A DNA stretch of 64,000 nucleotides from Streptomyces liliiviolaceus (GTDB lineage: Bacteria > Actinomycetota > Actinomycetes > Streptomycetales > Streptomycetaceae), in NCBI RefSeq assembly GCF_018070025.1, contig NZ_JAGPYQ010000001.1, positions 4,712,001 to 4,776,000 on the forward strand. The letters run 5' to 3'. Positions 1 through 64,000 of the stretch are shown here, piece by piece. How positions within the stretch are numbered: position 1 is the stretch's first letter; every line of letters starts with the position of its first letter. Under the pieces are notes generated by a model. It ran no database searches and was not told the origin of the DNA. It was given only the letters and a program-made list of their open reading frames with translations. Both the position numbers and the translations under genes were made by a program.

Positions 1-3000
1 AGCGGGTCGTAGCGGTAGGACTGTTTGATGGCCCAGGCGCTGTCGTACTCGGTGGCCAGGATCGGCAGGGGTGCGTTGGGGTCCCACTGGGTGCGGCTGG
101 TGACTGTGCCGTCCTGGGAGGTGGTGACTTGGTTGCCGGTGGCGTCGTGGTCGTAGGTGTAGTTGGCGCCCGCGACGGTGGCGGCGGAGATCTGTCCGGT
201 CAGGTCGTAGGTGAAGGTATCGGCGCCGGCCTTGGTCTGGTTGCCCTCGGTGTCGTATTCGTAGGCGGTCGTGGTGGTGCCGGCGGTGGTTGAGGTGAGC
301 TGGTCGGCTGCGTCGTAGGCGTAGCTGGTTGAGGCGGTGCCCAGGGTGGAGGTCTGGCGGTTGCCGACCTTGTCGTAGGTGTAGGAGGTGGTGCGGCTGG
401 CGGCGCAGCTGGTGACCCAGGGTTGCGGGAAGCAGCCGGAGGTGAGGCGGCCCGCGGTGTCGTAGGTGAGGTCGTAGCCGCCGGTGCCGACACCCTCGCG
501 GGTGATGTCGGTGTGGGTGGGCAGGCCCGCGGCGGACAGCGTCTGTGCGGTCTTGGTGACTGTGGTGCCCGCTTTGGTGGTGGCGACGGCGGTCAGGCGG
601 CCGGCCCGGTCGTAGGTGCGGTCCTCGGTTTCGGTGTTGGGCAGGGCGGACCTGGTGAGGTTGTCCGCGGCGTCCCAGGTGTAGGTGGTGGTTTTGCCGT
701 CGGCTGCCATCGTGGCGGTGCGGCCGTCGTTGTCGTAGGTGTGGGTGATGGTGTTGCCGTCGGAGTACTTGCGGGTGAGCATCTGCCCGGCGGCGTCGTA
801 GGTGTAGGCGAAGCCGCGGGTCTTGGTCAGGTTGCCGACCTCGTCGTAGACGAAGTCCTCAGCGATCTTGGAGTTTGCGCGGGCGGTCAGCTGTCCGGCG
901 GCGTTGTAGCCGAAGGTCGCGTCGGGGGTGGAGTCGGAGTAGTCGATTTTCGTGGTCAGGCCGCGCGGGTCGAAGGTGTAGCTGGTGGAGCCGCGGGGGG
1001 TGGTCTTCTTGACGAGGTTGCTGTCGGCGTCGTACCCGTAGGTCGTTACACGGTCCAGTGGGTCGGTGACCGTGGTCAGGCGTCGGGCCGCGTCGTAGTC
1101 GTAGGTGGTCTTGTGATCGTTGGCGTCGGTGCGCAGGGTGACGTTGCCGACCTTGTCGCGCCCGTAGGTGGTGACGGCGCCGCCGGGGGCGGTGACGGTG
1201 GTGAGCTGGTCGAGCTTGTCGTATTCGTAGGCGGTGACGCGTTTGTCTGCGTCCGTCTGTTTGACGACGTTGTTCACCGCGTCGAAGGCGGTGGTGCTCA
1301 CGCCGCCGAGCGGGTCGGTGACGGTGGTGAGGTTGCCGGCCAGGTCGTAGCCGTAAGTGGTGGTGTACTGGGCGGGATCGGTGCCGGTGGCGTTGCCGCG
1401 GGGGTCGACTGCGGTGGCTTGTCGGTTGTCGCTGTCGTAGGTCCAGCTCTCCTTGTTGCCCAGCGGGGAGGTGCGGCTGAGCAGGTTCCCGTCGGCGTCG
1501 TAGGCGTAGGTGGTGGTCTTGCTGAGCTGGTTGGTGCTGCTGGTCAGCTGGTTGTTCTTGTCGTAGACGGAGCTGATCGTGTTGTTTGCGGCGTCGGTGA
1601 CCTTGGTGACGTTGTCGTTGGCGTCGTAGGTGTATTTGGTGGTGTGGGTGAGCGGGTCGGTGACCACCAGCGGCCGGTTGATCGCGTCGTAGGTGGTGGA
1701 GGTCGTGCCGGCCGGGCCGGTGACCTTGGTGTTGTTGCCTGCCGCGTCGTAGGTGTAGCTGGTGGTGTAGGCGGCCGGGTCGGCCCCGGCGGCGTTGCCG
1801 CGCGGCGAGACGCTAGTGAGCAGCCGGCCCACCTTGTCGTAGGTGTAGGTGGTCTTGTTGCCGACCGTGTCGGTTTCGGAGGCCAGGCGCCCGCTCGCGT
1901 CGTAGGTGCGGGTGACGAAGTTGTCCGCCGGGTCGGTGGCCCGGGTCAGGTGTCCGGCGTCGTCGTAGGCGTAGCTGGTGGTGTTGTCCGCCGGGTTCTG
2001 CGCGGAGGTGAGCTGTTCGGCGCCGTTGTACTGGTAGGTCGTGGTGCGGTTCAGCGGGTCGGTCGCCGACTTCAGCAGTCCGCGCCCGTCGTAGGTGTAG
2101 CTGGTGGTGTAGGCGGCCGGGTCGGCGCCGGTGGCGTTGCCGCGGGGGTCCGTCTTCGACAGGATCCGGCCGGCCTTGTCGTACGTGAACGTCGTCTTCT
2201 CACCCAGCGGCGTGGTGACCGACGTCCGGTTGCCCGCGGAGTCGTAGCCGTAGAGCGTGGTCTTGTTGCGCGGTGTTGTCACGGTCGCGATGGAGCCGAG
2301 CGTGGTGTACGTGTATCCGACCTTGCCGTCCAGCGGGTCGGTGGTCGAGGTCAGCTGGTTCGACGTGTTGTACGCGTAGATGGTCTTGTTGTTGCGGCCG
2401 TCGGTGTGGCTGGTGATGTTGCCCGCGCTGTCGTAGGTCCATTTCTCGGTGTAGCCCAGGGCGGTGGGTGAGCTGCGGGTGAGCATCCGTCCGGCGCTGT
2501 CGTACGTCATCGTCGTGGTGTTGCCGCGCTGGTCGGTGATGGAGACGGGCCGCAGTGTGCGGTCGTAGTCGTAGGTGATGTTCTCGCCGTACGGGTCGAT
2601 GGTCTCCATCAGGACGTTGCCGGCGTATACGTCGGTCCAGACGCCGCCGTCGGGCGCGGTGGTGTGTGACTCGCTCTTGCCGTCCCAGGTGAAGGTCGTG
2701 GTCTTCTTGTTCTGGTCGGTCTGGGACTTGATGCGGCCGGCTGTGTCGTAGACGTTGGTGACCGTGCCGTCCGCCGGGTCGGTGTAGGAGGAGAGGCGTC
2801 TGTTCGTGTCGTAGGTGTACGAGGACACGTTGTCGGCCGGGTCGGTCGCCGAGGTCAGCAGGCCGTTGCTGTAGCCGTAGGAGACCGAAGTGCTGTCGGG
2901 CAGGCCGACTTTGGACAGTAGCCCGTCGGCGCCTAGCGTGAATGTGGTGGTGCGTCCCGCGGCGTCCTTGACGGAGGCCAGCTGGCCCGACGCGTACGTC

Positions 3001-4202
3001 AGGCTGAGCCCCTTGCCCGCGGTGTCCAGCACAGAGGTGAGCTGGCCGCCGGTGGTGAAGGTCCGTTTGGTGTGGTCCGGTGTCGTGAGGGTGTAGTCGC
3101 TGGCGTTCTTGACCAGCTTGGCCGCCGAACCGCCCGGAGCGGTGTAGCTGCCGTCGCTGGCCTGCGTGAACACGAACGACGCCCCGTCGTCCGTCCGGTA
3201 CGTCACCTTCCCGGTCGCGACCGTCAGCTTCGCGTCAAACGGTGTCGCCCAGCCCCGCCCCAGCAGACCGACAGCTGCCGAGTCGGACCGGTAGGTGCGC
3301 TCCAGGGCGAGCGGCACTCCCGGGCTGACCAGGGAGGCGTCGGTGAGCTGCTCGAAGAACATGCCGGTCGCCGTGTTGACCGGGTCGGCCCGGTGGGCCT
3401 GCGCGTAGCAGGTGCAGATGCCTGCCTGCGCGCCGGGGATGTCGGGCGTGTAGAACGCCTCCACCAATGGTGAGGTGGTTCCTCCTGGGCTCGACGAGCC
3501 GTCGGCGGCGTTCAGGAAGACCCAGGCGTAGTACTTCTTGCCGTCCTCCAGGATTCCGCCGAGCGTACTGCCGGCCCACCAGAAGCACTGGTCGGTGGGG
3601 TAGGAGTTGCTTGCCCACCAGTCGTAGCACCAGGCCCCGGTAGCTGGGGTGTTCCCGCTGGGATCGTCGGTGGACTTCTTGATCTCCTGCTGGACGACGG
3701 GGAATCCCGCCTCGTCCAGGACGTACAGCCACATCCCGGTGTACGTCGAGCCCCGCTTGGGCAGCTTCACCTGCCCGCCGATCGACAACATCCCGGGATA
3801 CGCGGTCGCCCAGGCTGACACCGAGGTCGGGTTCTCGGGCGCCGCGGCGAGGCGCTGAGTGGTGGCGCCCGCTTCGGCGGCGGGACCGCGCTTCACCCCG
3901 CTTGTCTTCGGCTTTGCATGGGGTTTGCCCTTGAGTGTTCTCTCGGGCGCGTCCATGTACGAACGCATCGGCGACCGCTCGTCCCGGTCCTCGTTCATCT
4001 GACGACGGCGCTCGGCCAGCGTCATGGCCTTGGGCGGCTTCGGTAGATCGGCCGCCGTCTTGGCCTTGGGCTGCGCAACAGCTGCAGCAGCAGGAGAGGG
4101 TGGGCTGGCGCGGGGCGACGCCCACGCGGGAACAATTCCCGCGATGGCCACAAGGGCCAGCGCCAGAGCGGCTATGACGAGTCTTCGTACGTGTATAAGC
4201 AC
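1..4202 (-). CDS. Secreted RHS/YD-repeat protein, 3' end outside the window
   Basis: Partial gene of about 1400 codons, open to the left edge. The frame begins after a TGA at 4211-4209. The first usable start is GTG at 4202, giving a basic N-terminus, a hydrophobic stretch and an Ala-X-Ala site near residue 28, a typical Sec signal peptide. About 240 unassigned residues follow. Near residue 270 begins a DUF6531-like entry segment (DPVNTATG...LERTYRS). From about residue 335 to the edge there are dozens of YD repeats (YTYD, YDAAGN, TDPLG types), ending at YRYDP. Such proteins form a shell that encloses a C-terminal domain, often a toxin in polymorphic systems; that end is not visible, so function is open. 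Several long plus-strand open frames over this region are artefacts of the repeat. Confidence 0.9.
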   Translation of the reverse strand, partial: MLIHVRRLVIAALALALVAIAGIVPAWASPRASPPSPAAAAVAQPKAKTAADLPKPPKAMTLAERRRQMNEDRDERSPMRSYMDAPERTLKGKPHAKPKTSGVKRGPAAEAGATTQRLAAAPENPTSVSAWATAYPGMLSIGGQVKLPKRGSTYTGMWLYVLDEAGFPVVQQEIKKSTDDPSGNTPATGAWCYDWWASNSYPTDQCFWWAGSTLGGILEDGKKYYAWVFLNAADGSSSPGGTTSPLVEAFYTPDIPGAQAGICTCYAQAHRADPVNTATGMFFEQLTDASLVSPGVPLALERTYRSDSAAVGLLGRGWATPFDAKLTVATGKVTYRTDDGASFVFTQASDGSYTAPGGSAAKLVKNASDYTLTTPDHTKRTFTTGGQLTSVLDTAGKGLSLTYASGQLASVKDAAGRTTTFTLGADGLLSKVGLPDSTSVSYGYSNGLLTSATDPADNVSSYTYDTNRRLSSYTDPADGTVTNVYDTAGRIKSQTDQNKKTTTFTWDGKSESHTTAPDGGVWTDVYAGNVLMETIDPYGENITYDYDRTLRPVSITDQRGNTTTMTYDSAGRMLTRSSPTALGYTEKWTYDSAGNITSHTDGRNNKTIYAYNTSNQLTSTTDPLDGKVGYTYTTLGSIATVTTPRNKTTLYGYDSAGNRTSVTTPLGEKTTFTYDKAGRILSKTDPRGNATGADPAAYTTSYTYDGRGLLKSATDPLNRTTTYQYNGAEQLTSAQNPADNTTSYAYDDAGHLTRATDPADNFVTRTYDASGRLASETDTVGNKTTYTYDKVGRLLTSVSPRGNAAGADPAAYTTSYTYDAAGNNTKVTGPAGTTSTTYDAINRPLVVTDPLTHTTKYTYDANDNVTKVTDAANNTISSVYDKNNQLTSSTNQLSKTTTYAYDADGNLLSRTSPLGNKESWTYDSDNRQATAVDPRGNATGTDPAQYTTTYGYDLAGNLTTVTDPLGGVSTTAFDAVNNVVKQTDADKRVTAYEYDKLDQLTTVTAPGGAVTTYGRDKVGNVTLRTDANDHKTTYDYDAARRLTTVTDPLDRVTTYGYDADSNLVKKTTPRGSTSYTFDPRGLTTKIDYSDSTPDATFGYNAAGQLTARANSKIAEDFVYDEVGNLTKTRGFAYTYDAAGQMLTRKYSDGNTITHTYDNDGRTATMAADGKTTTYTWDAADNLTRSALPNTETEDRTYDRAGRLTAVATTKAGTTVTKTAQTLSAAGLPTHTDITREGVGTGGYDLTYDTAGRLTSGCFPQPWVTSCAASRTTSYTYDKVGNRQTSTLGTASTSYAYDAADQLTSTTAGTTTTAYEYDTEGNQTKAGADTFTYDLTGQISAATVAGANYTYDHDATGNQVTTSQDGTVTSRTQWDPNAPLPILATEYDSAWAIKQSYRYDP

Positions 4203-4441
4203 GATGCATCACCGGTGAGGAAGAAGTGAAAGATGGCCGGAGTGATGCTTGATCCAATAGACACGGAAACTAACGCCCGCTGCTGGATACGGCCGGTAAA
4301 CGATGGTTGCTCAACGTGAATTGCCCTTCCTCCCTGGCCACAGGGGCAACACGACGAGCCCTCACATTTGATTGGCGTGAACACGATCATGGAGGGAGGA
4401 AGGTGTCGCTGAAAGAAGAACCAACTGCGAGGCACACCGCG

Positions 4442-4679
4442 TCACACAAAGGGTAAATTCGAGGTGGCAAGCAGCGGACCGATGTGGTCGATAGTCCGGT
4501 CCGCCGTCGACTTTGGAGACCCCGAACAATGGCGCCAGTTGGCGCGTCGTCAAGTTCGTGCGCCAGTAGACCGTAACCAGCAGGACAGGGTCCTCCAGCG
4601 ACAGACTCCAGGGGCGGCCGCGTTGGTGGTCCGCGGTCTGCCCTCTTTCTGACTTCGATCGTTTTTGAGCCCCCGTCAA
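4442..4679 (-). pseudogene. IS5-type transposase N-terminal remnant, frameshifted
   Basis: The reading frame from 4679 encodes the helix-turn-helix start of an IS5-like transposase (YWRTNLTTRQLAPLFGVSK). Immediately after SK one extra base breaks the frame. In the next frame the expected continuation is seen (STADRTIDHIGPLLATS), followed by a TGA at 4444-4442. No catalytic DDE region remains. It lies between the RHS gene and the polyketide operon and overlaps one arm of the hairpin at 4661-4702. This is a dead fragment of an old insertion. Confidence 0.7.
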
Positions 4680-4702
4680 TACGCTGACGGGGGCTCAAAA
4701 AC
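4661..4702. terminator. Perfect 18-bp inverted repeat, terminator of the PKS operon
   Basis: Arms 4661-4678 and 4685-4702 are perfect complements (TTTTTGAGCCCCCGTCA type) around a 6-nt loop. The hairpin starts about 20 nt after the stop of the decarboxylase gene. T-rich and A-rich ends on both sides make it a likely bidirectional rho-independent terminator. Confidence 0.8.
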
Positions 4703-4722
4703 CTGTCTGCTCGATGCAGCAA

Positions 4723-5829
4723 TCAGCTGCCCTGCAGGTCCTGCTGGAAGCGGTCGCGGATGGCTTCCGGGGTGAGGGCGTTGGTTGCCCGCGGTGGGAT
4801 CGCGCCCGTGCGCGGCAGGGTTCGCACGCTGATCAGGTGCGGCCCGGAGGCGGCCTTGGCCCTCAGGACCGCGTTGCGCAGGGCGTCTTCGTTGTCGCAG
4901 CCCTCCGCGGTGCGGTAGCCGGCTGCGAGGGCCGCGGCCGGGAACGAGGTGTTGCCCGAGGTGGTCGACTGGCCGCCGGTGGACTCGTGGATCTGGTTGT
5001 CGAGGATCACGTGGATCAGGTTGGCGGGTGCCTCGTGTCCGATCATCGACAGGGCGCCGAGGTGCATCAGCGCGGCGCCGTCGCCGTCCAGGACGACGAC
5101 GGTGCGTTCGGGGTGGGCCAGCGCGACGCCCAGGCCGAGCGACGAGGCGTGGCCCATGGAGCCCTGCATGTAGAAGTTTCCGGGGCGGTCGGCGACGGCG
5201 AAGACGTCGCGGCCGGTGAAGCCGGTGGTGGCGATGACGGATGCGTCGGGGCAGGTGTCGGTCACCACGCGGATCGCGGTGCTGCTGGCCAGGCCCGTGG
5301 GCGTCTCGGTCTCTTGGGCGGCCGCCTTGCCGATGGCTCCGCGTTCGACAAGGACGAAGGGGGCCCGCCGGTCGGCCAGGTCCTTGTCCGCGGCGTCGAG
5401 GATCTCGGTGAACCGCTCGATGCCGTCCGCGGCGTGCAGCGTGTAGTGCGGGCTGCCGACGCTGTCGAGGATGCCGTGCGTCGACGGGCCCATCACGGCG
5501 TGCTGCGGCTCGTCGCTGGCCGGGTCGGGCCAGCCGCGCAGGCTGGCGAAGGTGAGGATGGGCAGTTGGTAGGTCATCACCAGTGAGGTGAGCGGGTTGA
5601 TGAGGTTGCCCAGTCCGGAGTTCTGCAGCATGACGTAGGCGCGCTGCCCGCCCAGGGCGGCGCCTGCCGCGACCGCCAGGGCGTTGCCCTCGTTGGGGGC
5701 GGGGACGTAGCGGCCGGGCTGGGTGCTGAGGTGGGCGATGGGGCCGCCGAAGTGGGAGCAGGGCACACCGCTGGCGGTGGTGAAGCCTCGGTCGGCGAGG
5801 ATGTCGCAGAAGTCTTCAGCGGAGATCAT
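4723..5829 (-). CDS. ThDP-dependent phosphonopyruvate/sulfopyruvate decarboxylase family protein
   Basis: 368 aa, starting ATG at 5829, which overlaps the DedA stop by four bases (ATGA). The pyrimidine-binding half has GVPCSHF, the ThDP-activating Glu in APNEGNALAVAAG, and QNSGLGNLINPLTSL. The C-terminal half has the cofactor motif GDGAALMHLGALSMIG ending in LDN, followed by HESTGGQ, the signature of phosphonopyruvate decarboxylases (Ppd/AepY). Family members decarboxylate phosphonopyruvate, sulfopyruvate or, by proposal, arsonopyruvate to the acetaldehyde. No PEP mutase, phosphoglycerate-mutase-like or EPSP-synthase-like gene was recognised in this window, so the substrate is unknown. Last gene of the PKS operon, with arsO nearby, so an arsono- or phosphono-substrate is the favoured inference. 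Confidence 0.85.
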   Translation of the reverse strand: MISAEDFCDILADRGFTTASGVPCSHFGGPIAHLSTQPGRYVPAPNEGNALAVAAGAALGGQRAYVMLQNSGLGNLINPLTSLVMTYQLPILTFASLRGWPDPASDEPQHAVMGPSTHGILDSVGSPHYTLHAADGIERFTEILDAADKDLADRRAPFVLVERGAIGKAAAQETETPTGLASSTAIRVVTDTCPDASVIATTGFTGRDVFAVADRPGNFYMQGSMGHASSLGLGVALAHPERTVVVLDGDGAALMHLGALSMIGHEAPANLIHVILDNQIHESTGGQSTTSGNTSFPAAALAAGYRTAEGCDNEDALRNAVLRAKAASGPHLISVRTLPRTGAIPPRATNALTPEAIRDRFQQDLQGS

Positions 5830-6530
5830 GGGCGGGGCAGCTCCGTTTCCGTGGCGGGTGTCGCGGCGGCCTGGGGTGTGGCCGCCGGTTCGTCGGTGGA
5901 CGCTGCCTGGCGGCTGCGGCGCCTCATCTTGATGCCCTCGATGATGATCGGGATACCGGAGATCAGGACGATGCCGATGACCATGCCTTCGATGTTGTCG
6001 CGGACGAAGGCGATCTGGCCGAGGTAGTAGCCGACCAGGGTGAGGCTGACGGACCACAGGACGGCACCGATGACGTTGAACAGGAAGAACGTCCGGTAGG
6101 TCATGCGGCCGACGCCTGCGGTGATGGGGATGAAGGTGCGGAACACCGGGATGAAGCGGGCCATCACCAGGGCTTTGGGGCCGTGCTTGAGCATGAATTC
6201 CTGCGCGCGTTCGGCGCTCTCCTGCTTGAAGAAGCGGGAGTTGGGCCGCCTGAACAGTGCGGGGCCTATCTTGCGGCCGAAGGCATAGCCGAACTGGTCG
6301 CCCAGGACGGCGGCGACGGCGATGGCGAGCATGACCACCCATAGGGGCTGGTGAAGGATCTGGTCGTTGGCGACCAGGAGGCCTGCGGTGAACAGCAGTG
6401 AGTCGCCGGGCAGGAAGAAGCAGACGATCAGGCCCGACTCCGCGAAGACGGTGGCCATGATGCCCAGCAGGCCGAAGGTGGAGATGAGTTGTTCGGCATC
6501 GAGTAAGGGTGAGGCAGCGAGGTTCAGCAT
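5826..6530 (-). CDS. DedA family membrane protein
   Basis: 234 aa, start ATG at 6530, stop overlapping the decarboxylase start. The family signature is clear: ESGLIVCFFLPGDSLLFTAG, GDQFGYAFGRKIGP, and FIPVFRTFIPITAGVGRMTYRTFFLFNVIGA, with four to five hydrophobic segments and a Pro/Ala/Thr-rich tail. DedA proteins are membrane transporters, some flipping polyprenyl-phosphate or other lipids. Placement between the KAS III-like and decarboxylase genes suggests a cluster role such as export or membrane handling of the product; that is inference. A hairpin upstream at 6571-6604 may separate its transcription from the PKS and KAS III genes. Confidence 0.88.
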   Translation of the reverse strand: MLNLAASPLLDAEQLISTFGLLGIMATVFAESGLIVCFFLPGDSLLFTAGLLVANDQILHQPLWVVMLAIAVAAVLGDQFGYAFGRKIGPALFRRPNSRFFKQESAERAQEFMLKHGPKALVMARFIPVFRTFIPITAGVGRMTYRTFFLFNVIGAVLWSVSLTLVGYYLGQIAFVRDNIEGMVIGIVLISGIPIIIEGIKMRRRSRQAASTDEPAATPQAAATPATETELPRP

Positions 6531-6570
6531 GGCCGGAGGTCCCTGGGTGGTGAGGCGGGAAATGGAAGAT

Positions 6571-6604
6571 CCGGGAGCCGGCCCGTATGGGGGCCGGCTC
6601 CCGG
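6571..6604. terminator. 14-bp perfect hairpin between the KAS III-like and dedA genes
   Basis: Arms 6571-6584 and 6591-6604 (CCGGGAGCCGGCCC and complement) flank a 6-nt loop, just after the stop of the KAS III-like gene and 41 nt before the dedA start. No T-run follows, so it could attenuate, or protect the 3' end of the PKS-KASIII message, without terminating fully. Confidence 0.55.
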
Positions 6605-6613
6605 AAGCGCGGG

Positions 6614-7651
6614 CTATTGGGCCCAGTGGGGTCGGTGGTCGATGCGTACGACGGCGCAGGTGATGGAGACTCCGCCGCCGTGGGCGACGATGAGGACGTG
6701 GTCGCCTGGCCCGACCTGGCTGGTGGCGACGAGGTGGTCGAGGCCGACGATCTGGTCGTTGACCGTCAGGTGGCCGAGGTTGCGGCCGAAGTCGAGCAGT
6801 CCCAGGTCGGTTGAGAGGCCCATCGGGTCGAGGATGACCTTGAGGTAGCTCTCCTGGCCGGTGAAGACGTGGGCGACGCGGGTGACGTCCGCCGGTTCGA
6901 GGCCGGCTTCGGCCAGGGTGCGCAGGGCTATCTCGGTCCGCAGTTCGCCCTGGCGGCGTACGACTTCGGCGACGGTCTCCTCCAGACCACCGGCGGCAGC
7001 CAGACGTTCCTTGAAGTCCATGCTGCGTCCGACCGTCAACGACGGGGGGAAGAGCGGCTCGGCGCCCCGGTACTGCTCCTCGACCTCGGCGGTGGAGCCG
7101 GTGTTGATGGACAGCAGGCTGGCGAAGCCGTCGGTCTTGGACAGCAGGACGGCGCTGCCGGCGTCGCCCAGCACGCCGTTCTGGATGCCGAAGGCCCACC
7201 GGTTGAAGTTCGGGGTGCCGACGTTGTCGGCACCGGTGAGCAGGGCGGTGGTGCGCTCGGGGACGGCCTGGAGGTAGCAGGCGGCCAGTTCCAGCGAGCC
7301 GATCAGGCCGCTGCAGGCCTGCCAGACGCGGAAGGAGGGCACGTCGCGGTCGGTGATGTGGCGCAGGATGTAGTGCTGCGGCGACCAGCCTTCTGGGCCC
7401 TGCTCGTGGCCGCAGGCGTGGATGTGCATGTCGATGTCGTGCGGGTGAGTCTGGGAGCGTTCCATGGCCTGGCGGGCTGCGGCGACGGCCATGTCGGGTG
7501 CGGGCATGTCGTCGGCGACGGCCGCGCCGGTCCAGCCGTACCACTCGTAGTCGTCGGCGTCGTACAGGCCGAGTGCGACGGCCTTTTGGGCGTCGACGAT
7601 CTCGGGGATGTAGGTGCCGAGACCGGCTATGCGGATGTCTGTGGTCTTCAC
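6614..7651 (-). CDS. Ketoacyl-ACP synthase III-like acyltransferase
   Basis: 345 aa, GTG start at 7651, 29 nt after the PKS stop. Thiolase fold of the FabH family: the nucleophile Cys lies in WQACSGLIGSLELA, and the C-terminal core ends in HGGGVSITCAVVRI. The usual His is present (VAHVFTG) but not in the HQAN context of FabH. The segment that normally carries Asn (GNTSAA) reads GRNLGHLTVND, so the Asn is not conserved. Homologues with altered triads act as acyltransferases making esters or priming/offloading PKSs, not as chain-elongating enzymes. With no thioesterase in the PKS, an offloading or esterifying role is attractive but inferred. Confidence 0.85.
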   Translation of the reverse strand: MKTTDIRIAGLGTYIPEIVDAQKAVALGLYDADDYEWYGWTGAAVADDMPAPDMAVAAARQAMERSQTHPHDIDMHIHACGHEQGPEGWSPQHYILRHITDRDVPSFRVWQACSGLIGSLELAACYLQAVPERTTALLTGADNVGTPNFNRWAFGIQNGVLGDAGSAVLLSKTDGFASLLSINTGSTAEVEEQYRGAEPLFPPSLTVGRSMDFKERLAAAGGLEETVAEVVRRQGELRTEIALRTLAEAGLEPADVTRVAHVFTGQESYLKVILDPMGLSTDLGLLDFGRNLGHLTVNDQIVGLDHLVATSQVGPGDHVLIVAHGGGVSITCAVVRIDHRPHWAQ

Positions 7652-7680
7652 GGGTGGCTCGATCCTCGTCTGTCGCTCGG

Positions 7681-10600
7681 TCAGGCCGAGGCGTTGGCTG
7701 AGTTGAGTTCGGCGGTCAGCGCCTGGACGACCGTGGTGATCGTGCCGTCCTTCAACAGCTGCACCATCGGCAGCTTCACCTGGTACTCCCGCTCGATGCG
7801 GTTACGCAGCTCCACCGCCATCAGCGAATCCATACCGAGCCGGTTCAACGGTCGGCTGACGTTGAGGCGCTCCGCTCGCAGCCCCATCACGACCGCCACC
7901 GCTTCCTTCACGAAGGCCAGCACCGTGTCGTCGGTGCCGTTGACCGGTACCGCGTCGTCCTCGACCGACTGCGCCTGCAGTTCCGGCTTCGGCTGCGGAG
8001 CGGCGGTCTTCTCGGGCTGGACCGGGACCGGGGATACGGCTGCCGGTGCGGGCACACGGGGAGCTGCCGGGGCAGGCGCGGCGGGGGTTGTCGGGGCAGG
8101 CGCTGTCTCGGGCTGGGAGGCCGAGGGGTTGGCGGAGTTGAGTTCGGCGGCCAGGGCCTGGACGACCGTGGTGATCGTGCCGTCCTTCAACAGCTGCACC
8201 ATCGGCAGCTTCACCTGATATTCGCGCTGGATGCGGTTGCGCAGCTCCACCGCCATCAGCGAATCCATACCGAGCCGGTTCAACGGTCGGCTGATGTTGA
8301 GTCGCTCGGGCTTCAGACCCATCACCACGGCCACTTCCCGCTTGACCGACTCCAGCAGTTCCGTGCTCGGCGCGACAGCTGCGGGTGTCTGCCCGGTGTC
8401 GGCCGACCGGGGGGCGGGGATGCGGGCCTTCTTCGGCGTCGCCGCGGCGGGTGCGGGCTTCGACGCGGGCTTGCTCGGGGCGGGTGTCTCTACCGCGACG
8501 GGTGCGGGCACCGCCGGGGCCGGGGCTGCGATGACCGGTGCCGGGTCGGCCGGGCCGGACGCGGCCGGGCGGCTCGTGGCGGTGAGGTGCTGCAGCAGCG
8601 GCACGGTGGCCGCCGTCGGGTAGGCGCGTGCCCAGGCGGGCCAGTCGGCGCGCAGGACGGCGGTGTGCAGGCGCCCTTCGGCGAGGATGCCACCCAGGAC
8701 GGCGAAGCCGTCGTCGGGGCTGAAGGAGGACATTCCCTGGGGCAGGAGGGTGCGGTCTTCCTGCTGTTCCTTGCGGGCCACCATGCCCACGCTGTCCCAG
8801 AAGCCCCAGTTGATGACGGTGGCCGGTCGGCCGTGTGCGTCGCGGTGGTGGGCCAGGGCGTCGAGGAAGGCGTTGCCAGCCGCGTAGCCGCCGAGCATGG
8901 GCGAGCTGAGGATCGCTGAGCCGGAGGAGAAGAGTACGAACGCGTCGACTTCCTGGTCGTGCAGGAGGCGGTGCAGGTTCCAGGCTCCGGAGACCTTGGC
9001 CGCCAGGACCGTGTCGAGGTCGGCGGGGGTCATGTCGCTGAGCGGGGCGTAGTCGATGACGCCCGCCGCGTGGAAGACGCCGCGGACGGGCGGCAGGCCC
9101 TGGCGGTGGCGGCCGGTCAGCAACCCCTGCATGGCGTGGTGGTCGGCGACGTCGGCGGCCTCGTACTGCACGCTGACGCCGCGCTCGGCGAGTTCGTCGA
9201 GGACGGCGAGCGCAGCGGCGTGCGGGTGGTCGGCGGGCAGCGGGGTCCCGGTAGCGGGCAGGGGGCTGCGGCCGGTGAGCAGGAGGTGGCGGGCGCCCTG
9301 GTCGGCGAGCCACAGGGCGAGCCGGCCGCCGATACCGCCTGCTCCCCCGGTCACCAGGTAGGTGCCTTCGCCGTGGATGGCGACGGCCGGTGTACGGGCT
9401 GCCGACGGCGCGTTGACGGCGGCGTGGTGGCTGAACGACAGGACGATCTTGCCGGTGTGGCGGGACTGGGCCATGAGCCGGAACGCGTCAGCGGCCTGGT
9501 CGGCGGGGAATTCCGTGTGCGGCAGGGGCTGCAGGTCGCCGCGTTCGACCAGGGCGGCTGCGGCGCGCAGGATGCGTCCGGCACGCTCCGGCGCGTTCTG
9601 GATCATGTGGACGACGTCGACGGCATGGAAGGACAGGTTGCGGGCGAACGCGCCCAGGGGCAGCGGGTTGTCGTCGAGGATGTCGCGCTTGCTCAGTTCG
9701 AGGTAGTGCCCGTAGGGCGCCATCAGGGAGAGGTTGGCCGGGATGGCCTCGCCCGCCAGGGTGTTGAGGATGACGTCGAAGCCGTTCTCGCCGACGGCTG
9801 GGCGGAAGGTGTCGGCGAAGTCCAGGCTGCGGGAGTCGGCGACGCGGTCGACGCCGAGCTTGGCGAGGAGTTGGCGCTTGGCGTCGCTTCCGGCGGTGGC
9901 GTAGATCCGGGCGCCCTTCCAGCGGGCGACGTTAAGGGCGGCAAGTCCGGTGCCGCCGGTGGCGGAGTGGATGAGGATCTTGTCGCCGCGGTCGATACGG
10001 GCGAGGTCGTGCAGCGCGTGGTAAGCGGTCAGGTAGGAGGCGGGCAGCGTCGCGGCCTGCGCTGAGGTGAGGCGGGCCGGTTTGGGAGCGGTCAGGCAGG
10101 CCCGCGTGACGACTTCGCTGGCCAGGGAGCCGTCGGCGAAGGCGATGACCTCGTCGCCGATGGCGACGTCGGTGACGCGGCTGCCGGTCTCGGTGACGGT
10201 GCCCGCGCACTCCCAGCCGAGGGTCGGCGGCTGGTCGTCCTGTCCTGGGTACATGCCCAGGGTCAGCAGGACGTCGCGGTAGTTGACTCCGGCGTGGGCG
10301 ACCTGGATGCGGACGTCGTCGGGTCCGAGGGGCCGGTGCGCGGCGGGCTGGAGACCAAGGTCGTCCAGGACGCCGGGGGTGGGCAGTGACAGGTTCCGCG
10401 GTCCGTCGGCGGCGGCGGGGGCCGGGCGCAGGCGGGCGGCGAGACGCTGGCCGTCGCGCAGTGCCGTCTGGTCTTCCGTGTCGGGCTTCTGCAGCAGGTC
10501 GGCCAGGGCGGGGATGCTGTCCGGGGACCGGTCGAGGTCGACCAGGCGGGGGCTGAGAGCCGGGGTCTCGGCGGCGAGGGTGCGGCCCAGGCCCCACAGG

Positions 10601-13600
10601 GGTGCCTGGAAGGGGTTGCGGACCGTGTCGGCGGGGCTGGTGGACTGGGCGAGCTGGGTGATCAGCCAGAGCGGCGGGTGGCCGAGGGAGTGCTTGTCCA
10701 GGGCCCTCATCAGGTGCAGGACGCTGTGGCCGGTGAGGAGTTGGGTGCGGCCGATCTCGGTGGCGGTGGCGTCGAGGCCGACCTGCGCGTCGAGCGCCCA
10801 CAGGTGGATGACGCCGCGGCAGGTGCCCTCACGGGCGATGTCGGCCAGGGTGTCGACGTAGTGGTCGGGGTTGGCGGGGTCGAGGCGGTAGCGCTCGCCC
10901 GCTCCGGCCATACGGCCGGCCGCTGCGGTGATGGCGATGACGCGCTCGCCGCGCCAGGTCAGTTCACGGATGAGGGAACGGCCGGTGGGGCCGCTGTCGG
11001 TCAGCACCAGCCAGAAGCCGTCCGGCTGCCGGGCGGTGGCCGAACCCTGGTGCGGGGCGGCTTCCCAGGTGAGGGTGTGCAGCCAGGACTCCTGTCCGAC
11101 GGAGGCGAGTACGGGCGGGACGGCTTCGGTGGCGGTCACAGTGGTGTCCTCGTGGTGCGGTGTCAGCGGTGCGGGGGCGTGGCCGGCCAGGTATTGCAGG
11201 CGCAGGCCGCGCATCTGGGCCAGCAGCCCGCCGTCGTCGTCGCGGATGTCGATGTCGGCGCTGAAGGAGTCTTCGCGGGGGGCGGGCAGCAGGCGGGCGT
11301 GGCTGTGCATGGAGGCGGTCGGCCGGCCGAAGAAGCGGACTTCGTCGATGCCTCCGAGGACGAAGACGCCTTCCTCGCCGGGGGCGGTCAGCGGCCGGGC
11401 GGCGGCCATGGAGTGGCCGCTGGCGTCGAGAAGGGCGGGGTGGAAGTGGTGCTGTTCCAGGCCCTCGCGCAGCTCGGCGGGGCAGATCAGGTGGGCGAGG
11501 ACTTCCCCGTCGGTACGCCACAGTTCGGCCACGCCCTGGAAGGCGCCGTTCCACTGGTTGCCGCGTGCGGCGTTCCAGGGGTAGAAGTCGGCGGCGTCCT
11601 GGTGCTCGCCGCACCGGCCGCGGATGGCGTCCAGGGGTTCGGCTCCGGCCGCGGCCTGCGCGGTGAGGTGGCGGGCGGTGGCCTCGGTGTGCAGCGTCCA
11701 GTCGACGCTGTCGGTGTCGGCGTCCCGGCTGTAGATGGAGCAGTGCAGGCTGCCGTCGGCGGCGGGGGTGGCGACGACGACCCGTACCTGGGGCGGCGGT
11801 GCGGACTCTTCCAGGAACAGGGCACGGTGGTAGTGCACGTCGGCCAGTGACAGCGCGCCGTCGCCGAGCACGATGCGCGAGGCTGCGCCGACGAGTTCGA
11901 GGTGGGCGGTGCCGGGCAGGATGATCGTGTCCTGGATGCGGTGGTCCCGCAGATAGGCGTTGCGCGTCAGGTCCAGGGGACCCTGCCAGATCCGGGTGGT
12001 GCCCTCGCCTGCGAGCTCCGTGCCCAGCAGCGGATGCGATGCGGCGGCAGCGGTCGAAGGGCGCGGAGTCGCCGCGTCGGCCAGGGTAGGAGCGGACGGT
12101 TCGGCAGCGTTGGGGGCGGGGTCGATCCAGTGCCGGGTGCGCTGCCACGGGTAGGTCGGCAGGGGCACGTAGGAGCCGGGTCCCGTCAGGGCGTCGAAGG
12201 TGAGCGGCACGCCCGCGGTGTGCAGCAGGGCGGCGAAGGTGAGCAGGCAGCCGCGTTCGTCGTCCTGGCGGCGCAGGCTGCCGACGGCCGTCACTTCCTG
12301 GCCGTCCGCGCGTCCGGTCTCCCGGATGCCGTTGACCAGCAGGGGGTGTGGGCTGACTTCGATGAATACGGTGTCGCCGAGGGCGAGTTGCCCGCGGACG
12401 GCGCCGACGAAGTCGACGGGCTGGCGGATGTTGCGTACCCAGTAGTCGGCGTTCATGGCCGACCCGTCGATGACTTCGTTGAGCAGGGTGGAGTGCAGCG
12501 GGATGGTGCCCGGCCCGGGGGTCAGGTGTGCCAGTTCGGCCAGGAGGTCGTCGCGCAGGGCGTCCATCTGCGGGCAGTGGGAGGCGAAGTCCACGTTGAC
12601 ACGGCGGTTGGCGACCTCGCGGGTGTCGAGGTCGGCCAGCACCTTGGCGAGGGCGTCTCCGTCACCGGACAGCAGGGTGGAGGTGGGGCTGTTGATCGCC
12701 GCGACGGCGACCTTGTCCTCGTAGCCGGCCAGCGCGCGGGCGGCATCCTCGGCGGGCAGCCCGACCCAAGCCATGGTGCCGCGTCCGGAGAGCCTCTTGG
12801 CGAGGCGGCTGCGGCGGCAGATGACGGCGGCGGCATCGGTGAGGCTGAGGGATCCGGCGATGTAGGCCGCGGCGGACTCGCCCATGCTGTGGCCGATGAC
12901 CACGTCGGGCTCGACGCCCCAGGAACGCCACAGCTGGGCGAGGGCGATCTCCATGGCCCACAGGGTGGGCTGGATGACGTCGAGTTCCTTGAAGCGGCCC
13001 TCGTCACCGAAGCGCAGGAGGTCGATGACCGACCAGCCGGTCTCGGTGCGGATGGCGGCGTCGCACTCCCACATCACGTCGTGGAAGACGGGCTCGGTGT
13101 TGAGGAGTTGGCGTCCCATGCCGACCCACTGCGAGCCCTGCCCGGGGAAGACGAACGCGATCCTGGGCGGGCTGGTGGGGTCGGTGTAGTCGCTGTAGGA
13201 CAGGCCGGGTTCGTCCTGCCCGTCGGCGAAGGCGCGCAGGGCGTCGGCTGCTTCGCTGTGATTGTCGACGGGGACGGCCAGGCGTGCGTCGTGCAGGGTG
13301 CGGCGCAGTGCTGCGGAGTGGCTGATGTCGCGCAGGCTCTGGGCGGCTCCGTCGCCGGTGAGGTGGTCCGCCATGCGGCGGGCGGCGTCGACGAGGGCCT
13401 CGGGGCTCAGTGCGGACAGAGTCAGCAGTTCGGTGCGAGCCGGCTCCTGGTCGTGCGGGGCTTCGGTCTGGGGTACGGGGGCTGCTTCGAGGACCAGGTG
13501 GGCGTTGGTTCCGGAGAAGCCGAAGCTGCTGACCGCGGCGACGTGCGGGCGGTCTCGGTCGGGCAGCGCGGTGGCCTGCGTGGGGATCTGCAGCGGCAGT

Positions 13601-14796
13601 TCGTCCCAGGCCACGGCCGGGTTGGGGTTGTTCAGGTGCAGGTTGGGCGGCACGGTGCCGTGTTCCAGGCACAGGATTGCCTTGATGAGTCCGGCGATGC
13701 CGGCGGCGGCCTCGGCGTGACCGATGTTGGTCTTGATGGAGCCGACCAGGCAGCGCTCGTCGCCGGCGCGGGGGCCGATCACGTCGGCGAGGGCCTGCAG
13801 CTCTACAGGGTCGCCGACGCTGGTGCCGGTGCCGTGGGCCTCGATGTAGTCGACGTCGGCGGGGTCGATGCCGGCGTTGGCGTAGGCGCGTACGAGCACG
13901 TCGCGCTGGCCTTCGACGGCGGGGGTGACGAGGTAGCCGGAGCTCTGGCCGTCGTTGCCGATGGCGGAGCCGCGGATGACGGCGCGGATGCGGTCGCCGT
14001 CGGCGAGGGCAGCCTTCAGCGGCTTGAGGATGACGGCGCCGATGCCGTCGCTGCGGACGAATCCGTCACCGGAGGCGTCGCCGAACTTGCAGCGTCCGTC
14101 GCTGGCGAGCATCCCCGCGCCGGAGTAGACGACGCCTTCTTCCGGGAGCAGGACGATGTTCACGCCACCGGCGATCGCCAGGTGGCATTCGCCCAGGCGC
14201 AGGGCCTGTACGGCGTTGTGCACGGCGACCAGGGCGGAGGAGCAGGCGGTGTCGACGGTGAAGCTGGGTCCGCGCAGGTCGAAGGCGTAGGACAGGCGGC
14301 CGGAGGTGATGGCGCGGGAGGCGGCGCCGGTCATCGCGTACAGGTCGAGTTGGTCACGCCGGTCGTACTGCAAGTGCCAGTAGTCGCCGCCGAGTTGTCC
14401 GATGAAGACTCCCGCGTCGGAGCCCGCGAGGCGGGCGGCGGACTGTCCGGCGTCTTCGAGTGCTTCGTAGGCGGTTTCCAGCAGCAGCCGCTGCTGGGGG
14501 TCCATGCGGTCGGCCTCGCGGGGAGAGACTCCGAAGAACTCCGCGTCGAAGGCGTCGATGTCACGCAGGAGGCCGCCCCACCGGCTGACGGTGCGCCCGG
14601 GCGTACGGGGGGCGGGATCGTAGACCGCGTCGATGTCGTAGCGCTCTGAGGGTATTTCGGTGATGGCGTCGCGGCCCTCCAGGAGCATCTTCCACAGTTC
14701 CTGAGGGCTGGTGGCGTCGGCGAACCGGCCGGCCATGCCGATGATGGCGATCGGTTCGCTGACAGGGTCTGCGGCAGGTGTGGGGTCGTGCGGCAT
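7681..14796 (-). CDS. Highly reducing type I polyketide synthase, KS-AT-DH-ER-KR-ACP-ACP
   Basis: 2371 aa, ATG at 14796 preceded by GGAAGGA. Domains: KS about 13-437 (Cys185 in DTACSSA, His321 in HGTGT, His360 in NIGHAEAAAG); AT about 545-830 (GHSMGE, Ser637; FASH at 737-740, closer to methylmalonyl-type YASH than malonyl-type HAFH); DH about 920-1205 (His952, Asp1124; the Gly of HxxxGxxxxP is Asp); ER about 1470-1790 (GVNYRDVL, SATGGTG); KR about 1811-2060 (GTYLVTGGAGGIGG, Ser1958, Tyr1971, Asn1975); then two near-identical ACPs with GMDSL (Ser2179, Ser2324). No thioesterase and no docking tail, so it probably works iteratively on a reduced, possibly methyl-branched chain. An Ala/Pro-rich linker joins the ACPs. 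First gene of the operon. Confidence 0.95.
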   Translation of the reverse strand: MPHDPTPAADPVSEPIAIIGMAGRFADATSPQELWKMLLEGRDAITEIPSERYDIDAVYDPAPRTPGRTVSRWGGLLRDIDAFDAEFFGVSPREADRMDPQQRLLLETAYEALEDAGQSAARLAGSDAGVFIGQLGGDYWHLQYDRRDQLDLYAMTGAASRAITSGRLSYAFDLRGPSFTVDTACSSALVAVHNAVQALRLGECHLAIAGGVNIVLLPEEGVVYSGAGMLASDGRCKFGDASGDGFVRSDGIGAVILKPLKAALADGDRIRAVIRGSAIGNDGQSSGYLVTPAVEGQRDVLVRAYANAGIDPADVDYIEAHGTGTSVGDPVELQALADVIGPRAGDERCLVGSIKTNIGHAEAAAGIAGLIKAILCLEHGTVPPNLHLNNPNPAVAWDELPLQIPTQATALPDRDRPHVAAVSSFGFSGTNAHLVLEAAPVPQTEAPHDQEPARTELLTLSALSPEALVDAARRMADHLTGDGAAQSLRDISHSAALRRTLHDARLAVPVDNHSEAADALRAFADGQDEPGLSYSDYTDPTSPPRIAFVFPGQGSQWVGMGRQLLNTEPVFHDVMWECDAAIRTETGWSVIDLLRFGDEGRFKELDVIQPTLWAMEIALAQLWRSWGVEPDVVIGHSMGESAAAYIAGSLSLTDAAAVICRRSRLAKRLSGRGTMAWVGLPAEDAARALAGYEDKVAVAAINSPTSTLLSGDGDALAKVLADLDTREVANRRVNVDFASHCPQMDALRDDLLAELAHLTPGPGTIPLHSTLLNEVIDGSAMNADYWVRNIRQPVDFVGAVRGQLALGDTVFIEVSPHPLLVNGIRETGRADGQEVTAVGSLRRQDDERGCLLTFAALLHTAGVPLTFDALTGPGSYVPLPTYPWQRTRHWIDPAPNAAEPSAPTLADAATPRPSTAAAASHPLLGTELAGEGTTRIWQGPLDLTRNAYLRDHRIQDTIILPGTAHLELVGAASRIVLGDGALSLADVHYHRALFLEESAPPPQVRVVVATPAADGSLHCSIYSRDADTDSVDWTLHTEATARHLTAQAAAGAEPLDAIRGRCGEHQDAADFYPWNAARGNQWNGAFQGVAELWRTDGEVLAHLICPAELREGLEQHHFHPALLDASGHSMAAARPLTAPGEEGVFVLGGIDEVRFFGRPTASMHSHARLLPAPREDSFSADIDIRDDDGGLLAQMRGLRLQYLAGHAPAPLTPHHEDTTVTATEAVPPVLASVGQESWLHTLTWEAAPHQGSATARQPDGFWLVLTDSGPTGRSLIRELTWRGERVIAITAAAGRMAGAGERYRLDPANPDHYVDTLADIAREGTCRGVIHLWALDAQVGLDATATEIGRTQLLTGHSVLHLMRALDKHSLGHPPLWLITQLAQSTSPADTVRNPFQAPLWGLGRTLAAETPALSPRLVDLDRSPDSIPALADLLQKPDTEDQTALRDGQRLAARLRPAPAAADGPRNLSLPTPGVLDDLGLQPAAHRPLGPDDVRIQVAHAGVNYRDVLLTLGMYPGQDDQPPTLGWECAGTVTETGSRVTDVAIGDEVIAFADGSLASEVVTRACLTAPKPARLTSAQAATLPASYLTAYHALHDLARIDRGDKILIHSATGGTGLAALNVARWKGARIYATAGSDAKRQLLAKLGVDRVADSRSLDFADTFRPAVGENGFDVILNTLAGEAIPANLSLMAPYGHYLELSKRDILDDNPLPLGAFARNLSFHAVDVVHMIQNAPERAGRILRAAAALVERGDLQPLPHTEFPADQAADAFRLMAQSRHTGKIVLSFSHHAAVNAPSAARTPAVAIHGEGTYLVTGGAGGIGGRLALWLADQGARHLLLTGRSPLPATGTPLPADHPHAAALAVLDELAERGVSVQYEAADVADHHAMQGLLTGRHRQGLPPVRGVFHAAGVIDYAPLSDMTPADLDTVLAAKVSGAWNLHRLLHDQEVDAFVLFSSGSAILSSPMLGGYAAGNAFLDALAHHRDAHGRPATVINWGFWDSVGMVARKEQQEDRTLLPQGMSSFSPDDGFAVLGGILAEGRLHTAVLRADWPAWARAYPTAATVPLLQHLTATSRPAASGPADPAPVIAAPAPAVPAPVAVETPAPSKPASKPAPAAATPKKARIPAPRSADTGQTPAAVAPSTELLESVKREVAVVMGLKPERLNISRPLNRLGMDSLMAVELRNRIQREYQVKLPMVQLLKDGTITTVVQALAAELNSANPSASQPETAPAPTTPAAPAPAAPRVPAPAAVSPVPVQPEKTAAPQPKPELQAQSVEDDAVPVNGTDDTVLAFVKEAVAVVMGLRAERLNVSRPLNRLGMDSLMAVELRNRIEREYQVKLPMVQLLKDGTITTVVQALTAELNSANASA
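7684..7900. repeat. Direct repeat copy 1, C-terminal ACP coding sequence
   Basis: This block is nearly identical at the nucleotide level to 8119-8335, at a fixed offset of 435 bases, and encodes the second ACP. Long identical runs cover the stretch around the phosphopantetheine serine. The high identity points to a recent duplication or ongoing gene conversion. Confidence 0.85.
8119..8335. repeat. Direct repeat copy 2, first ACP coding sequence
   Basis: Partner of 7684-7900; it encodes the first of the tandem ACPs. The copies differ mainly at third codon positions and at a few surface residues. Confidence 0.85.
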
Positions 14797-15136
14797 GGGT
14801 GTCCTTCCGGGCATGGCGAAGCCGTTCACTGGAACGCAGCACGTGTGAGACCCATTGCGTGCACGCGGCGAGCTGACGGCAGTGCCGGCTCGGTGGCGGG
14901 CGTGCACGCGAATGGTGTTCGAAGGTGGCGGGAGAGTCGGCTCCGTCTACGAGGACGGTGGCGCGGCGCATGGCGAGTGCGTCGTGCGGTCGATGAGCCG
15001 TGGCGGCTTGTCGGCGAAGCCACCGGTCTTCCAACGTTGTTGCGGCACAGGGCAGTTGCCCGTTGCCGAACGCCCCCGTTGTTTCGACATGTATCGAGAT
15101 TGGCTTGTGAAAGCATACTTCGCAACGCGCGACTCG

Positions 15137-15150
15137 GTGACGCTAGTCAC
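15137..15150. promoter_or_regulatory. Palindrome GTGAC-N4-GTCAC
   Basis: Perfect 5-bp inverted repeat with 4-nt spacer, 25 bp before the TTGACA box, in the divergent PKS/arsO control region. Size and symmetry fit a dimeric regulator site; the regulator is unknown. Confidence 0.4.
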
Positions 15151-15185
15151 ACGCCGTAGATCTCTGGGTTCAGGTTGACATCCAT

Positions 15186-15217
15186 CGAATCAGGAAAGAT
15201 CCTGGAGTCTTGATTCG
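15186..15217. promoter_or_regulatory. Long-spaced inverted repeat CGAATCA-N18-TGATTCG, candidate ArsR-type operator
   Basis: Perfect 7-bp arms at 15186-15192 and 15211-15217, directly downstream of the TTGACA box at 15175. The AT-rich half-sites around ATCA/TGAT resemble ArsR operators. An ArsR repressor is encoded 2.7 kb away. Confidence 0.45.
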
Positions 15218-15316
15218 TCATTTGTCTATATAGGCGTCGGTGATCAACCCGCCGCGACAGCGGCGAACGGGCCGCCGCCAACGCCACGCAGAGACCCTCG
15301 ACAGGAGTCGATCTCG

Positions 15317-15511
15317 TTGAGCGAACAGACCACCAGCTCGGGCCCGGGCCAGACCGGTCAGAACGCCGGGGCCGAGACCGGCGGCGCCTGCTGTGCGGGC
15401 ATCGCCGATCTGCGTCGGCGAGCCGAACAGGCCGCAGCACTCCGCGCCGAGCAGACCGCTTCCGGCGCGGACGGCACCACACCGTCTCCCGCACCCTCCG
15501 GCGCCGCGTGA
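15317..15511 (+). CDS. Small Cys-Cys protein preceding arsO
   Basis: 64 aa, TTG start at 15317 with AGGAG at 15303-15307. Ser/Gly/Gln-rich N-terminus, a vicinal Cys25-Cys26 pair (GGACCAG), then a short amphipathic Arg/Ala/Glu helix (ADLRRRAEQAA) and an Ala/Pro-rich end. It lies 45 nt upstream of arsO and is probably co-transcribed. I do not recognise the family. Vicinal Cys pairs bind As(III) well, so an arsenic-binding or carrier role is possible; a precursor peptide is an alternative. Coding status rests on the ribosome site, codon bias and position. Confidence 0.6.
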   Translation: MSEQTTSSGPGQTGQNAGAETGGACCAGIADLRRRAEQAAALRAEQTASGADGTTPSPAPSGAA

Positions 15512-15556
15512 TGCCGCCGACCGCCTTAGTCCCCGCGTCTGAAAGGACACGACACC

Positions 15557-17020
15557 GTGGTTGACCACAGCCTCGACCAGTTCCCCGTCGCCGTGATCGG
15601 AGCGGGCCCGATCGGCCTGGCCGCCGCCGCGCACCTGGCCGAACGCAACGTCCCCTTCGTAGTGCTGGAAGCCGGAGACACCGCGGCGGCAGCAGTACGG
15701 TCCTGGTCCAACGTCCAGCTGTTCAGCCCCTGGGAATACAACACCGACCCGGCCGCCCGGCGCCTGCTGGCCGAGGCCGGCTGGCAGGAGCCGGACGCCT
15801 CGGAGCTGCCGACCGGCGGAGACCTGGTCAAGCAGTACCTGCAGCCGCTGGCCGAACTGCCCGCCCTGGCCCCGCACATCCGCTACGGCGCGACCGTCAC
15901 CGCTCTGAGCCGGCTGGGCATCGACCGGCTGCGCACCGCCGGCCGCGAGCAGGCTCCCTTCGTCGTCCGCCTCGCCGACGGCGAGGAACTGCTGGCCCGT
16001 ACGGTCATCGACGCCTCCGGCACCTGGCGCCAGCCCAACGCCGTCGGCGCCAACGGACTGCCCGCCCACGGCGAGCAGGACGCGGCCGCGTGGATCACCC
16101 ACGGACTGCCCGACGTGTTCGGCGCGGACCGCGATCAGCACGCCGGGCACCACACCGTCGTCGTCGGCGCCGGGCACTCGGCGGCCAACACCCTGCTGGC
16201 TCTGGCCGAGTTGGCGGACGCGGCGCCGGGTACCTCCATCACCTGGGCCATCCGCAGCGCCGATCCGTCCGCCTCGTTCGGCGGCGGCAGCGACGACGAG
16301 CTGCCCGCGCGCGGCGCGCTCGGTTCGGGACTGAAGATGCTGGTGGACACCGGCCGCGTCACCCTGGCGGCGAACTTCCGCACCCACAGCATCCGCCGCA
16401 CGGGCGACAACCAGGTCGAGCTGATCTCCACCCAGGGCGGCGAACAGAGCATCACGGCCGACCGGATCGTGGCAGCCACCGGCTTCCGCCCGGACTACGG
16501 CATCAGCGACGAACTGCGCCTGGAACTGGACCCGATCATGTCCGCGCCCCGTGCGCTGGCCCCGCTGATCGACCCCAACCAGCACTCCTGCGGCACCGTC
16601 ACCCCGCACGGCTACCGCGAACTGGCCCACCCCGAGCCGGGCTACTACATCGTCGGCATGAAGAGCTACGGCCGCGCCCCCACCTTCCTCATGCTCACAG
16701 GCTACGAGCAGGTGCGTTCCATCGCCGCGGCACTGGCGGGAGACCTGGAGTCCGCCCAGTCGGTGGAACTGCAGCTGCCGGAGACCGGGGTGTGCTCGGT
16801 GACGGCCGGCGGCGAGGCGATCGCCCTGCGGCTGGGCCTGAGCAAGGAAGAGCACGAGCAGCTCCTGCACGTCACCGCCAAGTACCTGGGCACCTCGGCC
16901 ACCGCGGCGGACGCGGTCCTGTCCGCGGCCACCGAACTCGGCATCGATCACACCGCAGCACTCCAGCTGGCGGCCTACGCCGCCGACCAGTTCGACGCGC
17001 CCGGCGCCACCGGCTGCTGA
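15557..17020 (+). CDS. arsO: ArsO-type flavin-dependent monooxygenase
   Basis: 487 aa, GTG start at 15557 with GAAAGGA ten bases upstream. FAD-binding Rossmann motif VIGAGPIGLAAA at the N-terminus, a second nucleotide site VVVGAGHSAANTL near residue 198, and ATGFRPD near residue 308, the layout of class B-like flavoprotein monooxygenases. The overall pattern (SWSNVQLFSPWEYN, MKSYGRAPTFLM) matches the ArsO proteins of Streptomyces arsenic clusters; symbol assigned from recognition, not from a search. Such enzymes are thought to oxidise arsenic species or products. It diverges from the PKS operon and converges on an SDR gene with a strong terminator between. Confidence 0.82.
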   Translation: MVDHSLDQFPVAVIGAGPIGLAAAAHLAERNVPFVVLEAGDTAAAAVRSWSNVQLFSPWEYNTDPAARRLLAEAGWQEPDASELPTGGDLVKQYLQPLAELPALAPHIRYGATVTALSRLGIDRLRTAGREQAPFVVRLADGEELLARTVIDASGTWRQPNAVGANGLPAHGEQDAAAWITHGLPDVFGADRDQHAGHHTVVVGAGHSAANTLLALAELADAAPGTSITWAIRSADPSASFGGGSDDELPARGALGSGLKMLVDTGRVTLAANFRTHSIRRTGDNQVELISTQGGEQSITADRIVAATGFRPDYGISDELRLELDPIMSAPRALAPLIDPNQHSCGTVTPHGYRELAHPEPGYYIVGMKSYGRAPTFLMLTGYEQVRSIAAALAGDLESAQSVELQLPETGVCSVTAGGEAIALRLGLSKEEHEQLLHVTAKYLGTSATAADAVLSAATELGIDHTAALQLAAYAADQFDAPGATGC

Positions 17021-17027
17021 CAGCACG

Positions 17028-17085
17028 CCCCGGGGCCGTCTGCTCCCTCACGCCAACAAGCGCGAAGGAACAGACGGCCCCGGGG
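17028..17085. terminator. 15-bp perfect hairpin between arsO and the SDR gene
   Basis: Arms 17028-17042 and 17071-17085 (CCCCGGGGCCGTCTG and complement) with a 28-nt loop, in the 89-nt gap between convergent genes; probably a bidirectional terminator. Confidence 0.7.
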
Positions 17086-17109
17086 CCGTTCGCCAGGAGA
17101 CGCGACCCG

Positions 17110-17877
17110 TCAGGAGACGCGGTGCACCTTGTGCTGGGCCGCCTGCGCCCGCGGGCGCACCACCAGCAGGTCTATGTTGACGTGCGAGGGCCGGGTCACC
17201 GCAAAGGCCACCACATCGGCGACGTCCCCGGCGACCAGCGGGAAGGGCACCCCCGCATAGACGGCATCGGCCTTCTCGCTGCTGCCGCGGTAGCGGTTGC
17301 GGGAGAACTCCTCGGTGTGCACCATGCCGGGTGCGATCTCAATGACCCGCAACGGCTGACCGCACGCCTCCAGGCGCAGTGTCTCCGCCAGCACGTGGGC
17401 TCCGTGCTTGGCGGCGCTGTAACCGCCGCCGCCCTCGTAATTGGTGAAGGAGGCGGTGGAGGTCAGCACGACGACCACGCCGTCGCCGCTGGCGACCAGC
17501 AGGGGCAGCAGCGACTGGGTCATGTGGAGAGCGCCGACGACGTTCACGTCGTACATGCGCTGCCAGTCGGCCGGATCGGCCTGGGCGATCTCCTCGGTCC
17601 CGTACGCGCCGCCCGCGATGTTGACCAGCACGTCGCAGGATTCGAGCTGTCCGGCGAACGCGGTCACGGCCTCGCGGTCGGTCACGTCGAGCGGATGGAC
17701 CTTCGCCGTCCCGCCGTCGGAGTGCACCTGCTTGGCAACGGCTTCCAGCCGGTCCGCTCTGCGCGCCGTGAGCACCACGGTGTAGCCCTGGCGGGCCAGT
17801 TCCCGCGCGGTGGCCGCGCCGATGCCGCTGCTTGCTCCGGTGATCACAGCCGTACGCGACTGAGTGGGCTCTGCCAT
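17110..17877 (-). CDS. Short-chain dehydrogenase/reductase
   Basis: 255 aa, ATG at 17877 with GGGGGA upstream. Classical SDR: TGASSGIG cofactor motif, NIAGGAYG, catalytic Ser in LTSTASF and YSAAK, then PGMVHTEEF. NADP preference is suggested by the Arg residues after the first beta-alpha unit (TARRADRL). It faces arsR across a short control region with two palindromes. A reductase for an aldehyde made by the nearby decarboxylase is possible but unproven. Confidence 0.88.
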   Translation of the reverse strand: MAEPTQSRTAVITGASSGIGAATARELARQGYTVVLTARRADRLEAVAKQVHSDGGTAKVHPLDVTDREAVTAFAGQLESCDVLVNIAGGAYGTEEIAQADPADWQRMYDVNVVGALHMTQSLLPLLVASGDGVVVVLTSTASFTNYEGGGGYSAAKHGAHVLAETLRLEACGQPLRVIEIAPGMVHTEEFSRNRYRGSSEKADAVYAGVPFPLVAGDVADVVAFAVTRPSHVNIDLLVVRPRAQAAQHKVHRVS

Positions 17878-17900
17878 CAAACGGTCCCCCACACCCTTGA

Positions 17901-17916
17901 TTAGACGGTTATCTAA
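17901..17916. promoter_or_regulatory. Palindrome TTAGA-N6-TCTAA upstream of the SDR gene
   Basis: Perfect 5-bp arms, 24 to 39 bp before the SDR start codon. The TAGAC/ATCTA symmetry looks like a TetR- or MarR-type operator; no such regulator is adjacent. Confidence 0.45.
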
Positions 17917-17936
17917 ACAGGTGATCTTGGCATCCT

Positions 17937-17953
17937 GTTGAACGAGTGTCAAC
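17937..17953. promoter_or_regulatory. ArsR operator candidate GTTGA-N7-TCAAC
   Basis: Perfect 5-bp arms, 8 nt before the arsR ATG at 17962. Half-sites TTGA/TCAA are typical of ArsR family operators, so this is probably the autoregulatory site; it would block translation start or promoter clearance. Confidence 0.5.
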
Positions 17954-17961
17954 ATAGACGC

Positions 17962-18333
17962 ATGTCGAAGCTTCAGGAGAAGGTGGCCGCGCTCCCGGCC
18001 GAGCGGTGCTGCCCAGCCCTGACCGAGAGGGAACTCACGGCGGAAGAGGCCGAACTCACCGCCGCCATGTTCAAAGCCCTGGGCGACCCGGTGCGGCTGC
18101 GCCTGTTCTCCAAGGTGGCTTCGCACCCGGACAGTGAGGCCTGCGTCTGCGACATCGCCGACGTCGGCGTCTCGCAGCCGACCGTCTCCCACCACCTGAA
18201 GAAGCTCAAGGAGGCAGGCCTGCTGACCTCCGAGCGGCGCGGAACGTGGGTCTACTACCGGGTCGAGCCGTCGGTGCTGGCCGCCATGGGGCATCTGCTG
18301 ACGCCGACGCCTGCGTCCGCCCAGGTGGCCTGA
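17962..18333 (+). CDS. ArsR family arsenic-responsive repressor
   Basis: 123 aa, ATG at 17962; an upstream in-frame TTG at 17938 lies inside the operator palindrome and is less likely. Winged helix with the ArsR metal motif ACVCDIADVG (Cys61, Cys63) followed by the recognition helix SQPTVSHHLKKL. A second pair, Cys16-Cys17 (ERCCPAL), sits in the N-terminal arm. It probably senses As(III)/Sb(III) and controls the SDR, itself and perhaps arsO and the PKS operon. Confidence 0.88.
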   Translation: MSKLQEKVAALPAERCCPALTERELTAEEAELTAAMFKALGDPVRLRLFSKVASHPDSEACVCDIADVGVSQPTVSHHLKKLKEAGLLTSERRGTWVYYRVEPSVLAAMGHLLTPTPASAQVA

Positions 18334-18506
18334 CTCTCCTCACCCGCCACCCCGGCAGTACCTGCAACCTCGGCGACCGGTGCCGCGCCTCGCAGACCCT
18401 TTCGCCGACGATCCGGCGCGTCATCCGCCGCGACTGTGCAATAGTTCGACAGCAGGCGCTGGGCGACTTGCCCTTCCAGTCGGGTCGAAGGTTTACCGTC
18501 GGCCGT

Positions 18507-19297
18507 ATGGCGACCTACCGCATCTCGCAGCTGGCCGAGCGCTCCGGTGTACCAGCGACGACGCTTCGCTACTACGAGGGCGCCGGTCTGCTGTCTGCAG
18601 ATCGGACTCCGGCCGGCTACCGGGTGTACGGCGAGGCGGCGGTCGAGCGGCTGGGGTTCATCGGTGCGGCCAAGCACCTGGGGCTGCGGCTGGAGGAGAT
18701 CGTCGAGCTGCTCGCGGTATGGGAGGCCGGTACCTGCAGTGAGGTGAAGGCCGATCTGCGACCGCGTATCTGTGCACGTCTGACCGACACCGAGGCCCGT
18801 GCCGCCGAGCTGGCCACGTTCACCGCCTCACTGCACACGGCCCTGGAACGCTTGGACGCACTGCCCGACCGCGCGAGCCCCTGTGATCCGCAATGCGGCT
18901 TCCTCTCGCCCGTGGCGTCCGGCAGCAGCCGTCCACCGGTGGATGTAGTGCTCTCTCCCAGTCGTCAGGCTGCCGAGTCCGAGGCTTGGCGCACGGCGCC
19001 GGTGGCCTGTTCCCTGACCGGCGAGGGCCTGGCCGAACGGACCGTGCAGTGGCGCGTGGCGGTCGACGGTGCCGTGCGGGCCGCGGTGCCGGACGGGCTG
19101 CGGTGCCGGACGGGCTGCGGCTGACGTTGCCCGTCGAGCGGACCTCGCGGATCGCGGAACTGGCCGCGGCCGAGCAGCAGTGCTGCGCGTTCTTCGACTT
19201 CCGTCTCCACCTCGACGGCCCTCAGCTGCACCTGGAGGTCCGTGCGTCCGCCGAGGGGACAGGCCTGCTCAACGACCTGTTCGGCACGGCCACCTGA
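18507..19297 (+). pseudogene. MerR family regulator, frameshifted by a 17-bp tandem duplication
   Basis: ATG at 18507. The N-terminus is a MerR winged helix (YRISQLAERSGVPATTLRYYE, AGYRVYGEAAVERL), then the dimerisation helix and a Cys-containing segment (SPCDPQCGF). At 19084-19117 a 17-base unit is duplicated, shifting the frame to a stop at 19124 (205 aa). Removing one copy restores a 257-aa protein continuing as [16 protein letters not shown] and [15 protein letters not shown], which ends at 19297. The original protein was probably metal- or drug-sensing; it precedes a YnfA-type membrane gene. The truncated form keeps the DNA-binding part and may still act. Confidence 0.75.
19084..19117. 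repeat. 17-bp perfect tandem duplication inside the merR-like gene
   Basis: Unit CGGTGCCGGACGGGCTG occurs twice head to tail (19084-19100 and 19101-19117) and continues for three more bases. A 17-base change is not a multiple of three, so it is the frameshift lesion. Confidence 0.9.
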
Positions 19298-19352
19298 CGG
19301 CGCTGCCTCTGCCAGGTCCTGTTCGTTTCCCCTGCTCCGGAAAGTCTCCGCC

Positions 19353-19688
19353 GTGCTCGTCGCCCGTTCCATCGCCCTGTTCGTCGTCGCCGCGCTGTTC
19401 GAGATCGGAGGCGCCTGGCTTATCTGGCAGGGCATCCGCGAGCACAAGGGCTGGATCTGGATCGGGGCCGGCGTCATCGCGCTCGGCCTGTACGGGGTGG
19501 TGGCCACCTTCCAGTCCGATGACAACTTCGGCCGGCTACTCGCCGCGTACGGTGGCATCTTCGTCGCCGGTTCGATCGCCTGGGGCATGGCCGCCGACGG
19601 CTACCGCCCCGACCGCTTCGACATCATCGGCGCACTGGTCTGCCTCGCCGGGATGGCGGTCATCATGTACTCCCCGCGCGGGCAGTGA
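19353..19688 (+). CDS. YnfA/UPF0060 family small membrane protein
   Basis: 111 aa, GTG at 19353 with a GGAAAG site. Four hydrophobic helices and the family pattern: [67 protein letters not shown]. Length is typical of the family. These are small-multidrug-resistance-like transporters of uncertain substrate. It follows the frameshifted MerR gene and may have been its target. Confidence 0.85.
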
Positions 19689-19831
19689 CTCGCCGGGCGT
19701 CTCAGGCCGGGGCTGCGTACAGCGCGCCTAGGGCAGCGGTGAGAGTGCCGGGTGTGAACGATCGCGAAATGGGCTCTGGCCGCGATTTCGTGATGACAGC
19801 GATCATGGCGGGAGTCCCGACCGCCTGAGGG

Positions 19832-20296
19832 TCAGCGCCTGATCCTGGGGCGGCCGCTCTCCAATGCGTTCCGTGCCGCCTCCATGAAGGCGTAGCGATA
19901 TTCGCGCTTCGTGGGATTCTGTTCAGACGGAACGGTGTTGCGCATGTGGGTGTGTAGCACCTTGGTGTAGTCGTGGGCGGCCTGGGCTGTCTCGTGCGCA
20001 CAGGTCAACTCGACGGCTTTCTTCGCCAGCCACAGGCCGTGGAGCTTCTCGTCTGCAGGGTCCGTAGAAGTCGGGAGGCCAAGTCCTCGGCGGTCCAGTA
20101 TCAGCTCGATGCGTTGCGCGGCAGCGAGCAATCCTAAGATGGCTTCCTTGCACTCAGTGCGTGCCGCTTCCGTGCGCTGCCGCCGATCACGTTGCACCTC
20201 GACACGCGTCGCCAGGTACTGCCCTACAAGGGTCCCGGCAGTCCCGAGCAGAACACCGATCAGGGCGAGAACTGTGCCTTCTGTAACTCCATCCAT
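19832..20296 (-). CDS. Hypothetical protein with one N-terminal membrane segment
   Basis: 154 aa, ATG at 20296. A single hydrophobic helix (residues about 8-27, LALIGVLLGTAGTLVG) is followed by a long charged helix (RVEVQRDRRQRTEAARTE) and a soluble helical part. I recognise no domain. Membrane anchor plus helix is common in small Streptomyces proteins of unknown role. Flanked by ynfA and an ISL3 remnant. Confidence 0.6.
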   Translation of the reverse strand: MDGVTEGTVLALIGVLLGTAGTLVGQYLATRVEVQRDRRQRTEAARTECKEAILGLLAAAQRIELILDRRGLGLPTSTDPADEKLHGLWLAKKAVELTCAHETAQAAHDYTKVLHTHMRNTVPSEQNPTKREYRYAFMEAARNALESGRPRIRR

Positions 20297-20377
20297 GACA
20301 TACAGCCTGGTAGACGGCTGCTGTGCCACGGCGGGTTTTTTGAAAAGCCAGCCTCTGCTCAGGCTCAAGCTCAAGGG

Positions 20378-21190
20378 TCATGGTTGGGTGAGGATGCGGG
20401 TGCGGAAGAGTTCGAACGAGGCTCTGCCGTACATAGCCGGCTTGAGTGTCTTCACGCGGTTCACGTGTCCTTCGACGGCTCCGGAGCTCCAGGGCAGGGC
20501 CAGGCTGGCGGTCACTGCGTCGAGGTCCTGGCGGAGGAAGCCGGCGAAGCCCTTCATAGGCTTCGGTGCGTCCTGCTCGGCCTGCCGGGTCCACTCCAGG
20601 AGCAGGCATCCGCGCTGGTGACGGACCATGTCGGCGAACACCCGAGCGAGGTCGCAGAGCCGGGTGATGTCCGGGCAGGCGAGCCGGGCTTGAAAGAGCC
20701 GCTCGTCCTGGCTCTCGGTGAGCGTCTCCCAAGGCCGCATGATCCACGAGGTGATCTTCCGGGGGCTCGGGATATCGGCCCGGACCGGTTCAGCGGTGCC
20801 CGCGCGGAGGGCCGCGAGGTGTTTGCGGACGGCCTGGCGGCCGCCCCGATAGCCGCGGGCCCGGATCTCCAGGAAGAGCTGGGTGCCGCTGGCCTGGCCT
20901 TGGGCTTCGGTGAAGTGGGCGTTGAGGTATGCCTTGAACGGCTCCAGGACGCCGTTGGGGCGGCGTTCGCGAGCGGAGGCCAGCAGCTCGTCGAGACCGC
21001 AGACCCAGTCCACCTCCTCCGTTTCTTCCGCATCCACCCCGGTGTCGCGGTGAAGTAGGTGCAGACCGCGCACCCGGACAAGGCCCTTCCACCAATCCGC
21101 TGACCAGGCGACACCACCCGCCGCCTGCTCACGGCGGGAGGCGTCGATCACTTCCTCGACCTGGGTGCCTGCCGGAGCCGATGCTTACTC
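20378..21190 (-). pseudogene. ISL3 family transposase, C-terminal part only
   Basis: The frame ending at 20378 encodes the C-terminal half of an ISL3 transposase, including the characteristic PWSSGAVEGHVNRVKTLK and MYGRASFELFRTRIL. The zinc-finger/helix-turn-helix N-terminus and the first catalytic region are missing; recognisable coding stops near 21190. No second terminal repeat is seen, so this is a truncated, non-mobile copy. A GGCTTTTCAAAAAAC sequence (minus strand) at 20338-20352 may be the surviving end. Confidence 0.72.
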
Positions 21191-21357
21191 CCGCCCGATA
21201 CCACCCTCCACCCCGGGGAACGCGGCCAAACCGAAGTTCTGGACAGGGTTCGAGGTTGTCCGTTGTCCGCGGAGCGGGAGCTCCTCGGTTCTGGTGCTGA
21301 CCACTCTGCAGGCATCATCCTGAAGGAGCTGACCCAGGGCGTCGCCAGGAGGCACAA

Positions 21358-21879
21358 ATGGACAGAGAGCTCGTCCATGCAGAACTGCGGCAGGCCAGTG
21401 CCACGTTCCACCAGCTTCTGGAGTCGGCCACGGCCGAGGACTTGCACCGCCAGAGCGAAGGAACTCGTTGGACCAACGAACAGTTGCTCTATCACATGGT
21501 GTTCGGCTACATGGTCGTGCGGGCCTTGCTGCCGATGGTGCGTCTGTTCGGCCGTCTACCGCCGGGCGCAAGTCGCGCGTGGGCACGCGTGCTGAACGCT
21601 GCCACCCGCCCCTTCGACGTGATCAACTACCTTGGTGCCGTGGGCGGTGCAAAGGTCTACGGTCATCGGCATATGGGAGCGAAGCTCGACCGGACCCTCG
21701 CCGCCCTGCACCGCCGTCTGGACGCCGAACCGGAGGGGCGGTTGGCCCGGACGATGGGATTTCCCAGGCAGTGGGATCCGTTCTTCAAGGACGTGATGAC
21801 TCTCGAAGATGTGTACCGCTTCCCGACCCAGCACTTCGACTTCCATCGCGCCCAGCTCACCGTGAAGGCCCGGGGGTGA
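21358..21879 (+). CDS. DinB-like superfamily protein
   Basis: 173 aa, ATG at 21358 with AGGAGG at 21347-21352. Four-helix-bundle pattern of the DinB_2 group: LLESATAEDLHRQSEGTRWTNEQLLYHMVFGY near the start with the first metal-ligand His, and a C-terminal FPTQHFDFHRAQL. Members are metal-binding, often thiol-dependent (mycothiol, bacillithiol) transferases or uncharacterised stress proteins. Monocistronic, next to the ISL3 fragment. Confidence 0.75.
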   Translation: MDRELVHAELRQASATFHQLLESATAEDLHRQSEGTRWTNEQLLYHMVFGYMVVRALLPMVRLFGRLPPGASRAWARVLNAATRPFDVINYLGAVGGAKVYGHRHMGAKLDRTLAALHRRLDAEPEGRLARTMGFPRQWDPFFKDVMTLEDVYRFPTQHFDFHRAQLTVKARG

Positions 21880-22191
21880 CGTGCACGCCGTGCCCCGGTG
21901 ACTACGGCAACTACCTTGCGCGTGCCTCGTTCCGAAGATCACCGAGGATGCGGCGGGTGCTGCCCATCTCACCTGGCTGAGCAGTCGTCCATGAGAGCGA
22001 CGGCGCCGAGTGCACCAAGGGGCTTTCAAGACACACGCCCAGCTATCACTCATTTGATGAGTTTCGCCTGGTGAGGGCGCTAATACGCCTGTCGGGCCCC
22101 CTAGCGTTTCAATGTCACGATTCGTATTGCCGGGTGTCTGGACGGTGATGCGCATTTCGTGTTTCTGGCATGCGTCGAACAAGGAGGCGTA
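21880..22191. other. Intergenic region without recognisable gene
   Basis: 312 bases between the DinB-like gene and a decayed open frame. No coding pattern with a ribosome site on either strand, no RNA gene seen. A well-formed AGGAGG at 22182-22187 belongs to the decayed frame that follows. Confidence 0.5.
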
Positions 22192-22540
22192 ATGCCGATT
22201 GTTATCGCGGGTGTTGGCGCGACCACACCCGGCCAGGGGTGGAAGCCACACGCCCAGGGTGAGGGCATCTTCATCACCGTCGACACGACATCGGCCGGGT
22301 TCAACTAAACACTCAAGCTGCCTATCTACATCATCCCGCTCGGCGGTACGGCTACACGCTGAACCGTCACCGGCTCCTCCGCGATCTACCATCCATCGCT
22401 CACCCAGTTTCGAGGTGTGCCTCAAGAAGATCGGACGCGATGGACCTCTGACGGTCACGGGAGCGCAGCAGTACGGCTTCCGCATCAACGGGTACGGCGC
22501 TCAGTACCTCTGCCGCCTGCCCGGTCGGCTCGGCCTCGTG
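22192..22540 (+). pseudogene. Decayed gene of a small conserved streptomycete protein
   Basis: ATG at 22192 with AGGAGG 5 nt upstream opens a frame (GQGWKPHAQGEGIFITVDTTSAGFN) that hits TAA at 22306. The theme continues in other frames: LPIYIIPLGG, then VTGSSAIYHP, then LTVTGAQQYGFRING. Together this resembles a repeat module (GIYVDVDTS...P.YVTSLGG...GSSAIYNPTPTGFRVY...) that I recall from uncharacterised, possibly secreted, actinobacterial proteins. At least one stop and two frameshifts are needed to join the pieces. Family assignment is from memory only. Confidence 0.45.
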
Positions 22541-22704
22541 CGGCAAGAACCTGAACCAAAGCGTCTGGCTGGGCGGGCGGGGCGCGTGCTCGCGGCGGAA
22601 TGCCCGGTCACGCACCCCGCGTCGGCTGGCGTACGACCAAGGGGCAGCCGGGTCCGCCGCGGTGAGGGTGTGGTTCCTGTTCCCCGCTGAGGGCTGTGTC
22701 CCTC

Positions 22705-23751
22705 TTACCGGTTCAGGACCTGCTCGACCGTGTCAGCGACCTGCTCGGCCTGGATGTCGCGGCCCTTCTCATTGGGGTGCAGATACCACGGGAGCTTCTG
22801 GCCGAGGTCGATCTGAGAGGACTCCAGCAGGCCGCCGACGCCCCGATCGGCGCCGTCGCACGCCGTGTTGCCGCCGGTCTGGTCGTAGAGGTTCACGAAA
22901 TCGGCGCCGCCATCGATGTCGGCGGCAACCTTCTTCATCGTGTCGTCCAGCCGCTTCTGGACCTGCTCCAGGACCGGCAGGGCGTCCTGCGGGATGTCAG
23001 CGAACGGCAGTTCCGTCTGGCCGGGTGCCGGGGTCAGGCACTGTGCGGTGTCCGCGGGCACGAGCCGGGGGTAGCCGACCAGGACGCGCTTGGCGTCGGG
23101 AGAGAAGTACCCGATGCGTTCGAGCAGCTCCTCCAGGTCCCATCCGACCCGCTCGAACCGGTCGTCCAGCCACTGCTTTCCGTCCCCGGACGTGAAGAAC
23201 TCGCCGCACTTGGCGGCCGGTACGTCCTCGTCCACCGGCGTTCCCGGGAGCAGTGTCCCCTCCTCGCCGCGGAGCTTGTCGGAACACTGCTTCAGGATGC
23301 GACTGAAGCCCACCGTGTTGCCGCCCATGCTGCCCACGGCCAGCTGAGTGTCGGGCTTGAGCGCGTCCTGCTGCGCAGGGAGATCGCCGAGGCCGAAGGG
23401 CAGTTCCTGCTTCTCCCAGAAGTGATGGGTGAGCGCGCCACCACAGGAAACGTCCGACTGGACATCGAGCGTGACACCCCTGTCCGCGAGGCGCCGAGCG
23501 GCGACGGCCGGATAGTTCTCCTTCGCCTGGAAGCAGAAGAACCTTGCTTCACCTTCGTGGTTCACGGGAGCGATGCCGTAGTTGGCGGTGTAGGAATCAC
23601 CGAAGAAGACCGTAGGTACCGGGTCAGCGGGCGCCGCGCCGGCGCTGGCCGCCGGGGCGGCGAGCGCCAGGCAGCTGCCCAGCACGAGAGCCGCGGCGGC
23701 CAGCCGCCGTGCCACTGGAATTTTCGTCGTCTTGCACATGGCCGAGGACAT
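22705..23751 (-). CDS. Secreted SGNH/GDSL-type hydrolase
   Basis: 348 aa, ATG at 23751 with AAAGGG eight bases upstream. N-terminal signal peptide: KTTKIPVARR, hydrophobic core, cleavage after APAASAGA. Block I GDSYTANYG gives nucleophile Ser53; SMGGNTVGF carries the oxyanion Asn; the C-terminal HPNEKG carries the catalytic His. Six or more Cys suggest disulfides, as in streptomycete extracellular lipases and esterases. Substrate unknown. No obvious operon partners. Confidence 0.9.
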   Translation of the reverse strand: MSSAMCKTTKIPVARRLAAAALVLGSCLALAAPAASAGAAPADPVPTVFFGDSYTANYGIAPVNHEGEARFFCFQAKENYPAVAARRLADRGVTLDVQSDVSCGGALTHHFWEKQELPFGLGDLPAQQDALKPDTQLAVGSMGGNTVGFSRILKQCSDKLRGEEGTLLPGTPVDEDVPAAKCGEFFTSGDGKQWLDDRFERVGWDLEELLERIGYFSPDAKRVLVGYPRLVPADTAQCLTPAPGQTELPFADIPQDALPVLEQVQKRLDDTMKKVAADIDGGADFVNLYDQTGGNTACDGADRGVGGLLESSQIDLGQKLPWYLHPNEKGRDIQAEQVADTVEQVLNR

Positions 23752-24435
23752 GCCTGTGCCCTTTCATCAAGGCTCACGAGGAGGTGCGAACGAGCCGGAA
23801 CTCTCCGTATTCACTCATTAACGGAACGCAATGTTCCAGTTGGTGTGAATCAAACCGGATGTTCTTGGACAGGCCCTCGTTCGTGCCTGTCTGACCTGCT
23901 CAGCCGGGGTGCTGGGGAGGTGCGGCAGAGCAGCCCCGAGGGGGTCATGACCCGAAAGAGGAGGAGCCTGCCCATCCGCCGCGCGGACCCAGCGGCGCAG
24001 CCGTGCGCCGAAGGGGCGAAGGCGCCTGGCACGCATCGGCTCTGCCGCACAGAGGAGCAACCATCGAAAATGAGTTTCGTGGCCGACGGGGTCGCCTCTG
24101 CGGACGTGGCCGAAAGACTGTCCGAGACGTGGGCTTCGGTCGGCAATTTACAGATGGGGAATCTCAGGGAGCAGGTCTGTCCCACTCCAGAGCGCCAGGC
24201 GATGACCTGCGGCGGGTCTGCGTTCGCGACATGACGCACAGCAGGGTGGAAGGCGACATCGAGACCAGGCGACTTCCCCCCGCCGTTCGTCCCGAATATC
24301 TAGGCCACTCGTCGACCTGAGGATGGGTGGCCTAGATCCCTGGATCACAAACAGCTTCCGATGTAACCACCGACCAGTTCAGCTGCTCCGCAGGCCCCGC
24401 CCCGCAACCAGGCGGGCCCGTGCCCGCACGCGTCG
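23752..24435. other. 684-base region without a supported gene
   Basis: It separates the lipase-like gene from the TauE/SafE gene. A 54-codon plus-strand frame at 24070-24234 has a plausible but distant GAGGAG and no recognisable domain. Open frames on the minus strand lack ribosome sites. I see no RNA gene or repeat. Confidence 0.4.
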
Positions 24436-25251
24436 TCAGTCGTGCCGAGCAAGTTTGACCGCGGACACGAGCAAGATCACGGACAGCGCGGGGATGAGCA
24501 TCAACTCCGGGAACACCCCGAGCAGCAGCCCACCCAAGGTGGCTCCGACGATCGAGCCCGCGATCATGACCAGGGCGAAACGACGGTTGGCGCCCAGCAC
24601 GGCAAAGCTGCCGTCACGACTGTAGCGAGCGAACGCCACCAGCATCGTCGGCAATGACACCAGCAGGGAGAGACTGCCCGCGGTCTTGATGCCCAGGTCG
24701 AACAGCAGCACGATCGTCGGGATCAACAGCTCCCCGCCGGCTACGCCCATGATCGCAGCGACCACTCCGATGCCGAACCCCGCCATCACTCCGATCGGCA
24801 CCTGTGCCCACATGGGCAGGTCGAGGGTTCCCATCGTGGAGAAGTGCGTGAACAGCAGGGCCGCGGCCATCAGGACCATCAGCGCGGCCAGCACCTTGTA
24901 CAGGGTGGAGGAGCGCATCCGCACCGCCCACGATGCTCCGGCCCAGGCGCCCAGCAGACTTCCGGCGAGCAGGTTAACCGCGACGGCCCAGTGCGTGGCA
25001 AGCTCGGGAGCAGATACGGCTGCCAGGCGGGCGGGCAGCGCGGCCAGGACCACCATCAGGCTCATTGCCTTGTTCAGGATGACGGCGGAGAGCGCGGCGA
25101 ACCCGAACAGGCTGATCAGCAGTGGTAGACGGAACTCCGCACCGCCCAGCCCGATCATCCCGCCCAGGACGCCGATGGCGGCCCCGGCACCGAACACCAC
25201 GGGCAGGGAACGCGCCGAAGGCAGCGGCACGAGGGTCTGGTCGGTGGTCAT
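24436..25251 (-). CDS. TauE/SafE family membrane permease
   Basis: 271 aa if started at ATG 25251, which has GAGGA about nine bases upstream; an ATG at 25260 has the site too close. Eight or so membrane helices with the family repeat: AAIGVLGGMIGLGGAEFRLP in the first half and GIGVVAAIMGVAGGELLIP in the second. Family members export sulfite or organosulfonates or move other small anions; such genes are frequent in metal and arsenic islands. Substrate not deducible. Confidence 0.88.
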   Translation of the reverse strand: MTTDQTLVPLPSARSLPVVFGAGAAIGVLGGMIGLGGAEFRLPLLISLFGFAALSAVILNKAMSLMVVLAALPARLAAVSAPELATHWAVAVNLLAGSLLGAWAGASWAVRMRSSTLYKVLAALMVLMAAALLFTHFSTMGTLDLPMWAQVPIGVMAGFGIGVVAAIMGVAGGELLIPTIVLLFDLGIKTAGSLSLLVSLPTMLVAFARYSRDGSFAVLGANRRFALVMIAGSIVGATLGGLLLGVFPELMLIPALSVILLVSAVKLARHD

Positions 25252-25390
25252 GACGGGCATCCTCGCTGGTCGCGATGTCTGTCCGCTACGGAATGCCCTT
25301 CCCTTCGAAGGAATGCACCGGGCGCTTCCTCAGATTTCGTCCGGATCTCCGAGCACGGGCATCGACGTGCTGTGCATTCCCGTGGGGCGG

Positions 25391-26110
25391 TCAGCTGCAA
25401 CAGTCGCAGCCGGGGCGGCAGCCGCATGCATCCGCCTCCTCGTCTGCGGACTGCGCGGGCACGCCGACGGGAGCGCAACAGCCCTTGCCCTGCCAGGCGT
25501 CGCGGCCTTCCTTGATTGCGATGGCGGCGATGACGAGGGCGGCGATCGGGTCGGCCCAGGCCCAGCCAAACGTGGCGTTGAGGACCAGGCCGGCCAGGAG
25601 TACAGCGGACAGGTAGGTGCACAACAGCGTCTGCTTGGAGTCGGCGACCGCACTGGCGGAGCCGAGTTCGCGGCCGGCCGTGCGCTGAGCGGCGGACAGG
25701 AAGGGCATGACCGCGAGCGAGAACGCGGCGATCACGATGCCGAGGACGGACGGTTCGGCATCTCCCGTCCCGACGAGGGCACGGACGGCGTCGATGCCGA
25801 CGTACGCGGCGAGAGCAAAGAACGACACCGAAATGATCCGCAGCGTCCGCCTCTCCCGGGCCTGGCGCACTGTGTGCTCGCGGGCGGAGAACTGCCAGGC
25901 GACTGCTGTGGCTGAGGAGACCTCGATGACCGAGTCCAGGCCGAAGCCGATCAGAGCCGTTGAGGAGGCGAGCGTTCCGGCGGTGATGGCGACGACCGCC
26001 TCGATGACGTTGTAGGTGATGGTCACTGCGACCAGCAGCCGTACCCGGCGGGCCAGTGCGTCGCGGCGGGCCGGGGACGGGCCGATACCGAGGGATATCT
26101 CGGCGGTCAT
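25391..26110 (-). CDS. Cation diffusion facilitator-like transporter with a Cys-rich tail
   Basis: 239 aa, ATG at 26110, one base after the repressor stop. Transmembrane core of the CDF family: ITYNVIEAVVAITAGTLASSTALIGFGLDSVIE, then ASAVADSKQTLLCTYLSAVLLAGL and DPIAALVIAAIA. The usual soluble C-terminal domain is absent; instead the protein ends in a Cys-rich tail with eight Cys (GCCAP, ACGCRPGCDCCS). With a CmtR-type repressor in front, export of Cd, Pb or Zn is likely; the tail may bind metal at the cytoplasmic mouth. Confidence 0.82.
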   Translation of the reverse strand: MTAEISLGIGPSPARRDALARRVRLLVAVTITYNVIEAVVAITAGTLASSTALIGFGLDSVIEVSSATAVAWQFSAREHTVRQARERRTLRIISVSFFALAAYVGIDAVRALVGTGDAEPSVLGIVIAAFSLAVMPFLSAAQRTAGRELGSASAVADSKQTLLCTYLSAVLLAGLVLNATFGWAWADPIAALVIAAIAIKEGRDAWQGKGCCAPVGVPAQSADEEADACGCRPGCDCCS

Positions 26111-26111
26111 C

Positions 26112-26447
26112 TCAGCAGCAGCCCTTCTCGTTGGCGTCCGCGCAGGTTTTGTCGGCCGCGACCGCCACGACGGCGGTACGCAGGTCGTCCAGTGCATGTC
26201 CGAGCCGTTCATCGGCGAGCTCGTAGCGGGTGCGGCGGCCTACGGGCACGGCGACGACGAGGCCGCAGTCCCGCAGGCACGCCAAGTGGTTGGACAGCCG
26301 CGTACGGGAGATCTCCAGGGCGTCGGCCAGGTCTGCGGGATGGGCAGGAGCCTCGCGGAGGGCGAGGAGGATCCGGCAGCGGATCGGGTCGGCGAGGGCG
26401 CGGCCGAACCGCGCCAGCACCTCGATATCAGCAGCGAGAGTCAGCAC
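26112..26447 (-). CDS. CmtR-type ArsR/SmtB family Cd/Pb repressor
   Basis: 111 aa from GTG 26447. Winged helix with ALADPIRCRILLALRE and recognition helix SRTRLSNHLACLRDCG. From this start the thiolates fall at Cys57, Cys61 and Cys102, the same numbers as the Cd/Pb ligands of Mycobacterium tuberculosis CmtR, which supports the start. The end is CADANEKGCC, adding Cys110 and Cys111. Operon with the efflux gene, stop and start one base apart. Probably derepressed by Cd(II) or Pb(II). Confidence 0.85.
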   Translation of the reverse strand: MLTLAADIEVLARFGRALADPIRCRILLALREAPAHPADLADALEISRTRLSNHLACLRDCGLVVAVPVGRRTRYELADERLGHALDDLRTAVVAVAADKTCADANEKGCC

Positions 26448-26470
26448 ACCAACGACAGTACATGAAATCC

Positions 26471-26494
26471 TGAATTCAGACATCCATGAATTCA
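26471..26494. promoter_or_regulatory. CmtR operator candidate: two TGAATTCA palindromes
   Basis: TGAATTCA at 26471-26478 and again at 26487-26494, centre-to-centre 16 bp, 24 bases upstream of the repressor GTG. A pair of identical 8-bp palindromes in AT-rich sequence is unusual in this GC-rich DNA and is the natural autoregulatory site. Confidence 0.6.
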
Positions 26495-26871
26495 AACCCC
26501 CGACCCGCCCAACAGCGGACGCGGGCTCACTGTCGCGAGCTCCACACGGATCCTCATCCGCACGAATGGAATCCACCCTCCGAGGCTTGCCGGACACCCA
26601 CTCACGTCACATCCAGGCATTGACATGCCCGGGACGGCGACGCCATGCTGACCTTACTTCGGCGTTCATCGATACACGCCGGTCGGTTGTACCTGCTGCC
26701 GTGCGCGCACGGCTGTCCGCAACCAGACAATCGACGTCCACGGCGACATGCACCGCTCGCTCCCGATGTCGCTCCAGCGGCAGACCGGACGCAACCCATA
26801 ACCATTCGTCGCGCGCCAGATTGCGGGCGCGCACCAGGATTTGGCATCGACCGTGACAGAAGGAGCTTCAC
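26495..26871. promoter_or_regulatory. Upstream region of the mutase gene
   Basis: 377 bases. A TTGACA at 26620-26625 with CATGCT 18 bases later could be a promoter for the mutase. No cobalamin riboswitch box was recognised. The 3' end carries the mutase ribosome site AAGGAG at 26860-26865. Confidence 0.4.
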
Positions 26872-28443
26872 GTGACGCGTGTGTCGGAGTCCGGGCTGCC
26901 CATCGAACCGGTTTACGGGCCGGTCGACTTGGAGGGCTGGGACCCGGCGGAGAAGCTGGGTGCGTACCCGTTCACTCGCGGCGTCCACCCGTCCATGTAC
27001 ACCGGTCGGCCCTGGACCATGCGGCAATACGCCGGTTTCGGCACGGCCGTGGAGTCCAACGCCCGCTACAAGCAACTGATCGCCGACGGCACGATGGGCC
27101 TGTCGGTGGCGTTCGACCTGCCCACGCAGATGGGCCACGACTCCGATGCGCCGATCTCGCACGGTGAGGTCGGCAAGATCGGCGTGGCGGTCGACTCGAT
27201 CGACGACATGCGGGTGCTGTTCGGCGGGATCCCGCTGGACAAGGTGTCGACGTCGATGACGATCAACGCACCGGCCGCCCTGCTCCTGTTGATGTACCAG
27301 TTGGTCGGCGAGGAGCAAGGCGTGTCGCCCTCGCAGCTGACGGGCACGGTCCAGAACGATGTGCTGAAGGAGTACATCGCCCAGGGCACGTACATCTTCC
27401 CGCCCAGGCCTTCTCTGCGTCTGACCGCGGACATCTTCAAGTACTGCCAGGCCGAGATGCCGAAATGGAACACCATCTCGATCTCCGGCTACCACATGGC
27501 GGAGGCAGGTGCCTCGCCGGCGCAGGAGATCGCTTTCACGCTGGCGGACGGCATCGAGTACGTGCGCACGGCGGTCGCGGCCGGCATGGACGTCGACGAC
27601 TTCGCGCCCCGCCTGTCGTTCTTCTTCGTGGCGCGTACGACGACCCTGGAGGAGGTCGCCAAATTGCGTGCGGCACGCCGGATCTGGGCCCGAGTGATGC
27701 GGGACGAGTTCGGCGCGAGGAACCCCAAGCCTCTGATGCTGCGGTTCCACACGCAGACGGCAGGGGTGCATCTGACGGCTCAGCAACCTGAGGTCAACCT
27801 CGTCCGGGTTACTGTGCAGGGTCTGGCCACCGTGCTCGGTGGCACGCAGTCGCTGCACACGAATTCTTTCGACGAGGCGATCGCCCTGCCGACGGACAAG
27901 TCCGCTCGGCCGGCCCTGCGTACCCAGCAGGTCCTCACATACGAGACGGACGTGACGGCGACGGTCGACCCGTTCGCGGGCTCGTACGCCGTCGAGAAGA
28001 TGACCGACGACGTCGAGGCCGCCGCGATCGCATTGATGAGACGGATCGAGGACCTGGGTGGCGCGGTCGCGGCGATCGAACAAGGCTTCCAGAAAGGCGA
28101 GATCGAGCGCAGCGCCTACCGGGTCGCGCAGGAGACGGGCTCCGGCGAGCGGGTCGTGGTCGGTGTCAACCGGTTCCAACTCGACGCGGAGGAGGCGTAC
28201 GAGCCCCTGCACGTCGAGCCGGCCATCGAAGCCCAGCAGGCAGAACGGTTGGCGAAACTGCGGGCCTGGCGTTGCCAGGAGCGAGTAGACGCCGCCATCG
28301 CCCTTACCCAGAAGGCAGCCGAGGGCACCGACAACGTGCTGTACCCGATGAAGGAAGCGCTCGCGGCGGGCGCCACCGTCGGCGAAGTGTGCAATGCGCT
28401 GCGCGAGGTATGGGGCGTATACGTCCCACACGACAGTTTCTGA
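26872..28443 (+). CDS. B12-dependent acyl-CoA mutase, large (catalytic) subunit
   Basis: 523 aa, GTG at 26872. TIM-barrel part of the methylmalonyl-CoA mutase family: QYAGFGTAVESNARY, GLSVAFDLPTQMGHDSD, QNDVLKEYIAQ, SISGYHMAEAG, SLHTNSFDEAIALPTD, DPFAGSYAVE. No B12-binding domain (DxHxxG) follows, so it needs a separate small subunit as in isobutyryl-CoA mutase; none is in the window. At the positions that set specificity it has Tyr53 (Tyr89 of propionibacterial MCM) and Gln171 in place of Arg207, with His208 for His244. Loss of the carboxylate-binding Arg argues against methylmalonyl-CoA as substrate and for a monoacid acyl-CoA. It could supply a branched unit to the PKS; inference. Confidence 0.9.
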   Translation: MTRVSESGLPIEPVYGPVDLEGWDPAEKLGAYPFTRGVHPSMYTGRPWTMRQYAGFGTAVESNARYKQLIADGTMGLSVAFDLPTQMGHDSDAPISHGEVGKIGVAVDSIDDMRVLFGGIPLDKVSTSMTINAPAALLLLMYQLVGEEQGVSPSQLTGTVQNDVLKEYIAQGTYIFPPRPSLRLTADIFKYCQAEMPKWNTISISGYHMAEAGASPAQEIAFTLADGIEYVRTAVAAGMDVDDFAPRLSFFFVARTTTLEEVAKLRAARRIWARVMRDEFGARNPKPLMLRFHTQTAGVHLTAQQPEVNLVRVTVQGLATVLGGTQSLHTNSFDEAIALPTDKSARPALRTQQVLTYETDVTATVDPFAGSYAVEKMTDDVEAAAIALMRRIEDLGGAVAAIEQGFQKGEIERSAYRVAQETGSGERVVVGVNRFQLDAEEAYEPLHVEPAIEAQQAERLAKLRAWRCQERVDAAIALTQKAAEGTDNVLYPMKEALAAGATVGEVCNALREVWGVYVPHDSF

Positions 28444-28566
28444 CCTGTACGACTCGTCGTCGTCCTCAGCCGCCCGCTGCCGGGGATCTGCCGGCCCGTT
28501 GCGCCCACCCCCTACCCGGCGTACGCCATCAGCGCGCCGATGCAGAGATCGGACGGGGTGCCGGTT

Positions 28567-29169
28567 TCAGTTCTCCACGTACAGGCCGTCGAGATACACC
28601 TGCAGAATGCGCGGGCTGAACCGGTCGGTGGCGGACCAACTGGTGCCTGGCAGTGGGCGGCTGAGTTGGATGACAACCCCCATGAACTCCTCCAGGGAGA
28701 TATCCGCGCATATCTGTTGCGCCTGCTGCGCACGGCTCAGCAGGCGCTGCGCGGCGTGCACCAGACGCTCTCTCTGCTGAGCCAGTCCCTGCCATTCCTT
28801 GGTGAGTTCGTCCGACACGCAGCACAGAGCGGCGAGCCGCGCACGGGCGATGGCCTGCGCGAAGCTGCTGAGCGCGGCAAACGGATCGTCTTCCCGGGCG
28901 GCGGCCTCTTCCGCCGCGTCGGCTCCGGTCACAACAATCCGCTCCAGTGCTGCCGCGAGGAGAGCATGGCGTCCAGGAAAGTGGCGGTAGAGAGTCGCGT
29001 TGCCGATTCCCGCGCGGCGCGCAATCTCGTCCAAGGAAGCTTTCGGCCCCTGCTCCCCGAACAGTTCCTGGGCGACGGCCAAGATCCTGTCCCGGTTGCG
29101 TGCAGCGTCCGTCCGCAGTCCCCTCCAGTGACATCCTGTGGCGTCCGCATCCGATTCCCGAGCCCGCAC
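28567..29169 (-). CDS. TetR family regulator
   Basis: 200 aa from GTG 29169 with GAGAGGGG five bases upstream; a TTG at 29184 is the alternative. N-terminal helix-turn-helix: LRTDAARNRDRILAVAQELFGEQG, SLDEIARRAGIGNATLYRHFPGR. The C-terminal ligand domain is helical and of the common Streptomyces type. Its stop is convergent with the mutase gene 120 bases away; the regulated gene is not evident. Confidence 0.88.
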   Translation of the reverse strand: MRARESDADATGCHWRGLRTDAARNRDRILAVAQELFGEQGPKASLDEIARRAGIGNATLYRHFPGRHALLAAALERIVVTGADAAEEAAAREDDPFAALSSFAQAIARARLAALCCVSDELTKEWQGLAQQRERLVHAAQRLLSRAQQAQQICADISLEEFMGVVIQLSRPLPGTSWSATDRFSPRILQVYLDGLYVEN

Positions 29170-29329
29170 GCGTGCCCCTCTCAACTCCGCCGCCTCTTCC
29201 TCGAATTATGTGCCGTTCCTTGCACCTGTAGTCGCAGTACGGCAGGGGCAGCCCGCCCATGCTCCAGGGCCGCACGGGCTGCGCCGCAAGTCTTCGACCG
29301 CGCCGCGCCGGAGCAGTCCCTGCAGCGCA

Positions 29330-30442
29330 TCAGCTTTCGTGTGAGGTGGACGTCAGCTGTCGGTCGGCGCTGAACTTCCGTCGCCAGGCCAGGGAGACGT
29401 ACACGAGGGCGACCAGGACCGGCACTTCGATCAGCGGGCCGACAACGCCCGACAGGGCCTGTCCTGAGGTGACGCCGAAGGTGGCGATGGCGACCGCGAT
29501 CGCCAGCTCGAAGTTGTTGCCGGCAGCCGTGAAGGCGAGCGTCGCCGTGCGGTCGTACGCCAGGCCGATCACCTTGCCGAGGGCGAAGGTGCCGAACCAC
29601 ATGACCGCGAAGTACACGAGCAGCGGCAGCGCGATACGGACCACGTCCAGCGGCTGGGAGGTGATCGTCTTTCCCTGCAGGGCGAAGAGGATGACGATCG
29701 TGAAGAGCAGGCCGTACAGGGCCCAGGGGCCGATCTTCGGGAGGAAGTTGGACTCGTACCTCTCGCGGCCGAGCTTCTTCTCGCCGATCCGGCGGGTCAG
29801 GAACCCGGCCAGGAGCGGGACTCCGAGGAAGATGACGACGTTCAGGGCGATCTTCCACATGGAGATGTCGAGGTGCTCGCCGTCGCCCAGGCCGAGCCAG
29901 CCGGGCAGCAGGTCGAGGTAGAACCAGCCGAGCAGGCCGAACGCCAGGACCTGGAAGACCGAGTTGAGCGCGACCAGGACGGCGGCGGCTTCGCGGTCGC
30001 CGCAGGCGAGGTCGTTCCAGATGATGACCATGGCGATGCAGCGGGCGAGCCCAACGATGATCAGGCCGGTGCGGTACTCGGGCAGGTCCGGCAGGAAGAT
30101 CCAGGCCAGCGCGAACATGATCGCGGGGCCGACGATCCAGTTGATGACCAGCGACGCGGCCATGAGCCTGCGGTCGCCGGTGACGGCGTCGAGCTTGTCG
30201 TAGCGGACCTTGGCCAGGACCGGGTACATCATGATCAGCAGGCCGACGGCGATGGGCAGCGAGATGCCGCCGATCTCGACCTTGGCGAGAGCGTCGTTCA
30301 GGCCGGGGATGAGCCTGCCGAGGCCCAGGCCGAGGGCCATGGCGGCGAGGATCCAGACGGCGAGAAAGCGGTCGAGCGTCGAGAGCTTCGCGACGACCGA
30401 GGGGTCCTCGGTGGTGGTCACGGGTGCTTCGGTGGGGGTCAC
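29330..30442 (-). CDS. ACR3 family arsenite efflux transporter
   Basis: 370 aa, GTG at 30442 overlapping the repressor stop as GTGA. Ten membrane helices with ACR3 signatures: MMYPVLAKVRYDKL, INWIVGPAIMFALAW, GLARCIAMVIIWNDLA (the essential Cys), FQVLAFGLLGWFYL, PLLVYFAVMWFGTF, AGNNFELAIAVAIA. It exports As(III) across the plasma membrane using the proton gradient. Operon with arsR, divergent from two arsenate reductases, so the locus forms a complete arsenate-to-arsenite efflux route. Confidence 0.95.
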   Translation of the reverse strand: MTPTEAPVTTTEDPSVVAKLSTLDRFLAVWILAAMALGLGLGRLIPGLNDALAKVEIGGISLPIAVGLLIMMYPVLAKVRYDKLDAVTGDRRLMAASLVINWIVGPAIMFALAWIFLPDLPEYRTGLIIVGLARCIAMVIIWNDLACGDREAAAVLVALNSVFQVLAFGLLGWFYLDLLPGWLGLGDGEHLDISMWKIALNVVIFLGVPLLAGFLTRRIGEKKLGRERYESNFLPKIGPWALYGLLFTIVILFALQGKTITSQPLDVVRIALPLLVYFAVMWFGTFALGKVIGLAYDRTATLAFTAAGNNFELAIAVAIATFGVTSGQALSGVVGPLIEVPVLVALVYVSLAWRRKFSADRQLTSTSHES

Positions 30443-30747
30443 GGACAGGCCCTCTTGTTGTCGGCGGCGCTGCGAGCGGACGCGGCCAGGTCGGCGAACT
30501 GGCCGGCGAGCCGGTCGATCACGTCCGGGCGGAGCTTGTAGTAGGTGAACCGCCCGCACGGCTCGGTCTCGACGACCCCCGCCTCGCGCAGCACCCTGAG
30601 GTGGTTGGAGAGGTTGGTCTGCTTGGCACCGGTCTCCTCCACCAGGTGGGTGGTGCACAGCGTTTCGCGGGCGAGCAGGGTCACGATGTGGAGTCTGAGC
30701 GGGTCGGCTAAAACACGGATCAGATCAGTGTCGACTGATGTCAGCAT
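30439..30747 (-). CDS. arsR: ArsR family repressor of the ars locus
   Basis: 102 aa, ATG at 30747. Winged helix: DPLRLHIVTLLARETLCTTH, recognition helix AKQTNLSNHLRVLREAG, wing CGRFTYYKLRP. Thiols at Cys31, Cys64 and Cys101 resemble the actinobacterial ArsR type that binds As(III) with Cys outside the classic CVC motif. Translationally coupled to the ACR3 gene. Two copies of one palindrome overlap its start and promoter, indicating autorepression and probably control of the divergent arsC genes. Confidence 0.9.
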   Translation of the reverse strand: MLTSVDTDLIRVLADPLRLHIVTLLARETLCTTHLVEETGAKQTNLSNHLRVLREAGVVETEPCGRFTYYKLRPDVIDRLAGQFADLAASARSAADNKRACP

Positions 30748-30779
30748 GCACTGATACTGTCACATCAGTCGGGACTGAT
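30724..30779. promoter_or_regulatory. Double ArsR operator, ATCAGT-N4-ACTGAT twice
   Basis: Two perfect 6-bp inverted repeats: 30724-30739 (inside the first codons of arsR) and 30764-30779 (in the arsR/arsC control region), exactly 40 bp apart, about four helical turns. Another ACTGAT at 30750-30755 pairs with ATCAGT at 30764. Same face and identical sequence suggest cooperative binding of two dimers. Confidence 0.75.
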
Positions 30780-30851
30780 ACCAGTCCGTGCTGACCTTTG
30801 GGCCCGCCAGCAGCACCCACTGGGCCCATGACCCGTAGAAGGGGGTCACCA

Positions 30852-31487
30852 ATGAACGCATCCCCACCCCCGGTTTTCCCCGATCAGCGCCTTGCAGCAG
30901 GCGTGTCCCGGCTCGCGTCGCGTTACCGCGGCCAGTTCTCGGCAGAGACCATCCAGCGAGTCGTCATCGACTCCTACGACCGTCTCGCCCAGCCCGCCCG
31001 CGTCCGCGGTCACCTCGTCGTGCTCGCCGAGCGCCTCGCCACCGAGCGTCTTGACGCTCTCGCCCACGTCGAGGAACAGTCCGACGTCGGACTGCCCCGA
31101 GTGCTGTTCGTCTGCGCTCACAACGCCGGCCGCTCCCAGATGGCGGCCACCCTTCTCGCCCATCGCGCGGCCGGACAGGTGGTCGTCTCCTCCGCCGGCA
31201 CGCACCCGGCCTCCGACGTCGAACCGGCCGTCGTCCAGGTGCTGACCGAAGCCGGCCTGAACCTCAGCGACGCGTTCCCCAAGCCGCTCACCGAGGAGGT
31301 CGTCCAGGCCGCCGACGTCGTCATCACCATGGGCTGCGGCGACGCCTGCCCGGTCGTACCGGGCCGCCGCTACCTCGACTGGCCCATCAGCGACCCCGAG
31401 GGCGCACCGATCACTGTCGTACGCGATATCCGCGACGAGATAGACGCCCGCATCACCGACTTGCTCGATTCCCTGCCGCACGCCTGA
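30852..31487 (+). CDS. arsC: Arsenate reductase with N-terminal three-helix extension
   Basis: 211 aa from ATG 30852. Residues 1-80 form a helical bundle of the DUF3562-like type fused to many actinobacterial arsenate reductases. Residues 82 onward are a low-molecular-weight phosphatase fold with the P-loop CAHNAGRSQ (Cys88, Arg94), SSAGTHPASDVEP, and MGCGDACP (Cys162, Cys166), the thiol relay. It reduces As(V) to As(III) for ACR3 export. Start upstream at 30828 is possible but lacks a better ribosome site. First gene of the divergent ars operon. Confidence 0.9.
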   Translation: MNASPPPVFPDQRLAAGVSRLASRYRGQFSAETIQRVVIDSYDRLAQPARVRGHLVVLAERLATERLDALAHVEEQSDVGLPRVLFVCAHNAGRSQMAATLLAHRAAGQVVVSSAGTHPASDVEPAVVQVLTEAGLNLSDAFPKPLTEEVVQAADVVITMGCGDACPVVPGRRYLDWPISDPEGAPITVVRDIRDEIDARITDLLDSLPHA

Positions 31488-31542
31488 CGGGCCGGCCGCT
31501 CCGCCAACGCTCCACCTGATCCACCTCGTGAAGGAAGAACCG

Positions 31543-31962
31543 ATGTCCCCGACTCCACTCGCCTCCGTGCTGTTCGTCTGCGTCCACAACGCGGGGCGAT
31601 CACAGATGGCCGCCGGATTCCTCAACCACCTCGCGGGCGACCGGGTCGAGGTCCGCTCCGCTGGTTCGATCCCGGGCAACCAGGTCAACCCGGCCGCCGT
31701 CGAGGCCATGAACGAGGTCGGCGTCGACATCTCCGACCAGAGGCCAAAGATCCTCACCACCGAGGCCGTGCAGGCGTCCGACTACGTCATCACGATGGGC
31801 TGCGGGGACGCCTGCCCGATCTTCCCCGGCAAGAGGTACCTGGACTGGGACCTGGAAGACCCGGCCGGCAAGGGCGTCGAGTCCGTACGCCCCATCCGCG
31901 ACGAGATCAAGACCCGTATCGAGGCCTTGATCGCTGAGATCGATGCCAAGCGGGAGGCGTGA
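31543..31962 (+). CDS. arsC: Arsenate reductase, short LMW-phosphatase form
   Basis: 139 aa, ATG at 31543 with AAGGAA upstream. P-loop CVHNAGRSQ (Cys13, Arg19), SAGSIPGNQVNP, and relay cysteines in MGCGDACP (Cys87, Cys91), as in thioredoxin-coupled ArsC. It is a second, standalone reductase next to the two-domain version. Its stop overlaps by four bases (GTGA) the start of a truncated thioredoxin-reductase frame, the order expected of Streptomyces arsC-arsT operons. Confidence 0.92.
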   Translation: MSPTPLASVLFVCVHNAGRSQMAAGFLNHLAGDRVEVRSAGSIPGNQVNPAAVEAMNEVGVDISDQRPKILTTEAVQASDYVITMGCGDACPIFPGKRYLDWDLEDPAGKGVESVRPIRDEIKTRIEALIAEIDAKREA

Positions 31963-32072
31963 ACGCTTTGACCGCGAAGGACGGCATACGCGAGGTCACC
32001 ATCGGCTCCGGCTCTGCCCAATACGGCGCGGCCTCGTACACGGCTCCCGCTGAGCTCAAGCCGCTCGCCTAG
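31959..32072 (+). pseudogene. Thioredoxin reductase (ArsT) N-terminal remnant
   Basis: 37-codon frame from GTG 31959. REVTIGSGSAQYGAASYTAPAELKPL aligns by eye with the FAD motif of thioredoxin reductases (VIIIGSGPAGYTAALYTARAxLKPL) but has lost the Pro-Ala-Gly of the glycine loop and ends at TAG 32070. Everything after this first beta-alpha-beta unit is missing. The 4-bp overlap with arsC shows the ancestral operon order. Electrons for the reductases must come from a genomic thioredoxin reductase. Confidence 0.7.
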
Positions 32073-32112
32073 TGATCCGCAAGGTTGCGTCACATTGGCC
32101 GACGGTAGGAGG

Positions 32113-32136
32113 TCGTGGCCTGCGCGAAGGCCACGA
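32113..32136. terminator. Hairpin after the ars operon
   Basis: 9-bp perfect stem TCGTGGCCT / AGGCCACGA with a 6-nt loop, 40 bases past the ArsT remnant stop. Confidence 0.55.
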
Positions 32137-32177
32137 GCGAACGGCAGGTCACATCACCATGGCAGTACGTGATCCCA

Positions 32178-32306
32178 TCACGTGGGCACGTTGAAGATGA
32201 ATTCCTTACCGCCACGATCAGGGCTTGAGGAACGTTCACGCCTGAGCGCTCCTGCTTCGAGGAGACGCTTGAGTCGGTTGTTCGCGTTAGTAGGGGAGAT
32301 ACCCAT
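32178..32306 (-). CDS. Short winged-helix-like protein or fragment
   Basis: 42 aa from ATG 32306, beginning 11 bases after the stop of the interrupted ATP-binding gene. GISPTNANNRLKRLLEAGALRR and RGGKEFIFNVPT look like the recognition helix and wing of a winged-helix regulator. The open frame reaches back to a TGA only 12 codons upstream of this ATG, so most of a full domain is missing. Either a truncated gene or a very small protein co-transcribed with its neighbour. Confidence 0.4.
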   Translation of the reverse strand: MGISPTNANNRLKRLLEAGALRRERSSSPDRGGKEFIFNVPT

Positions 32307-33054
32307 GCATAGTGCCGTTAGGGTGCAAATGAGACTCTCAGCCACGCCCACGTGCCATCCACAGACATCTCGGTAGTGAAGCTGCGGAGGGCGGGCGGTA
32401 CCCCGGTGCGATGTCGGGCCGTGCGCACGAGTCCGGAGCCGCTTCGCAGGACGAGCCGGGTCGGGCCGGTGCCGCCAGCCTGGCTGAGCAGATCGGGCAG
32501 CCCATTACCGCGATCCTCCCTGGTACCGCTGACACCACGCCCAAGAGCCCGACAGAGCGCAGTCTCGCCGTCTCCCAAGTGGGTATGGTCCGGGTTTTGA
32601 CGCAGGTGGGCCAGGACCCCGATGCCGTTGTCGCAGATGCCTACCTCCAAACGGCGGGTTCCCGTCGTTTTTCCGGTGTACGCCTGCGCGGCGATAAAGG
32701 CGCCCGCAGGACCGCATCCGTGACTGGCCGCGTTGTCGATGAGTTCGCCAACGCTTCGGGCGACCTGCGCACCTGGCGACGCACCAAGGTTGGCGACAGC
32801 AAGCAGGCCTATGCGCTCACCTACAGCGTCCGCGGTGCCTGGGGTGAGCAGCGTGGTCTCAAGAAGAGTCGTGTAGCGATCGCGACGATCGTCGAACGGA
32901 ACTGCCCCGACGACAGTTGCGCCCTCGGGAAGCCGGGCGAGGAGGTCCATACGCTGCAGGTAAGAGGCTACGCGACCATCGGAGGGGAGACACGGAACGC
33001 ACTTGCTCGACATGACAGAAGCGGCTTGCGCGAGCGCCGACACGACGGCGAGGT

Positions 33055-34001
33055 CTAGGGCGTTTCTGACGGCTCTTGGACGGTGTCTCGGAGCCAGATG
33101 ACGATCGCGGTGATGGTGAGGGTGCCGTTGAAGATGTAGTCGCGTTTGTCGTAGCGGCTGGCCACGGCCCGGAACTGTTTCCACTTGCTCACGCACCGCT
33201 CGACTGCGCTGCGCCGTCGGTACTGGGCCTTGTCGAGGGCGGGTGGGCGGCCACCGGCCCGGCCACGGTTGCGGCGGTTGGCCTGCTGGTCGTTCGGTTC
33301 GGCGATGGTCGCCTTGATGCCCCGACGGCGAAGGTAGGCACGGTTGCCGCGGCTGGAGTAAGCCTTGTCGCCGCGCACCCGGTCCGGGCGGCGGCGCGGG
33401 CGGCCCGGACCGCGCCGCCGGATGTGCACTGTCTCCAGCACGGGGACGAGCATGGGGCTGTCGCCCCGCTGGCCCGGTGAGGTGAGCCAGGTCAGCGGGC
33501 GGGCCCGGTCGTCAGCCAGCAGATGGACCTTGGTGGTCACCCCGCCCCGTGAGCGTCCCAGCGCCTCCCGCCCATCAGCCTCCACACGGGCTCCGCCCCC
33601 TTTTCGGGGAAGTCGCGCGGCGGCCGGTGCCGGGCCCCGGCCGCGTGCTGGTGAGCCCGGCAGGAGGTGGAGTCGATGTTCACCGCCCACTCCCGCTCCG
33701 CATCGAGGCGGCGGGCCAGGGCGCCGTCGGGATCACCGGCGTCCGCCTCGATCTGCAGCTCGGTCAGGATCCGCTGCCAAGTGCCGTCCGCCGACCAGCG
33801 GCGATGTCGTTCATAGACGGTCTGCCAGGGCCCGTACCGCTCCGGCAGGTCCGGCCAGGGCACCCCCGTACGGGCCCGGAACAGCACCCCGTTGACCACG
33901 GTCCGGTGATCGGACCACTGCCCGCCCGGCCGGCCGTTGTCCGGCAGCAAGGGCTCGATCATCCGCCACTGCGCATCGGTCAGTTCATGTCGCCGCACCA
34001 T
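33055..34001 (-). CDS. IS5 family transposase (two frames, programmed frameshift)
   Basis: First frame from ATG 34001: RHELTDAQWRMIEPLLP, GVPWPDLPERYGPWQTVYERHRRW, and NIDSTSCRAHQHAAG with the first catalytic Asp. Near 33594-33608 a slippery CCCCGAAAAGGGGG run allows a shift into the second frame: GGVTTKVHLLADD, VRGDKAYSSRGNRAYLRRRGI (second Asp), RSAVERCVSKWKQFRAVASRYDK (Glu). Both frames are intact, so the enzyme may be active through frameshifting. The stop codon TAG is completed by the duplicated target CTAG. Confidence 0.88.
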
Positions 34002-34064
34002 GCCCGGCACCTGCCCACCCCAGGACTTGGTCCACCGCATCCGACAAGAGCCATCAGAAACGAC
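33059..34064. mobile_element. IS5 family element, IS427 group, with CTAG target duplication
   Basis: 1006 bp. Terminal inverted repeats GGCGTTTCTGACGGCTCTTG (left) and GTCGTTTCTGATGGCTCTTG (right, complement) match at 18 of 20. Both ends are flanked by CTAG (33055-33058 and 34065-34068). The element lies in the same orientation as the gene it disrupts. Confidence 0.88.
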
Positions 34065-34470
34065 CTAGTGGGCTGATGATCTGCAGCCGCGTGACATCGA
34101 TGGTGAGCGGCTCGCCGGGGCGGCGACGAAGAGACAGGTCTGCACGGAGCAGAGGGTGGCGTCCGACGAGTTCGAGTAGCACGACTCCGCCGCCGAGCGC
34201 GGCAGAGTGAGCGGTTCGGCGATGCCCTTCATCATCGATCGCGCATCGGGATCAACTCTCCTGGCCAGCAACTGAACCAAAGTGGCTGCGTCCTCGTCCT
34301 CCACCGCTCAATGCGCTGCCGTACAGGTCTTCTCCACATCGACAATCAACCCTGCTGGAACAGTCTGACCAAGCTCTTTTTCGACACCTACTCACCAATT
34401 GAGATGGCCTGTCAGTCCGGCGCTCAGCGAGGTCGGGGCAATGTTCGATGGCAGACCGTCCAAGCCAAGC

Positions 34471-34863
34471 TCAGGTAATACGTCGGTACGCGGCGCGGGC
34501 GTTGACGATGCGAGCGAGGCCGGTTCCGAAAGCCGTTGCGGCGAAAAGGCACGCGAGCCAAGCGCTGTCGCGGTGTCCGGCCCAGGTGACTTGTCCGAGG
34601 GGCGGTATGGCGAAGCCGTTAAGCAGCAGCCAGCACAGTACGGCGGTGCCTGGCGCGGCAGTGAAGCGAGCGCACAGTCCGAGTACGGCGGCAAGGAGGG
34701 ACAGCGCGAGCAGGGCCGTGCCGGGATGTCCGTGTTCGCCGAAATGGTTAGTGATCGCCACCAACAACAGAGCTCCGGTAAAGGCCGCGAACCAGACGAT
34801 CGGAGTGGCAACGGGCTGGGGAACGGCCCTGGCGCCTATGCTGATCCGCACCCACTCGATCAA
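34471..34863 (-). CDS. Small four-helix membrane protein
   Basis: 130 aa from TTG 34863, preceded by AAGGGAG six bases away; ATG is absent at the start. Four hydrophobic helices (PIVWFAAFTGALLLVAI, TALLALSLLAAVLGLCARF, TAVLCWLLLNGFAI, LACLFAATAFGTGLARIV). The connecting NHFGEHGHPG and LGQVTWAGHRDSAW resemble a group of uncharacterised Streptomyces membrane proteins. Function unknown. Confidence 0.65.
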   Translation of the reverse strand: MIEWVRISIGARAVPQPVATPIVWFAAFTGALLLVAITNHFGEHGHPGTALLALSLLAAVLGLCARFTAAPGTAVLCWLLLNGFAIPPLGQVTWAGHRDSAWLACLFAATAFGTGLARIVNARAAYRRIT

Positions 34864-34948
34864 CTCGTACTCCCTTCGGCATGGACGCGAGGCAAGGCAA
34901 GAGTTCTCGTCGAACCCTGGGTTGCAGAAGAATAATCCCGTGACTACT

Positions 34949-34968
34949 CCCCCTCGTGAACGAGGGGG
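34949..34968. other. Subterminal hairpin at the tnpB end of the IS605-type element
   Basis: Perfect 8-bp stem CCCCCTCG / CGAGGGGG with TGAA loop, just past the tnpB stop. Right-end hairpins are recognised by TnpA and also form the 3' scaffold of the TnpB guide (omega) RNA; the guide would then be the flanking sequence below about 34940, read on the minus strand. Confidence 0.6.
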
Positions 34969-34975
34969 CTTCTCG

Positions 34976-36175
34976 TCAAGCTGATTGAGCTTGGCGACGG
35001 GCCAGCCCGGCCCGTAGAACGTTGGTAGCCGCCACGACGTCGGCGTGCGCGCGGTGGCCGCATCCGGTGCAGTGGAACTTCTCCTGGGTGGACCGGTTCT
35101 CCGCGCTGATGTGCCCGCATTCGGGGCAGGTGCGGGAGGTGTTGCGGGGGTCCACGGCGATTACTTCCCGTCCGGCGCTTTCAGCCTTGGCGTGCAGGAT
35201 CGTCAGGAACACCCCCCATCCGGCATCCGAGATCGAACGGTTGAGGCCGGTCTTCGCGCTGGCGCCGTTAGGCAGGAAACGGTCCGGCTGTTCGAGGTCC
35301 GGCTTCGGCGCGACGGTCTTGACCATGTTGCGGATCTTGAGGTCTTCGTGCGCGATGAAGTCGTGTTCCCGCACGAGATCCAGCGCGGTCTTGTGCGCGT
35401 GGTCGAGGCGCTGGCGGCGGACCTTGCGGTGCAGGTCGGCGATCTTCTGGACAGCCTTGCGCCGTCGTTTCGATCCTCGCTTGCAGCGGGACAGGGCCTT
35501 CTGTGCGGTTTCGAGTTTCGCGGCGGCATTGCGGCCGTGGCGGGGGTTGGTGACGTGTTCGCCGTCGGACGTGGTGAGGAACGAGGCGATACCCATGTCG
35601 ATACCGACCACGGCTGCGGTCGCGGGGAGCGGATCGGGCTGGGCCTGCTCGGCAGTCAGGACGACGTACCAGCGGCGCCCTTCACGCTTCACGCTGACGG
35701 TCTTGACCTTGCCGGCCACCGGCCGGTGCTGCTTGACCTTGACGTGCCCGACACCCTGGAAGCGGACGCGGGTCTGCGGGTCGTGCGGGGTGGAGTCCCA
35801 CCGGCAGCCGTCCCCGTCCTTGGGGAACTCGACCGTGTCGAACCAGTTCACGCCACGAAAGCGCGGATAGCCCGGCGTCTCGCCGGACTTGACCCGGCGG
35901 AAAAAGGCGGCGAACGCCTTGTCGAGACGACGCAACGTCGCCTGCTGCGAGCTGAACGACCAGCGTCCTTGCCGCTCGGGATCGAAAGCGCGGATGTCCT
36001 TGAGCTGGGCCGACTGCATCCCGTACTTGATGCTCGTCTTCGAGGTGTGCCGGTAGGCGTCACGGCGTTCCTGCAACGCCCCGTTGTAGAGCGAGCAGTG
36101 GTCGGCGAGCATCGCCGACAGTGCGGCTGCCTGGCCCACGGTGGGCCTGATGAGGAACGTGTACGCGCGGATCAT
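34976..36175 (-). CDS. tnpB: TnpB, RuvC-like RNA-guided nuclease of the IS605 family
   Basis: 399 aa, ATG at 36175 with AAGGAGGT seven bases upstream. N-terminal helix-turn-helix (IRPTVGQAAALSAMLADHCSLYN), then the RuvC domain with all three acidic residues in place: GIDMGIASFLTT, HEDLKIRNM and HADVVAATNVLRAG. Between the last two lies a four-Cys zinc ribbon (CPECGHISAEN, CTGCG). Length matches active TnpBs such as ISDra2. TnpB cuts DNA at sites matching its omega RNA, helping the element persist. No internal stop or missing catalytic residue, so probably functional. Confidence 0.93.
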   Translation of the reverse strand: MIRAYTFLIRPTVGQAAALSAMLADHCSLYNGALQERRDAYRHTSKTSIKYGMQSAQLKDIRAFDPERQGRWSFSSQQATLRRLDKAFAAFFRRVKSGETPGYPRFRGVNWFDTVEFPKDGDGCRWDSTPHDPQTRVRFQGVGHVKVKQHRPVAGKVKTVSVKREGRRWYVVLTAEQAQPDPLPATAAVVGIDMGIASFLTTSDGEHVTNPRHGRNAAAKLETAQKALSRCKRGSKRRRKAVQKIADLHRKVRRQRLDHAHKTALDLVREHDFIAHEDLKIRNMVKTVAPKPDLEQPDRFLPNGASAKTGLNRSISDAGWGVFLTILHAKAESAGREVIAVDPRNTSRTCPECGHISAENRSTQEKFHCTGCGHRAHADVVAATNVLRAGLARRQAQSA

Positions 36176-36225
36176 CCGGCCCACCTCCTTCCTGGTCGTT
36201 GCCGTCACTCTACTACGCTTGGTGT

Positions 36226-36657
36226 ATGTCACCACGCTGGGAACCAAATGCCGATGTCCGCAGGGGGCGACACGTCGCCTATAACCTTCACGCCCATTTG
36301 GTGTTTGTCACCAAGTACCGGAAGGGAACCCTCGACGACGCCATGCTCCGACGCTGCGAGGAGATCATGCGCCAGGTGTGTGACAAGTTCGAGGTGGAGC
36401 TACGCGAGTTCAACGGCGAGGCCGACCACGTGCACCTGCTCGTGCACTACCCGTCCAAGCTCGCACTGTCGAAGCTGGTCAACTCCCTCAAGGGCGTCAG
36501 CTCCCGCTACCTGCGCGCCGAGTACACCGGGCGCGTCAACCGGACGGGGATGGGTTCGGTCTTCTGGTCCCGCTCGTATTTCGCGGCGTCCTGCGGCGGA
36601 GCGCCGCTGTCGATCATCCGTCAGTACATCGAAGATCAGCGCCGTCCTCCGTCATGA
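36226..36657 (+). CDS. tnpA: TnpA, Y1 single-strand transposase (IS200/IS605)
   Basis: 143 aa, ATG at 36226, divergent from tnpB with 50 bases between. HUH-family features: AYNLHAHLVFVTKYRK, DHVHLLVHYP (HxH metal site) and the catalytic Tyr in SIIRQYIEDQ. It excises and inserts the element as a single-stranded circle. Small size and intact motifs fit an active enzyme. Confidence 0.92.
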   Translation: MSPRWEPNADVRRGRHVAYNLHAHLVFVTKYRKGTLDDAMLRRCEEIMRQVCDKFEVELREFNGEADHVHLLVHYPSKLALSKLVNSLKGVSSRYLRAEYTGRVNRTGMGSVFWSRSYFAASCGGAPLSIIRQYIEDQRRPPS

Positions 36658-36698
36658 CGTCACCGAACAACGGCGCTCCGCGCCGTTCCGTTCTCCCG

Positions 36699-36716
36699 CC
36701 CCGGCTGAAACCGGGG
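36699..36716. other. Subterminal hairpin at the tnpA end
   Basis: Stem CCCCGG / CCGGGG with loop CTGAAA, 40 bases after the tnpA stop; a second hairpin ACGGCGC / GCGCCGT lies at 36670-36686. These are the expected TnpA recognition structures. Confidence 0.55.
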
Positions 36717-36920
36717 ATACCCAACGGAGGAACTGATGGTGCCGTGTGAGCGCGCTGCGAAGCTCATACAACTCGCAGCAGCCTAAGCGCTCGTCCTGAC
36801 GCGGACAGTTGCGGGGCGGATGGAGACTTCAGCTCTCCACTTTGATCCGGTGCTCCGTGTCTGCCAGGAGCTGTCCGGGCGAACTTGCGTCCCGCTAGGG
36901 TGACTCGTAGGAGGAACCCA

Positions 36921-37151
36921 ATGAGTGCTGCCGAGATGAGTCGCGCGGAGTTGGTTGCGCTCGTGCAGCGGATCATCCAAGCGGACTACGCCTCTGACGA
37001 CGAGGTGGACAGCTGGCTGGAGAGGCTCGACCGAGCCCTGGGATGCCCGTCCGGTCACGTCTGCGGCTTGATCTTCTGGCCGCCGGAGCGGGAGCTCTCG
37101 GCTGATGAAGTAGTCGATCAGGCCATGGCGTCTCGGTCGATCGCTCTGTGA
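36921..37151 (+). CDS. Colicin/pyocin DNase-type immunity protein
   Basis: 76 aa, ATG at 36921 with AGGAGG upstream. The pattern SRAELVALVQRIIQADY, DEVDSWLERLDRALGCPSGHVCGLIFWPPERELSADEVV corresponds to the four-helix E-colicin immunity fold (helix, acidic helix, then HPxGxDLIYYP-like loop and final helix). These proteins neutralise HNH nuclease bacteriocins. No nuclease gene is adjacent: upstream is the IS605 element and downstream serA. It may be an orphan antidote, or its toxin may have been displaced by the element. Confidence 0.72.
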   Translation: MSAAEMSRAELVALVQRIIQADYASDDEVDSWLERLDRALGCPSGHVCGLIFWPPERELSADEVVDQAMASRSIAL

Positions 37152-37387
37152 GGTCGGTACTCAACTCCGAAGCCAGTCTTGTACCGTGCAGTCCGCCCGC
37201 TGTCCCGGCGTGACAACCAGGGACAACGGACGGAATGAATCGTCGGCGCTCAGAGGGAGTTGCTGGTGAACCCGCCCCGCGAGCGGCCCAGTCCCTCACC
37301 TCCTGCACCCTCTCCATCAGCCGGGCGAGCAGGCTCTGCCACGGCGCTTCGCCCTGCTGTTCGGCCGTCCCGGGGGGCCGATCCCAC

Positions 37388-38980
37388 TCACTTGACGAGG
37401 TTCACCGAGCGGGCCGACGTGGCTCCGATCTCGCCGGCGACCTCGTTCACGGCTTCCTGCGGGACCGTGTCGTCGACGGTGAGGATCGCCAAAGCCTCGC
37501 CTCCTGCCGCGGAGCGGGACACCTGCATGCCTGCGATGTTGATACCCGCCTCACCGAAGACCCGGCCCACCGTGCCGACCACGCCCGGACGGTCTTCGTA
37601 ACGCAGCACGACCATGTGGTCGGCGAGTGCCAGGTCCACGTCGTACTCGCCGACGGCGACGATCTTCTGGTGGTGCTTGGGACCGGCGAGCGTGCCGGAG
37701 ACCGAGACCTCCTGGCCGTCGCCGAGGGTGCCGCGCACGGTGACCACGTTGCGGTGGTCCGAGGACTCCGAGCTGGTGGTCAGCCGTACCTCGACACCGC
37801 GCTCCTGCGCGAACAGCGGAGCGTTCACATAGGACACCGTCTCGTCGACGACGTCCTCGAAGACGCCCTTGAGCGCGGAGAGTTCCAGCACCTTCACATC
37901 GTGCTGGGTGATCTCCCCGTACACCTCGACGTCGAGACGCACCGCGACCTCGCCCGCGAGCGCGGTGAAGATACGGCCGAGCTTCTCCGCGAGCGGCAGA
38001 CCGGGCTTGACGTCCTCGGCGATGACGCCGCCCTGGACGTTCACCGCGTCCGGGACCAGCTCACCGGCGAGCGCGAGACGCACCGAGCGGGCGACGGCGA
38101 TGCCGGCCTTCTCCTGCGCCTCGTCCGTGGAGGCGCCCAGGTGCGGGGTGCAGACCACCTGGTCGAGCTCGAAGAGCGGGGAGTCGGTGCAGGGCTCCTT
38201 CGCGTACACGTCCAGGCCGGCGCCGGCGACCCGGCCCTCCTTGAGCGCCGAGTACAGCGCGACCTCGTCGACGATCCCGCCGCGCGCGGCGTTGACGATC
38301 CGCACCGACGGCTTGACCTTGTGCAGCGCCTCGTCGCCGATCAGCCCCAGCGTCTCGGGCGTCTTGGGCAGGTGGACGGTGATGAAGTCGGAGACTTCGA
38401 GCAGCTCGTCCAGCGACAGGACCTTGACGCCCATCTGCGCGGCCCGCGCGGGCTGCACGTAGGGGTCGTAGGCCACGACCTTCATGCCGAACGCCGACAT
38501 CCGCTGGGCCACGAGCGCGCCGATGCGGCCCAGGCCCACGACCCCGAGGGTCTTCTCCGCGAGTTCGACACCCGTGTACTTGCTGCGCTTCCACTCGCCG
38601 TTCTTCAGGGCCGTGTTGGCCTGCGGAATGTGGCGGGCGGTGGCCAGCAGCAGACCGCAGGCCAGCTCGGCGGCGGTCACGATGTTCGAGGTGGGGGCGT
38701 TGACGACCATCACGCCGGCCTTGGTGGCGGCGGAGACGTCGACGTTGTCCAGGCCGACGCCGGCTCGTGCGACGACCTTCAGCTTCTTCGCGGCCGCGAC
38801 GGCCTCGGCATCGACCTTCGTCGCGGAGCGGATCAGGATCGCGTCGACATCGGCGATGGCGGGCAGCAACTCGGCGCGGTCGCCGCCGTTGCAGTGCCGG
38901 ATCTCGAAGTCCGGGCCCAGTGCGTCCACCGTCGCGGGCGACAGCTCTTCAGCGATGAGTACGACAGGTTTCGAGCTCAC
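37388..38980 (-). CDS. serA: D-3-phosphoglycerate dehydrogenase
   Basis: 530 aa, GTG at 38980. Complete type I enzyme: substrate and NAD domains (RAGVGLDNVD, LGVVGLGRIGALVAQRM, RGGIVDEVALYSALKEGRVAGAGLDV, TPHLGASTDEAQEKAG with the catalytic His), an intervening domain typical of actinobacterial SerA, and a C-terminal ACT domain (VVLRYEDRPGVVGTVGRVFGEAGINIAGMQV) for serine feedback. First step of serine synthesis in the cytoplasm. The only clear housekeeping gene in the window. A weak 6-bp stem (TCGGCC / GGCCGA) lies after the stop. Confidence 0.97.
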   Translation of the reverse strand: MSSKPVVLIAEELSPATVDALGPDFEIRHCNGGDRAELLPAIADVDAILIRSATKVDAEAVAAAKKLKVVARAGVGLDNVDVSAATKAGVMVVNAPTSNIVTAAELACGLLLATARHIPQANTALKNGEWKRSKYTGVELAEKTLGVVGLGRIGALVAQRMSAFGMKVVAYDPYVQPARAAQMGVKVLSLDELLEVSDFITVHLPKTPETLGLIGDEALHKVKPSVRIVNAARGGIVDEVALYSALKEGRVAGAGLDVYAKEPCTDSPLFELDQVVCTPHLGASTDEAQEKAGIAVARSVRLALAGELVPDAVNVQGGVIAEDVKPGLPLAEKLGRIFTALAGEVAVRLDVEVYGEITQHDVKVLELSALKGVFEDVVDETVSYVNAPLFAQERGVEVRLTTSSESSDHRNVVTVRGTLGDGQEVSVSGTLAGPKHHQKIVAVGEYDVDLALADHMVVLRYEDRPGVVGTVGRVFGEAGINIAGMQVSRSAAGGEALAILTVDDTVPQEAVNEVAGEIGATSARSVNLVK

Positions 38981-39378
38981 GTGGACTCCTCAGACGGCGT
39001 TGTTCGAACTGGGCGGTCGGGTCGTGTGCCACCGGCCGAAGACCGGGCCGTGCCCGGAGATCCGGTGTGGCACCCGCCGCGACCTGCGCTGGAGGAACCT
39101 TCTCCGAACGGATTCCCGTCCCGTTCCCGTTTCGTGTCCGGAACGGGCTTGGGCCGACCTGCGGCAAGGGGCCGCTTCCAGGGCCACCGCACGCCAACTG
39201 CCGGACTCTCGGGGGCTGATGGATCCGCCTCGTATCAGTGGGTGCGGCGGCGGCATCCCTGGAAGCGGAGGGGCGGTGCTGCTCTGCTCCAGCCCGCGCA
39301 TGCCTGGGGCCCGGAACGGCCGACCAGCAGATCCATGAGCTCCTGCGCTGCCAGGTGCGGCAGAGGAACCGGCGGTTA
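38981..39378. other. Upstream region of serA
   Basis: 398 bases up to the IS630 end. It contains the imperfect inverted repeat GTGCCACCGG / CCGGTGTGGCAC around 39018-39071 (a two-base insertion in one arm). No gene recognised. serA promoter elements are presumably here; IS630 inserted about 390 bp upstream probably leaves them intact. Confidence 0.4.
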
Positions 39379-40460
39379 CTGAGGTTGTTGCCGTGATGTC
39401 GTCAAGGTGAGGCCGGTTTCGGAGAGACATCCATCGACGAGGTTGCTGCGGTACTGGATCTGGCGGAGACCGTGCCGAAGCGCGCTCATGAGGTGGTCAG
39501 GGTCGGTGAAAGCGGTGTTGGCCTGACTGCTGCGTCGCAGCAGTGACCAGATGCCCTCGACGGGGTTGAGATCGGGTGCATAAGACGGCAGGAAGTAGCA
39601 GTTGACCCAGTCGTGGGTGTCGATGAACTCCCGCAGCCGACGGTCTTTGTGCACGTTCAGGTTGTCCCACACGAGCACAATCGGTGCGCCGAGTTGCTGG
39701 TGGGCGGCGATGAGCAGGTCGCGGTAGTCGGTCCAGGTGAAGCTGCGTCTGCCGCCCTGCTTGTGGTCGACGTGTTGTTTGGGCCGGTAGATCAGGCGTG
39801 AGCGTTCGCCCTGCTTGTAGCAGGCCAGAGCGGCGATGGAGAAACGGCGCTGGGAGCGGCCCCGCACTCGGATGACGGGTGTGTGTCCGCGCCTGGCCCA
39901 GGTGCGGGCTGTGGGCGGCGTCATCGAGAACCCGGCCTCGTCTTCGAAGCACAACCAGGCCCCAAGCGCCGCCACGGCGTTTCCACCCGGGCCCATGTCT
40001 CCTTCGCCCACCCGGTGACTGCGTCCTCGTCGCGCTCGCTCGCGCGGCGGGCCGGGACCTGGTGACTGAAGCCGTGCCGGTGCAGCATCTGCGCGATCGC
40101 CGACAGCGTCATGCTCTTGTGGAACCGGCGCCCGATCAGCGTCTTGATCCGCGCCAGCGTCCAGGTCTGGTCCGGCCAGCCGTGCGCCACCGGCCCCCTG
40201 GCCAGCTCCTGCTCGAGAACCTCGAACAGTGCCTCACTCAGCTTGGGCCTGGACGCCTGCCCCTTCGACACCAGGGCCGGCGTTCCGCCGTGCTCCCATG
40301 CCTGATGCCACCGCTGTACCGACCGCACGCTGACACGTAACTGCTTGGCGATGGTGGCGTTGTCGTGTCCCAGGGCGAATAACTCGGCCGCCTGCATCCG
40401 GATGTGCTCGCGAAACGTCCGTCGCTCCGCGGTCAGCCCGCCCCCTTGCGGATACCTCAT
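39376..40460 (-). CDS. IS630 family transposase (two overlapping frames)
   Basis: First frame from ATG 40460: helix-turn-helix LFALGHDNATIAKQLRVSVRSVQRWHQAW, second HTH (IKTLIGRRFHKSMTLSAIAQMLHRHGFS), up to VETPWRRLG. The second frame (39376-40011) continues with CFEDEAGFSMTPPTARTWARRG (Asp), LVWDNLNVHKDRRLREF (Asp) and PSYAPDLNPVEGIWSLLRR (Glu). The join at GRRLG-AWLCFEDE requires one frameshift, programmed or a mutation. The stop TAA is completed by the target TA. Confidence 0.88.
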
Positions 40461-40524
40461 GTGACCGGCCTACTGCGACAACCACAGCTTGTCGACCCCC
40501 ACGACATCACGTCAGCAAGGTCAG
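39379..40524. mobile_element. IS630 family element flanked by TA
   Basis: 1146 bp. Ends CTGAGGTTGTTGCCGTGATG (left) and CTGACCTTGCTGACGTGATG (right, complement) match at 16 of 20 and continue as TCGT. TA dinucleotides at 39377-39378 and 40525-40526 are the duplicated target, as expected for IS630/Tc1. Confidence 0.88.
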
Positions 40525-40646
40525 TAGACCCTCGCAGTCAGCGAACTCCTCCGCCTGCCACCGCCTGATCCTTCCACCGGCCCGACAAGGGCCCGGGCAC
40601 CTGCTGTGGTGGTCAGCCTGACGCCCTATACCGGGAGTTGGCGTGA

Positions 40647-41219
40647 TCAGGGGCGGTGCAGGCCGGTGAGGAGCAGGTCGAGGTAGCGCAGGCCGAGCGT
40701 GGCTCGTTCGGTCGGGTCGAGGGCATTTTGGATGTTCGCGGCGTAGGCGATGCCGCACATCAGAGGGATCATGTCCGACTCGGTGACGCCGGAATCGATG
40801 ACTCCCGCCGCGTGCGCGCGTGCCAGCAGTTCAGCGAAGGCTGTGGCGAGCCTTCGTTTGAGGTCGCCGGTGTGCTCCAGGGTGTCAGTGGCTGCGGCGA
40901 ACACCGGCGGGACCGCCGGGTCGGTCAGCAGGACTTCGATCGCTGCGGCGAGGAAATCACGCAACGCCGTCCAGGGGTCGTCCTCGGCCAATGCGTGCTC
41001 GGCTCGCCGCGCCAGCTTCTCGATGGCAGGCAGCGCGACGGTCTCCAGCAGCGCTTCCGGCGTCGGGAAGTGCCGGTAGACGGTGGCCACGCCGATGGAT
41101 GCGGTCCGCGCCACGTCGTTGAGCTGCAGGGGTCTGCCGTCATCGACGTATCGCCGGGCGATCTCGATGATGCGGTGCCTGTTCTGGGCGGCGTCCTTGC
41201 GCAACGGTGGCGTGCTCAT
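40647..41219 (-). CDS. TetR family regulator
   Basis: 190 aa from ATG 41219 (GTG two codons upstream is possible). Helix-turn-helix LRKDAAQNRHRIIEIARRYV, LNDVARTASIGVATVYRHFPTPEALLE. C-terminal helical ligand domain of the SACE_7040-like type common in Streptomyces. Divergent from an alpha/beta hydrolase gene with palindromes in the 95-bp gap, so it probably represses that gene. Confidence 0.9.
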   Translation of the reverse strand: MSTPPLRKDAAQNRHRIIEIARRYVDDGRPLQLNDVARTASIGVATVYRHFPTPEALLETVALPAIEKLARRAEHALAEDDPWTALRDFLAAAIEVLLTDPAVPPVFAAATDTLEHTGDLKRRLATAFAELLARAHAAGVIDSGVTESDMIPLMCGIAYAANIQNALDPTERATLGLRYLDLLLTGLHRP

Positions 41220-41225
41220 ACCCAC

Positions 41226-41288
41226 ACCATAACTGGATGGGGTATCCGGTCGTGCTACGTTAAAGCGGATGACTCATCCACTTATGGT
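41226..41288. promoter_or_regulatory. Divergent TetR/hydrolase control region with palindromes
   Basis: GGATG-ACT-CATCC at 41267-41279 is a perfect 13-bp palindrome; ACCATAA at 41226-41232 pairs with TTATGGT at 41282-41288; GGAT-N5-ATCC lies at 41235-41247. One or more are likely TetR operators. Confidence 0.45.
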
Positions 41289-41314
41289 TTGGGTCCGGCA
41301 ACGAGGAGACACCG

Positions 41315-42208
41315 ATGCCTTTCACCGTGGACGCCGTCCCGCACCTTCCCGCCGGATTCGGTGACACCTTCACCAGCCGCACCGTTGACGTCAACGGCGT
41401 CGAACTGCACGCCGTGGTCGGCGGGACCGGCCCGGCCCTGCTGTTGCTGCCCGCGTGGCCGCAGTTCTGGTACGGCTGGCGGCTGGTGATGCCCGCTCTC
41501 GCCGAGCACTTCACGGTCGTGGCCGCCGACATGCGCGGCATGGGCGCCAGCAGCAAACCTGTCGGCGGGTACGACGCAGTCACCCTGGCCGACGAAATGA
41601 CCGGCCTGATGACCTCCCTGGGCCACGACGATTTCCACGTCGCGGGCTACGACATGGGGATGATGGTCGGCTACGTGCTCGCCGCCCGCCATCGCGACCG
41701 GGTGACCAAGCTCGTGCTGGCCGAAGCCGTCCTCGCCGGCTTCACCCCGATGCCTCCGCTGCTCATGCCCCCCAAGGTCAACGAGCTGGCCTGGCACTTC
41801 GTCTTCAACCGTCTGGCCGAGATCAACGAGCGCATGGTGTCCGGCCGCGAGGAGATCTACTTCGGCCACCAGTTCGCCACCAAAGCCGCATCGCCCGAGG
41901 CCATTCCTCAAACCGCGGTCGACGTCTACGTCGACGCCCTGCGCGACCCCGCCGCCTTGCACGCGAGCTTCGAGTTCTACCGCGCGGGAGAGTCAGGCGA
42001 CCAGGTGGTCGCGCTGGCCGCCGAGGGGCCGCTGGACATTCCGGTTCTGGCCATCGGGGGCGAGCACGGCATGCGTGACGGCGTCGAGCAGGCGGTGCGG
42101 CAGGTCGCCTCGAACACCAGCGGCGCCGTCGCTCCAGGTGCGGCGCATTTCCTGCCCGAGGAAGCGCCCGAATGGATGGCGCGCACCTTGATCGACTTCT
42201 TCGTCTGA
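41315..42208 (+). CDS. Alpha/beta hydrolase, epoxide hydrolase/haloalkane dehalogenase-like
   Basis: 297 aa, ATG at 41315 with GAGGAG upstream. Nucleophile elbow AGYDMGMMVG has Asp in place of Ser, as in epoxide hydrolases and dehalogenases. DMRGMGASSKP follows the usual DxRGxGxS pattern; the catalytic His is in PGAAHFLPEEAP. The oxyanion motif is PAWPQFW where HGxP is normal, so the His of that motif is lost. Substrate unknown. Probably controlled by the divergent TetR and followed by an esterase gene. Confidence 0.85.
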   Translation: MPFTVDAVPHLPAGFGDTFTSRTVDVNGVELHAVVGGTGPALLLLPAWPQFWYGWRLVMPALAEHFTVVAADMRGMGASSKPVGGYDAVTLADEMTGLMTSLGHDDFHVAGYDMGMMVGYVLAARHRDRVTKLVLAEAVLAGFTPMPPLLMPPKVNELAWHFVFNRLAEINERMVSGREEIYFGHQFATKAASPEAIPQTAVDVYVDALRDPAALHASFEFYRAGESGDQVVALAAEGPLDIPVLAIGGEHGMRDGVEQAVRQVASNTSGAVAPGAAHFLPEEAPEWMARTLIDFFV

Positions 42209-42244
42209 ACCGAGGGAACACCATGTACCGAGGGAACGCCATGT
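42209..42244. repeat. 18-bp tandem duplication carrying ribosome site and start codon
   Basis: ACCGAGGGAACACCATGT (42209-42226) and ACCGAGGGAACGCCATGT (42227-42244) differ at one base. Each unit contains GAGGGA and an in-frame ATG, so the downstream gene has two complete start regions. Confidence 0.85.
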
Positions 42245-43116
42245 CCAGCCTCCTCGAAGCCACCCGCGGCAGTGTCACCGTCGCCGGGGCCACCCGCACC
42301 TTCACTCTTGTCGGCACCCCAGCGCCGGGCGATGCCAAGCCACTGATCCTGGTCTTCCACGGATCCGGCCAGACCGGCGACAAACACCGCGCCTTCACCG
42401 GCGGCGTCTTCGACGCGCTCGCCGCCCGCGGCGCACTGGTCGCCTACCTCGACGGCTTCCGCGGCAACTGGAACGACGCCCGCCGCGAAAGCCGCTTTCC
42501 GGCCCGCCGAGCCGACATCGACGACGTCGGCTTCACCCGCGCGGTCATCGCCACGTTCGCCTCGGACCGGCGCATCGACCCCAACCGCGTCTACGCCGTC
42601 GGCTACTCCAACGGCGGCCAGATGGTCATCCGCCTCGCCCACGAAACACCCGACCTGCTGGCGGGTGCGACGGTGATCGCCGCCACCATGCCCGCACCGG
42701 AGAACTTCCTCGCCGGTCAGGCACCCCGGGCCTCCTTGCCGGTCTTGTTGATCCACGGCACCAAGGACCCCATCGTCTCCTACCAGGGCGGCACCATGAA
42801 CTGGGCCCTGCGCACCCTCTTCAAAGCAGGCGGCCCGACCTGGTCGGCCACCCGCACGGCCCGCTACTTCGCCGAGCGCAACGGGATAACCACCGAACCC
42901 ACGGTCACCCGTCTGCCGAAGAAGACCACGGCCGACCCCACCGAGGTCGAACGCACAACGTACGAGGCAGAAGGCGTCCCCCCGGTGGTCCTCTACACCA
43001 TCCACCGCGGCGGCCACACCGTCCCCGCCCCCTCCTCCTCCGCCCCGGCACTCATCGGCAAGACCAGCCACCAGATCGACACAGCAGACCTCATGACCCA
43101 GTTCTTCGACCTCTGA
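42241..43116 (+). CDS. LpqC-like/PHB-depolymerase family esterase
   Basis: 291 aa from ATG 42241, or 297 aa from the duplicated start at 42223. Alpha/beta fold with FHGSGQTGDKHRAF (oxyanion loop), the nucleophile in VGYSNGGQMVIRL, Asp in IHGTKDPIV, and His in HRGGHTVP. This matches esterases of the polyhydroxybutyrate depolymerase/feruloyl esterase type. No signal peptide, so it acts in the cytoplasm. Follows the hydrolase by 14 to 32 bases, one operon. Confidence 0.85.
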   Translation: MSSLLEATRGSVTVAGATRTFTLVGTPAPGDAKPLILVFHGSGQTGDKHRAFTGGVFDALAARGALVAYLDGFRGNWNDARRESRFPARRADIDDVGFTRAVIATFASDRRIDPNRVYAVGYSNGGQMVIRLAHETPDLLAGATVIAATMPAPENFLAGQAPRASLPVLLIHGTKDPIVSYQGGTMNWALRTLFKAGGPTWSATRTARYFAERNGITTEPTVTRLPKKTTADPTEVERTTYEAEGVPPVVLYTIHRGGHTVPAPSSSAPALIGKTSHQIDTADLMTQFFDL

Positions 43117-43412
43117 AACGCACGTGCTGCGGTGACCCCGGCACAAGGGTGATCACGTTCGAACAGCGAACAGGACCACGGTTCTGGCTGGAGGAGGGAT
43201 ATCGCCGGTAGAGCCAGGGCCGGCCGACGGGTGTGGTCGTCGCTGCGTTGCGGCTGGTCAGGTGAGGAGCAGATGCCGGTTCGCGGTGCGCGACCATCTC
43301 ATCTGCAGGCCTGGGAGTACGTGCCGCTCGGCGGCAGCACCCGTATCGGCTTCGGATCGGTGACCGAACGGGTCACGGCCACAGCCTCGCGGCACGGGCG
43401 GAAGGCGGCCCG
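43117..43412. other. Region with a possible gene tail, otherwise empty
   Basis: A plus-strand frame ending at TGA 43414-43416 (WEYVPLGGSTRIGFGSVTERV) overlaps the next ATG as ATGA, like a coupled upstream gene, but only its last 30 or so residues look coding and I cannot name it. Probably the 3' scrap of a deleted operon. Confidence 0.35.
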
Positions 43413-43585
43413 ATGAACAAGGTGACCGACGCGGACACCGCCGACGCCGACATCGCGGACGGCGCGACCCTCGCCGTCGGCGGTTTCGACCTCTGTGGCA
43501 TCCCCACCATGCTCATCCGCGCCCTGCACCGGAGCAAAACCAGCGCTCTCGCCGTGGCGTCCAACAACTGCGGCACCGACAAGGG
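43413..43585 (+). pseudogene. 3-oxoacid CoA-transferase subunit A, N-terminal scrap
   Basis: ATG at 43413. DIADGATLAVGGFDLCGIPTMLIRALH and LAVASNNCGTDK match the N-terminus of CoA-transferase alpha subunits ([20 protein letters not shown]...VVSNNCG). After about 57 codons the similarity stops abruptly in unrelated sequence. A 5' remnant of a lost beta-ketoadipate-type gene pair. Confidence 0.75.
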
Positions 43586-43769
43586 CTCATCAGGCCCTCG
43601 AACCCTTCCTGCCAGCGAGCAGGGTCTACGCTGTCTCCTGCGTCCACCACATGATCATTTGTCTTCACGCGCCGATGATCAACGGTGGCCGCGCCCGTCT
43701 CCACAGCGCGTCAGGGTCGCACAGCGTCTGCCTGCCGTCCCAGTATCTGTCCCAGTACCTGGAGGACTT

Positions 43770-44174
43770 GTGCGACGTGGCGAAGTCTGGTGGGTCCAGT
43801 TCGACGAGCGCAGGTTGGTCGTACTGCTCTCGGAAGAGAACACGTCCGCGATCCAGGTGATGCAGGTCGTCGATCCGGCGGGCGTCGACATCAGCGGTCT
43901 GGGCATCGAAGTGTCGATCGGCACCGGTGAAGGACTGCCGTTCGAAGGCGTGCTGCGGCTCGCCTTCCCGCGTCCAGGCTTCACCCCGTGCACGTGGCTG
44001 ACCACTGTGTCCCGGGACGACCTGATACAGCGGGAGGCCGTCCTGTCCTCCGTGAAGCTCAGCGAGATTGACGACGCCCTCCAACTCGCTGACCAAGCGC
44101 AGGAGCGGACCCCGGAAACGACCGCGAAGCTCAGCGCGATAAGGGACGCCCTCCGTCTCGGTGAACTCGGGTAG
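43770..44174 (+). CDS. MazF/PemK-like toxin family protein
   Basis: 134 aa from GTG 43770 with GGAGG four bases upstream. RRGEVWWVQFDERRLVVLLS is the start of the MazF/PemK fold; EGVLRLAFPRPGFTPCTWLTTVSRDDLI supplies the later strands; SSVKLSEIDDALQL is the C-terminal helix. That helix is repeated once (TAKLSAIRDALRL), a short internal duplication. MazF proteins are mRNA interferases, but in streptomycetes many homologues lack an antitoxin; none is visible here, so activity is uncertain. Confidence 0.78.
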   Translation: MRRGEVWWVQFDERRLVVLLSEENTSAIQVMQVVDPAGVDISGLGIEVSIGTGEGLPFEGVLRLAFPRPGFTPCTWLTTVSRDDLIQREAVLSSVKLSEIDDALQLADQAQERTPETTAKLSAIRDALRLGELG

Positions 44175-44281
44175 ACGAAGAAGAAGACGACGCCCGCCAC
44201 AGCGTGAGCGATCTTGGGCGAGATGACCCACGCCGGCCACTAGCCGCGCGGCCGCGGCCTGACGCCGGTAGTGGAAGTCCG

Positions 44282-45247
44282 TCAGCTCAGTCCCAGCGCA
44301 CTCGATGTCTCCTCGCCCAGCAGCGCGGCCAGTTCGCCCGAGGTCGGCCCGGTCGCGGGGCCCCTCCGTGTCACCGCCAAAGCCGCTGCCGCGTTCGCTC
44401 CGCGCGCCGCGTCGTAGGCGGATACTCCCCGCCCCAGCAGCGCCAAGAACGCGCCCACATGCGCGTCCCCAGCCCCGTTGCTGTCGACCGCGTTCACAGG
44501 AAACCCGGGGACGTGCACGACGTCATGAGCATCCGGTGCCGACAGCCAGCAGCCGTCCTTGTCGGCCCGTACGACGATCCCGGCCCCGCTCCGCATTCGC
44601 CCGCGCAGCACATGTGCGGCTTCCCGCGGCTCCGCCACCCCGGTCATCAGCTGGGCCTCCCGCGCATTGCAGCTCAGCCAGTCGGCCCGGGTCAGGACCG
44701 GGTTCAGTACCCCGGCCGGGATGTCCGCCACCAGCGGCGCGGGGTCCAGACAGACCCGTACGTCTTCCGCGAGGCTTGCGACCATGCGGGACAGCAGCGG
44801 GCCGTTCACCTCCATCACCAGGCTGTAGCCGGAGACCTGCACCAGGTCGCGGCCCCGCACGGACGCGGCGATCGTCGCCGTCTCATCCGCCGTCATACGT
44901 GCGTCGACGCCGAAGCTCGTGACGAAGGTCCTCTCCCCTCCTCCGTCGACCAGCGCCACGCAGAACCCGGTGTCGCCGTCCGAGCGTGCCGGAAGGACCA
45001 GTCCGATCCCTTCTGCCGTGAGCGCGGAACGCACCAGCTCTCCATAGGGACCGGTGCCGTGGAGCCCGGCGTAGACGGCTTCGGCGCCGAGTCTGCGCGC
45101 CGCGGTGAGTGTGTTGAAGCCACCGCCCGCGTACAGCTCGGTGCGGGTTCCGATGACATCGCCCCCGCGCTCGGGCAGGTTGGGCACCTCGATGACGAGG
45201 TCGACGATGACGTTCCCCACGAGGACGACACGGTAGTCGTCGTTCAT
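44282..45247 (-). CDS. PfkB family carbohydrate/nucleoside kinase
   Basis: 321 aa, ATG at 45247 overlapping the permease stop (ATGA). N-terminal GNVIVDLVIEVPNLPERGGD and GGGFNTLTAARRLGA, and the C-terminal signature NAVDSNGAGDAHVGAFLALL with the catalytic Asp of GAGD. Ribokinase-type enzymes phosphorylate ribose, nucleosides, pseudouridine and related sugars. As last gene after a permease and an ADP-ribosylglycohydrolase it probably phosphorylates the sugar or nucleoside released. Confidence 0.9.
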   Translation of the reverse strand: MNDDYRVVLVGNVIVDLVIEVPNLPERGGDVIGTRTELYAGGGFNTLTAARRLGAEAVYAGLHGTGPYGELVRSALTAEGIGLVLPARSDGDTGFCVALVDGGGERTFVTSFGVDARMTADETATIAASVRGRDLVQVSGYSLVMEVNGPLLSRMVASLAEDVRVCLDPAPLVADIPAGVLNPVLTRADWLSCNAREAQLMTGVAEPREAAHVLRGRMRSGAGIVVRADKDGCWLSAPDAHDVVHVPGFPVNAVDSNGAGDAHVGAFLALLGRGVSAYDAARGANAAAALAVTRRGPATGPTSGELAALLGEETSSALGLS

Positions 45248-46728
45248 CGGGTGGCCTCCTCGAACGTGGTGGTACCGGGGACGGAGTCGGGGGCCGAATC
45301 GGCGCTCAGCGGTGTACGCCGTCCGAGCAGCAGGTACACCGCGCCGGCTGTGACGATCGCGATGAGCCACCCGAGGCCGTTCGTGCCGAGCCAGGAATCG
45401 GCCAACGGGCCGGCGAACCACACATCGTCGGCGCCGGTCGCGGCCTTGGTGAAGGTCAGTCCGGCTACGATCGCGGCCAGCCAGGCGAGGACGGCGGGCA
45501 GATTGAACCCGCCGGTGTACCAGTACCGGCTGCCACGTCCGGTGTCCATCAGGCCGGCGGGGTCGTACCGCCGGCCGCGGACCATGTCGACGGCGATGAC
45601 ACCGATCCAGGCGGAGATCGGCACGGCGAGCAGCGTCAGGAAGGTGCTGAACGGGCCGTAGAAGTCGTCCGCGATGAGCATGAAGTAGATGCCACCGGCG
45701 AACATCAGGATGACGTCCAGAACGACCGCCCACGCACGCGGTACCCGGATGCCGAGCGTGATCATCGTCAGTCCGGCCGAGTAGGTGGAGAGGTGATTGG
45801 ACATCAGCAGCCCGCCGAACGCCGCGATCAGATACGGAACGGCCATCCAGGACGGCAGCATCGCGTTGATCGCCGCGACCGGATCGGCGGAGGTGGCGAG
45901 CGTGGGATCACCGGCCGTGAGGAGCGAGCCCAGGGAGATCAGCAGGACGAGGGGAATGCCGGCACCGAACGCCGAGGCGCGCACGAGCCGTATGCCCGGG
46001 ATCGCCTGCGGCAGGTAACGGGCGTAGTCCGCACCGGCGTTGGCCCATCCGATGCCGGTGCCCGCCGCGATGAATCCGATGCCCGCGATGACGCCGCTGG
46101 CAGGGCCGGCCGGGCTGTCGAGCACCTTCGACCAGTCGACGGTCGCCACGAGGAAGCCCATCACCACGAGGTTGAGGATTCCGAAGACCACGGTCGCCCA
46201 CTTGTTGATCCACATGATGGTGGCGTGCCCGAGCCCGCTGATCAGCAGTGTGCAGGCGATGAAGACCAGGAGACAGAGCAGTGTGAGGACCGTGCCCCGC
46301 TCGACGCCGAAGACCGTGTTGAGCAGGGCGAGCAGCGCGTACGCCGCTGTGGTCGTGGTGATCGTCTCCCAGCCGACCCGGCTCAGCCAGGTCACCAGGG
46401 TCGGCCCGTGGTTGCCACGCTGCCCGAACACCGCACGGGACAGCGTCAGGGCTGGGGCACCGCCCTTCTTGCCCGCGATGCTCAACGCACCCACGAGCGC
46501 GAACGAGCCCACCGAACCGGCGACCGCGACGAGAACGGCCTGCCAGATGTTCAGGCCGCGGAAGGCGACGAGAGTCGCGCCGAGCGGCAGCCCGAGGAGT
46601 GAGATGTTGGCGGCGAACCACGTCCAGAACATCTGGCTCGCGTGACCGTGCCGCTCGCTGTCGGGGACCGGTTCGATCCCACGGGTCTCCACGGTGCCGA
46701 CGCGGTCGTTCTTCGTTGAAGCGGCCAT
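45244..46728 (-). CDS. NCS1 family purine/cytosine-type permease
   Basis: 494 aa, ATG at 46728 with AAGGAGG upstream. About twelve membrane helices; family segments FWTWFAANISLLGLPLGATLVAF, RAVFGQRGNHGPTLVTWLSRVGW, GTGIGWANAGADYARYLP and DFYGPFSTFLTLLAVPISAWIGV. NCS1 carriers import nucleobases, nucleosides, hydantoins or related ring compounds with cations. Second-last gene of the GntR operon; the imported compound is presumably the substrate of the flanking glycohydrolase and kinase. Confidence 0.93.
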   Translation of the reverse strand: MAASTKNDRVGTVETRGIEPVPDSERHGHASQMFWTWFAANISLLGLPLGATLVAFRGLNIWQAVLVAVAGSVGSFALVGALSIAGKKGGAPALTLSRAVFGQRGNHGPTLVTWLSRVGWETITTTTAAYALLALLNTVFGVERGTVLTLLCLLVFIACTLLISGLGHATIMWINKWATVVFGILNLVVMGFLVATVDWSKVLDSPAGPASGVIAGIGFIAAGTGIGWANAGADYARYLPQAIPGIRLVRASAFGAGIPLVLLISLGSLLTAGDPTLATSADPVAAINAMLPSWMAVPYLIAAFGGLLMSNHLSTYSAGLTMITLGIRVPRAWAVVLDVILMFAGGIYFMLIADDFYGPFSTFLTLLAVPISAWIGVIAVDMVRGRRYDPAGLMDTGRGSRYWYTGGFNLPAVLAWLAAIVAGLTFTKAATGADDVWFAGPLADSWLGTNGLGWLIAIVTAGAVYLLLGRRTPLSADSAPDSVPGTTTFEEATR

Positions 46729-46755
46729 CGCGGGACCTCCTTGCCTGTGCTCGGT

Positions 46756-46801
46756 ACAGAGGGAAAAACAGAGGAAAAACAGGGGGAAACAGAAAACGGG
46801 G
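46756..46801. repeat. Purine-rich tandem repeat before the permease gene
   Basis: Four imperfect copies of ACAGAGGGAAAA (46756, 46768, 46779, 46790) fill the short gap between the glycohydrolase and permease genes. Polypurine on the plus strand, polypyrimidine in the mRNA; no hairpin. Confidence 0.7.
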
Positions 46802-46805
46802 AACT

Positions 46806-47819
46806 TCAGCGAGTGCGGTAGGTGAGCAACTGCCGGGTCAGAGGACCCAGTTCGAGATCGTTCACCTCACGCAGGGTGTGAACAGCGTCGACGGGCAGGG
46901 CGCTGAGCCCTCCCATGGCTCCGGCGATCGCGCCCGCGATGGCACCGATCGTGTCGCTGTCACCGCCGAGGTTCGCGGCCAGCAGCGCGGAGCGCCACGG
47001 GTCACCGTTCGTGAGCGCCAGTACCGCGAACGCGGCCGGGATCGATTCCTGACTGGCCACGCTGGTGCCGATGAGCGAGTCGATCCGGTCGAGCGCCTCC
47101 GCTGTGTCCAGGTCGGTCACGAGGTCGCGTGCCCAGTCGATACGGGCCGAGATGCTGGCGCCCGCTGTCCAGTGCCCGCGCCTGGCACCGGCCGCCGACA
47201 TCGCGACCGCGGCGTCGAAGACGTCGTCGAGCGAGCCGCCGGCCATGCCTGTGGAGACGGCTGCGGCGACGGCCGACGCTCCCGCGATCCCGATGGTCGT
47301 GTCATGGGTGACCTGACAGGACTCGACGACCCGGTCCAGGAACCGTTCCGTGTCGTCGACACCGAACGCGATACCGACCGGCGTCACCCGCATCGCGGCG
47401 CCGTTCGTCGTGCCGTGCTTGCCGGCCTCCGTGAGGTCGACGCCGCGTGTCACCGCGTCCAGGGCCGCTTTCGTCGAGGGACCGAGCAGGTCGAACGACC
47501 CCTTGGCCTTCATCTCCTTCTCCCAGGACAGGAGTTCCTCCGCGAACCGCAGGGGGTCGACGTGCCCGCCGCCCTCGACCAGCAGCCGTGCCACGATCAC
47601 CGCCTGTTCGGTGTCGTCCGTGATGGACCCGGCCGGCATTCCGGCGCTCACCGGGTTGTCGGGCCGCGCGGGCTCGAAGCCACTCAGCGTGCCGTAGACC
47701 CGTACGACATCGGCGCGGGACATGACCTGCGTCGGCATTCCGAGGGCGTCGCCCAGCGCGAGCCCGTAGAAGGCGCCGAGGGCGCGGTCGAGCAGGGCGG
47801 GGTCGGGTGTGGGGGTCAT
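46806..47819 (-). CDS. ADP-ribosylglycohydrolase family protein
   Basis: 337 aa, ATG at 47819 overlapping the GntR stop. DraG-like all-helical fold: GAFYGLALGDALGMPTQ, SITDDTEQAVIVA (first Mg ligands), NGAAMRVTPVGI, and ANLGGDSDTIGAIAGAIAGA (second Mg ligands). Members remove ADP-ribose from proteins or small molecules; in catabolic operons with permease and PfkB they are more likely N- or O-glycoside hydrolases of imported nucleosides. Both metal motifs are intact. Confidence 0.92.
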   Translation of the reverse strand: MTPTPDPALLDRALGAFYGLALGDALGMPTQVMSRADVVRVYGTLSGFEPARPDNPVSAGMPAGSITDDTEQAVIVARLLVEGGGHVDPLRFAEELLSWEKEMKAKGSFDLLGPSTKAALDAVTRGVDLTEAGKHGTTNGAAMRVTPVGIAFGVDDTERFLDRVVESCQVTHDTTIGIAGASAVAAAVSTGMAGGSLDDVFDAAVAMSAAGARRGHWTAGASISARIDWARDLVTDLDTAEALDRIDSLIGTSVASQESIPAAFAVLALTNGDPWRSALLAANLGGDSDTIGAIAGAIAGAMGGLSALPVDAVHTLREVNDLELGPLTRQLLTYRTR

Positions 47820-48535
47820 AGGTGGGCTCCTCGGCCGGTCCGTACGTGCAGTTGGAACCTGGACGGATCGAGCAGGCTGGTGACCTGCTCGACGACGTCC
47901 CCGTCCGCGCCCCGGAACACCTGGGCGACGCGGAGGAAGGACTCTTCCGGTGAGCGGTGCAGGATCGCTGCCTCGTCCGAGGTGAGTCCGACGACGGAGA
48001 TATGGGCCTCGCTGGAGTCGGGCACACGCCCCGCGGCCGCGAGGGTGCGGCTCAGGGAGCCCTCGTCGAGTCCGCGCTCCGGCAGGTCGAGGAGGGCCGC
48101 GACGGCAGGTACGCGGCTGAACTCCAGCGAGACACCGTGTCCGCCGACCAGTCGGCGGACACGGTCCAGAGCGATGAACCGGGGTGACTGCAAGCCCAGT
48201 TCACCGGCCAGAGCCTCGTCCCGTATGCGGTCGAAGCGCAGGGTCTCGGTCGTCAGTTCGGTGCCCTGCGCGGCAAGGGCACGGGTCCAGCCGAGCCGCT
48301 GGTCGAGGGGTGTGCCGTCGAAGGTGACGAGCGACCCGATACCGGCGTGCGTCTCGATGAGTCCCTGCTCGCCGAGGACGTTGAGAGCCTGCCGCACGGT
48401 CGTACGGCTCACTCCGAACCGCTCCCGCAGCGCGTGTTCGCCGGGCAGCTTGCTGCCGTCGGCATGTACCCCCGCTCGGATCTCCTCGGCCAGCACATGA
48501 GCGACACGATGATGCTTGTAAACCTGTCCAGGCAT
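47816..48535 (-). CDS. GntR family regulator, HutC/UTRA type
   Basis: 239 aa, ATG at 48535. N-terminal winged helix: HHRVAHVLAEEIRAG, SKLPGEHALRERFGVSRTTVRQALNVLGEQGLI. C-terminal UTRA ligand domain (RFIALDRVRRLVGG, EEQV-type end). First gene of a four-gene operon in which each junction except one overlaps by four bases. It should respond to the operon's substrate or its phosphate. Confidence 0.92.
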   Translation of the reverse strand: MPGQVYKHHRVAHVLAEEIRAGVHADGSKLPGEHALRERFGVSRTTVRQALNVLGEQGLIETHAGIGSLVTFDGTPLDQRLGWTRALAAQGTELTTETLRFDRIRDEALAGELGLQSPRFIALDRVRRLVGGHGVSLEFSRVPAVAALLDLPERGLDEGSLSRTLAAAGRVPDSSEAHISVVGLTSDEAAILHRSPEESFLRVAQVFRGADGDVVEQVTSLLDPSRFQLHVRTGRGAHL

Positions 48536-48579
48536 GTCTAGAACCTAGGCCCGAGCCACCCGACCTGTCTACACCTGTC
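48522..48579. promoter_or_regulatory. Three ACCTGTC direct repeats at the GntR promoter
   Basis: ACCTGTC at 48522-48528 (just inside the gene), 48563-48569 and 48573-48579, with TGTCTA / TAGAAC variants between. Repeated half-sites at a GntR promoter suggest operator DNA; dyad symmetry is imperfect. Confidence 0.4.
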
Positions 48580-48621
48580 CAAAAACTGGGCCGAAGTGCC
48601 GTTGACCATCAGGGTTGGCAG

Positions 48622-48644
48622 ATATATTTCGTAGCTCGATATAT
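48622..48644. promoter_or_regulatory. PadR operator candidate ATATAT-N11-ATATAT
   Basis: Two self-complementary ATATAT hexamers 48622-48627 and 48639-48644 just upstream of the PadR gene; the AT content is striking against this background. PadR repressors bind ATGT/ACAT or AT-rich palindromes of this spacing. Confidence 0.5.
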
Positions 48645-48653
48645 GCTCGATGA

Positions 48654-48995
48654 ATGACCAGACAGAATACGCCCTTGACGGAACCGCAGTACTTCATCCT
48701 TGCCGCACTCATGGATGGTCCGTTGCACGGTTACGGCATCATCAAGGCTGCCGAGCAGGCCACCGGCGGAAGGCTCCGGATCGCTGTCGGCACTCTCTAC
48801 GGCGCGCTGGAGCGGATGGAACGGGCCGGGCTGGTGGCCCCCGGCGACGAGGAGATCGTGGACGGACGCGCGCGGCGCTACTACCGGCTCACCGAGGACG
48901 GCGCCGAAGCGCTCGGCCGGGAGGCACTCAGGATGCAGCAGGCGGCGGCTGTCGTCATGGGACGCTCGCGGGATGCCGGGGCGGCCCCGGCATGA
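48654..48995 (+). CDS. PadR family regulator
   Basis: 113 aa, ATG at 48654. TEPQYFILAALMDGPLHGYGIIKAAEQATGGRLRIAVGTLYGALERMERAGLV is the PadR winged helix, followed by RRYYRLTEDGAEALGREALRM. Short (subfamily 2-like) form. Stop overlaps the start of the downstream membrane gene (ATGA), so the two form an operon, probably autoregulated through the AT-rich palindrome upstream. Confidence 0.93.
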   Translation: MTRQNTPLTEPQYFILAALMDGPLHGYGIIKAAEQATGGRLRIAVGTLYGALERMERAGLVAPGDEEIVDGRARRYYRLTEDGAEALGREALRMQQAAAVVMGRSRDAGAAPA

Positions 48996-49951
48996 ACCGT
49001 CTGCTGCTCGCGGCCTTTCCCGAGCCCTACCGTTCCCGGCAGGGAGAAGAAGTGCTGACCTGCCTGTCCGAGGCGTATCCCGGCCGTTCCTGGCCCCCGC
49101 CGCGGGAAGTTGTCGCCCTGACGCGTGCCGGGGTGCAGGCCCGCGCACGTACCGTCGTCGACGACACGGCCCGGCCCTGGTGGCTGGACGGCATCCATCT
49201 GACCGCTCTCGTCCTCGCCGCGCTGGCGCTGGTTCCCTACTTGCAGGACGTATGGCATTGGGCCCTGCACATCGATCCCGGCGGGAATGCCATCGCCTTC
49301 CCCTTCTCCGGCTGGTACCCGTGGGCGCAAGGTCCCGGCGGCCGGACACGGCTGCTGCCCTACGGGCTGCTTCCGCTGATCTGCCTGATCGCCCTGCTGC
49401 GCGGCAGGGCCTGGATCGCACTGCCTGCCGCAGCGGTGATGATCTACGCCGGTGCCACGTTCAACAGCAACACGTTCTTCGGTGACGAGGGCAAGGCGGG
49501 CCTGAGCTACTACGGGCTGGGTGCCCCGATAACCGCCCATGACCTGGTGCTCTCGGGGGCACTCTGCGCCGCGTGCGCCGTGCTGGCGCTCTGCCGTCCC
49601 AGCCGCCTGCGACGCCGCTCCTACCGCTGGCTGGCCCCCGTCGTACTCGCCATGTTCATTGCCGGGAGCCTGCACATCATCTCCGTCAGTCCGACCTTCC
49701 AACGTGGCCTGTTCGTCCTCGAAGCCACCGCGCTGATCGCCGCGTGGGTGGCGACGGCCGCCACCGGCGACCACCGTTGGCTGATCCCCGTCGCGGCGGT
49801 AGCGATCGTCCGCACGCAGGCGATCGTCGTCCAGCCGGACGCGTTCATGCAGTCCTTTCCCGACCTGGTCGTCCTCCTCCTGCTGGTCGCCCCCCTCCCC
49901 GCCCTGGCGTTCACCGCCCAGCGCCGACAAGGGCAGGCGCTCGCCGAATAG
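48992..49951 (+). CDS. Integral membrane protein coupled to PadR
   Basis: 319 aa, ATG at 48992. A cytoplasmic N-terminus (LLLAAFPEPYRSRQGEEVLTCLSEAYPGR) typical of membrane proteins paired with PadR regulators in actinobacteria, then about seven to eight hydrophobic helices. No enzymatic motif. Function unknown; pairs of this kind often respond to membrane stress or antibiotics. Confidence 0.8.
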   Translation: MNRLLLAAFPEPYRSRQGEEVLTCLSEAYPGRSWPPPREVVALTRAGVQARARTVVDDTARPWWLDGIHLTALVLAALALVPYLQDVWHWALHIDPGGNAIAFPFSGWYPWAQGPGGRTRLLPYGLLPLICLIALLRGRAWIALPAAAVMIYAGATFNSNTFFGDEGKAGLSYYGLGAPITAHDLVLSGALCAACAVLALCRPSRLRRRSYRWLAPVVLAMFIAGSLHIISVSPTFQRGLFVLEATALIAAWVATAATGDHRWLIPVAAVAIVRTQAIVVQPDAFMQSFPDLVVLLLLVAPLPALAFTAQRRQGQALAE

Positions 49952-50047
49952 GAGCGGCGCCACGGTGGGCCGGCCGAGCCCGGCGGCCCACGTCGTGCCG
50001 CAAAGACGTGCGTGACCGAACTCCCCCGACGGAAGAAAAACCGAGCA

Positions 50048-50971
50048 ATGCCTCAGCACGATTCTCCGATCCTGCCCGCACACCGTCCGGCGTCCTCACA
50101 GCAGGCCCCCGAGGCCTCCGACGGCCTCGCCCCGCCGCGTACGGCACGGCCGTGGATGCCGGCTCTGCTGTACACCCTGGGATTCCTGACGGTCTACCTG
50201 CTCGCCATCTGTACCCCGTGGGGGCAACGAGCCGAGAACGCCCTGTTCGATCTCAGTGAACTGGGCGGCGAAGCCGCATGGATCTACCCCCTGTCAGGAG
50301 CGTCCTACGGCTCGACGCCCCTGCCGCCGATGGAACTGAGCGCCAAGCCCACCCTGATGGTGGGTTTGGCCGTCATCGTGGTCCTCACCCTGGTGCGGCG
50401 GTGCTGGCGGCAGGGATGCGCGGCGCTCGGGGTCGTCATTCTCACGACCGGGGGCAAGGAGGTGCTCAAATCGAGCATCCTGCCCCGCCCCGATCTGGTG
50501 GGCGCGCCCGAGAATCTTCTTGATCAGGGGTTCCCCAGCGGGCACACGGCCATCCCCGCCGCGCTGACCCTCGCCGCCGTCCTCGTGGTGTCCCCCCGCA
50601 TCCGCCCGTACGTCGCCACGGCCGGTGTGCTGTGGCTCGCCTGCATCGCCGCCGCCAGCGCGACCATGGGCGGCCATCGGCCCAGCGAAGTACTGGGGGC
50701 CGCGCTGTTGGCCTGTGCCTGTTACGGCCTCGCCACCTGGCTGCTGCCGCCGGCCGCCGCGCCAGGCGCCACGCGGAGCTCCCGTGCGCTGTCCGTCATC
50801 ACCCTGACGCTGGCACTGGCCGTAGCCCTCGTTTCCGGCGCACGGAACGACAGCCTCACCAGGTCTCTGGTCTCCGCGGCGACGGCCTTCATATGTGCGG
50901 CCCTGGTCTGGTACGCCGCGGTCGGGCGGCCCGCACTCACCGCACGCCGCGCACGTCCCGCCCTGGACTGA
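50048..50971 (+). CDS. PAP2 superfamily membrane phosphatase
   Basis: 307 aa from ATG 50048; an in-frame GTG at 50012 is the alternative. Six membrane helices. Motif 1 LKSSILPRP (KxxxxxRP-like), motif 2 FPSGHTA, motif 3 GGHRPSEVLGA, where Glu replaces the usual Asp after the catalytic His. Such enzymes hydrolyse lipid pyrophosphates or phosphatidates on the outer membrane face. Stands alone after the PadR pair. Confidence 0.85.
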   Translation: MPQHDSPILPAHRPASSQQAPEASDGLAPPRTARPWMPALLYTLGFLTVYLLAICTPWGQRAENALFDLSELGGEAAWIYPLSGASYGSTPLPPMELSAKPTLMVGLAVIVVLTLVRRCWRQGCAALGVVILTTGGKEVLKSSILPRPDLVGAPENLLDQGFPSGHTAIPAALTLAAVLVVSPRIRPYVATAGVLWLACIAAASATMGGHRPSEVLGAALLACACYGLATWLLPPAAAPGATRSSRALSVITLTLALAVALVSGARNDSLTRSLVSAATAFICAALVWYAAVGRPALTARRARPALD

Positions 50972-51165
50972 CCACCCGGCCGGCTCCGGGCGGGAACCAG
51001 CGTCCTGGCACACCGGCGCTCCGACGCCACCGCCCAGTCGTGGAAGCCGTCGACGCCCGAGCGGGGATGCGCTACCGCCCAGCCTGTCCCCCGTACTCCG
51101 GGTACTCCGGTCAACAGGCCGGTGTCGCCCGGCGCGGCAACCGACTTCCTATCTCGGTCTCAGAC

Positions 51166-52023
51166 TCACTTCCCGCTGAAGACGGGGAAAGCGCTGTGCT
51201 CGCCGTAGTCCACATCACGCAGGTCCCGCAGGGTGTCCATGTCCCCGTCGGAGATCTCGAAGTCGACCTGGGCATTGGAGCGCATGTGGTCGGGGTTCGC
51301 CGTCTTGGGCAGCGACACCGTCCCGAGCTGCAGGGTGTAGCGGATGCACAGCTGCGGGACGGACACACCGTATTTCTCCGCCAGCGCCTGGACCTCGGCG
51401 TTCCTCAGGATCGCGCCGTGTGCGATCGGCGAGTACGCCTCGACGAGGATCTGCCTGCTCTCGCAATACGCCAGCAGCTCGGAGGGGGTGTTGCCCGCGT
51501 GCACGAGCAGCTGGTTCACCTGCGGGGCGACAGTCGCGCCCCGCAGGATGTTCTCCAGGTCGTCCTGCTGGAAGTTGGAGACGCCGATGGACCGGATCTT
51601 GCCGGCCTTGTGAGCCTCCTCCAGGGCACGCCACGCCTCCCGGTTTCCCTGGGCGTAGTCACCCCCGCGGAAGTCGTCCCACGGCTGCGGGCTGTGAATC
51701 AGCATCAGATCGACGTACTCCAGGCCCAGCTTCTCAAGAGAGCCGTCGATCGCGGCCAGTGCCTGATGGTGGTCCTTGATCTCCGCAGCGAGCTTGGTCG
51801 AGACGAACAGTTCCTCACGGGACGCCCCCGAGGTGCGCACGCCCTCGCCGACACCGCGCTCGTTGCCGTACGCCTGAGCGGTGTCGATGTTGCGGTAGCC
51901 GATCTCCACGGCTGCCCGGACCGCCTCGGCCGCCTTGTCGTCGTCGACGAACCAGGTGCCGAGACCCAGCTTGGGAATCTCCACGCCGTTGGACAGGGTG
52001 TAGGTATCGTCCAGGATGGTCAT
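51166..52023 (-). CDS. Aldo/keto reductase (AKR5-like)
   Basis: 285 aa, ATG at 52023 overlapping the cupin stop. GVEIPKLGLGTWFV, DTAQAYGNERGVGEG (Asp, Tyr), LFVSTKL (Lys), LMLIHSPQPW (His): the full catalytic tetrad. IGVSNFQQDDLE and the C-terminal SLPKTANPDHM for NADPH phosphate. Likely reduces small carbonyls such as 2,5-diketogluconate- or methylglyoxal-like substrates. Operon with a cupin. Confidence 0.92.
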   Translation of the reverse strand: MTILDDTYTLSNGVEIPKLGLGTWFVDDDKAAEAVRAAVEIGYRNIDTAQAYGNERGVGEGVRTSGASREELFVSTKLAAEIKDHHQALAAIDGSLEKLGLEYVDLMLIHSPQPWDDFRGGDYAQGNREAWRALEEAHKAGKIRSIGVSNFQQDDLENILRGATVAPQVNQLLVHAGNTPSELLAYCESRQILVEAYSPIAHGAILRNAEVQALAEKYGVSVPQLCIRYTLQLGTVSLPKTANPDHMRSNAQVDFEISDGDMDTLRDLRDVDYGEHSAFPVFSGK

Positions 52024-52454
52024 GCGTTCGCTCCGTTCTTCGGCAGCTCGCCGTACGCCTCGTCGGTGACGGGTTCGAGCCATTCGTTGCTGACGTCTTC
52101 ACCCGGGGTGATGAAGGCGACGTGGGAGAACCACGAGTCGGCCTTCGCGCCGTGCCAGTGCTTCGTGCCGGCCGGGACACGGATCACCGTTCCCGGCCCC
52201 AGGCTGACGGGGTCCTCGCCCTCGGCCTGGTACCAGCCGCTGCCCGCCGTGCACAGCAGGATCTGGTCCCCGCCGCCGGCCGTGCCGTGGTGGATGTGCC
52301 AGTTGTTACGGCAGCCCGGCTCGAAAGACACGTTGCTGACAGGGACGCTCCCCGAAGCGAGCGGAGCCAGGTAGCTCTGGCCGACGAAGTACGGGGCGAA
52401 GGCGTCGTTCTTCTCGCCGATCGGGAAGATCTGGTCGAATTCGGTGGCGGTCAT
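52020..52454 (-). CDS. Cupin domain protein
   Basis: 144 aa, ATG at 52454. Single-cupin barrel: NNWHIHHGTAGGGDQILLCTAGSGWYQ with two His and the later VIRVPAGTKHWHGAKADSWFSHVAF with another His pair, enough for a metal site. Similar cupins are paired with carboxymuconolactone-decarboxylase-like proteins (one is at 54575). Role probably in quinone or lactone metabolism, not proven. Confidence 0.88.
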   Translation of the reverse strand: MTATEFDQIFPIGEKNDAFAPYFVGQSYLAPLASGSVPVSNVSFEPGCRNNWHIHHGTAGGGDQILLCTAGSGWYQAEGEDPVSLGPGTVIRVPAGTKHWHGAKADSWFSHVAFITPGEDVSNEWLEPVTDEAYGELPKNGANA

Positions 52455-52496
52455 GTCGTTCGTTCTTTCCTTGTGCTGCTGATTCTGGCCTGGGGT

Positions 52497-52520
52497 GCTT
52501 CTGCTTCTGCTTCTGCTTCT
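52497..52520. repeat. Hexanucleotide repeat (GCTTCT)4
   Basis: Four perfect GCTTCT units in the 75-bp gap between the second aldo/keto reductase and the cupin gene. Perfect microsatellites are uncommon in this kind of DNA and prone to slippage. Confidence 0.85.
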
Positions 52521-52529
52521 GGTTTGGCC

Positions 52530-54420
<1,891 letters not shown>

Positions 54421-54574
54421 GACTCCACGCTAAGGCGCGATTCCACTGTGCGGGATGCCGGAGGGATGCCCTGTCAGTACCCCCTTCACCAGGGACTTCC
54501 TCGCCCGGCACGTCAAGCGGTGTCATCGACATCGCTGACTTCGCGCCTTCGACGCTCGACCGACGGAGGTCGAC

Positions 54575-54988
54575 GTGAAAGCCGAGCGCAAGAACCGACG
54601 CGGAATGGGAGAGAGCATGGCTGAGAACGCAGACACCGGCGGGACCGGCGGGACCGGCAGGACCGGCTGGACCGGCTGGACCGGCGGAAAGCATGCCTTC
54701 GGAGACTTCGCCCCGGGGCTGGTTCATTACACCGACAGGGTCCTCTTCGACGAGGTATGGGAGCGCGAGGACCTGTCCAAGCGGGACCGCAGCCTCGTCA
54801 CCATCGCCGCTCTGACCGCGCTCGGAAAGATGGACCAGCTGCAGTTCCACCTTGGCTTCGCCCGCCAGAACGGTGTCACCGACGAGGAACTGCAGGAGGC
54901 CCTGCTGCACCTGGCTTTCTACGCCGGCTGGCCCAACGGGATGGGGGCGACGGGGGTGCTGAAGCGCATCGTCGACGAGCGGGACTGA
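54575..54988 (+). CDS. Carboxymuconolactone decarboxylase family protein with Gly-Thr repeat
   Basis: 137 aa from GTG 54575 with GGAGG five bases upstream. The CMD domain occupies the C-terminal 95 residues: FAPGLVHYTDRVLFDEVWEREDLSKRDRSLVTIAALTAL, LQFHLGFARQNGVTDEELQEALLHLAFYAGWPN. Residues about 21-38 are a TGG/TGR/TGW tripeptide repeat encoded by a 9-bp tandem repeat. ATG codons at 54605 and 54617 could give proteins without part of the extension. Divergent from the XRE regulator. Confidence 0.85.
   Translation: MKAERKNRRGMGESMAENADTGGTGGTGRTGWTGWTGGKHAFGDFAPGLVHYTDRVLFDEVWEREDLSKRDRSLVTIAALTALGKMDQLQFHLGFARQNGVTDEELQEALLHLAFYAGWPNGMGATGVLKRIVDERD
54635..54688. repeat. Six 9-bp tandem repeats (ACCGGCNGG) in the CMD gene
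   Basis: Units at 54635, 54644, 54653, 54662, 54671 and 54680 keep ACCGGC and vary in the last codon (GGG, GGG, AGG, TGG, TGG, GGA). Unit size is a multiple of three, so copy number can change without breaking the gene. Confidence 0.9.
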
Positions 54989-55060
54989 GCCGGTGTCCGC
55001 GTGCTCGCCACTCTCGATCAACGCTGCGACCTGCGACTTAACTGTCGGTGGTTGTCAGCG

Positions 55061-55100
55061 TTGGTCGTCGCTGGTCGTCGTTGGTCGTCGTTGGGCGCCG
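55061..55100. repeat. Four 10-bp tandem repeats (TTGGTCGTCG)
   Basis: Non-coding units TTGGTCGTCG, CTGGTCGTCG, TTGGTCGTCG, TTGGGCGCCG, 48 bases before the left end of the IS at 55149. Confidence 0.85.
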
Positions 55101-55148
55101 CCGTGGCGTCCTCCCCTCACGAGGTGGCGGTCGACCTGCCTTGACTAA

Positions 55149-56033
55149 GAGGTCCTAACAAAGGCGTTGTGCGTGCCGGTGGGTGATGAGGCAGGTGGCG
55201 AGGCCGAGGAAAGCCTCGTGGATGTCGTCGCGTCGCTCCCAGCGGATCCGCAGGCGGCGGAAGCCGTGCAGCCAGGCAATCGTGCGCTCTACCACCCAGC
55301 GCAAAGAGCCCAGGCCGGATCCGTGTTCGACGCCTCGCTCGGCGATGACGGGGCGGATGCCGCGGGCCCAGAGCAGGCGCCGGTACTTTTCGTGGTCGTA
55401 GGCCCGGTCTGCGAGCAGGGCATCAGGTCTGCGTCGGGATCGGCCGACGACGCCGGATACCGCTGGGATCTTGTCCAGCAGTGGCAGCAACTGCGTGACG
55501 TCGTTGCGGTTTCCGCCGGTCAGCGACACCGCGAGCGGGATGCCCTGGGCGTCGGTGACGACGTGGTGCTTGCTGCCCGGCCGTGCGCGGTCGACCGGGC
55601 TGGGCCCGCTTTTGGGCCCCGCCGGGCCGCCCGCACGTGGGAGGAGTCGATCACCGCCCGCGACCAGTCCAGCTTCTTCGCCGCCCGCAGCTTCTTCAGC
55701 AGCACCAGATGCAGTGCGTCCCAGACCCCGGCCGCGTTCCAGGCGGCAAGGCGCCGCCAGCACGTCATGCCCGAGCCGAAGCCCAGCTCCTGGGGCAGGT
55801 ACTCCCACTGGATGCCGGTATGCAGCACGAACAGGATCCCGCACAGCGCCTGCCGGTCCGGCACCCGCGGTCTGCCCTCGACCAGCTTCTGTGCCGGCTC
55901 GGGCAGCAACGGCTCAATCAGCGACCACAGTTCATCCGACACGATCCACGGCCGCGACTCACGCTTCGCCACGACAAGACCAACGAACGATCAAGCCGAT
56001 AGTCACACGATCATCAGCTTCTGTTAGGGCCTC
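55149..56033. mobile_element. IS5 family element (IS1031-like), TAA target duplication
   Basis: 885 bp. Ends GAGGTCCTAACAAAGGC and GAGGCCCTAACAGAAGC (complement of the right end) match at 14 of 17. TAA at 55146-55148 and 56034-56036 is the likely TNA-type duplication; flanking bases also agree as CTAAG. The right end lies at the 3' end of a DUF2238 gene. Confidence 0.82.
55155..55972 (-). CDS. IS5 family transposase (two frames, A4 slippage site)
   Basis: First frame from ATG 55972: WIVSDELWSLIEPLLPEPAQK, LHTGIQWEYLPQELGFGSGMTCWRRLAAW, and AVIDSSHVRAARRGPK with the first Asp. At the CCCAAAAGCGGG run the second frame takes over: SGPSPVDRARPGSKHHVVTDAQG, LLADRAYDHEKYRRLLWARGI (Asp), RWVVERTIAWLHGFRRLRIRWERR (Glu). 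Frameshifting is normal in this group, so the enzyme may be active. Confidence 0.88.
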
Positions 56034-56685
56034 TAAGACGGGCAAGGGCGCGGTCATGGGCACGGCTCAGGAGCAGCAGGGCGCAGGTGGCGCCGATCAG
56101 GGCGCAGAACATGTCCCACTGGGTGTCCCAGACGTCTCCCTGCGTGCCCAGGAAAGCGTCCGAGGCCTCGCCTCCGGTGACCGCCGCGAGCCATTCCAGC
56201 ATCTCGAACACGGCGCTGAAGGCGAGGCAGGCGCAGACCGTGAGCGGGGCGAGCCAGCGGTTGCCGCGCAGCGGGGATGTGCGGACGAGGAGTTCGCGTA
56301 CCAGGATGGCCGGGACGAAGCCCTGCATGAGGTGGCCGAAGCGGTCGTAGGGGTTGCGGTCCCATCCGAGCCAGTCGCGCACCCAGTCCCCTGCGGGCAC
56401 CTCCGCGTAGGTGTAGTGGCCTCCCACGATGAGGACCAGGGCGTGCGCCGCCAGCAGAGCGCACAGCAGACCGCTCAGCGGGAAGCGGTGGCGCAGCAGG
56501 ATCGCCAGCGGCAGGCCCGCCATCACCCACACCGTCTCCAGCAGCCAGGTCGTCGGATCGGCCGCGCCGAACCTCGACACGACGAGCGCCGCGGTCACCG
56601 CGACGGCCAGGGCTGCCGGCAGACGACGCCGGGGCGGCAACCCCGCATCCAGCGTCGGAGCGGGGGCGGGGTGGATGGCGGTCAT
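56014..56685 (-). CDS. DUF2238 membrane protein, 3' end replaced by IS sequence
   Basis: 223 aa, ATG at 56685 with GAGGAG six bases upstream. About six hydrophobic helices and the family motif DRFGHLMQGFVPAILVRELLVRTSPLRGNRW, FEMLEWLAAVTGG, FLGTQGDVWDTQWDMFCALIGA (YjdF type). The last six residues and the stop come from the inverted repeat of the neighbouring IS, so the original C-terminus is cut just after the final helix. Probably still functional. Role unknown. Confidence 0.85.
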   Translation of the reverse strand: MTAIHPAPAPTLDAGLPPRRRLPAALAVAVTAALVVSRFGAADPTTWLLETVWVMAGLPLAILLRHRFPLSGLLCALLAAHALVLIVGGHYTYAEVPAGDWVRDWLGWDRNPYDRFGHLMQGFVPAILVRELLVRTSPLRGNRWLAPLTVCACLAFSAVFEMLEWLAAVTGGEASDAFLGTQGDVWDTQWDMFCALIGATCALLLLSRAHDRALARLRGPNRS

Positions 56686-57198
56686 GGACTGCTCCTCGTA
56701 TTCAGGGCGGGCCCTCACTATCGGGCCAGCCCACGAGCGCTTTCATGAGTACGTGTACTCAGACCACCGCGTTGCACCGCCCCGGTCGGAGTGAGTGATG
56801 GCGGAAGGCAATCGGTGCGGGAGGCGGCGCGCCCTCTTCCACGGCCTCGGCGTGGGAGCGTTGTTGCCCCTGCCGGGAGACAACGTACGAAAGCCGACGC
56901 ATACGGTGCCGGGTCCTCTTCTTTTGCCTGGACGTCCGAGGGATTCAACGACTCGGGCGAGGAGACTGGCGTCCGTTCGATCGCCCACACGCTGTTCCTC
57001 GGCAAGGAGCATCTCGCTCCGTTCGCCATCACAGAGGTTGGGATCCCCGCGCAGACCGCGCGGACATCGCGTCGTTCGGAACCGCCGTATCCCTGCGCAG
57101 ACAGGACGACGCAGCTGCCAACGGCACGGCGTTCGCTTGCTTCATCGACATCACAGCGGGTAACAGAGCGGTCTACGGGGAGATCTGGAGGGCGCAGA
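56686..57198. other. 513-base region holding only coding scraps
   Basis: No intact gene. A plus-strand stretch at about 56890-57160 looks like decayed coding sequence, listed separately. Palindromes or RNA genes were not seen. Confidence 0.4.
56890..57160 (+). pseudogene. Possible decayed glycoside-hydrolase-like segment
   Basis: One frame reads SSSFAWTSEGFNDSGEETG then LFLGKEHLAPFAITEVGIPAQTA; a frame change near 57060 continues DIASFGTAVSLRRQDDAA and FIDITAGNRAVYGE. The phrase PFAITEVGIPA resembles the acid/base region of clan A glycosidases (WITEFGxP). Evidence is only compositional and by memory; it may be something else. Confidence 0.25.
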
Positions 57199-57573
57199 AT
57201 GTCGGGCAGCAAACAGCAGATCGCACTGGTCACGCCGGTGGCCGCAGAGGTTCAGCAAGAAGCTCATGCCTTCGTGGCGGACGGGCGCGAGGCCAAGGCC
57301 GTGAAATGCCTGCGCAAGGCAACCGGTCTCGGCCTGCCCGAAGCGCAGGCTGCACTCCAACTGCTCCGCTCCGGCAAGGCTCTGCCTGTCGACTACCCCC
57401 AGGCTCTGGAAAACCTGGAGGCACTGGACTCGGACCTGATGGGCGAGTTGGCCTCTCTGCTCGCCGAGGGCCACAGCGTGAAAGCCGTCAAAGTGCTACG
57501 CGAACGTATGGACCTCAGCTTGACCAGCGGCTACCGCCTGGTCAAACAGCTGGAGGATCGCGAAGCCAGCTGA
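57199..57573 (+). CDS. Protein with two ribosomal L7/L12 C-terminal-like units
   Basis: 124 aa, ATG at 57199 with GGAGGG upstream. The helix-turn pattern DGREAKAVKCLRKATGLGLPEAQAALQLL recurs as EGHSVKAVKVLRERMDLSLTSGYRLVKQL, each like the KxxVIKxVREITGLGLKEAKxLV core of bL12. Proteins with such units occur outside ribosomes in Streptomyces with unknown roles. Soluble, no operon partner. Confidence 0.7.
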   Translation: MSGSKQQIALVTPVAAEVQQEAHAFVADGREAKAVKCLRKATGLGLPEAQAALQLLRSGKALPVDYPQALENLEALDSDLMGELASLLAEGHSVKAVKVLRERMDLSLTSGYRLVKQLEDREAS

Positions 57574-57692
57574 TTCAGTCCAGCGCAAACGTAGCCGTGC
57601 GCCTGGAACAGCCCCGTGCCGCAGGCATCCCCAGACCCCGGCCCGGGAGCGGTCCGACGGCAAGGACCCGCTCAACGACCGGTACGTGCGCA

Positions 57693-58523
57693 TCAGCCGG
57701 TGAGGGTCTGGGTCCCTATCACCGACAGGAGTGCGAGGCGTTCGGCGTCCTCGGTGCCGGGCTTGGCGGTGTAGACCATGATCCGCAGATGATTCCCAGC
57801 GACGTGGAGGACGTCGCAGTCCAGGGTGAGCGTGCCGACGGTGGGATGGTCGATGGTCTTGCGGCTCGACTGGTGCTCGGCGCTCACGCCGGACTGCCAG
57901 AGTTCGCCGAACAGAGCGCTACGGCGCTGCAGTTGGACGACCAGGTCGGTGAGTGCGGCGTCCTGCGGATACAGGGCGCTGGTGCGGCGGAGGTCGGCGG
58001 CCAGCAGCCGCTGCAGTGCCCCGTTGGACTCCGGGGTCTGGCGCACGCGCGTGGTGGAGGTGACGAACGCTCGCCACGCGGCGTTGAGGTCCGGCCCGGA
58101 CCACGCTCCTATCAGCGCGGTGTACAGCGGGTTGGCCAGCAGCTGGGTCCACGTGGCGTCGTAGACCGCGACGGGCGTGGAGTCCAGGCGGTCCAGGATG
58201 CGGTGGACGCCGGGGGTGATGTGACGGGGCACGGTGCCAGGTCCGGGCACGGCGAGGCCGGCGAGCCGGAACAGGTGCTCGCGTTCACCGTTCTCCAGCC
58301 GCAGGGCGCGGGCGAGCGATTCGATGATCTGCGGGGAGGGGTTGCGAGCGCGTCCCTGTTCGAGGCGGATGATGTAGTCCGCGGAGATCCCGGCGAGCTG
58401 GGACAGCTCTTCGCGCCGCAGTCCGGGGGTACGCCTGCGGCCACCGCCGGGAAGTCCGGCTTGGTCAGGGGTGACTCGGTTGCGCCAGGCCTGCAGGGCT
58501 CCGCCGAGTTCGGTGGTGGGCAT
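57693..58523 (-). CDS. XRE family regulator with MmyB-like ligand domain (second copy type)
   Basis: 276 aa, ATG at 58523. LGGALQAWRNRVTPDQAGLP, RRTPGLRREELSQLAGISADYIIRLEQGRARNPSPQIIESLARALRL, then the MmyB-type C-terminus (VYDATWTQLLANPLYTALIG, VGTLTLDCDVLHVAGNHLRIMVYTAKPGTEDAERL). Divergent from a beta-hydroxyacid dehydrogenase-like gene 85 bp away, its likely target. Same architecture as the protein at 53527 but clearly different sequence. Confidence 0.93.
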   Translation of the reverse strand: MPTTELGGALQAWRNRVTPDQAGLPGGGRRRTPGLRREELSQLAGISADYIIRLEQGRARNPSPQIIESLARALRLENGEREHLFRLAGLAVPGPGTVPRHITPGVHRILDRLDSTPVAVYDATWTQLLANPLYTALIGAWSGPDLNAAWRAFVTSTTRVRQTPESNGALQRLLAADLRRTSALYPQDAALTDLVVQLQRRSALFGELWQSGVSAEHQSSRKTIDHPTVGTLTLDCDVLHVAGNHLRIMVYTAKPGTEDAERLALLSVIGTQTLTG

Positions 58524-58608
58524 ATCGCCATAGTGACAGAGAGCGCTTTTATCTAGCCTGGTACTGGTAATCCCAGGAAAGCGGGTCTACTGCCTATTCA
58601 TCCGAATA

Positions 58609-59475
58609 GTGAGGACGCTGGGTTTCGTGAACGGAACCACAGCGCCCAAGAACACTCCCGTCGTCGGGTTCATCGGCCTGGGCGACCAGGGTCTGCCGAT
58701 GGCCAGCGCCGTGGCGGAAGCCGGCTTCGCCCTGCGGGTCTGGGCTCGGCGCCCCGCCTCCCTGGAGCCCCTGGCAGGGATCCCGCACCAGGCGGCGGAC
58801 TCGGTGGAGGACTTGGCGGCCTCGTGTGACGTCGTCGCCCTGTGCGTGGGCACGGACGAGGACGTCGAGCGGCTCATCGCCCAGATGCTGCCGCACCTGC
58901 GCAGCGGGGCCATCGTCGTCAACCACGGCACCGGCGTCCCGGCCATCGCCACCCGTCTGGCCGAGCAGTGCGTGGCCCGGCAGGTCGCGGTGCTGGACGC
59001 GCCGGTCAGCGGCGGCCGTACGGCGGCCGAGAAGAAGCGGCTGACCTGCATGGTCGGCGGGCCCGACGCGGCGTTCGAGCAGTGCCGCCCGGTGTTCGAG
59101 GCGTTCTCCGCGCACGTCGTGCACCTCGGGCAGACCGGTGCGGGGCAGACGGCGAAGCTGTTCAACAACGCGCTGTTGATGCTCAACCAGCGTTCCATCG
59201 CCGACATCATCGCCCTTGTCGACCAGCTGGATCTTGACCTCCTCTCGCTGCTGGACGTGCTCAAACTCGCCAGCGGCGCCAGCGCCGCGCTGAGCCTGCT
59301 GAACACCATGGTCCGGACCGACAACGTCGAGCACCTGTCCAAGGTGGAAGCGCTGGACATGGAGTTGTTCGACCAGGCCATGCGCGATGCCGGCATCCGA
59401 GCCGAGGAGGTCACCGAGCGGGGCCTGTCCGGGGCCCGCAGCCTGCCCGCGCTACTGACACGCCTCAACGGCTGA
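58609..59475 (+). CDS. Beta-hydroxyacid dehydrogenase/imine reductase family enzyme
   Basis: 288 aa from GTG 58609; GTG 58627 (282 aa) is also possible and neither has a strong ribosome site. NAD(P) motif VGFIGLGDQGLPMASAVAEAGF, substrate motif DAPVSGGRTAAE, and catalytic-region GAGQTAKLFNNALLMLN with the conserved Lys. Related to 3-hydroxyisobutyrate and tartronate-semialdehyde reductases. Substrate unknown. Followed closely by a SnoaL-like remnant and an SDR. Confidence 0.88.
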   Translation: MRTLGFVNGTTAPKNTPVVGFIGLGDQGLPMASAVAEAGFALRVWARRPASLEPLAGIPHQAADSVEDLAASCDVVALCVGTDEDVERLIAQMLPHLRSGAIVVNHGTGVPAIATRLAEQCVARQVAVLDAPVSGGRTAAEKKRLTCMVGGPDAAFEQCRPVFEAFSAHVVHLGQTGAGQTAKLFNNALLMLNQRSIADIIALVDQLDLDLLSLLDVLKLASGASAALSLLNTMVRTDNVEHLSKVEALDMELFDQAMRDAGIRAEEVTERGLSGARSLPALLTRLNG

Positions 59476-59482
59476 GGCCGGC

Positions 59483-59741
59483 ATGAAAAGCATCAGCGCC
59501 GTACACCGGGTGGGCCCGCCCGCCGTCCACGTGGCGGGCGACCGCGCGTTGGCCGAACTGGCCCACTACCAGCCCCCCACTACCAGCCCCCCCTACCGGT
59601 TCCAGTCCTGGTTCCTCGACCGCCAGGGCTACCCCCCCGGACGGCGACAACCTGGGCGCCGACCAGCCCGACCGCGTCGCCGCGCAATACCGCAGCGAGT
59701 TCGCCTGGCTGCACCGCACCCCCACCGACCCGGCCGCCTGA
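59483..59741 (+). pseudogene. SnoaL/NTF2-like gene, internally deleted and frameshifted
   Basis: ATG at 59483 opens MKSISAVHRVGPPAVHVAGDRALAEL, resembling the middle of SnoaL-like proteins; the expected central 60 or so residues are absent. YRFQSWFLDRQGY matches the C-terminal part, then a run of seven C at 59631-59638 shifts the frame, after which DNLGADQPDRVAAQYRSEFAWLH follows in the correct frame to TGA 59741. Two lesions make it non-functional. Confidence 0.6.
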
Positions 59742-59764
59742 GCCGAGTCTTCGAAAGGACTCTC

Positions 59765-60541
59765 ATGACCAAGCTCGCACTCGTCACCGGCGCGACCTCC
59801 GGCATCGGCAAGGCGTTCGCGGAGCGCTTCGCCGCCGACGGCTACGACCTGATCATCGTCGGCCGCCGCCAGGAGCGCCTCCAGGAGTTCGCCTCCGCCC
59901 ACCCCGACACCACCGTGCGCACCGTCACCGCCGACCTGGCCACCACCGAGGGCATCAACACCCTCGCGGAGATCTGCGCCACCGAGCCGCTGGACATGCT
60001 CGTCAACAACGCCGGCGTCTCCCACTACATGCCGCTGGCCGACCTGCCCGCCGACAAGGCCCAGGAGCTCGTCAGCGTCAAGGTCCTCGCCCCCACCCAG
60101 CTCATGCGCGCCGCGGTGGGCCCCATGCAGCAGCGCGGAACGGGCACCATCCTCAACGTCGCCGGCATGATCGCCTTCTCCGGCCCCGCCGACAGCAGCG
60201 TCATGCCCCGCCGCGCCGTGTACGCCGGGACGCTGGCCTACCTGGTCGCCATGACCCAGACCCTCGCAGCCGAGGTCGAGGGCTCCGGCGTCACCGTCGG
60301 GGTGGTCTGCCCGGGCGTTGTGGCCACCGAGTTCCACTCCTCGCAGGGCCTGGACATGAGCGCCGTTCCCCGCATGAGCGCCGACGACCTCGTCACCGGC
60401 GCCCTACGCGGCCTGGACCTGGGCGAGATCGTCAGCGCCCCCGGCGTCGAGGACCACCAGCTCCTCCAGGACGTGTTCACCGCCGACCTCGCCGCCTTCA
60501 GCGGCCAGTCTCCGGCTCTCGCCACCCGCTACACCAAGTAA
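59765..60541 (+). CDS. Short-chain dehydrogenase/reductase
   Basis: 258 aa, ATG at 59765 with GAAAGGA six bases upstream. VTGATSGIGKAFAERFAADG, VGRRQERL (NADP-type Arg pair), NNAGVSHY, NVAGMIAFSG; the usual YxxxK is VYAGTLAYL, so the Lys is replaced by Leu (YAGTL). That change in the active site is unusual and may indicate altered or lost catalysis. Follows the SnoaL remnant in the same direction. Confidence 0.85.
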   Translation: MTKLALVTGATSGIGKAFAERFAADGYDLIIVGRRQERLQEFASAHPDTTVRTVTADLATTEGINTLAEICATEPLDMLVNNAGVSHYMPLADLPADKAQELVSVKVLAPTQLMRAAVGPMQQRGTGTILNVAGMIAFSGPADSSVMPRRAVYAGTLAYLVAMTQTLAAEVEGSGVTVGVVCPGVVATEFHSSQGLDMSAVPRMSADDLVTGALRGLDLGEIVSAPGVEDHQLLQDVFTADLAAFSGQSPALATRYTK

Positions 60542-60755
60542 CAGCACCATCCGGCCCGTTGGCTGGAGAGCGCGCAGCGCCACCGCGCGCCACCGGTTAC
60601 CGGCTCCCTCCTCGCTGGACCAGGGAAACGGGGGTCCCCCACATCCAGCGAATGCCGTCACGACTGCGATGGCACCGTTTTGCAGAAAACCGAGAACATC
60701 ACTGTTCGCGCCGGGCCTGAGCGCCATCGGCGCCCTTGGCTGAAAGGTAGATCCC

Positions 60756-61517
60756 GTGGATCTCTCCAACCGCACCGTGCTCATCGTCGGCGGAACCTCA
60801 GGCATCGGGCGAGAACTGGCCCGGCGGTTCGCTGCGGCAGGCAGCACCGTGGCCGTTGGCGGCCGCAGTCCAGAGGCACTCTCGAAACTCGCCGGGGAAG
60901 GTTTCGGCACGTTCGATATCGACGTCACGGACAGTACCTCCGTCGCGTCCGCTCGTGATGCCGTGCTCGCCCGCTACCCCGAGCTGGACACCGTAGTGAC
61001 CATGTCGGGGGTCATGCTCCCGGAGGACCTTCGCCACCCGGCGCACTTCGAGGTGGCAGAGACGACGATCGACACCAACCTGCTCGGCACCATCCGAGTC
61101 ATCGACGCCTTCACCCCCCACCTGGTCCAGCGGGGCACCGGCACCTTCATCACCGTCACCTCCGGAATCGCCTTCCTGCCGTTCCCGCCCATGCCCAGTT
61201 ACGCCGCCTCGAAGGCCGCAGTGCACGCCTACTCCGAGGCACTGCGCGCGCAGCTCGACGGCACCGGTGTCGGGGTCGTCGAGCTCGTTCCCCCGGCCGT
61301 CGCCACAGCAAGCCAGGAAATGGTCAACCCGCACGCGCTGCCGCTCGACGACTTCGCCACCGAGGTCATGCACCTGCTCTCGGAGAACCCCACCCCTCAC
61401 GAAATCCTCGTGAAGGGCGTCCTCATGCACCGCTGGGCCGAACGCGACGGCACCTACGACGACCTCGTCGCACAGCGCTCCCAGGCCCTGGCCATGCTCC
61501 CCGGCCGCGAAGGCTGA
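60756..61517 (+). CDS. Short-chain dehydrogenase/reductase (DltE-like)
   Basis: 253 aa, GTG at 60756 with GAAAGG upstream. VGGTSGIGRELARRFAAAGSTVAVGGRSPE, MSGVMLPED in place of NNAG, TVTSGIAFLP (Ser), SYAASKAAVHAYSEALRAQL (Tyr, Lys) and LVPPAVAT. The catalytic Ser-Tyr-Lys is complete. Oxidoreductase of unknown substrate, last of the rightward group behind the second XRE regulator. Confidence 0.9.
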   Translation: MDLSNRTVLIVGGTSGIGRELARRFAAAGSTVAVGGRSPEALSKLAGEGFGTFDIDVTDSTSVASARDAVLARYPELDTVVTMSGVMLPEDLRHPAHFEVAETTIDTNLLGTIRVIDAFTPHLVQRGTGTFITVTSGIAFLPFPPMPSYAASKAAVHAYSEALRAQLDGTGVGVVELVPPAVATASQEMVNPHALPLDDFATEVMHLLSENPTPHEILVKGVLMHRWAERDGTYDDLVAQRSQALAMLPGREG

Positions 61518-61901
61518 CGCTTCTCCCCCACCGACAGCCTCCTCGCTCATCGCCACCCGCACCCCGCAAGCCCTCACCGGCCAACGATTGAAGGAGGCGG
61601 GGATCAGTCTGGGTCCGGTCGAGGGCGTTGATGGCCTGGGTGGTGATGTGCTCCAGGACCGAGTCGCCTTGGCGTACGAGGCTGTCGGCCTTCGGAGTGC
61701 GAGGAATGGCCCGGGTGCGCCGGTCGTGGCTGCCGGTACGAACGGTGGTCATCCTTTTCCTGCGCAGTCGGCTGAGAGGTCGGCTGGTGAACGACTCACC
61801 CGTGCCAAGACCCATCACGCCGAACGCCGCGATGCTGCCAACAGCTACGTACTGCCGGAAGCCGTCGTCGAACTGGGTGTCGTGCACATCAGGCCCACCG
61901 G
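61518..61901. other. 384-base region without a supported gene
   Basis: Open frames exist on both strands (a minus-strand one starts HDTQFDDGFRQY) but none has a ribosome site and a family resemblance together. Convergent genes flank it, so terminators are expected; no long hairpin seen. Confidence 0.4.
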
Positions 61902-62894
61902 CTAGCCCCGAGCGACTTCAGCGGTGTGCGCGGGGGTGTAGCGCTCGCCCGTCACCTGGTCGCTCAGCGGGTCCAGCGCGGCCAGCGCCTCGGCATCCAG
62001 GGTGAGATCCAGTGCGGCCGCGTTCTGCTCCAGCCGGGCCGGGCTGCGGGTGCCCGGAATGGTTGCCACCGCCACCCCGATCCGCTCGGCCTGGGCGTAC
62101 ACCCAGGCCAGCGCCACCTGCGCCGGAGTGGCACCCAGCCGGTCGGCCACCTCGCGCACGGTCCGCGCGATCTTCTCGTTGGCCTCGCCCGCTTCGCCGG
62201 CGAAGCGGGGGTTGGTGCGCCGGAAGTCCTTCTCGCCCAGTGCGGAGCGGTCCAGGGTGCCGGTCAGGAACCCCCGCCCCAGCGGCGAGTACGGCACCAG
62301 CCCGACCCCCAGATCGGCCATCACCGGGGTGACCGCCTCGACGTCGCGGGTCCACAGCGAGTACTCGCTCTGCACCGCTGCGATCGGGTGGACCGCGTGC
62401 GCCCGGCGCAGCAGTTCGCCGTCGACCTCGGACAGGCCCAGATGGCGGACCTTGCCCGCCTCGACGAGCTCGGCCATCGCCCCGACGGTCTCCTCGATCT
62501 CCACGTCCTGGGGCGGGCGGTGGGCGTAGTACAGGTCGATCACCTCGACGCCCAACCGCAGCAGCGAGGCGTCGCAGGAGCGCAGCACGTAGTCCCGGGC
62601 ACCGCGGATGCGGCGTGCCCGGTCGCCGGCGCTGCGGTCGATGCCGAACTTGGTGGCCAACTGCACCTGGTCCCGGCGGCCGTGGACGGCGCGGCCCACC
62701 AGCACCTCGTTGTGCCCGGTGCCGTAGGCGTCGGCAGTGTCCAGGAACGTGATGCCCAACTCCAGGGCCCGGTCGATGGTGGCCAGGCCGCCATCCCAGT
62801 CAGCGGCGCCATAGCTCTCGCTCATCCCCATGCACCCCAGGCCCATCGCGCTGACGGTGAGACCGGGCGAGCCGAGCGTGGTTCGGGTGATCAT
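61902..62894 (-). CDS. Aldo/keto reductase (YajO/general stress type), second copy
   Basis: 330 aa, ATG at 62894. [105 protein letters not shown]. All four catalytic residues are present. Same subfamily as 52530-53519; the pair may be old paralogues. Monocistronic. Confidence 0.93.
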   Translation of the reverse strand: MITRTTLGSPGLTVSAMGLGCMGMSESYGAADWDGGLATIDRALELGITFLDTADAYGTGHNEVLVGRAVHGRRDQVQLATKFGIDRSAGDRARRIRGARDYVLRSCDASLLRLGVEVIDLYYAHRPPQDVEIEETVGAMAELVEAGKVRHLGLSEVDGELLRRAHAVHPIAAVQSEYSLWTRDVEAVTPVMADLGVGLVPYSPLGRGFLTGTLDRSALGEKDFRRTNPRFAGEAGEANEKIARTVREVADRLGATPAQVALAWVYAQAERIGVAVATIPGTRSPARLEQNAAALDLTLDAEALAALDPLSDQVTGERYTPAHTAEVARG

Positions 62895-63466
62895 GCGCGG
62901 ATACTCCTCCTGCCCGACGGACCGGGCGGTACCTCAAGGGCTGACGAACGCCTCCGACGCTAGGATTTGGAGCGCGCTCGAAGTCAAGCCCGAGGACCGG
63001 GTCCTCACCGCCGGAGCGCGCAGCCGCTCCAGCTCCGAGACCCGTCTGCCTTTCTGTAGTCGACCGTGAATGCGTTCCGGCCATGCGCCGTCACCGGACG
63101 GCCCGCCCATTTTCGTGCTCTGCGCCGCCCTGCGGACGGTGATGGCCCTCACCACGCTCCACACGCGGCAGTTCTGACACAGCGATACGCCGTGAACGGC
63201 CACGTCCACTTGCCCGGAAAGGAGCTGTTGCCAGGCGCATATGCGCCTCTATCCTGGGAGCAGTCCGTGGACCGACGACGATCCGTTGCTACGGTGTCGT
63301 GGTTCGACGATCACTCGGGCCCAAGGGGCGCCCTTACGTCAGCGGCTGTCCTGCGGGGCTCGGATCCCGCCCTTCTCGGCGCCGCGCGGGAACCATCACC
63401 GCCCCCAGTTCCGGCCCTCCAAAGGGCGGTCTTCGCTTCCCTTCACCGGTGCACGGCCCTTGGGAA
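62895..63466. other. 572-base region between the AKR and STAS genes
   Basis: Both flanking genes point away from it, so it should hold their promoters. No open frame with a ribosome site or known domain; no repeat of note. Confidence 0.4.
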
Positions 63467-63808
63467 ATGTCTGCGATGTCGACCTCCTTCGGCGACGACC
63501 TCCTCCTCATCCATCCCCTGATACTCGAACCTGGCATCAAGCTCTACGGCCAGGTCATGGGTGCCCACAAGATCCCCCTCAACCTGGCCCTTCTCGCCTG
63601 CCGCCGTCAGGCAAGCGACATCACCGTCGACCTCACCCACGTCGACTACCTCTCGCAGAGCGCCCTGGAGACGCTGGTCGGCGCCGCCCGCACCCTGCCC
63701 GCCCCCGCACATCTGACCCTGCGCGCCCAACCCCGCCTCGGCCTGGCCCAACGCCTGGCCGACCACGGCTGGCACCAGACCCAAAGCCTGCACCTCGCTG
63801 CCGCCTGA
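63467..63808 (+). CDS. STAS domain protein (anti-sigma factor antagonist-like)
   Basis: 113 aa from ATG 63467 (ATG 63476 also possible). LLLIHPLILEPGIKLYGQVMGAHKIPLNLAL, then ITVDLTHVDYLSQSALETLVGAARTLP, where DYLSQSAL occupies the place of the phosphorylatable DSSG loop; Ser is present. LTLRAQPRLGLAQRLADHGW forms the last helix. Such proteins bind anti-sigma kinases or act in MEDS-type sensory pairs; no partner gene is within the window. Confidence 0.85.
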   Translation: MSAMSTSFGDDLLLIHPLILEPGIKLYGQVMGAHKIPLNLALLACRRQASDITVDLTHVDYLSQSALETLVGAARTLPAPAHLTLRAQPRLGLAQRLADHGWHQTQSLHLAAA

Positions 63809-63843
63809 ACCACCAGGGTGTCTACCGCAGCCACGCACCTCAT

Positions 63844-63859
63844 CACCTCACACGAGGTG
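63844..63859. terminator. Small hairpin CACCTC-ACAC-GAGGTG after the STAS gene
   Basis: 6-bp perfect stem, 4-nt loop, 36 bases after the STAS stop; followed by a larger hairpin at 63891. Confidence 0.4.
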
Positions 63860-63890
63860 GCGATCTCCCAGTGCCCAGACTCCGCACCGG

Positions 63891-63942
63891 CGAACCCGTC
63901 CTGCCCGGCCGCCCCACGCGAAGGCCGTCCAGGACGGGTTCG
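63891..63942. terminator. 13-bp perfect hairpin after the STAS gene
   Basis: Arms CGAACCCGTCCTG (63891-63903) and complement (63930-63942) with a 26-nt GC-rich loop. Likely terminator at the end of the STAS transcript. Confidence 0.6.
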
Positions 63943-64000
63943 CCACAGCCCTGCATCGCATCATGTCCTTTGACCGCGGCCGTCGTTGAACCGGAACGAA

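Follow-up and report, generated by a model that had tools for sequence, protein, structure and literature searches.

A further bisenarsan-type gene cluster in Streptomyces liliiviolaceus, with candidate enzymes for aldehyde reduction and ester formation

Results

Gene content of the locus

The window, a 64,000-nucleotide stretch of the Streptomyces liliiviolaceus genome, contains an operon of four minus-strand genes at positions 4723-14796. The polyketide synthase (PKS) gene (7681..14796, with a start codon of our choice) encodes a homologue of BsnPKS, a single module that reads KS-AT-DH-ER-KR-ACP-ACP in Pfam. Its AT carries the motifs GHSMG and FASH, and no thioesterase is present among the 18 Pfam families listed for the protein. 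The PKS is followed by a KASIII-like acyltransferase (6614..7651), the predicted ester-forming or release enzyme, and by a DedA/VTT membrane protein (5826..6530; PF09335, 2.6e-24). The last gene (4723..5829), whose ATG overlaps the DedA stop codon (ATGA), encodes a Ppd-type TPP decarboxylase. This BsnJ homologue and predicted arsonopyruvate decarboxylase scores 342 bits against TIGR03297 (cut-off 312.5).

The operon is divergent from a group of genes for a Cys-Cys peptide, a flavoprotein, a short-chain dehydrogenase/reductase (SDR) and an ArsR protein. The 64-residue peptide (15317..15511, plus strand) starts with TTG and has no match in a Pfam scan. A similar Cys-Cys reading frame, in which a CCAAIA-like core precedes a basic, helix-like stretch, occurs in nine of the 13 related loci examined. 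The flavoprotein monooxygenase (15557..17020, plus strand; PF13738, 2.6e-17) had been annotated as ArsO-type. It is ArsO-like, but the stricter assignment does not hold, with 50 bits against the curated ArsO model NF040505 (cut-off 425). A search of the protein against plasmids gave nothing but generic names among the 15 matches listed. Next to it are the SDR, a predicted arsonoacetaldehyde reductase (17110..17877, minus strand), and an ArsR/SmtB regulator (17962..18333, plus strand; NF033788, 91 bits, cut-off 55) with a CC pair at the N-terminus and a CVCD motif. Gene calls and profile matches thus confirm the operon and the divergent neighbours described in the initial annotation.

The bsnMN half of the cluster

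The cluster extends beyond the start of the window. Ahead of position 1 are BsnM, BsnN, a molybdopterin enzyme (MoOx) and GAT1, together with an MFS gene, another ArsR gene and genes of Pst type. BsnM, an EPSP-synthase homologue (C1:4702257-4703579 on the contig of the window; TIGR01356, 415 bits), and BsnN, an iPGM (phosphoglycerate mutase) homologue (C1:4700728-4702260; TIGR01307, 424 bits), overlap by 4 bp. Both are in the same genome, 8-11 kb ahead of the window. The bond-forming enzymes that the initial annotation had noted as missing are therefore present, outside the window. Arsenic genes and regulators are found on both sides of the cluster, and the island contains four ArsR-like genes.

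MoOx is present in seven of 121 genomes of the genus, always together with BsnN. Its best NCBIfam match is formate dehydrogenase alpha (316 bits, cut-off 666), with lower scores for ArrA (155 of 1600) and AioA (73 of 359). Against PDB structures, it reaches 129 bits with ArrA and 25.7 bits with AioA. An assignment as AioA-type arsenite oxidase by homology was rejected, as all listed NCBIfam matches are below cut-off.

Predicted operators

Two conserved operator-like sites are predicted at the divergent promoters. The first, a candidate ArsR-type operator between the PKS and Cys-Cys peptide genes (15174..15189, minus strand), reads TTCGATGNNTGTCAAC. Its half-site ATGTCAAC occurs in 13 of 13 aligned promoters. 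At up to one mismatch, the pattern has four sites in 11.13 Mb, three of them within the island; since it was taken from an alignment already read beside the ArsO2 promoter, this origin partly accounts for its matches within the island, and the rarity elsewhere in the genome is the sole independent part. In the window alone, three mismatches give eight matches against 2.68 expected, a number reached in two of 100 shuffles, and six of the eight are outside the cluster. The second candidate, TATCAACAG-N6-CTGTTGATA, has one place in the genome at up to three mismatches, as does the reversed control pattern. What favours it is that the match is exact and that relatives conserve it, not the count. 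The predicted site in the PKS promoter is in line with the ArsR-type control proposed earlier.

Conservation of the cluster

Among 33 loci compared, none of them named S. lividans or S. coelicolor, the order PKS-KASIII-DedA-Ppd-MFS-GAT1-MoOx-BsnM-BsnN was the commonest found (12 loci). The arrangement is not due to chance, since the same order recurs in named actinomycete loci. The initial suggestion that gene order marks the locus as a variant is thus not supported. The position of DedA is conserved among the loci; the gene is absent in the covered stretch of L029, L030, L032 and L034, as well as in genome G089.

It is possible, although somewhat unlikely, that the pathway is the same but uses another acyl chain or acceptor, resulting in a congener instead of bisenarsan. 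The PKS is 62-77% identical to those of the 12 full-order loci, below the 87-92% of the KASIII, and the diversity around bsnMN has been remarked on in a review (PMC12159101). The partner genes and their order, however, match the commonest cluster, and PKSs of close relatives are 97-98% identical.

A 6.6-kb stretch with an RHS gene and a transposase remnant separates Ppd from the bsnMN half. Its right-hand part, assigned by blastn against the close relative G109 and by Pfam (RHS_repeat, HTH_Tnp_4), occupies positions 1..4650 (unstranded) and is outside the pathway. In G109, which lacks the stretch, the corresponding distance is about 0.7 kb (blastn). Such a stretch could have uncoupled or silenced the cluster, leaving a relic in this strain, which we consider improbable: the genes on its two sides are convergent, those cluster genes that have a match in G109 are open, each sharing 95-100% identity with its own counterpart, and the operator-like sites are kept in both divergent promoters.

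We consider it more improbable still that the locus is a phosphonate cluster, in which Ppd would act on phosphonopyruvate and the PKS would acylate 2-hydroxyethylphosphonate. TIGR03297 is named after phosphonopyruvate decarboxylase, and the 121 genomes of the genus contain 13 Ppds over its cut-off, seven of which adjoin a PEP-mutase match. The other six, including the one described here, are located within 15 kb of BsnN, and the two groups do not overlap. None of the six has a nearby TIGR02320 (PEP mutase) match among the matches listed, and the best match to this model in our genome has an E-value of 2.6e-4, which disfavours the phosphono product left open initially. The broad family PF13714 has two over-cut-off matches in the genome (C1:7257721 and contig 2), but both are outside the cluster, and the family is unspecific, being over cut-off in nine of 14 control genomes as well. 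Arsenic genes and regulators flank both cluster sides. With the PEP mutase result and the linkage of Ppd to BsnN, the phosphonate assignment was rejected.

The presence of BsnM and BsnN, the common gene order and the clean split of the Ppds place the cluster in the bisenarsan (bsn) kind, a type already described. This bears out the bisenarsan-like assignment made initially. A decarboxylase and a PKS distant from arsenic clusters had been named there as contrary evidence, but the synteny comparison did not reveal this. The synteny also suggests a simple genome rule that separates arsonopyruvate from phosphonopyruvate decarboxylases.

Of 23 loci with a KASIII at least 60% identical, 20 contain Ppd; BsnM or BsnN is within the locus in 18 of these, and the remaining two have BsnN in the genome. 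That the PKS is a generic one and a mere neighbour of an arsenic resistance operon is the least credible explanation: similar PKS-KASIII pairs do exist without Ppd in three loci (L033, L035, L041), whose genomes lack BsnN at E<=1e-60, but 20 of the 23 pairs are accompanied by Ppd and BsnM/BsnN, and the PKS promoter and the ars genes have an operator-like site in common.

A candidate aldehyde reductase

The cluster SDR is the likely arsonoacetaldehyde reductase, as suggested by its family and distribution. It falls in the sulfoacetaldehyde-reductase/YdfG group. The product of sulfoacetaldehyde reductase, isethionate, is the sulfur analogue of 2-hydroxyethylarsonate. The nearest solved structures are YMR226C, clavaldehyde DH and sulfoacetaldehyde reductase (6ixj). 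The protein matches 6ixj, YdfG and YMR226C almost over its full length (120-148 bits), but is most closely related to a paralogue that is common in the genus.

This paralogue, mostly 61-70% identical, is present in 119 of 121 genomes and could carry out the same reduction. A second, cluster-borne copy was found in all six genomes with Ppd and BsnN, while it is absent from the six with BsnN but without an over-cut-off Ppd and from the seven with a PEP-mutase-linked Ppd. The cluster SDR and the paralogue differ consistently at residues including 144, 154, 194, 196 and 248. Tree support for a single bsn-SDR group is weak (77/65). The SDR gene adjoins BsnM on the same strand in genome G089 and immediately precedes the PKS in L032.

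Twelve of the 20 Ppd loci contain the SDR, and four (L018, L020, L021, L025) end before its expected place. It is missing from the covered stretch of the other four (L026, L029, L030, L034), so the SDR may not be universal; we rejected it as a universal cluster member on the basis of these Ppd and BsnN loci. In L029 and L030, flavin-reductase-like and monooxygenase-like genes, read by eye, adjoin Ppd.

A candidate ester-forming enzyme

The KASIII-like protein is likely the ester-forming enzyme, judging from its active site. Its nearest solved structure is ChlB3 (7eqi, 281 bits), followed by DpsC (172 bits) and CerJ (138 bits). C113, H294 and D299 are invariant across 22 sequences and align with C113, H296 and D301 of ChlB3, the catalytic triad given for that enzyme (PMC9573744), so that a Cys-His-Asp triad is present. 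The acceptor differs: ACP for ChlB3 and a sugar for CerJ, while the predicted acceptor here is the hydroxyl of 2-hydroxyethylarsonate. The gene is probably the one termed BsnFB in the review.

Discussion

Our analysis indicates that the window very probably covers half of a bisenarsan-type organoarsenical cluster, whose second half is located just before it, and that the two would convert arsenate to a polyketide-tailed arsenic ester. Arsenate may be taken up by the Pst-type ABC system. BsnM would convert it to arsenoenolpyruvate, which BsnN would rearrange to arsonopyruvate, forming the C-As bond. Ppd would then decarboxylate arsonopyruvate to arsonoacetaldehyde. All three reactions are as in the scheme put forward for S. 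lividans (PMC12159101). SAM-independent C-As bond formation is a recent topic, and a general rather than dedicated scan of the cluster genes showed no SAM enzyme.

No enzyme is assigned to the aldehyde reduction in the same 2025 review, where release is described simply as an attack by the alcohol, as nucleophile, on the acid bound to the ACP (PMC12159101). Co-occurrence and active-site comparison provide one candidate enzyme for each step, the SDR for reduction and the KASIII for ester formation. The SDR would reduce arsonoacetaldehyde to 2-hydroxyethylarsonate. The iterative PKS would assemble a methyl-branched C9 acid on its own ACP, and the KASIII would transfer it via Cys113 to the hydroxyl group of 2-hydroxyethylarsonate. 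An ester such as bisenarsan would thereby be released. The acyl ester of an arsono-C2 unit suggested initially is thus supported as the predicted product. The ArsR proteins would repress the divergent promoters, through the predicted operators, until arsenic arrives.

A more speculative extension, which we regard as doubtful, is a complete self-contained line, closing gaps in the published scheme, in which the cluster SDR reduces arsonoacetaldehyde, the ChlB3/CerJ-like KASIII forms the ester and MoOx oxidises arsenite to arsenate for BsnM. The cell could then start from arsenite. It is co-occurrence alone that points to this role of MoOx.

The bsn cluster of S. lividans 1326 and S. coelicolor comprises an EPSPS, a phosphoglycerate mutase, Ppd, a PKS with a partner, and arsenic regulators (PMC12159101). 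All of these, with the partner adjacent to the PKS, are present here, a likeness judged from gene order and the published descriptions, not from sequence identity. Unlike in the type cluster, 6.6 kb with an RHS gene lie between Ppd and the bsnMN half. In the accessible parts of two papers on S. coelicolor (PMC7324645, PMC5839063), 6818 is given as the PGM, 6819 as the EPSPS and 6824-6827 as a PKS cluster. As far as these excerpts go, the comparison with bisenarsan-type clusters proposed in the initial annotation extends from the common order to the type locus, with the numbering SCO6818-SCO6827 fitting the same ten-gene order.

A bisenarsan-type cluster extends beyond the window

Every gene listed in the initial annotation was found in the window, C1:4712001-4776000 of the 11.13-Mb genome. 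On the minus strand lie the genes for a phosphonopyruvate-decarboxylase-like enzyme (Ppd, 4723-5829), which passes the NCBIfam cut-off of its model TIGR03297 (342 bits vs 312.5), a DedA protein (5826-6530), a KASIII-like protein (6614-7651) and a PKS with two ACPs in Pfam (7681-14796). A TTG-initiated gene for a 64-aa Cys-Cys peptide with a CCAAIA-like core (15317-15511), an ArsO-like flavoprotein gene (15557-17020) and an ArsR gene (17962-18333) are on the plus strand, and an SDR gene (17110-17877) is on the minus strand. The flavoprotein had been called ArsO-type; the gene is present, but it scores 50 bits with the curated ArsO model against a cut-off of 425, and we therefore stop at the label ArsO-like. 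The Pfam search matched no family to the Cys-Cys peptide, which is a candidate arsenic-binding peptide. ArsR contains an N-terminal CC and a CVCD, a pattern similar to that of the As(III) site in the ArsR of Corynebacterium.

The bond-forming enzymes, previously described as missing, are encoded before the window start in the same genome. Six EPSP synthase matches were found in a genome search, the best of which (C1:4702293-4703513) is located 8.4 kb before the window. Towards the window, the order is Pst-type ABC genes, a small gene, a homologue of the iPGM-like BsnN (TIGR01307, 424 bits), a homologue of the EPSPS-like BsnM (TIGR01356, 415 bits), a molybdopterin oxidoreductase (MoOx, 6623-9037 of L011, the stretch running into the window; below the cut-offs of all 25 NCBIfam families listed), a CTP-synthase-like glutamine amidotransferase (GAT1, L011:9252-9887), MFS, ArsR and a 1711-aa protein with RHS/YD repeats. 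Beyond the Pst genes lie two further ArsR genes as well as a second ArsO-like gene and one for an ArsI/CadI protein (203 bits vs cut-off 116). ArsR-like genes number four across the island.

In blastn against the close relative G109, a 6.6-kb stretch that carries the RHS gene (L011:13065-19650, up to window position 4650) stands where G109 has approximately 0.7 kb. With its second half before the window and this stretch in between, the cluster is entire but stretched, and cut by the window edge. A transposase-HTH remnant is also present in the dividing stretch, which includes window 1-4650. Streptomyces dioscori, the nearest named relative (99% KASIII identity across the best segment), which places the genome in Streptomyces, has different genes at this site (L031). 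Since the same gap holds 0.7 kb in G109 and other genes in S. dioscori, it may be an insertion hotspot. Elsewhere in the genome (L013:9343-12162), another EPSPS homologue lies close to a second KASIII-like gene, identified by eye, in an apparently unrelated biosynthetic region.

Gene order in related loci

A scan of named genomes, built on 22 aligned KASIII sequences, gave 33 loci. The order PKS-KASIII-DedA-Ppd-MFS-GAT1-MoOx-BsnM-BsnN is found in 12 of them (L015-L024, L028, L036). KASIII identity is at least 60% in 23 of the 33, and 20 of these 23 contain Ppd. BsnM or BsnN lies within 18 of the 20 Ppd loci, and BsnN is present in the genomes of the other two, L025 and L031; GAT1 is present in 19. 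Three loci (L033, L035, L041) contain close PKS-KASIII pairs (KASIII 61-69% identical) without a Ppd gene, and their genomes give no BsnN match at E<=1e-60; the pair may esterify other acceptors. The linear Streptomyces plasmid NZ_CP109189.1 carries bsnMN homologues, which suggests transfer, together with Pst, arsenate reductase, arsenite efflux, ArsO, thioredoxin and molybdopterin oxidoreductase genes.

The Ppd substrate

Bisenarsan synthesis needs BsnM, BsnN and the Ppd homologue BsnJ, and all three mutants are rescued by 2-hydroxyethylarsonate (PMC12159101, section 8). We sampled 121 genomes from the genus: G000, to which the window belongs, and 120 drawn evenly. BsnN was detected at E<=1e-100 in 12 and MoOx at E<=1e-150 in seven, every one with BsnN. 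Ppd exceeds the cut-off in 13 genomes, a count that excludes matches under it, split or broken ones included. One such match, which scores 241.6 bits and contains a single in-frame stop, adjoins a PEP-mutase match in G095, where BsnN is on another contig.

The partition of the over-cut-off Ppds is clean. Six (G000, G047, G050, G068, G089, G109) are separated from BsnN by 7.6-14.5 kb, and none of the listed matches to the PEP-mutase model TIGR02320 is nearby. The other seven (G003, G006, G014, G029, G030, G042, G048) are less than 1 kb from a TIGR02320 match (two over the cut-off, four at 290-313 bits, G003 at 170 bits), and BsnN is absent from all seven genomes at E<=1e-100. The best TIGR02320 match in G000 reaches only E 2.6e-4. 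This partition and the weak TIGR02320 match indicate that the substrate in the G000 cluster is very probably arsonopyruvate. The broader PF13714 family has three matches in G000, all outside the cluster: two over the cut-off, at C1:7257721 and C2:1564960, and one that is weak. Of 14 control genomes, nine also have a PF13714 match over the cut-off.

Candidates for ester formation and reduction

In the published pathway, BsnPKS and BsnFB produce 2,4,6-trimethyl-2-nonenoic acid, release is proposed to occur by attack of an alcohol on the ACP-bound acid, and the reductase is stated to be cluster-encoded or orphan (PMC12159101, section 8); the literature matches listed contained no further paper on this pathway. 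No thioesterase is among the Pfam matches of the PKS. Its AT motifs, GHSMG and FASH, fit methylmalonyl extension. The KASIII-like protein scores 281 bits with ChlB3, 172 with DpsC and 138 with CerJ vs 32 with the best FabH, and all 22 aligned sequences retain C113, H294 and D299. An excerpt of PMC9573744 gives the ChlB3 triad as Cys113-His296-Asp301 and describes malonyl transfer to a sugar hydroxyl by CerJ. These similarities make the protein beside the PKS a candidate ester-forming enzyme.

The SDR is a candidate reductase of the bisenarsan-type pathway. Its nearest solved structures are YMR226C (148 bits), clavaldehyde dehydrogenase, two other SDRs and sulfoacetaldehyde reductase 6ixj (120 bits), whose product according to an excerpt of PMC6616044, isethionate, is the sulfur analogue of 2-hydroxyethylarsonate. 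The best NCBIfam match, 3-hydroxypropionate dehydrogenase YdfG, reaches 154 bits, below the cut-off of 411. With 22 candidates scored per genome, 119 of the 121 genomes have a match at E<=1e-60, mostly 61-70% identical. Eight have two: G025, G046 and the six with both Ppd and BsnN, in which one copy is ~11 kb from Ppd. The six genomes with BsnN but without an over-cut-off Ppd, and the seven with PEP-mutase-linked Ppd, have a single match each. For a second SDR, 6/6 vs 0/6 has a one-sided probability of 1/924, uncorrected for kinship.

In G089, the SDR gene lies between BsnM and GAT1 on one strand, and 10 bp separate its end from the following PKS in L032. Two findings speak against this candidate. 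First, the gene is present in 12 of the 20 named Ppd loci; four end too early to tell, and it was not found in the stretch compared of L026, L029, L030 and L034. By eye, flavin-reductase-like and luciferase-like monooxygenase genes are located beside Ppd in L029 (12253-14035) and L030 (12372-14037). Second, although the cluster copies fall on one side of the SDR tree, support is weak (77/65, with the grouping in 78% of bootstrap trees). Under an 80% rule, ten positions, including 144, 154, 194, 196 and 248, consistently distinguish 11 cluster copies from 14 others; the three extra copies from G025 and G046 were left out.

Putative operators

The PKS/Cys-Cys peptide promoters of 13 clusters align at a TATATAG element and a ATGTCAAC half-site. 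The operator-like TTCGATGNNTGTCAAC, a pattern picked after these promoters had been inspected, has four sites in G000 at up to one mismatch: an exact one at window 15174-15189, two (C1:4695359, C1:4695443) between the second ArsO-like gene and the neighbouring ArsR, and one elsewhere. Its reversed control has none. In the divergent MFS/GAT1 promoter, TATCAACAG-N6-CTGTTGATA is exact, its sole place in the genome at up to three mismatches; the reversed control likewise gives one place. Of 13 named relatives examined, seven carry the exact element and six lack it; its inner arms are present in G109 and G068.

Comparison with known clusters

Excerpts of the literature list sco6818 as a phosphoglycerate mutase, sco6819 as an EPSPS and sco6826-6827 as a polyketide pathway (PMC7324645), and SCO6824-6827 as a cluster resembling polyketide synthesis (PMC5839063). 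The ten genes from PKS to BsnN match SCO6827 to SCO6818 of S. coelicolor, a fit to these published locus names and not to sequence; the count includes the small gene beside MFS, which is ArsR in the loci where it was read. The G000 cluster is bisenarsan-type, a further member of an already described kind, and its value lies in the naming of candidate enzymes for the reduction and ester-forming steps, and in how cleanly the Ppds divide.
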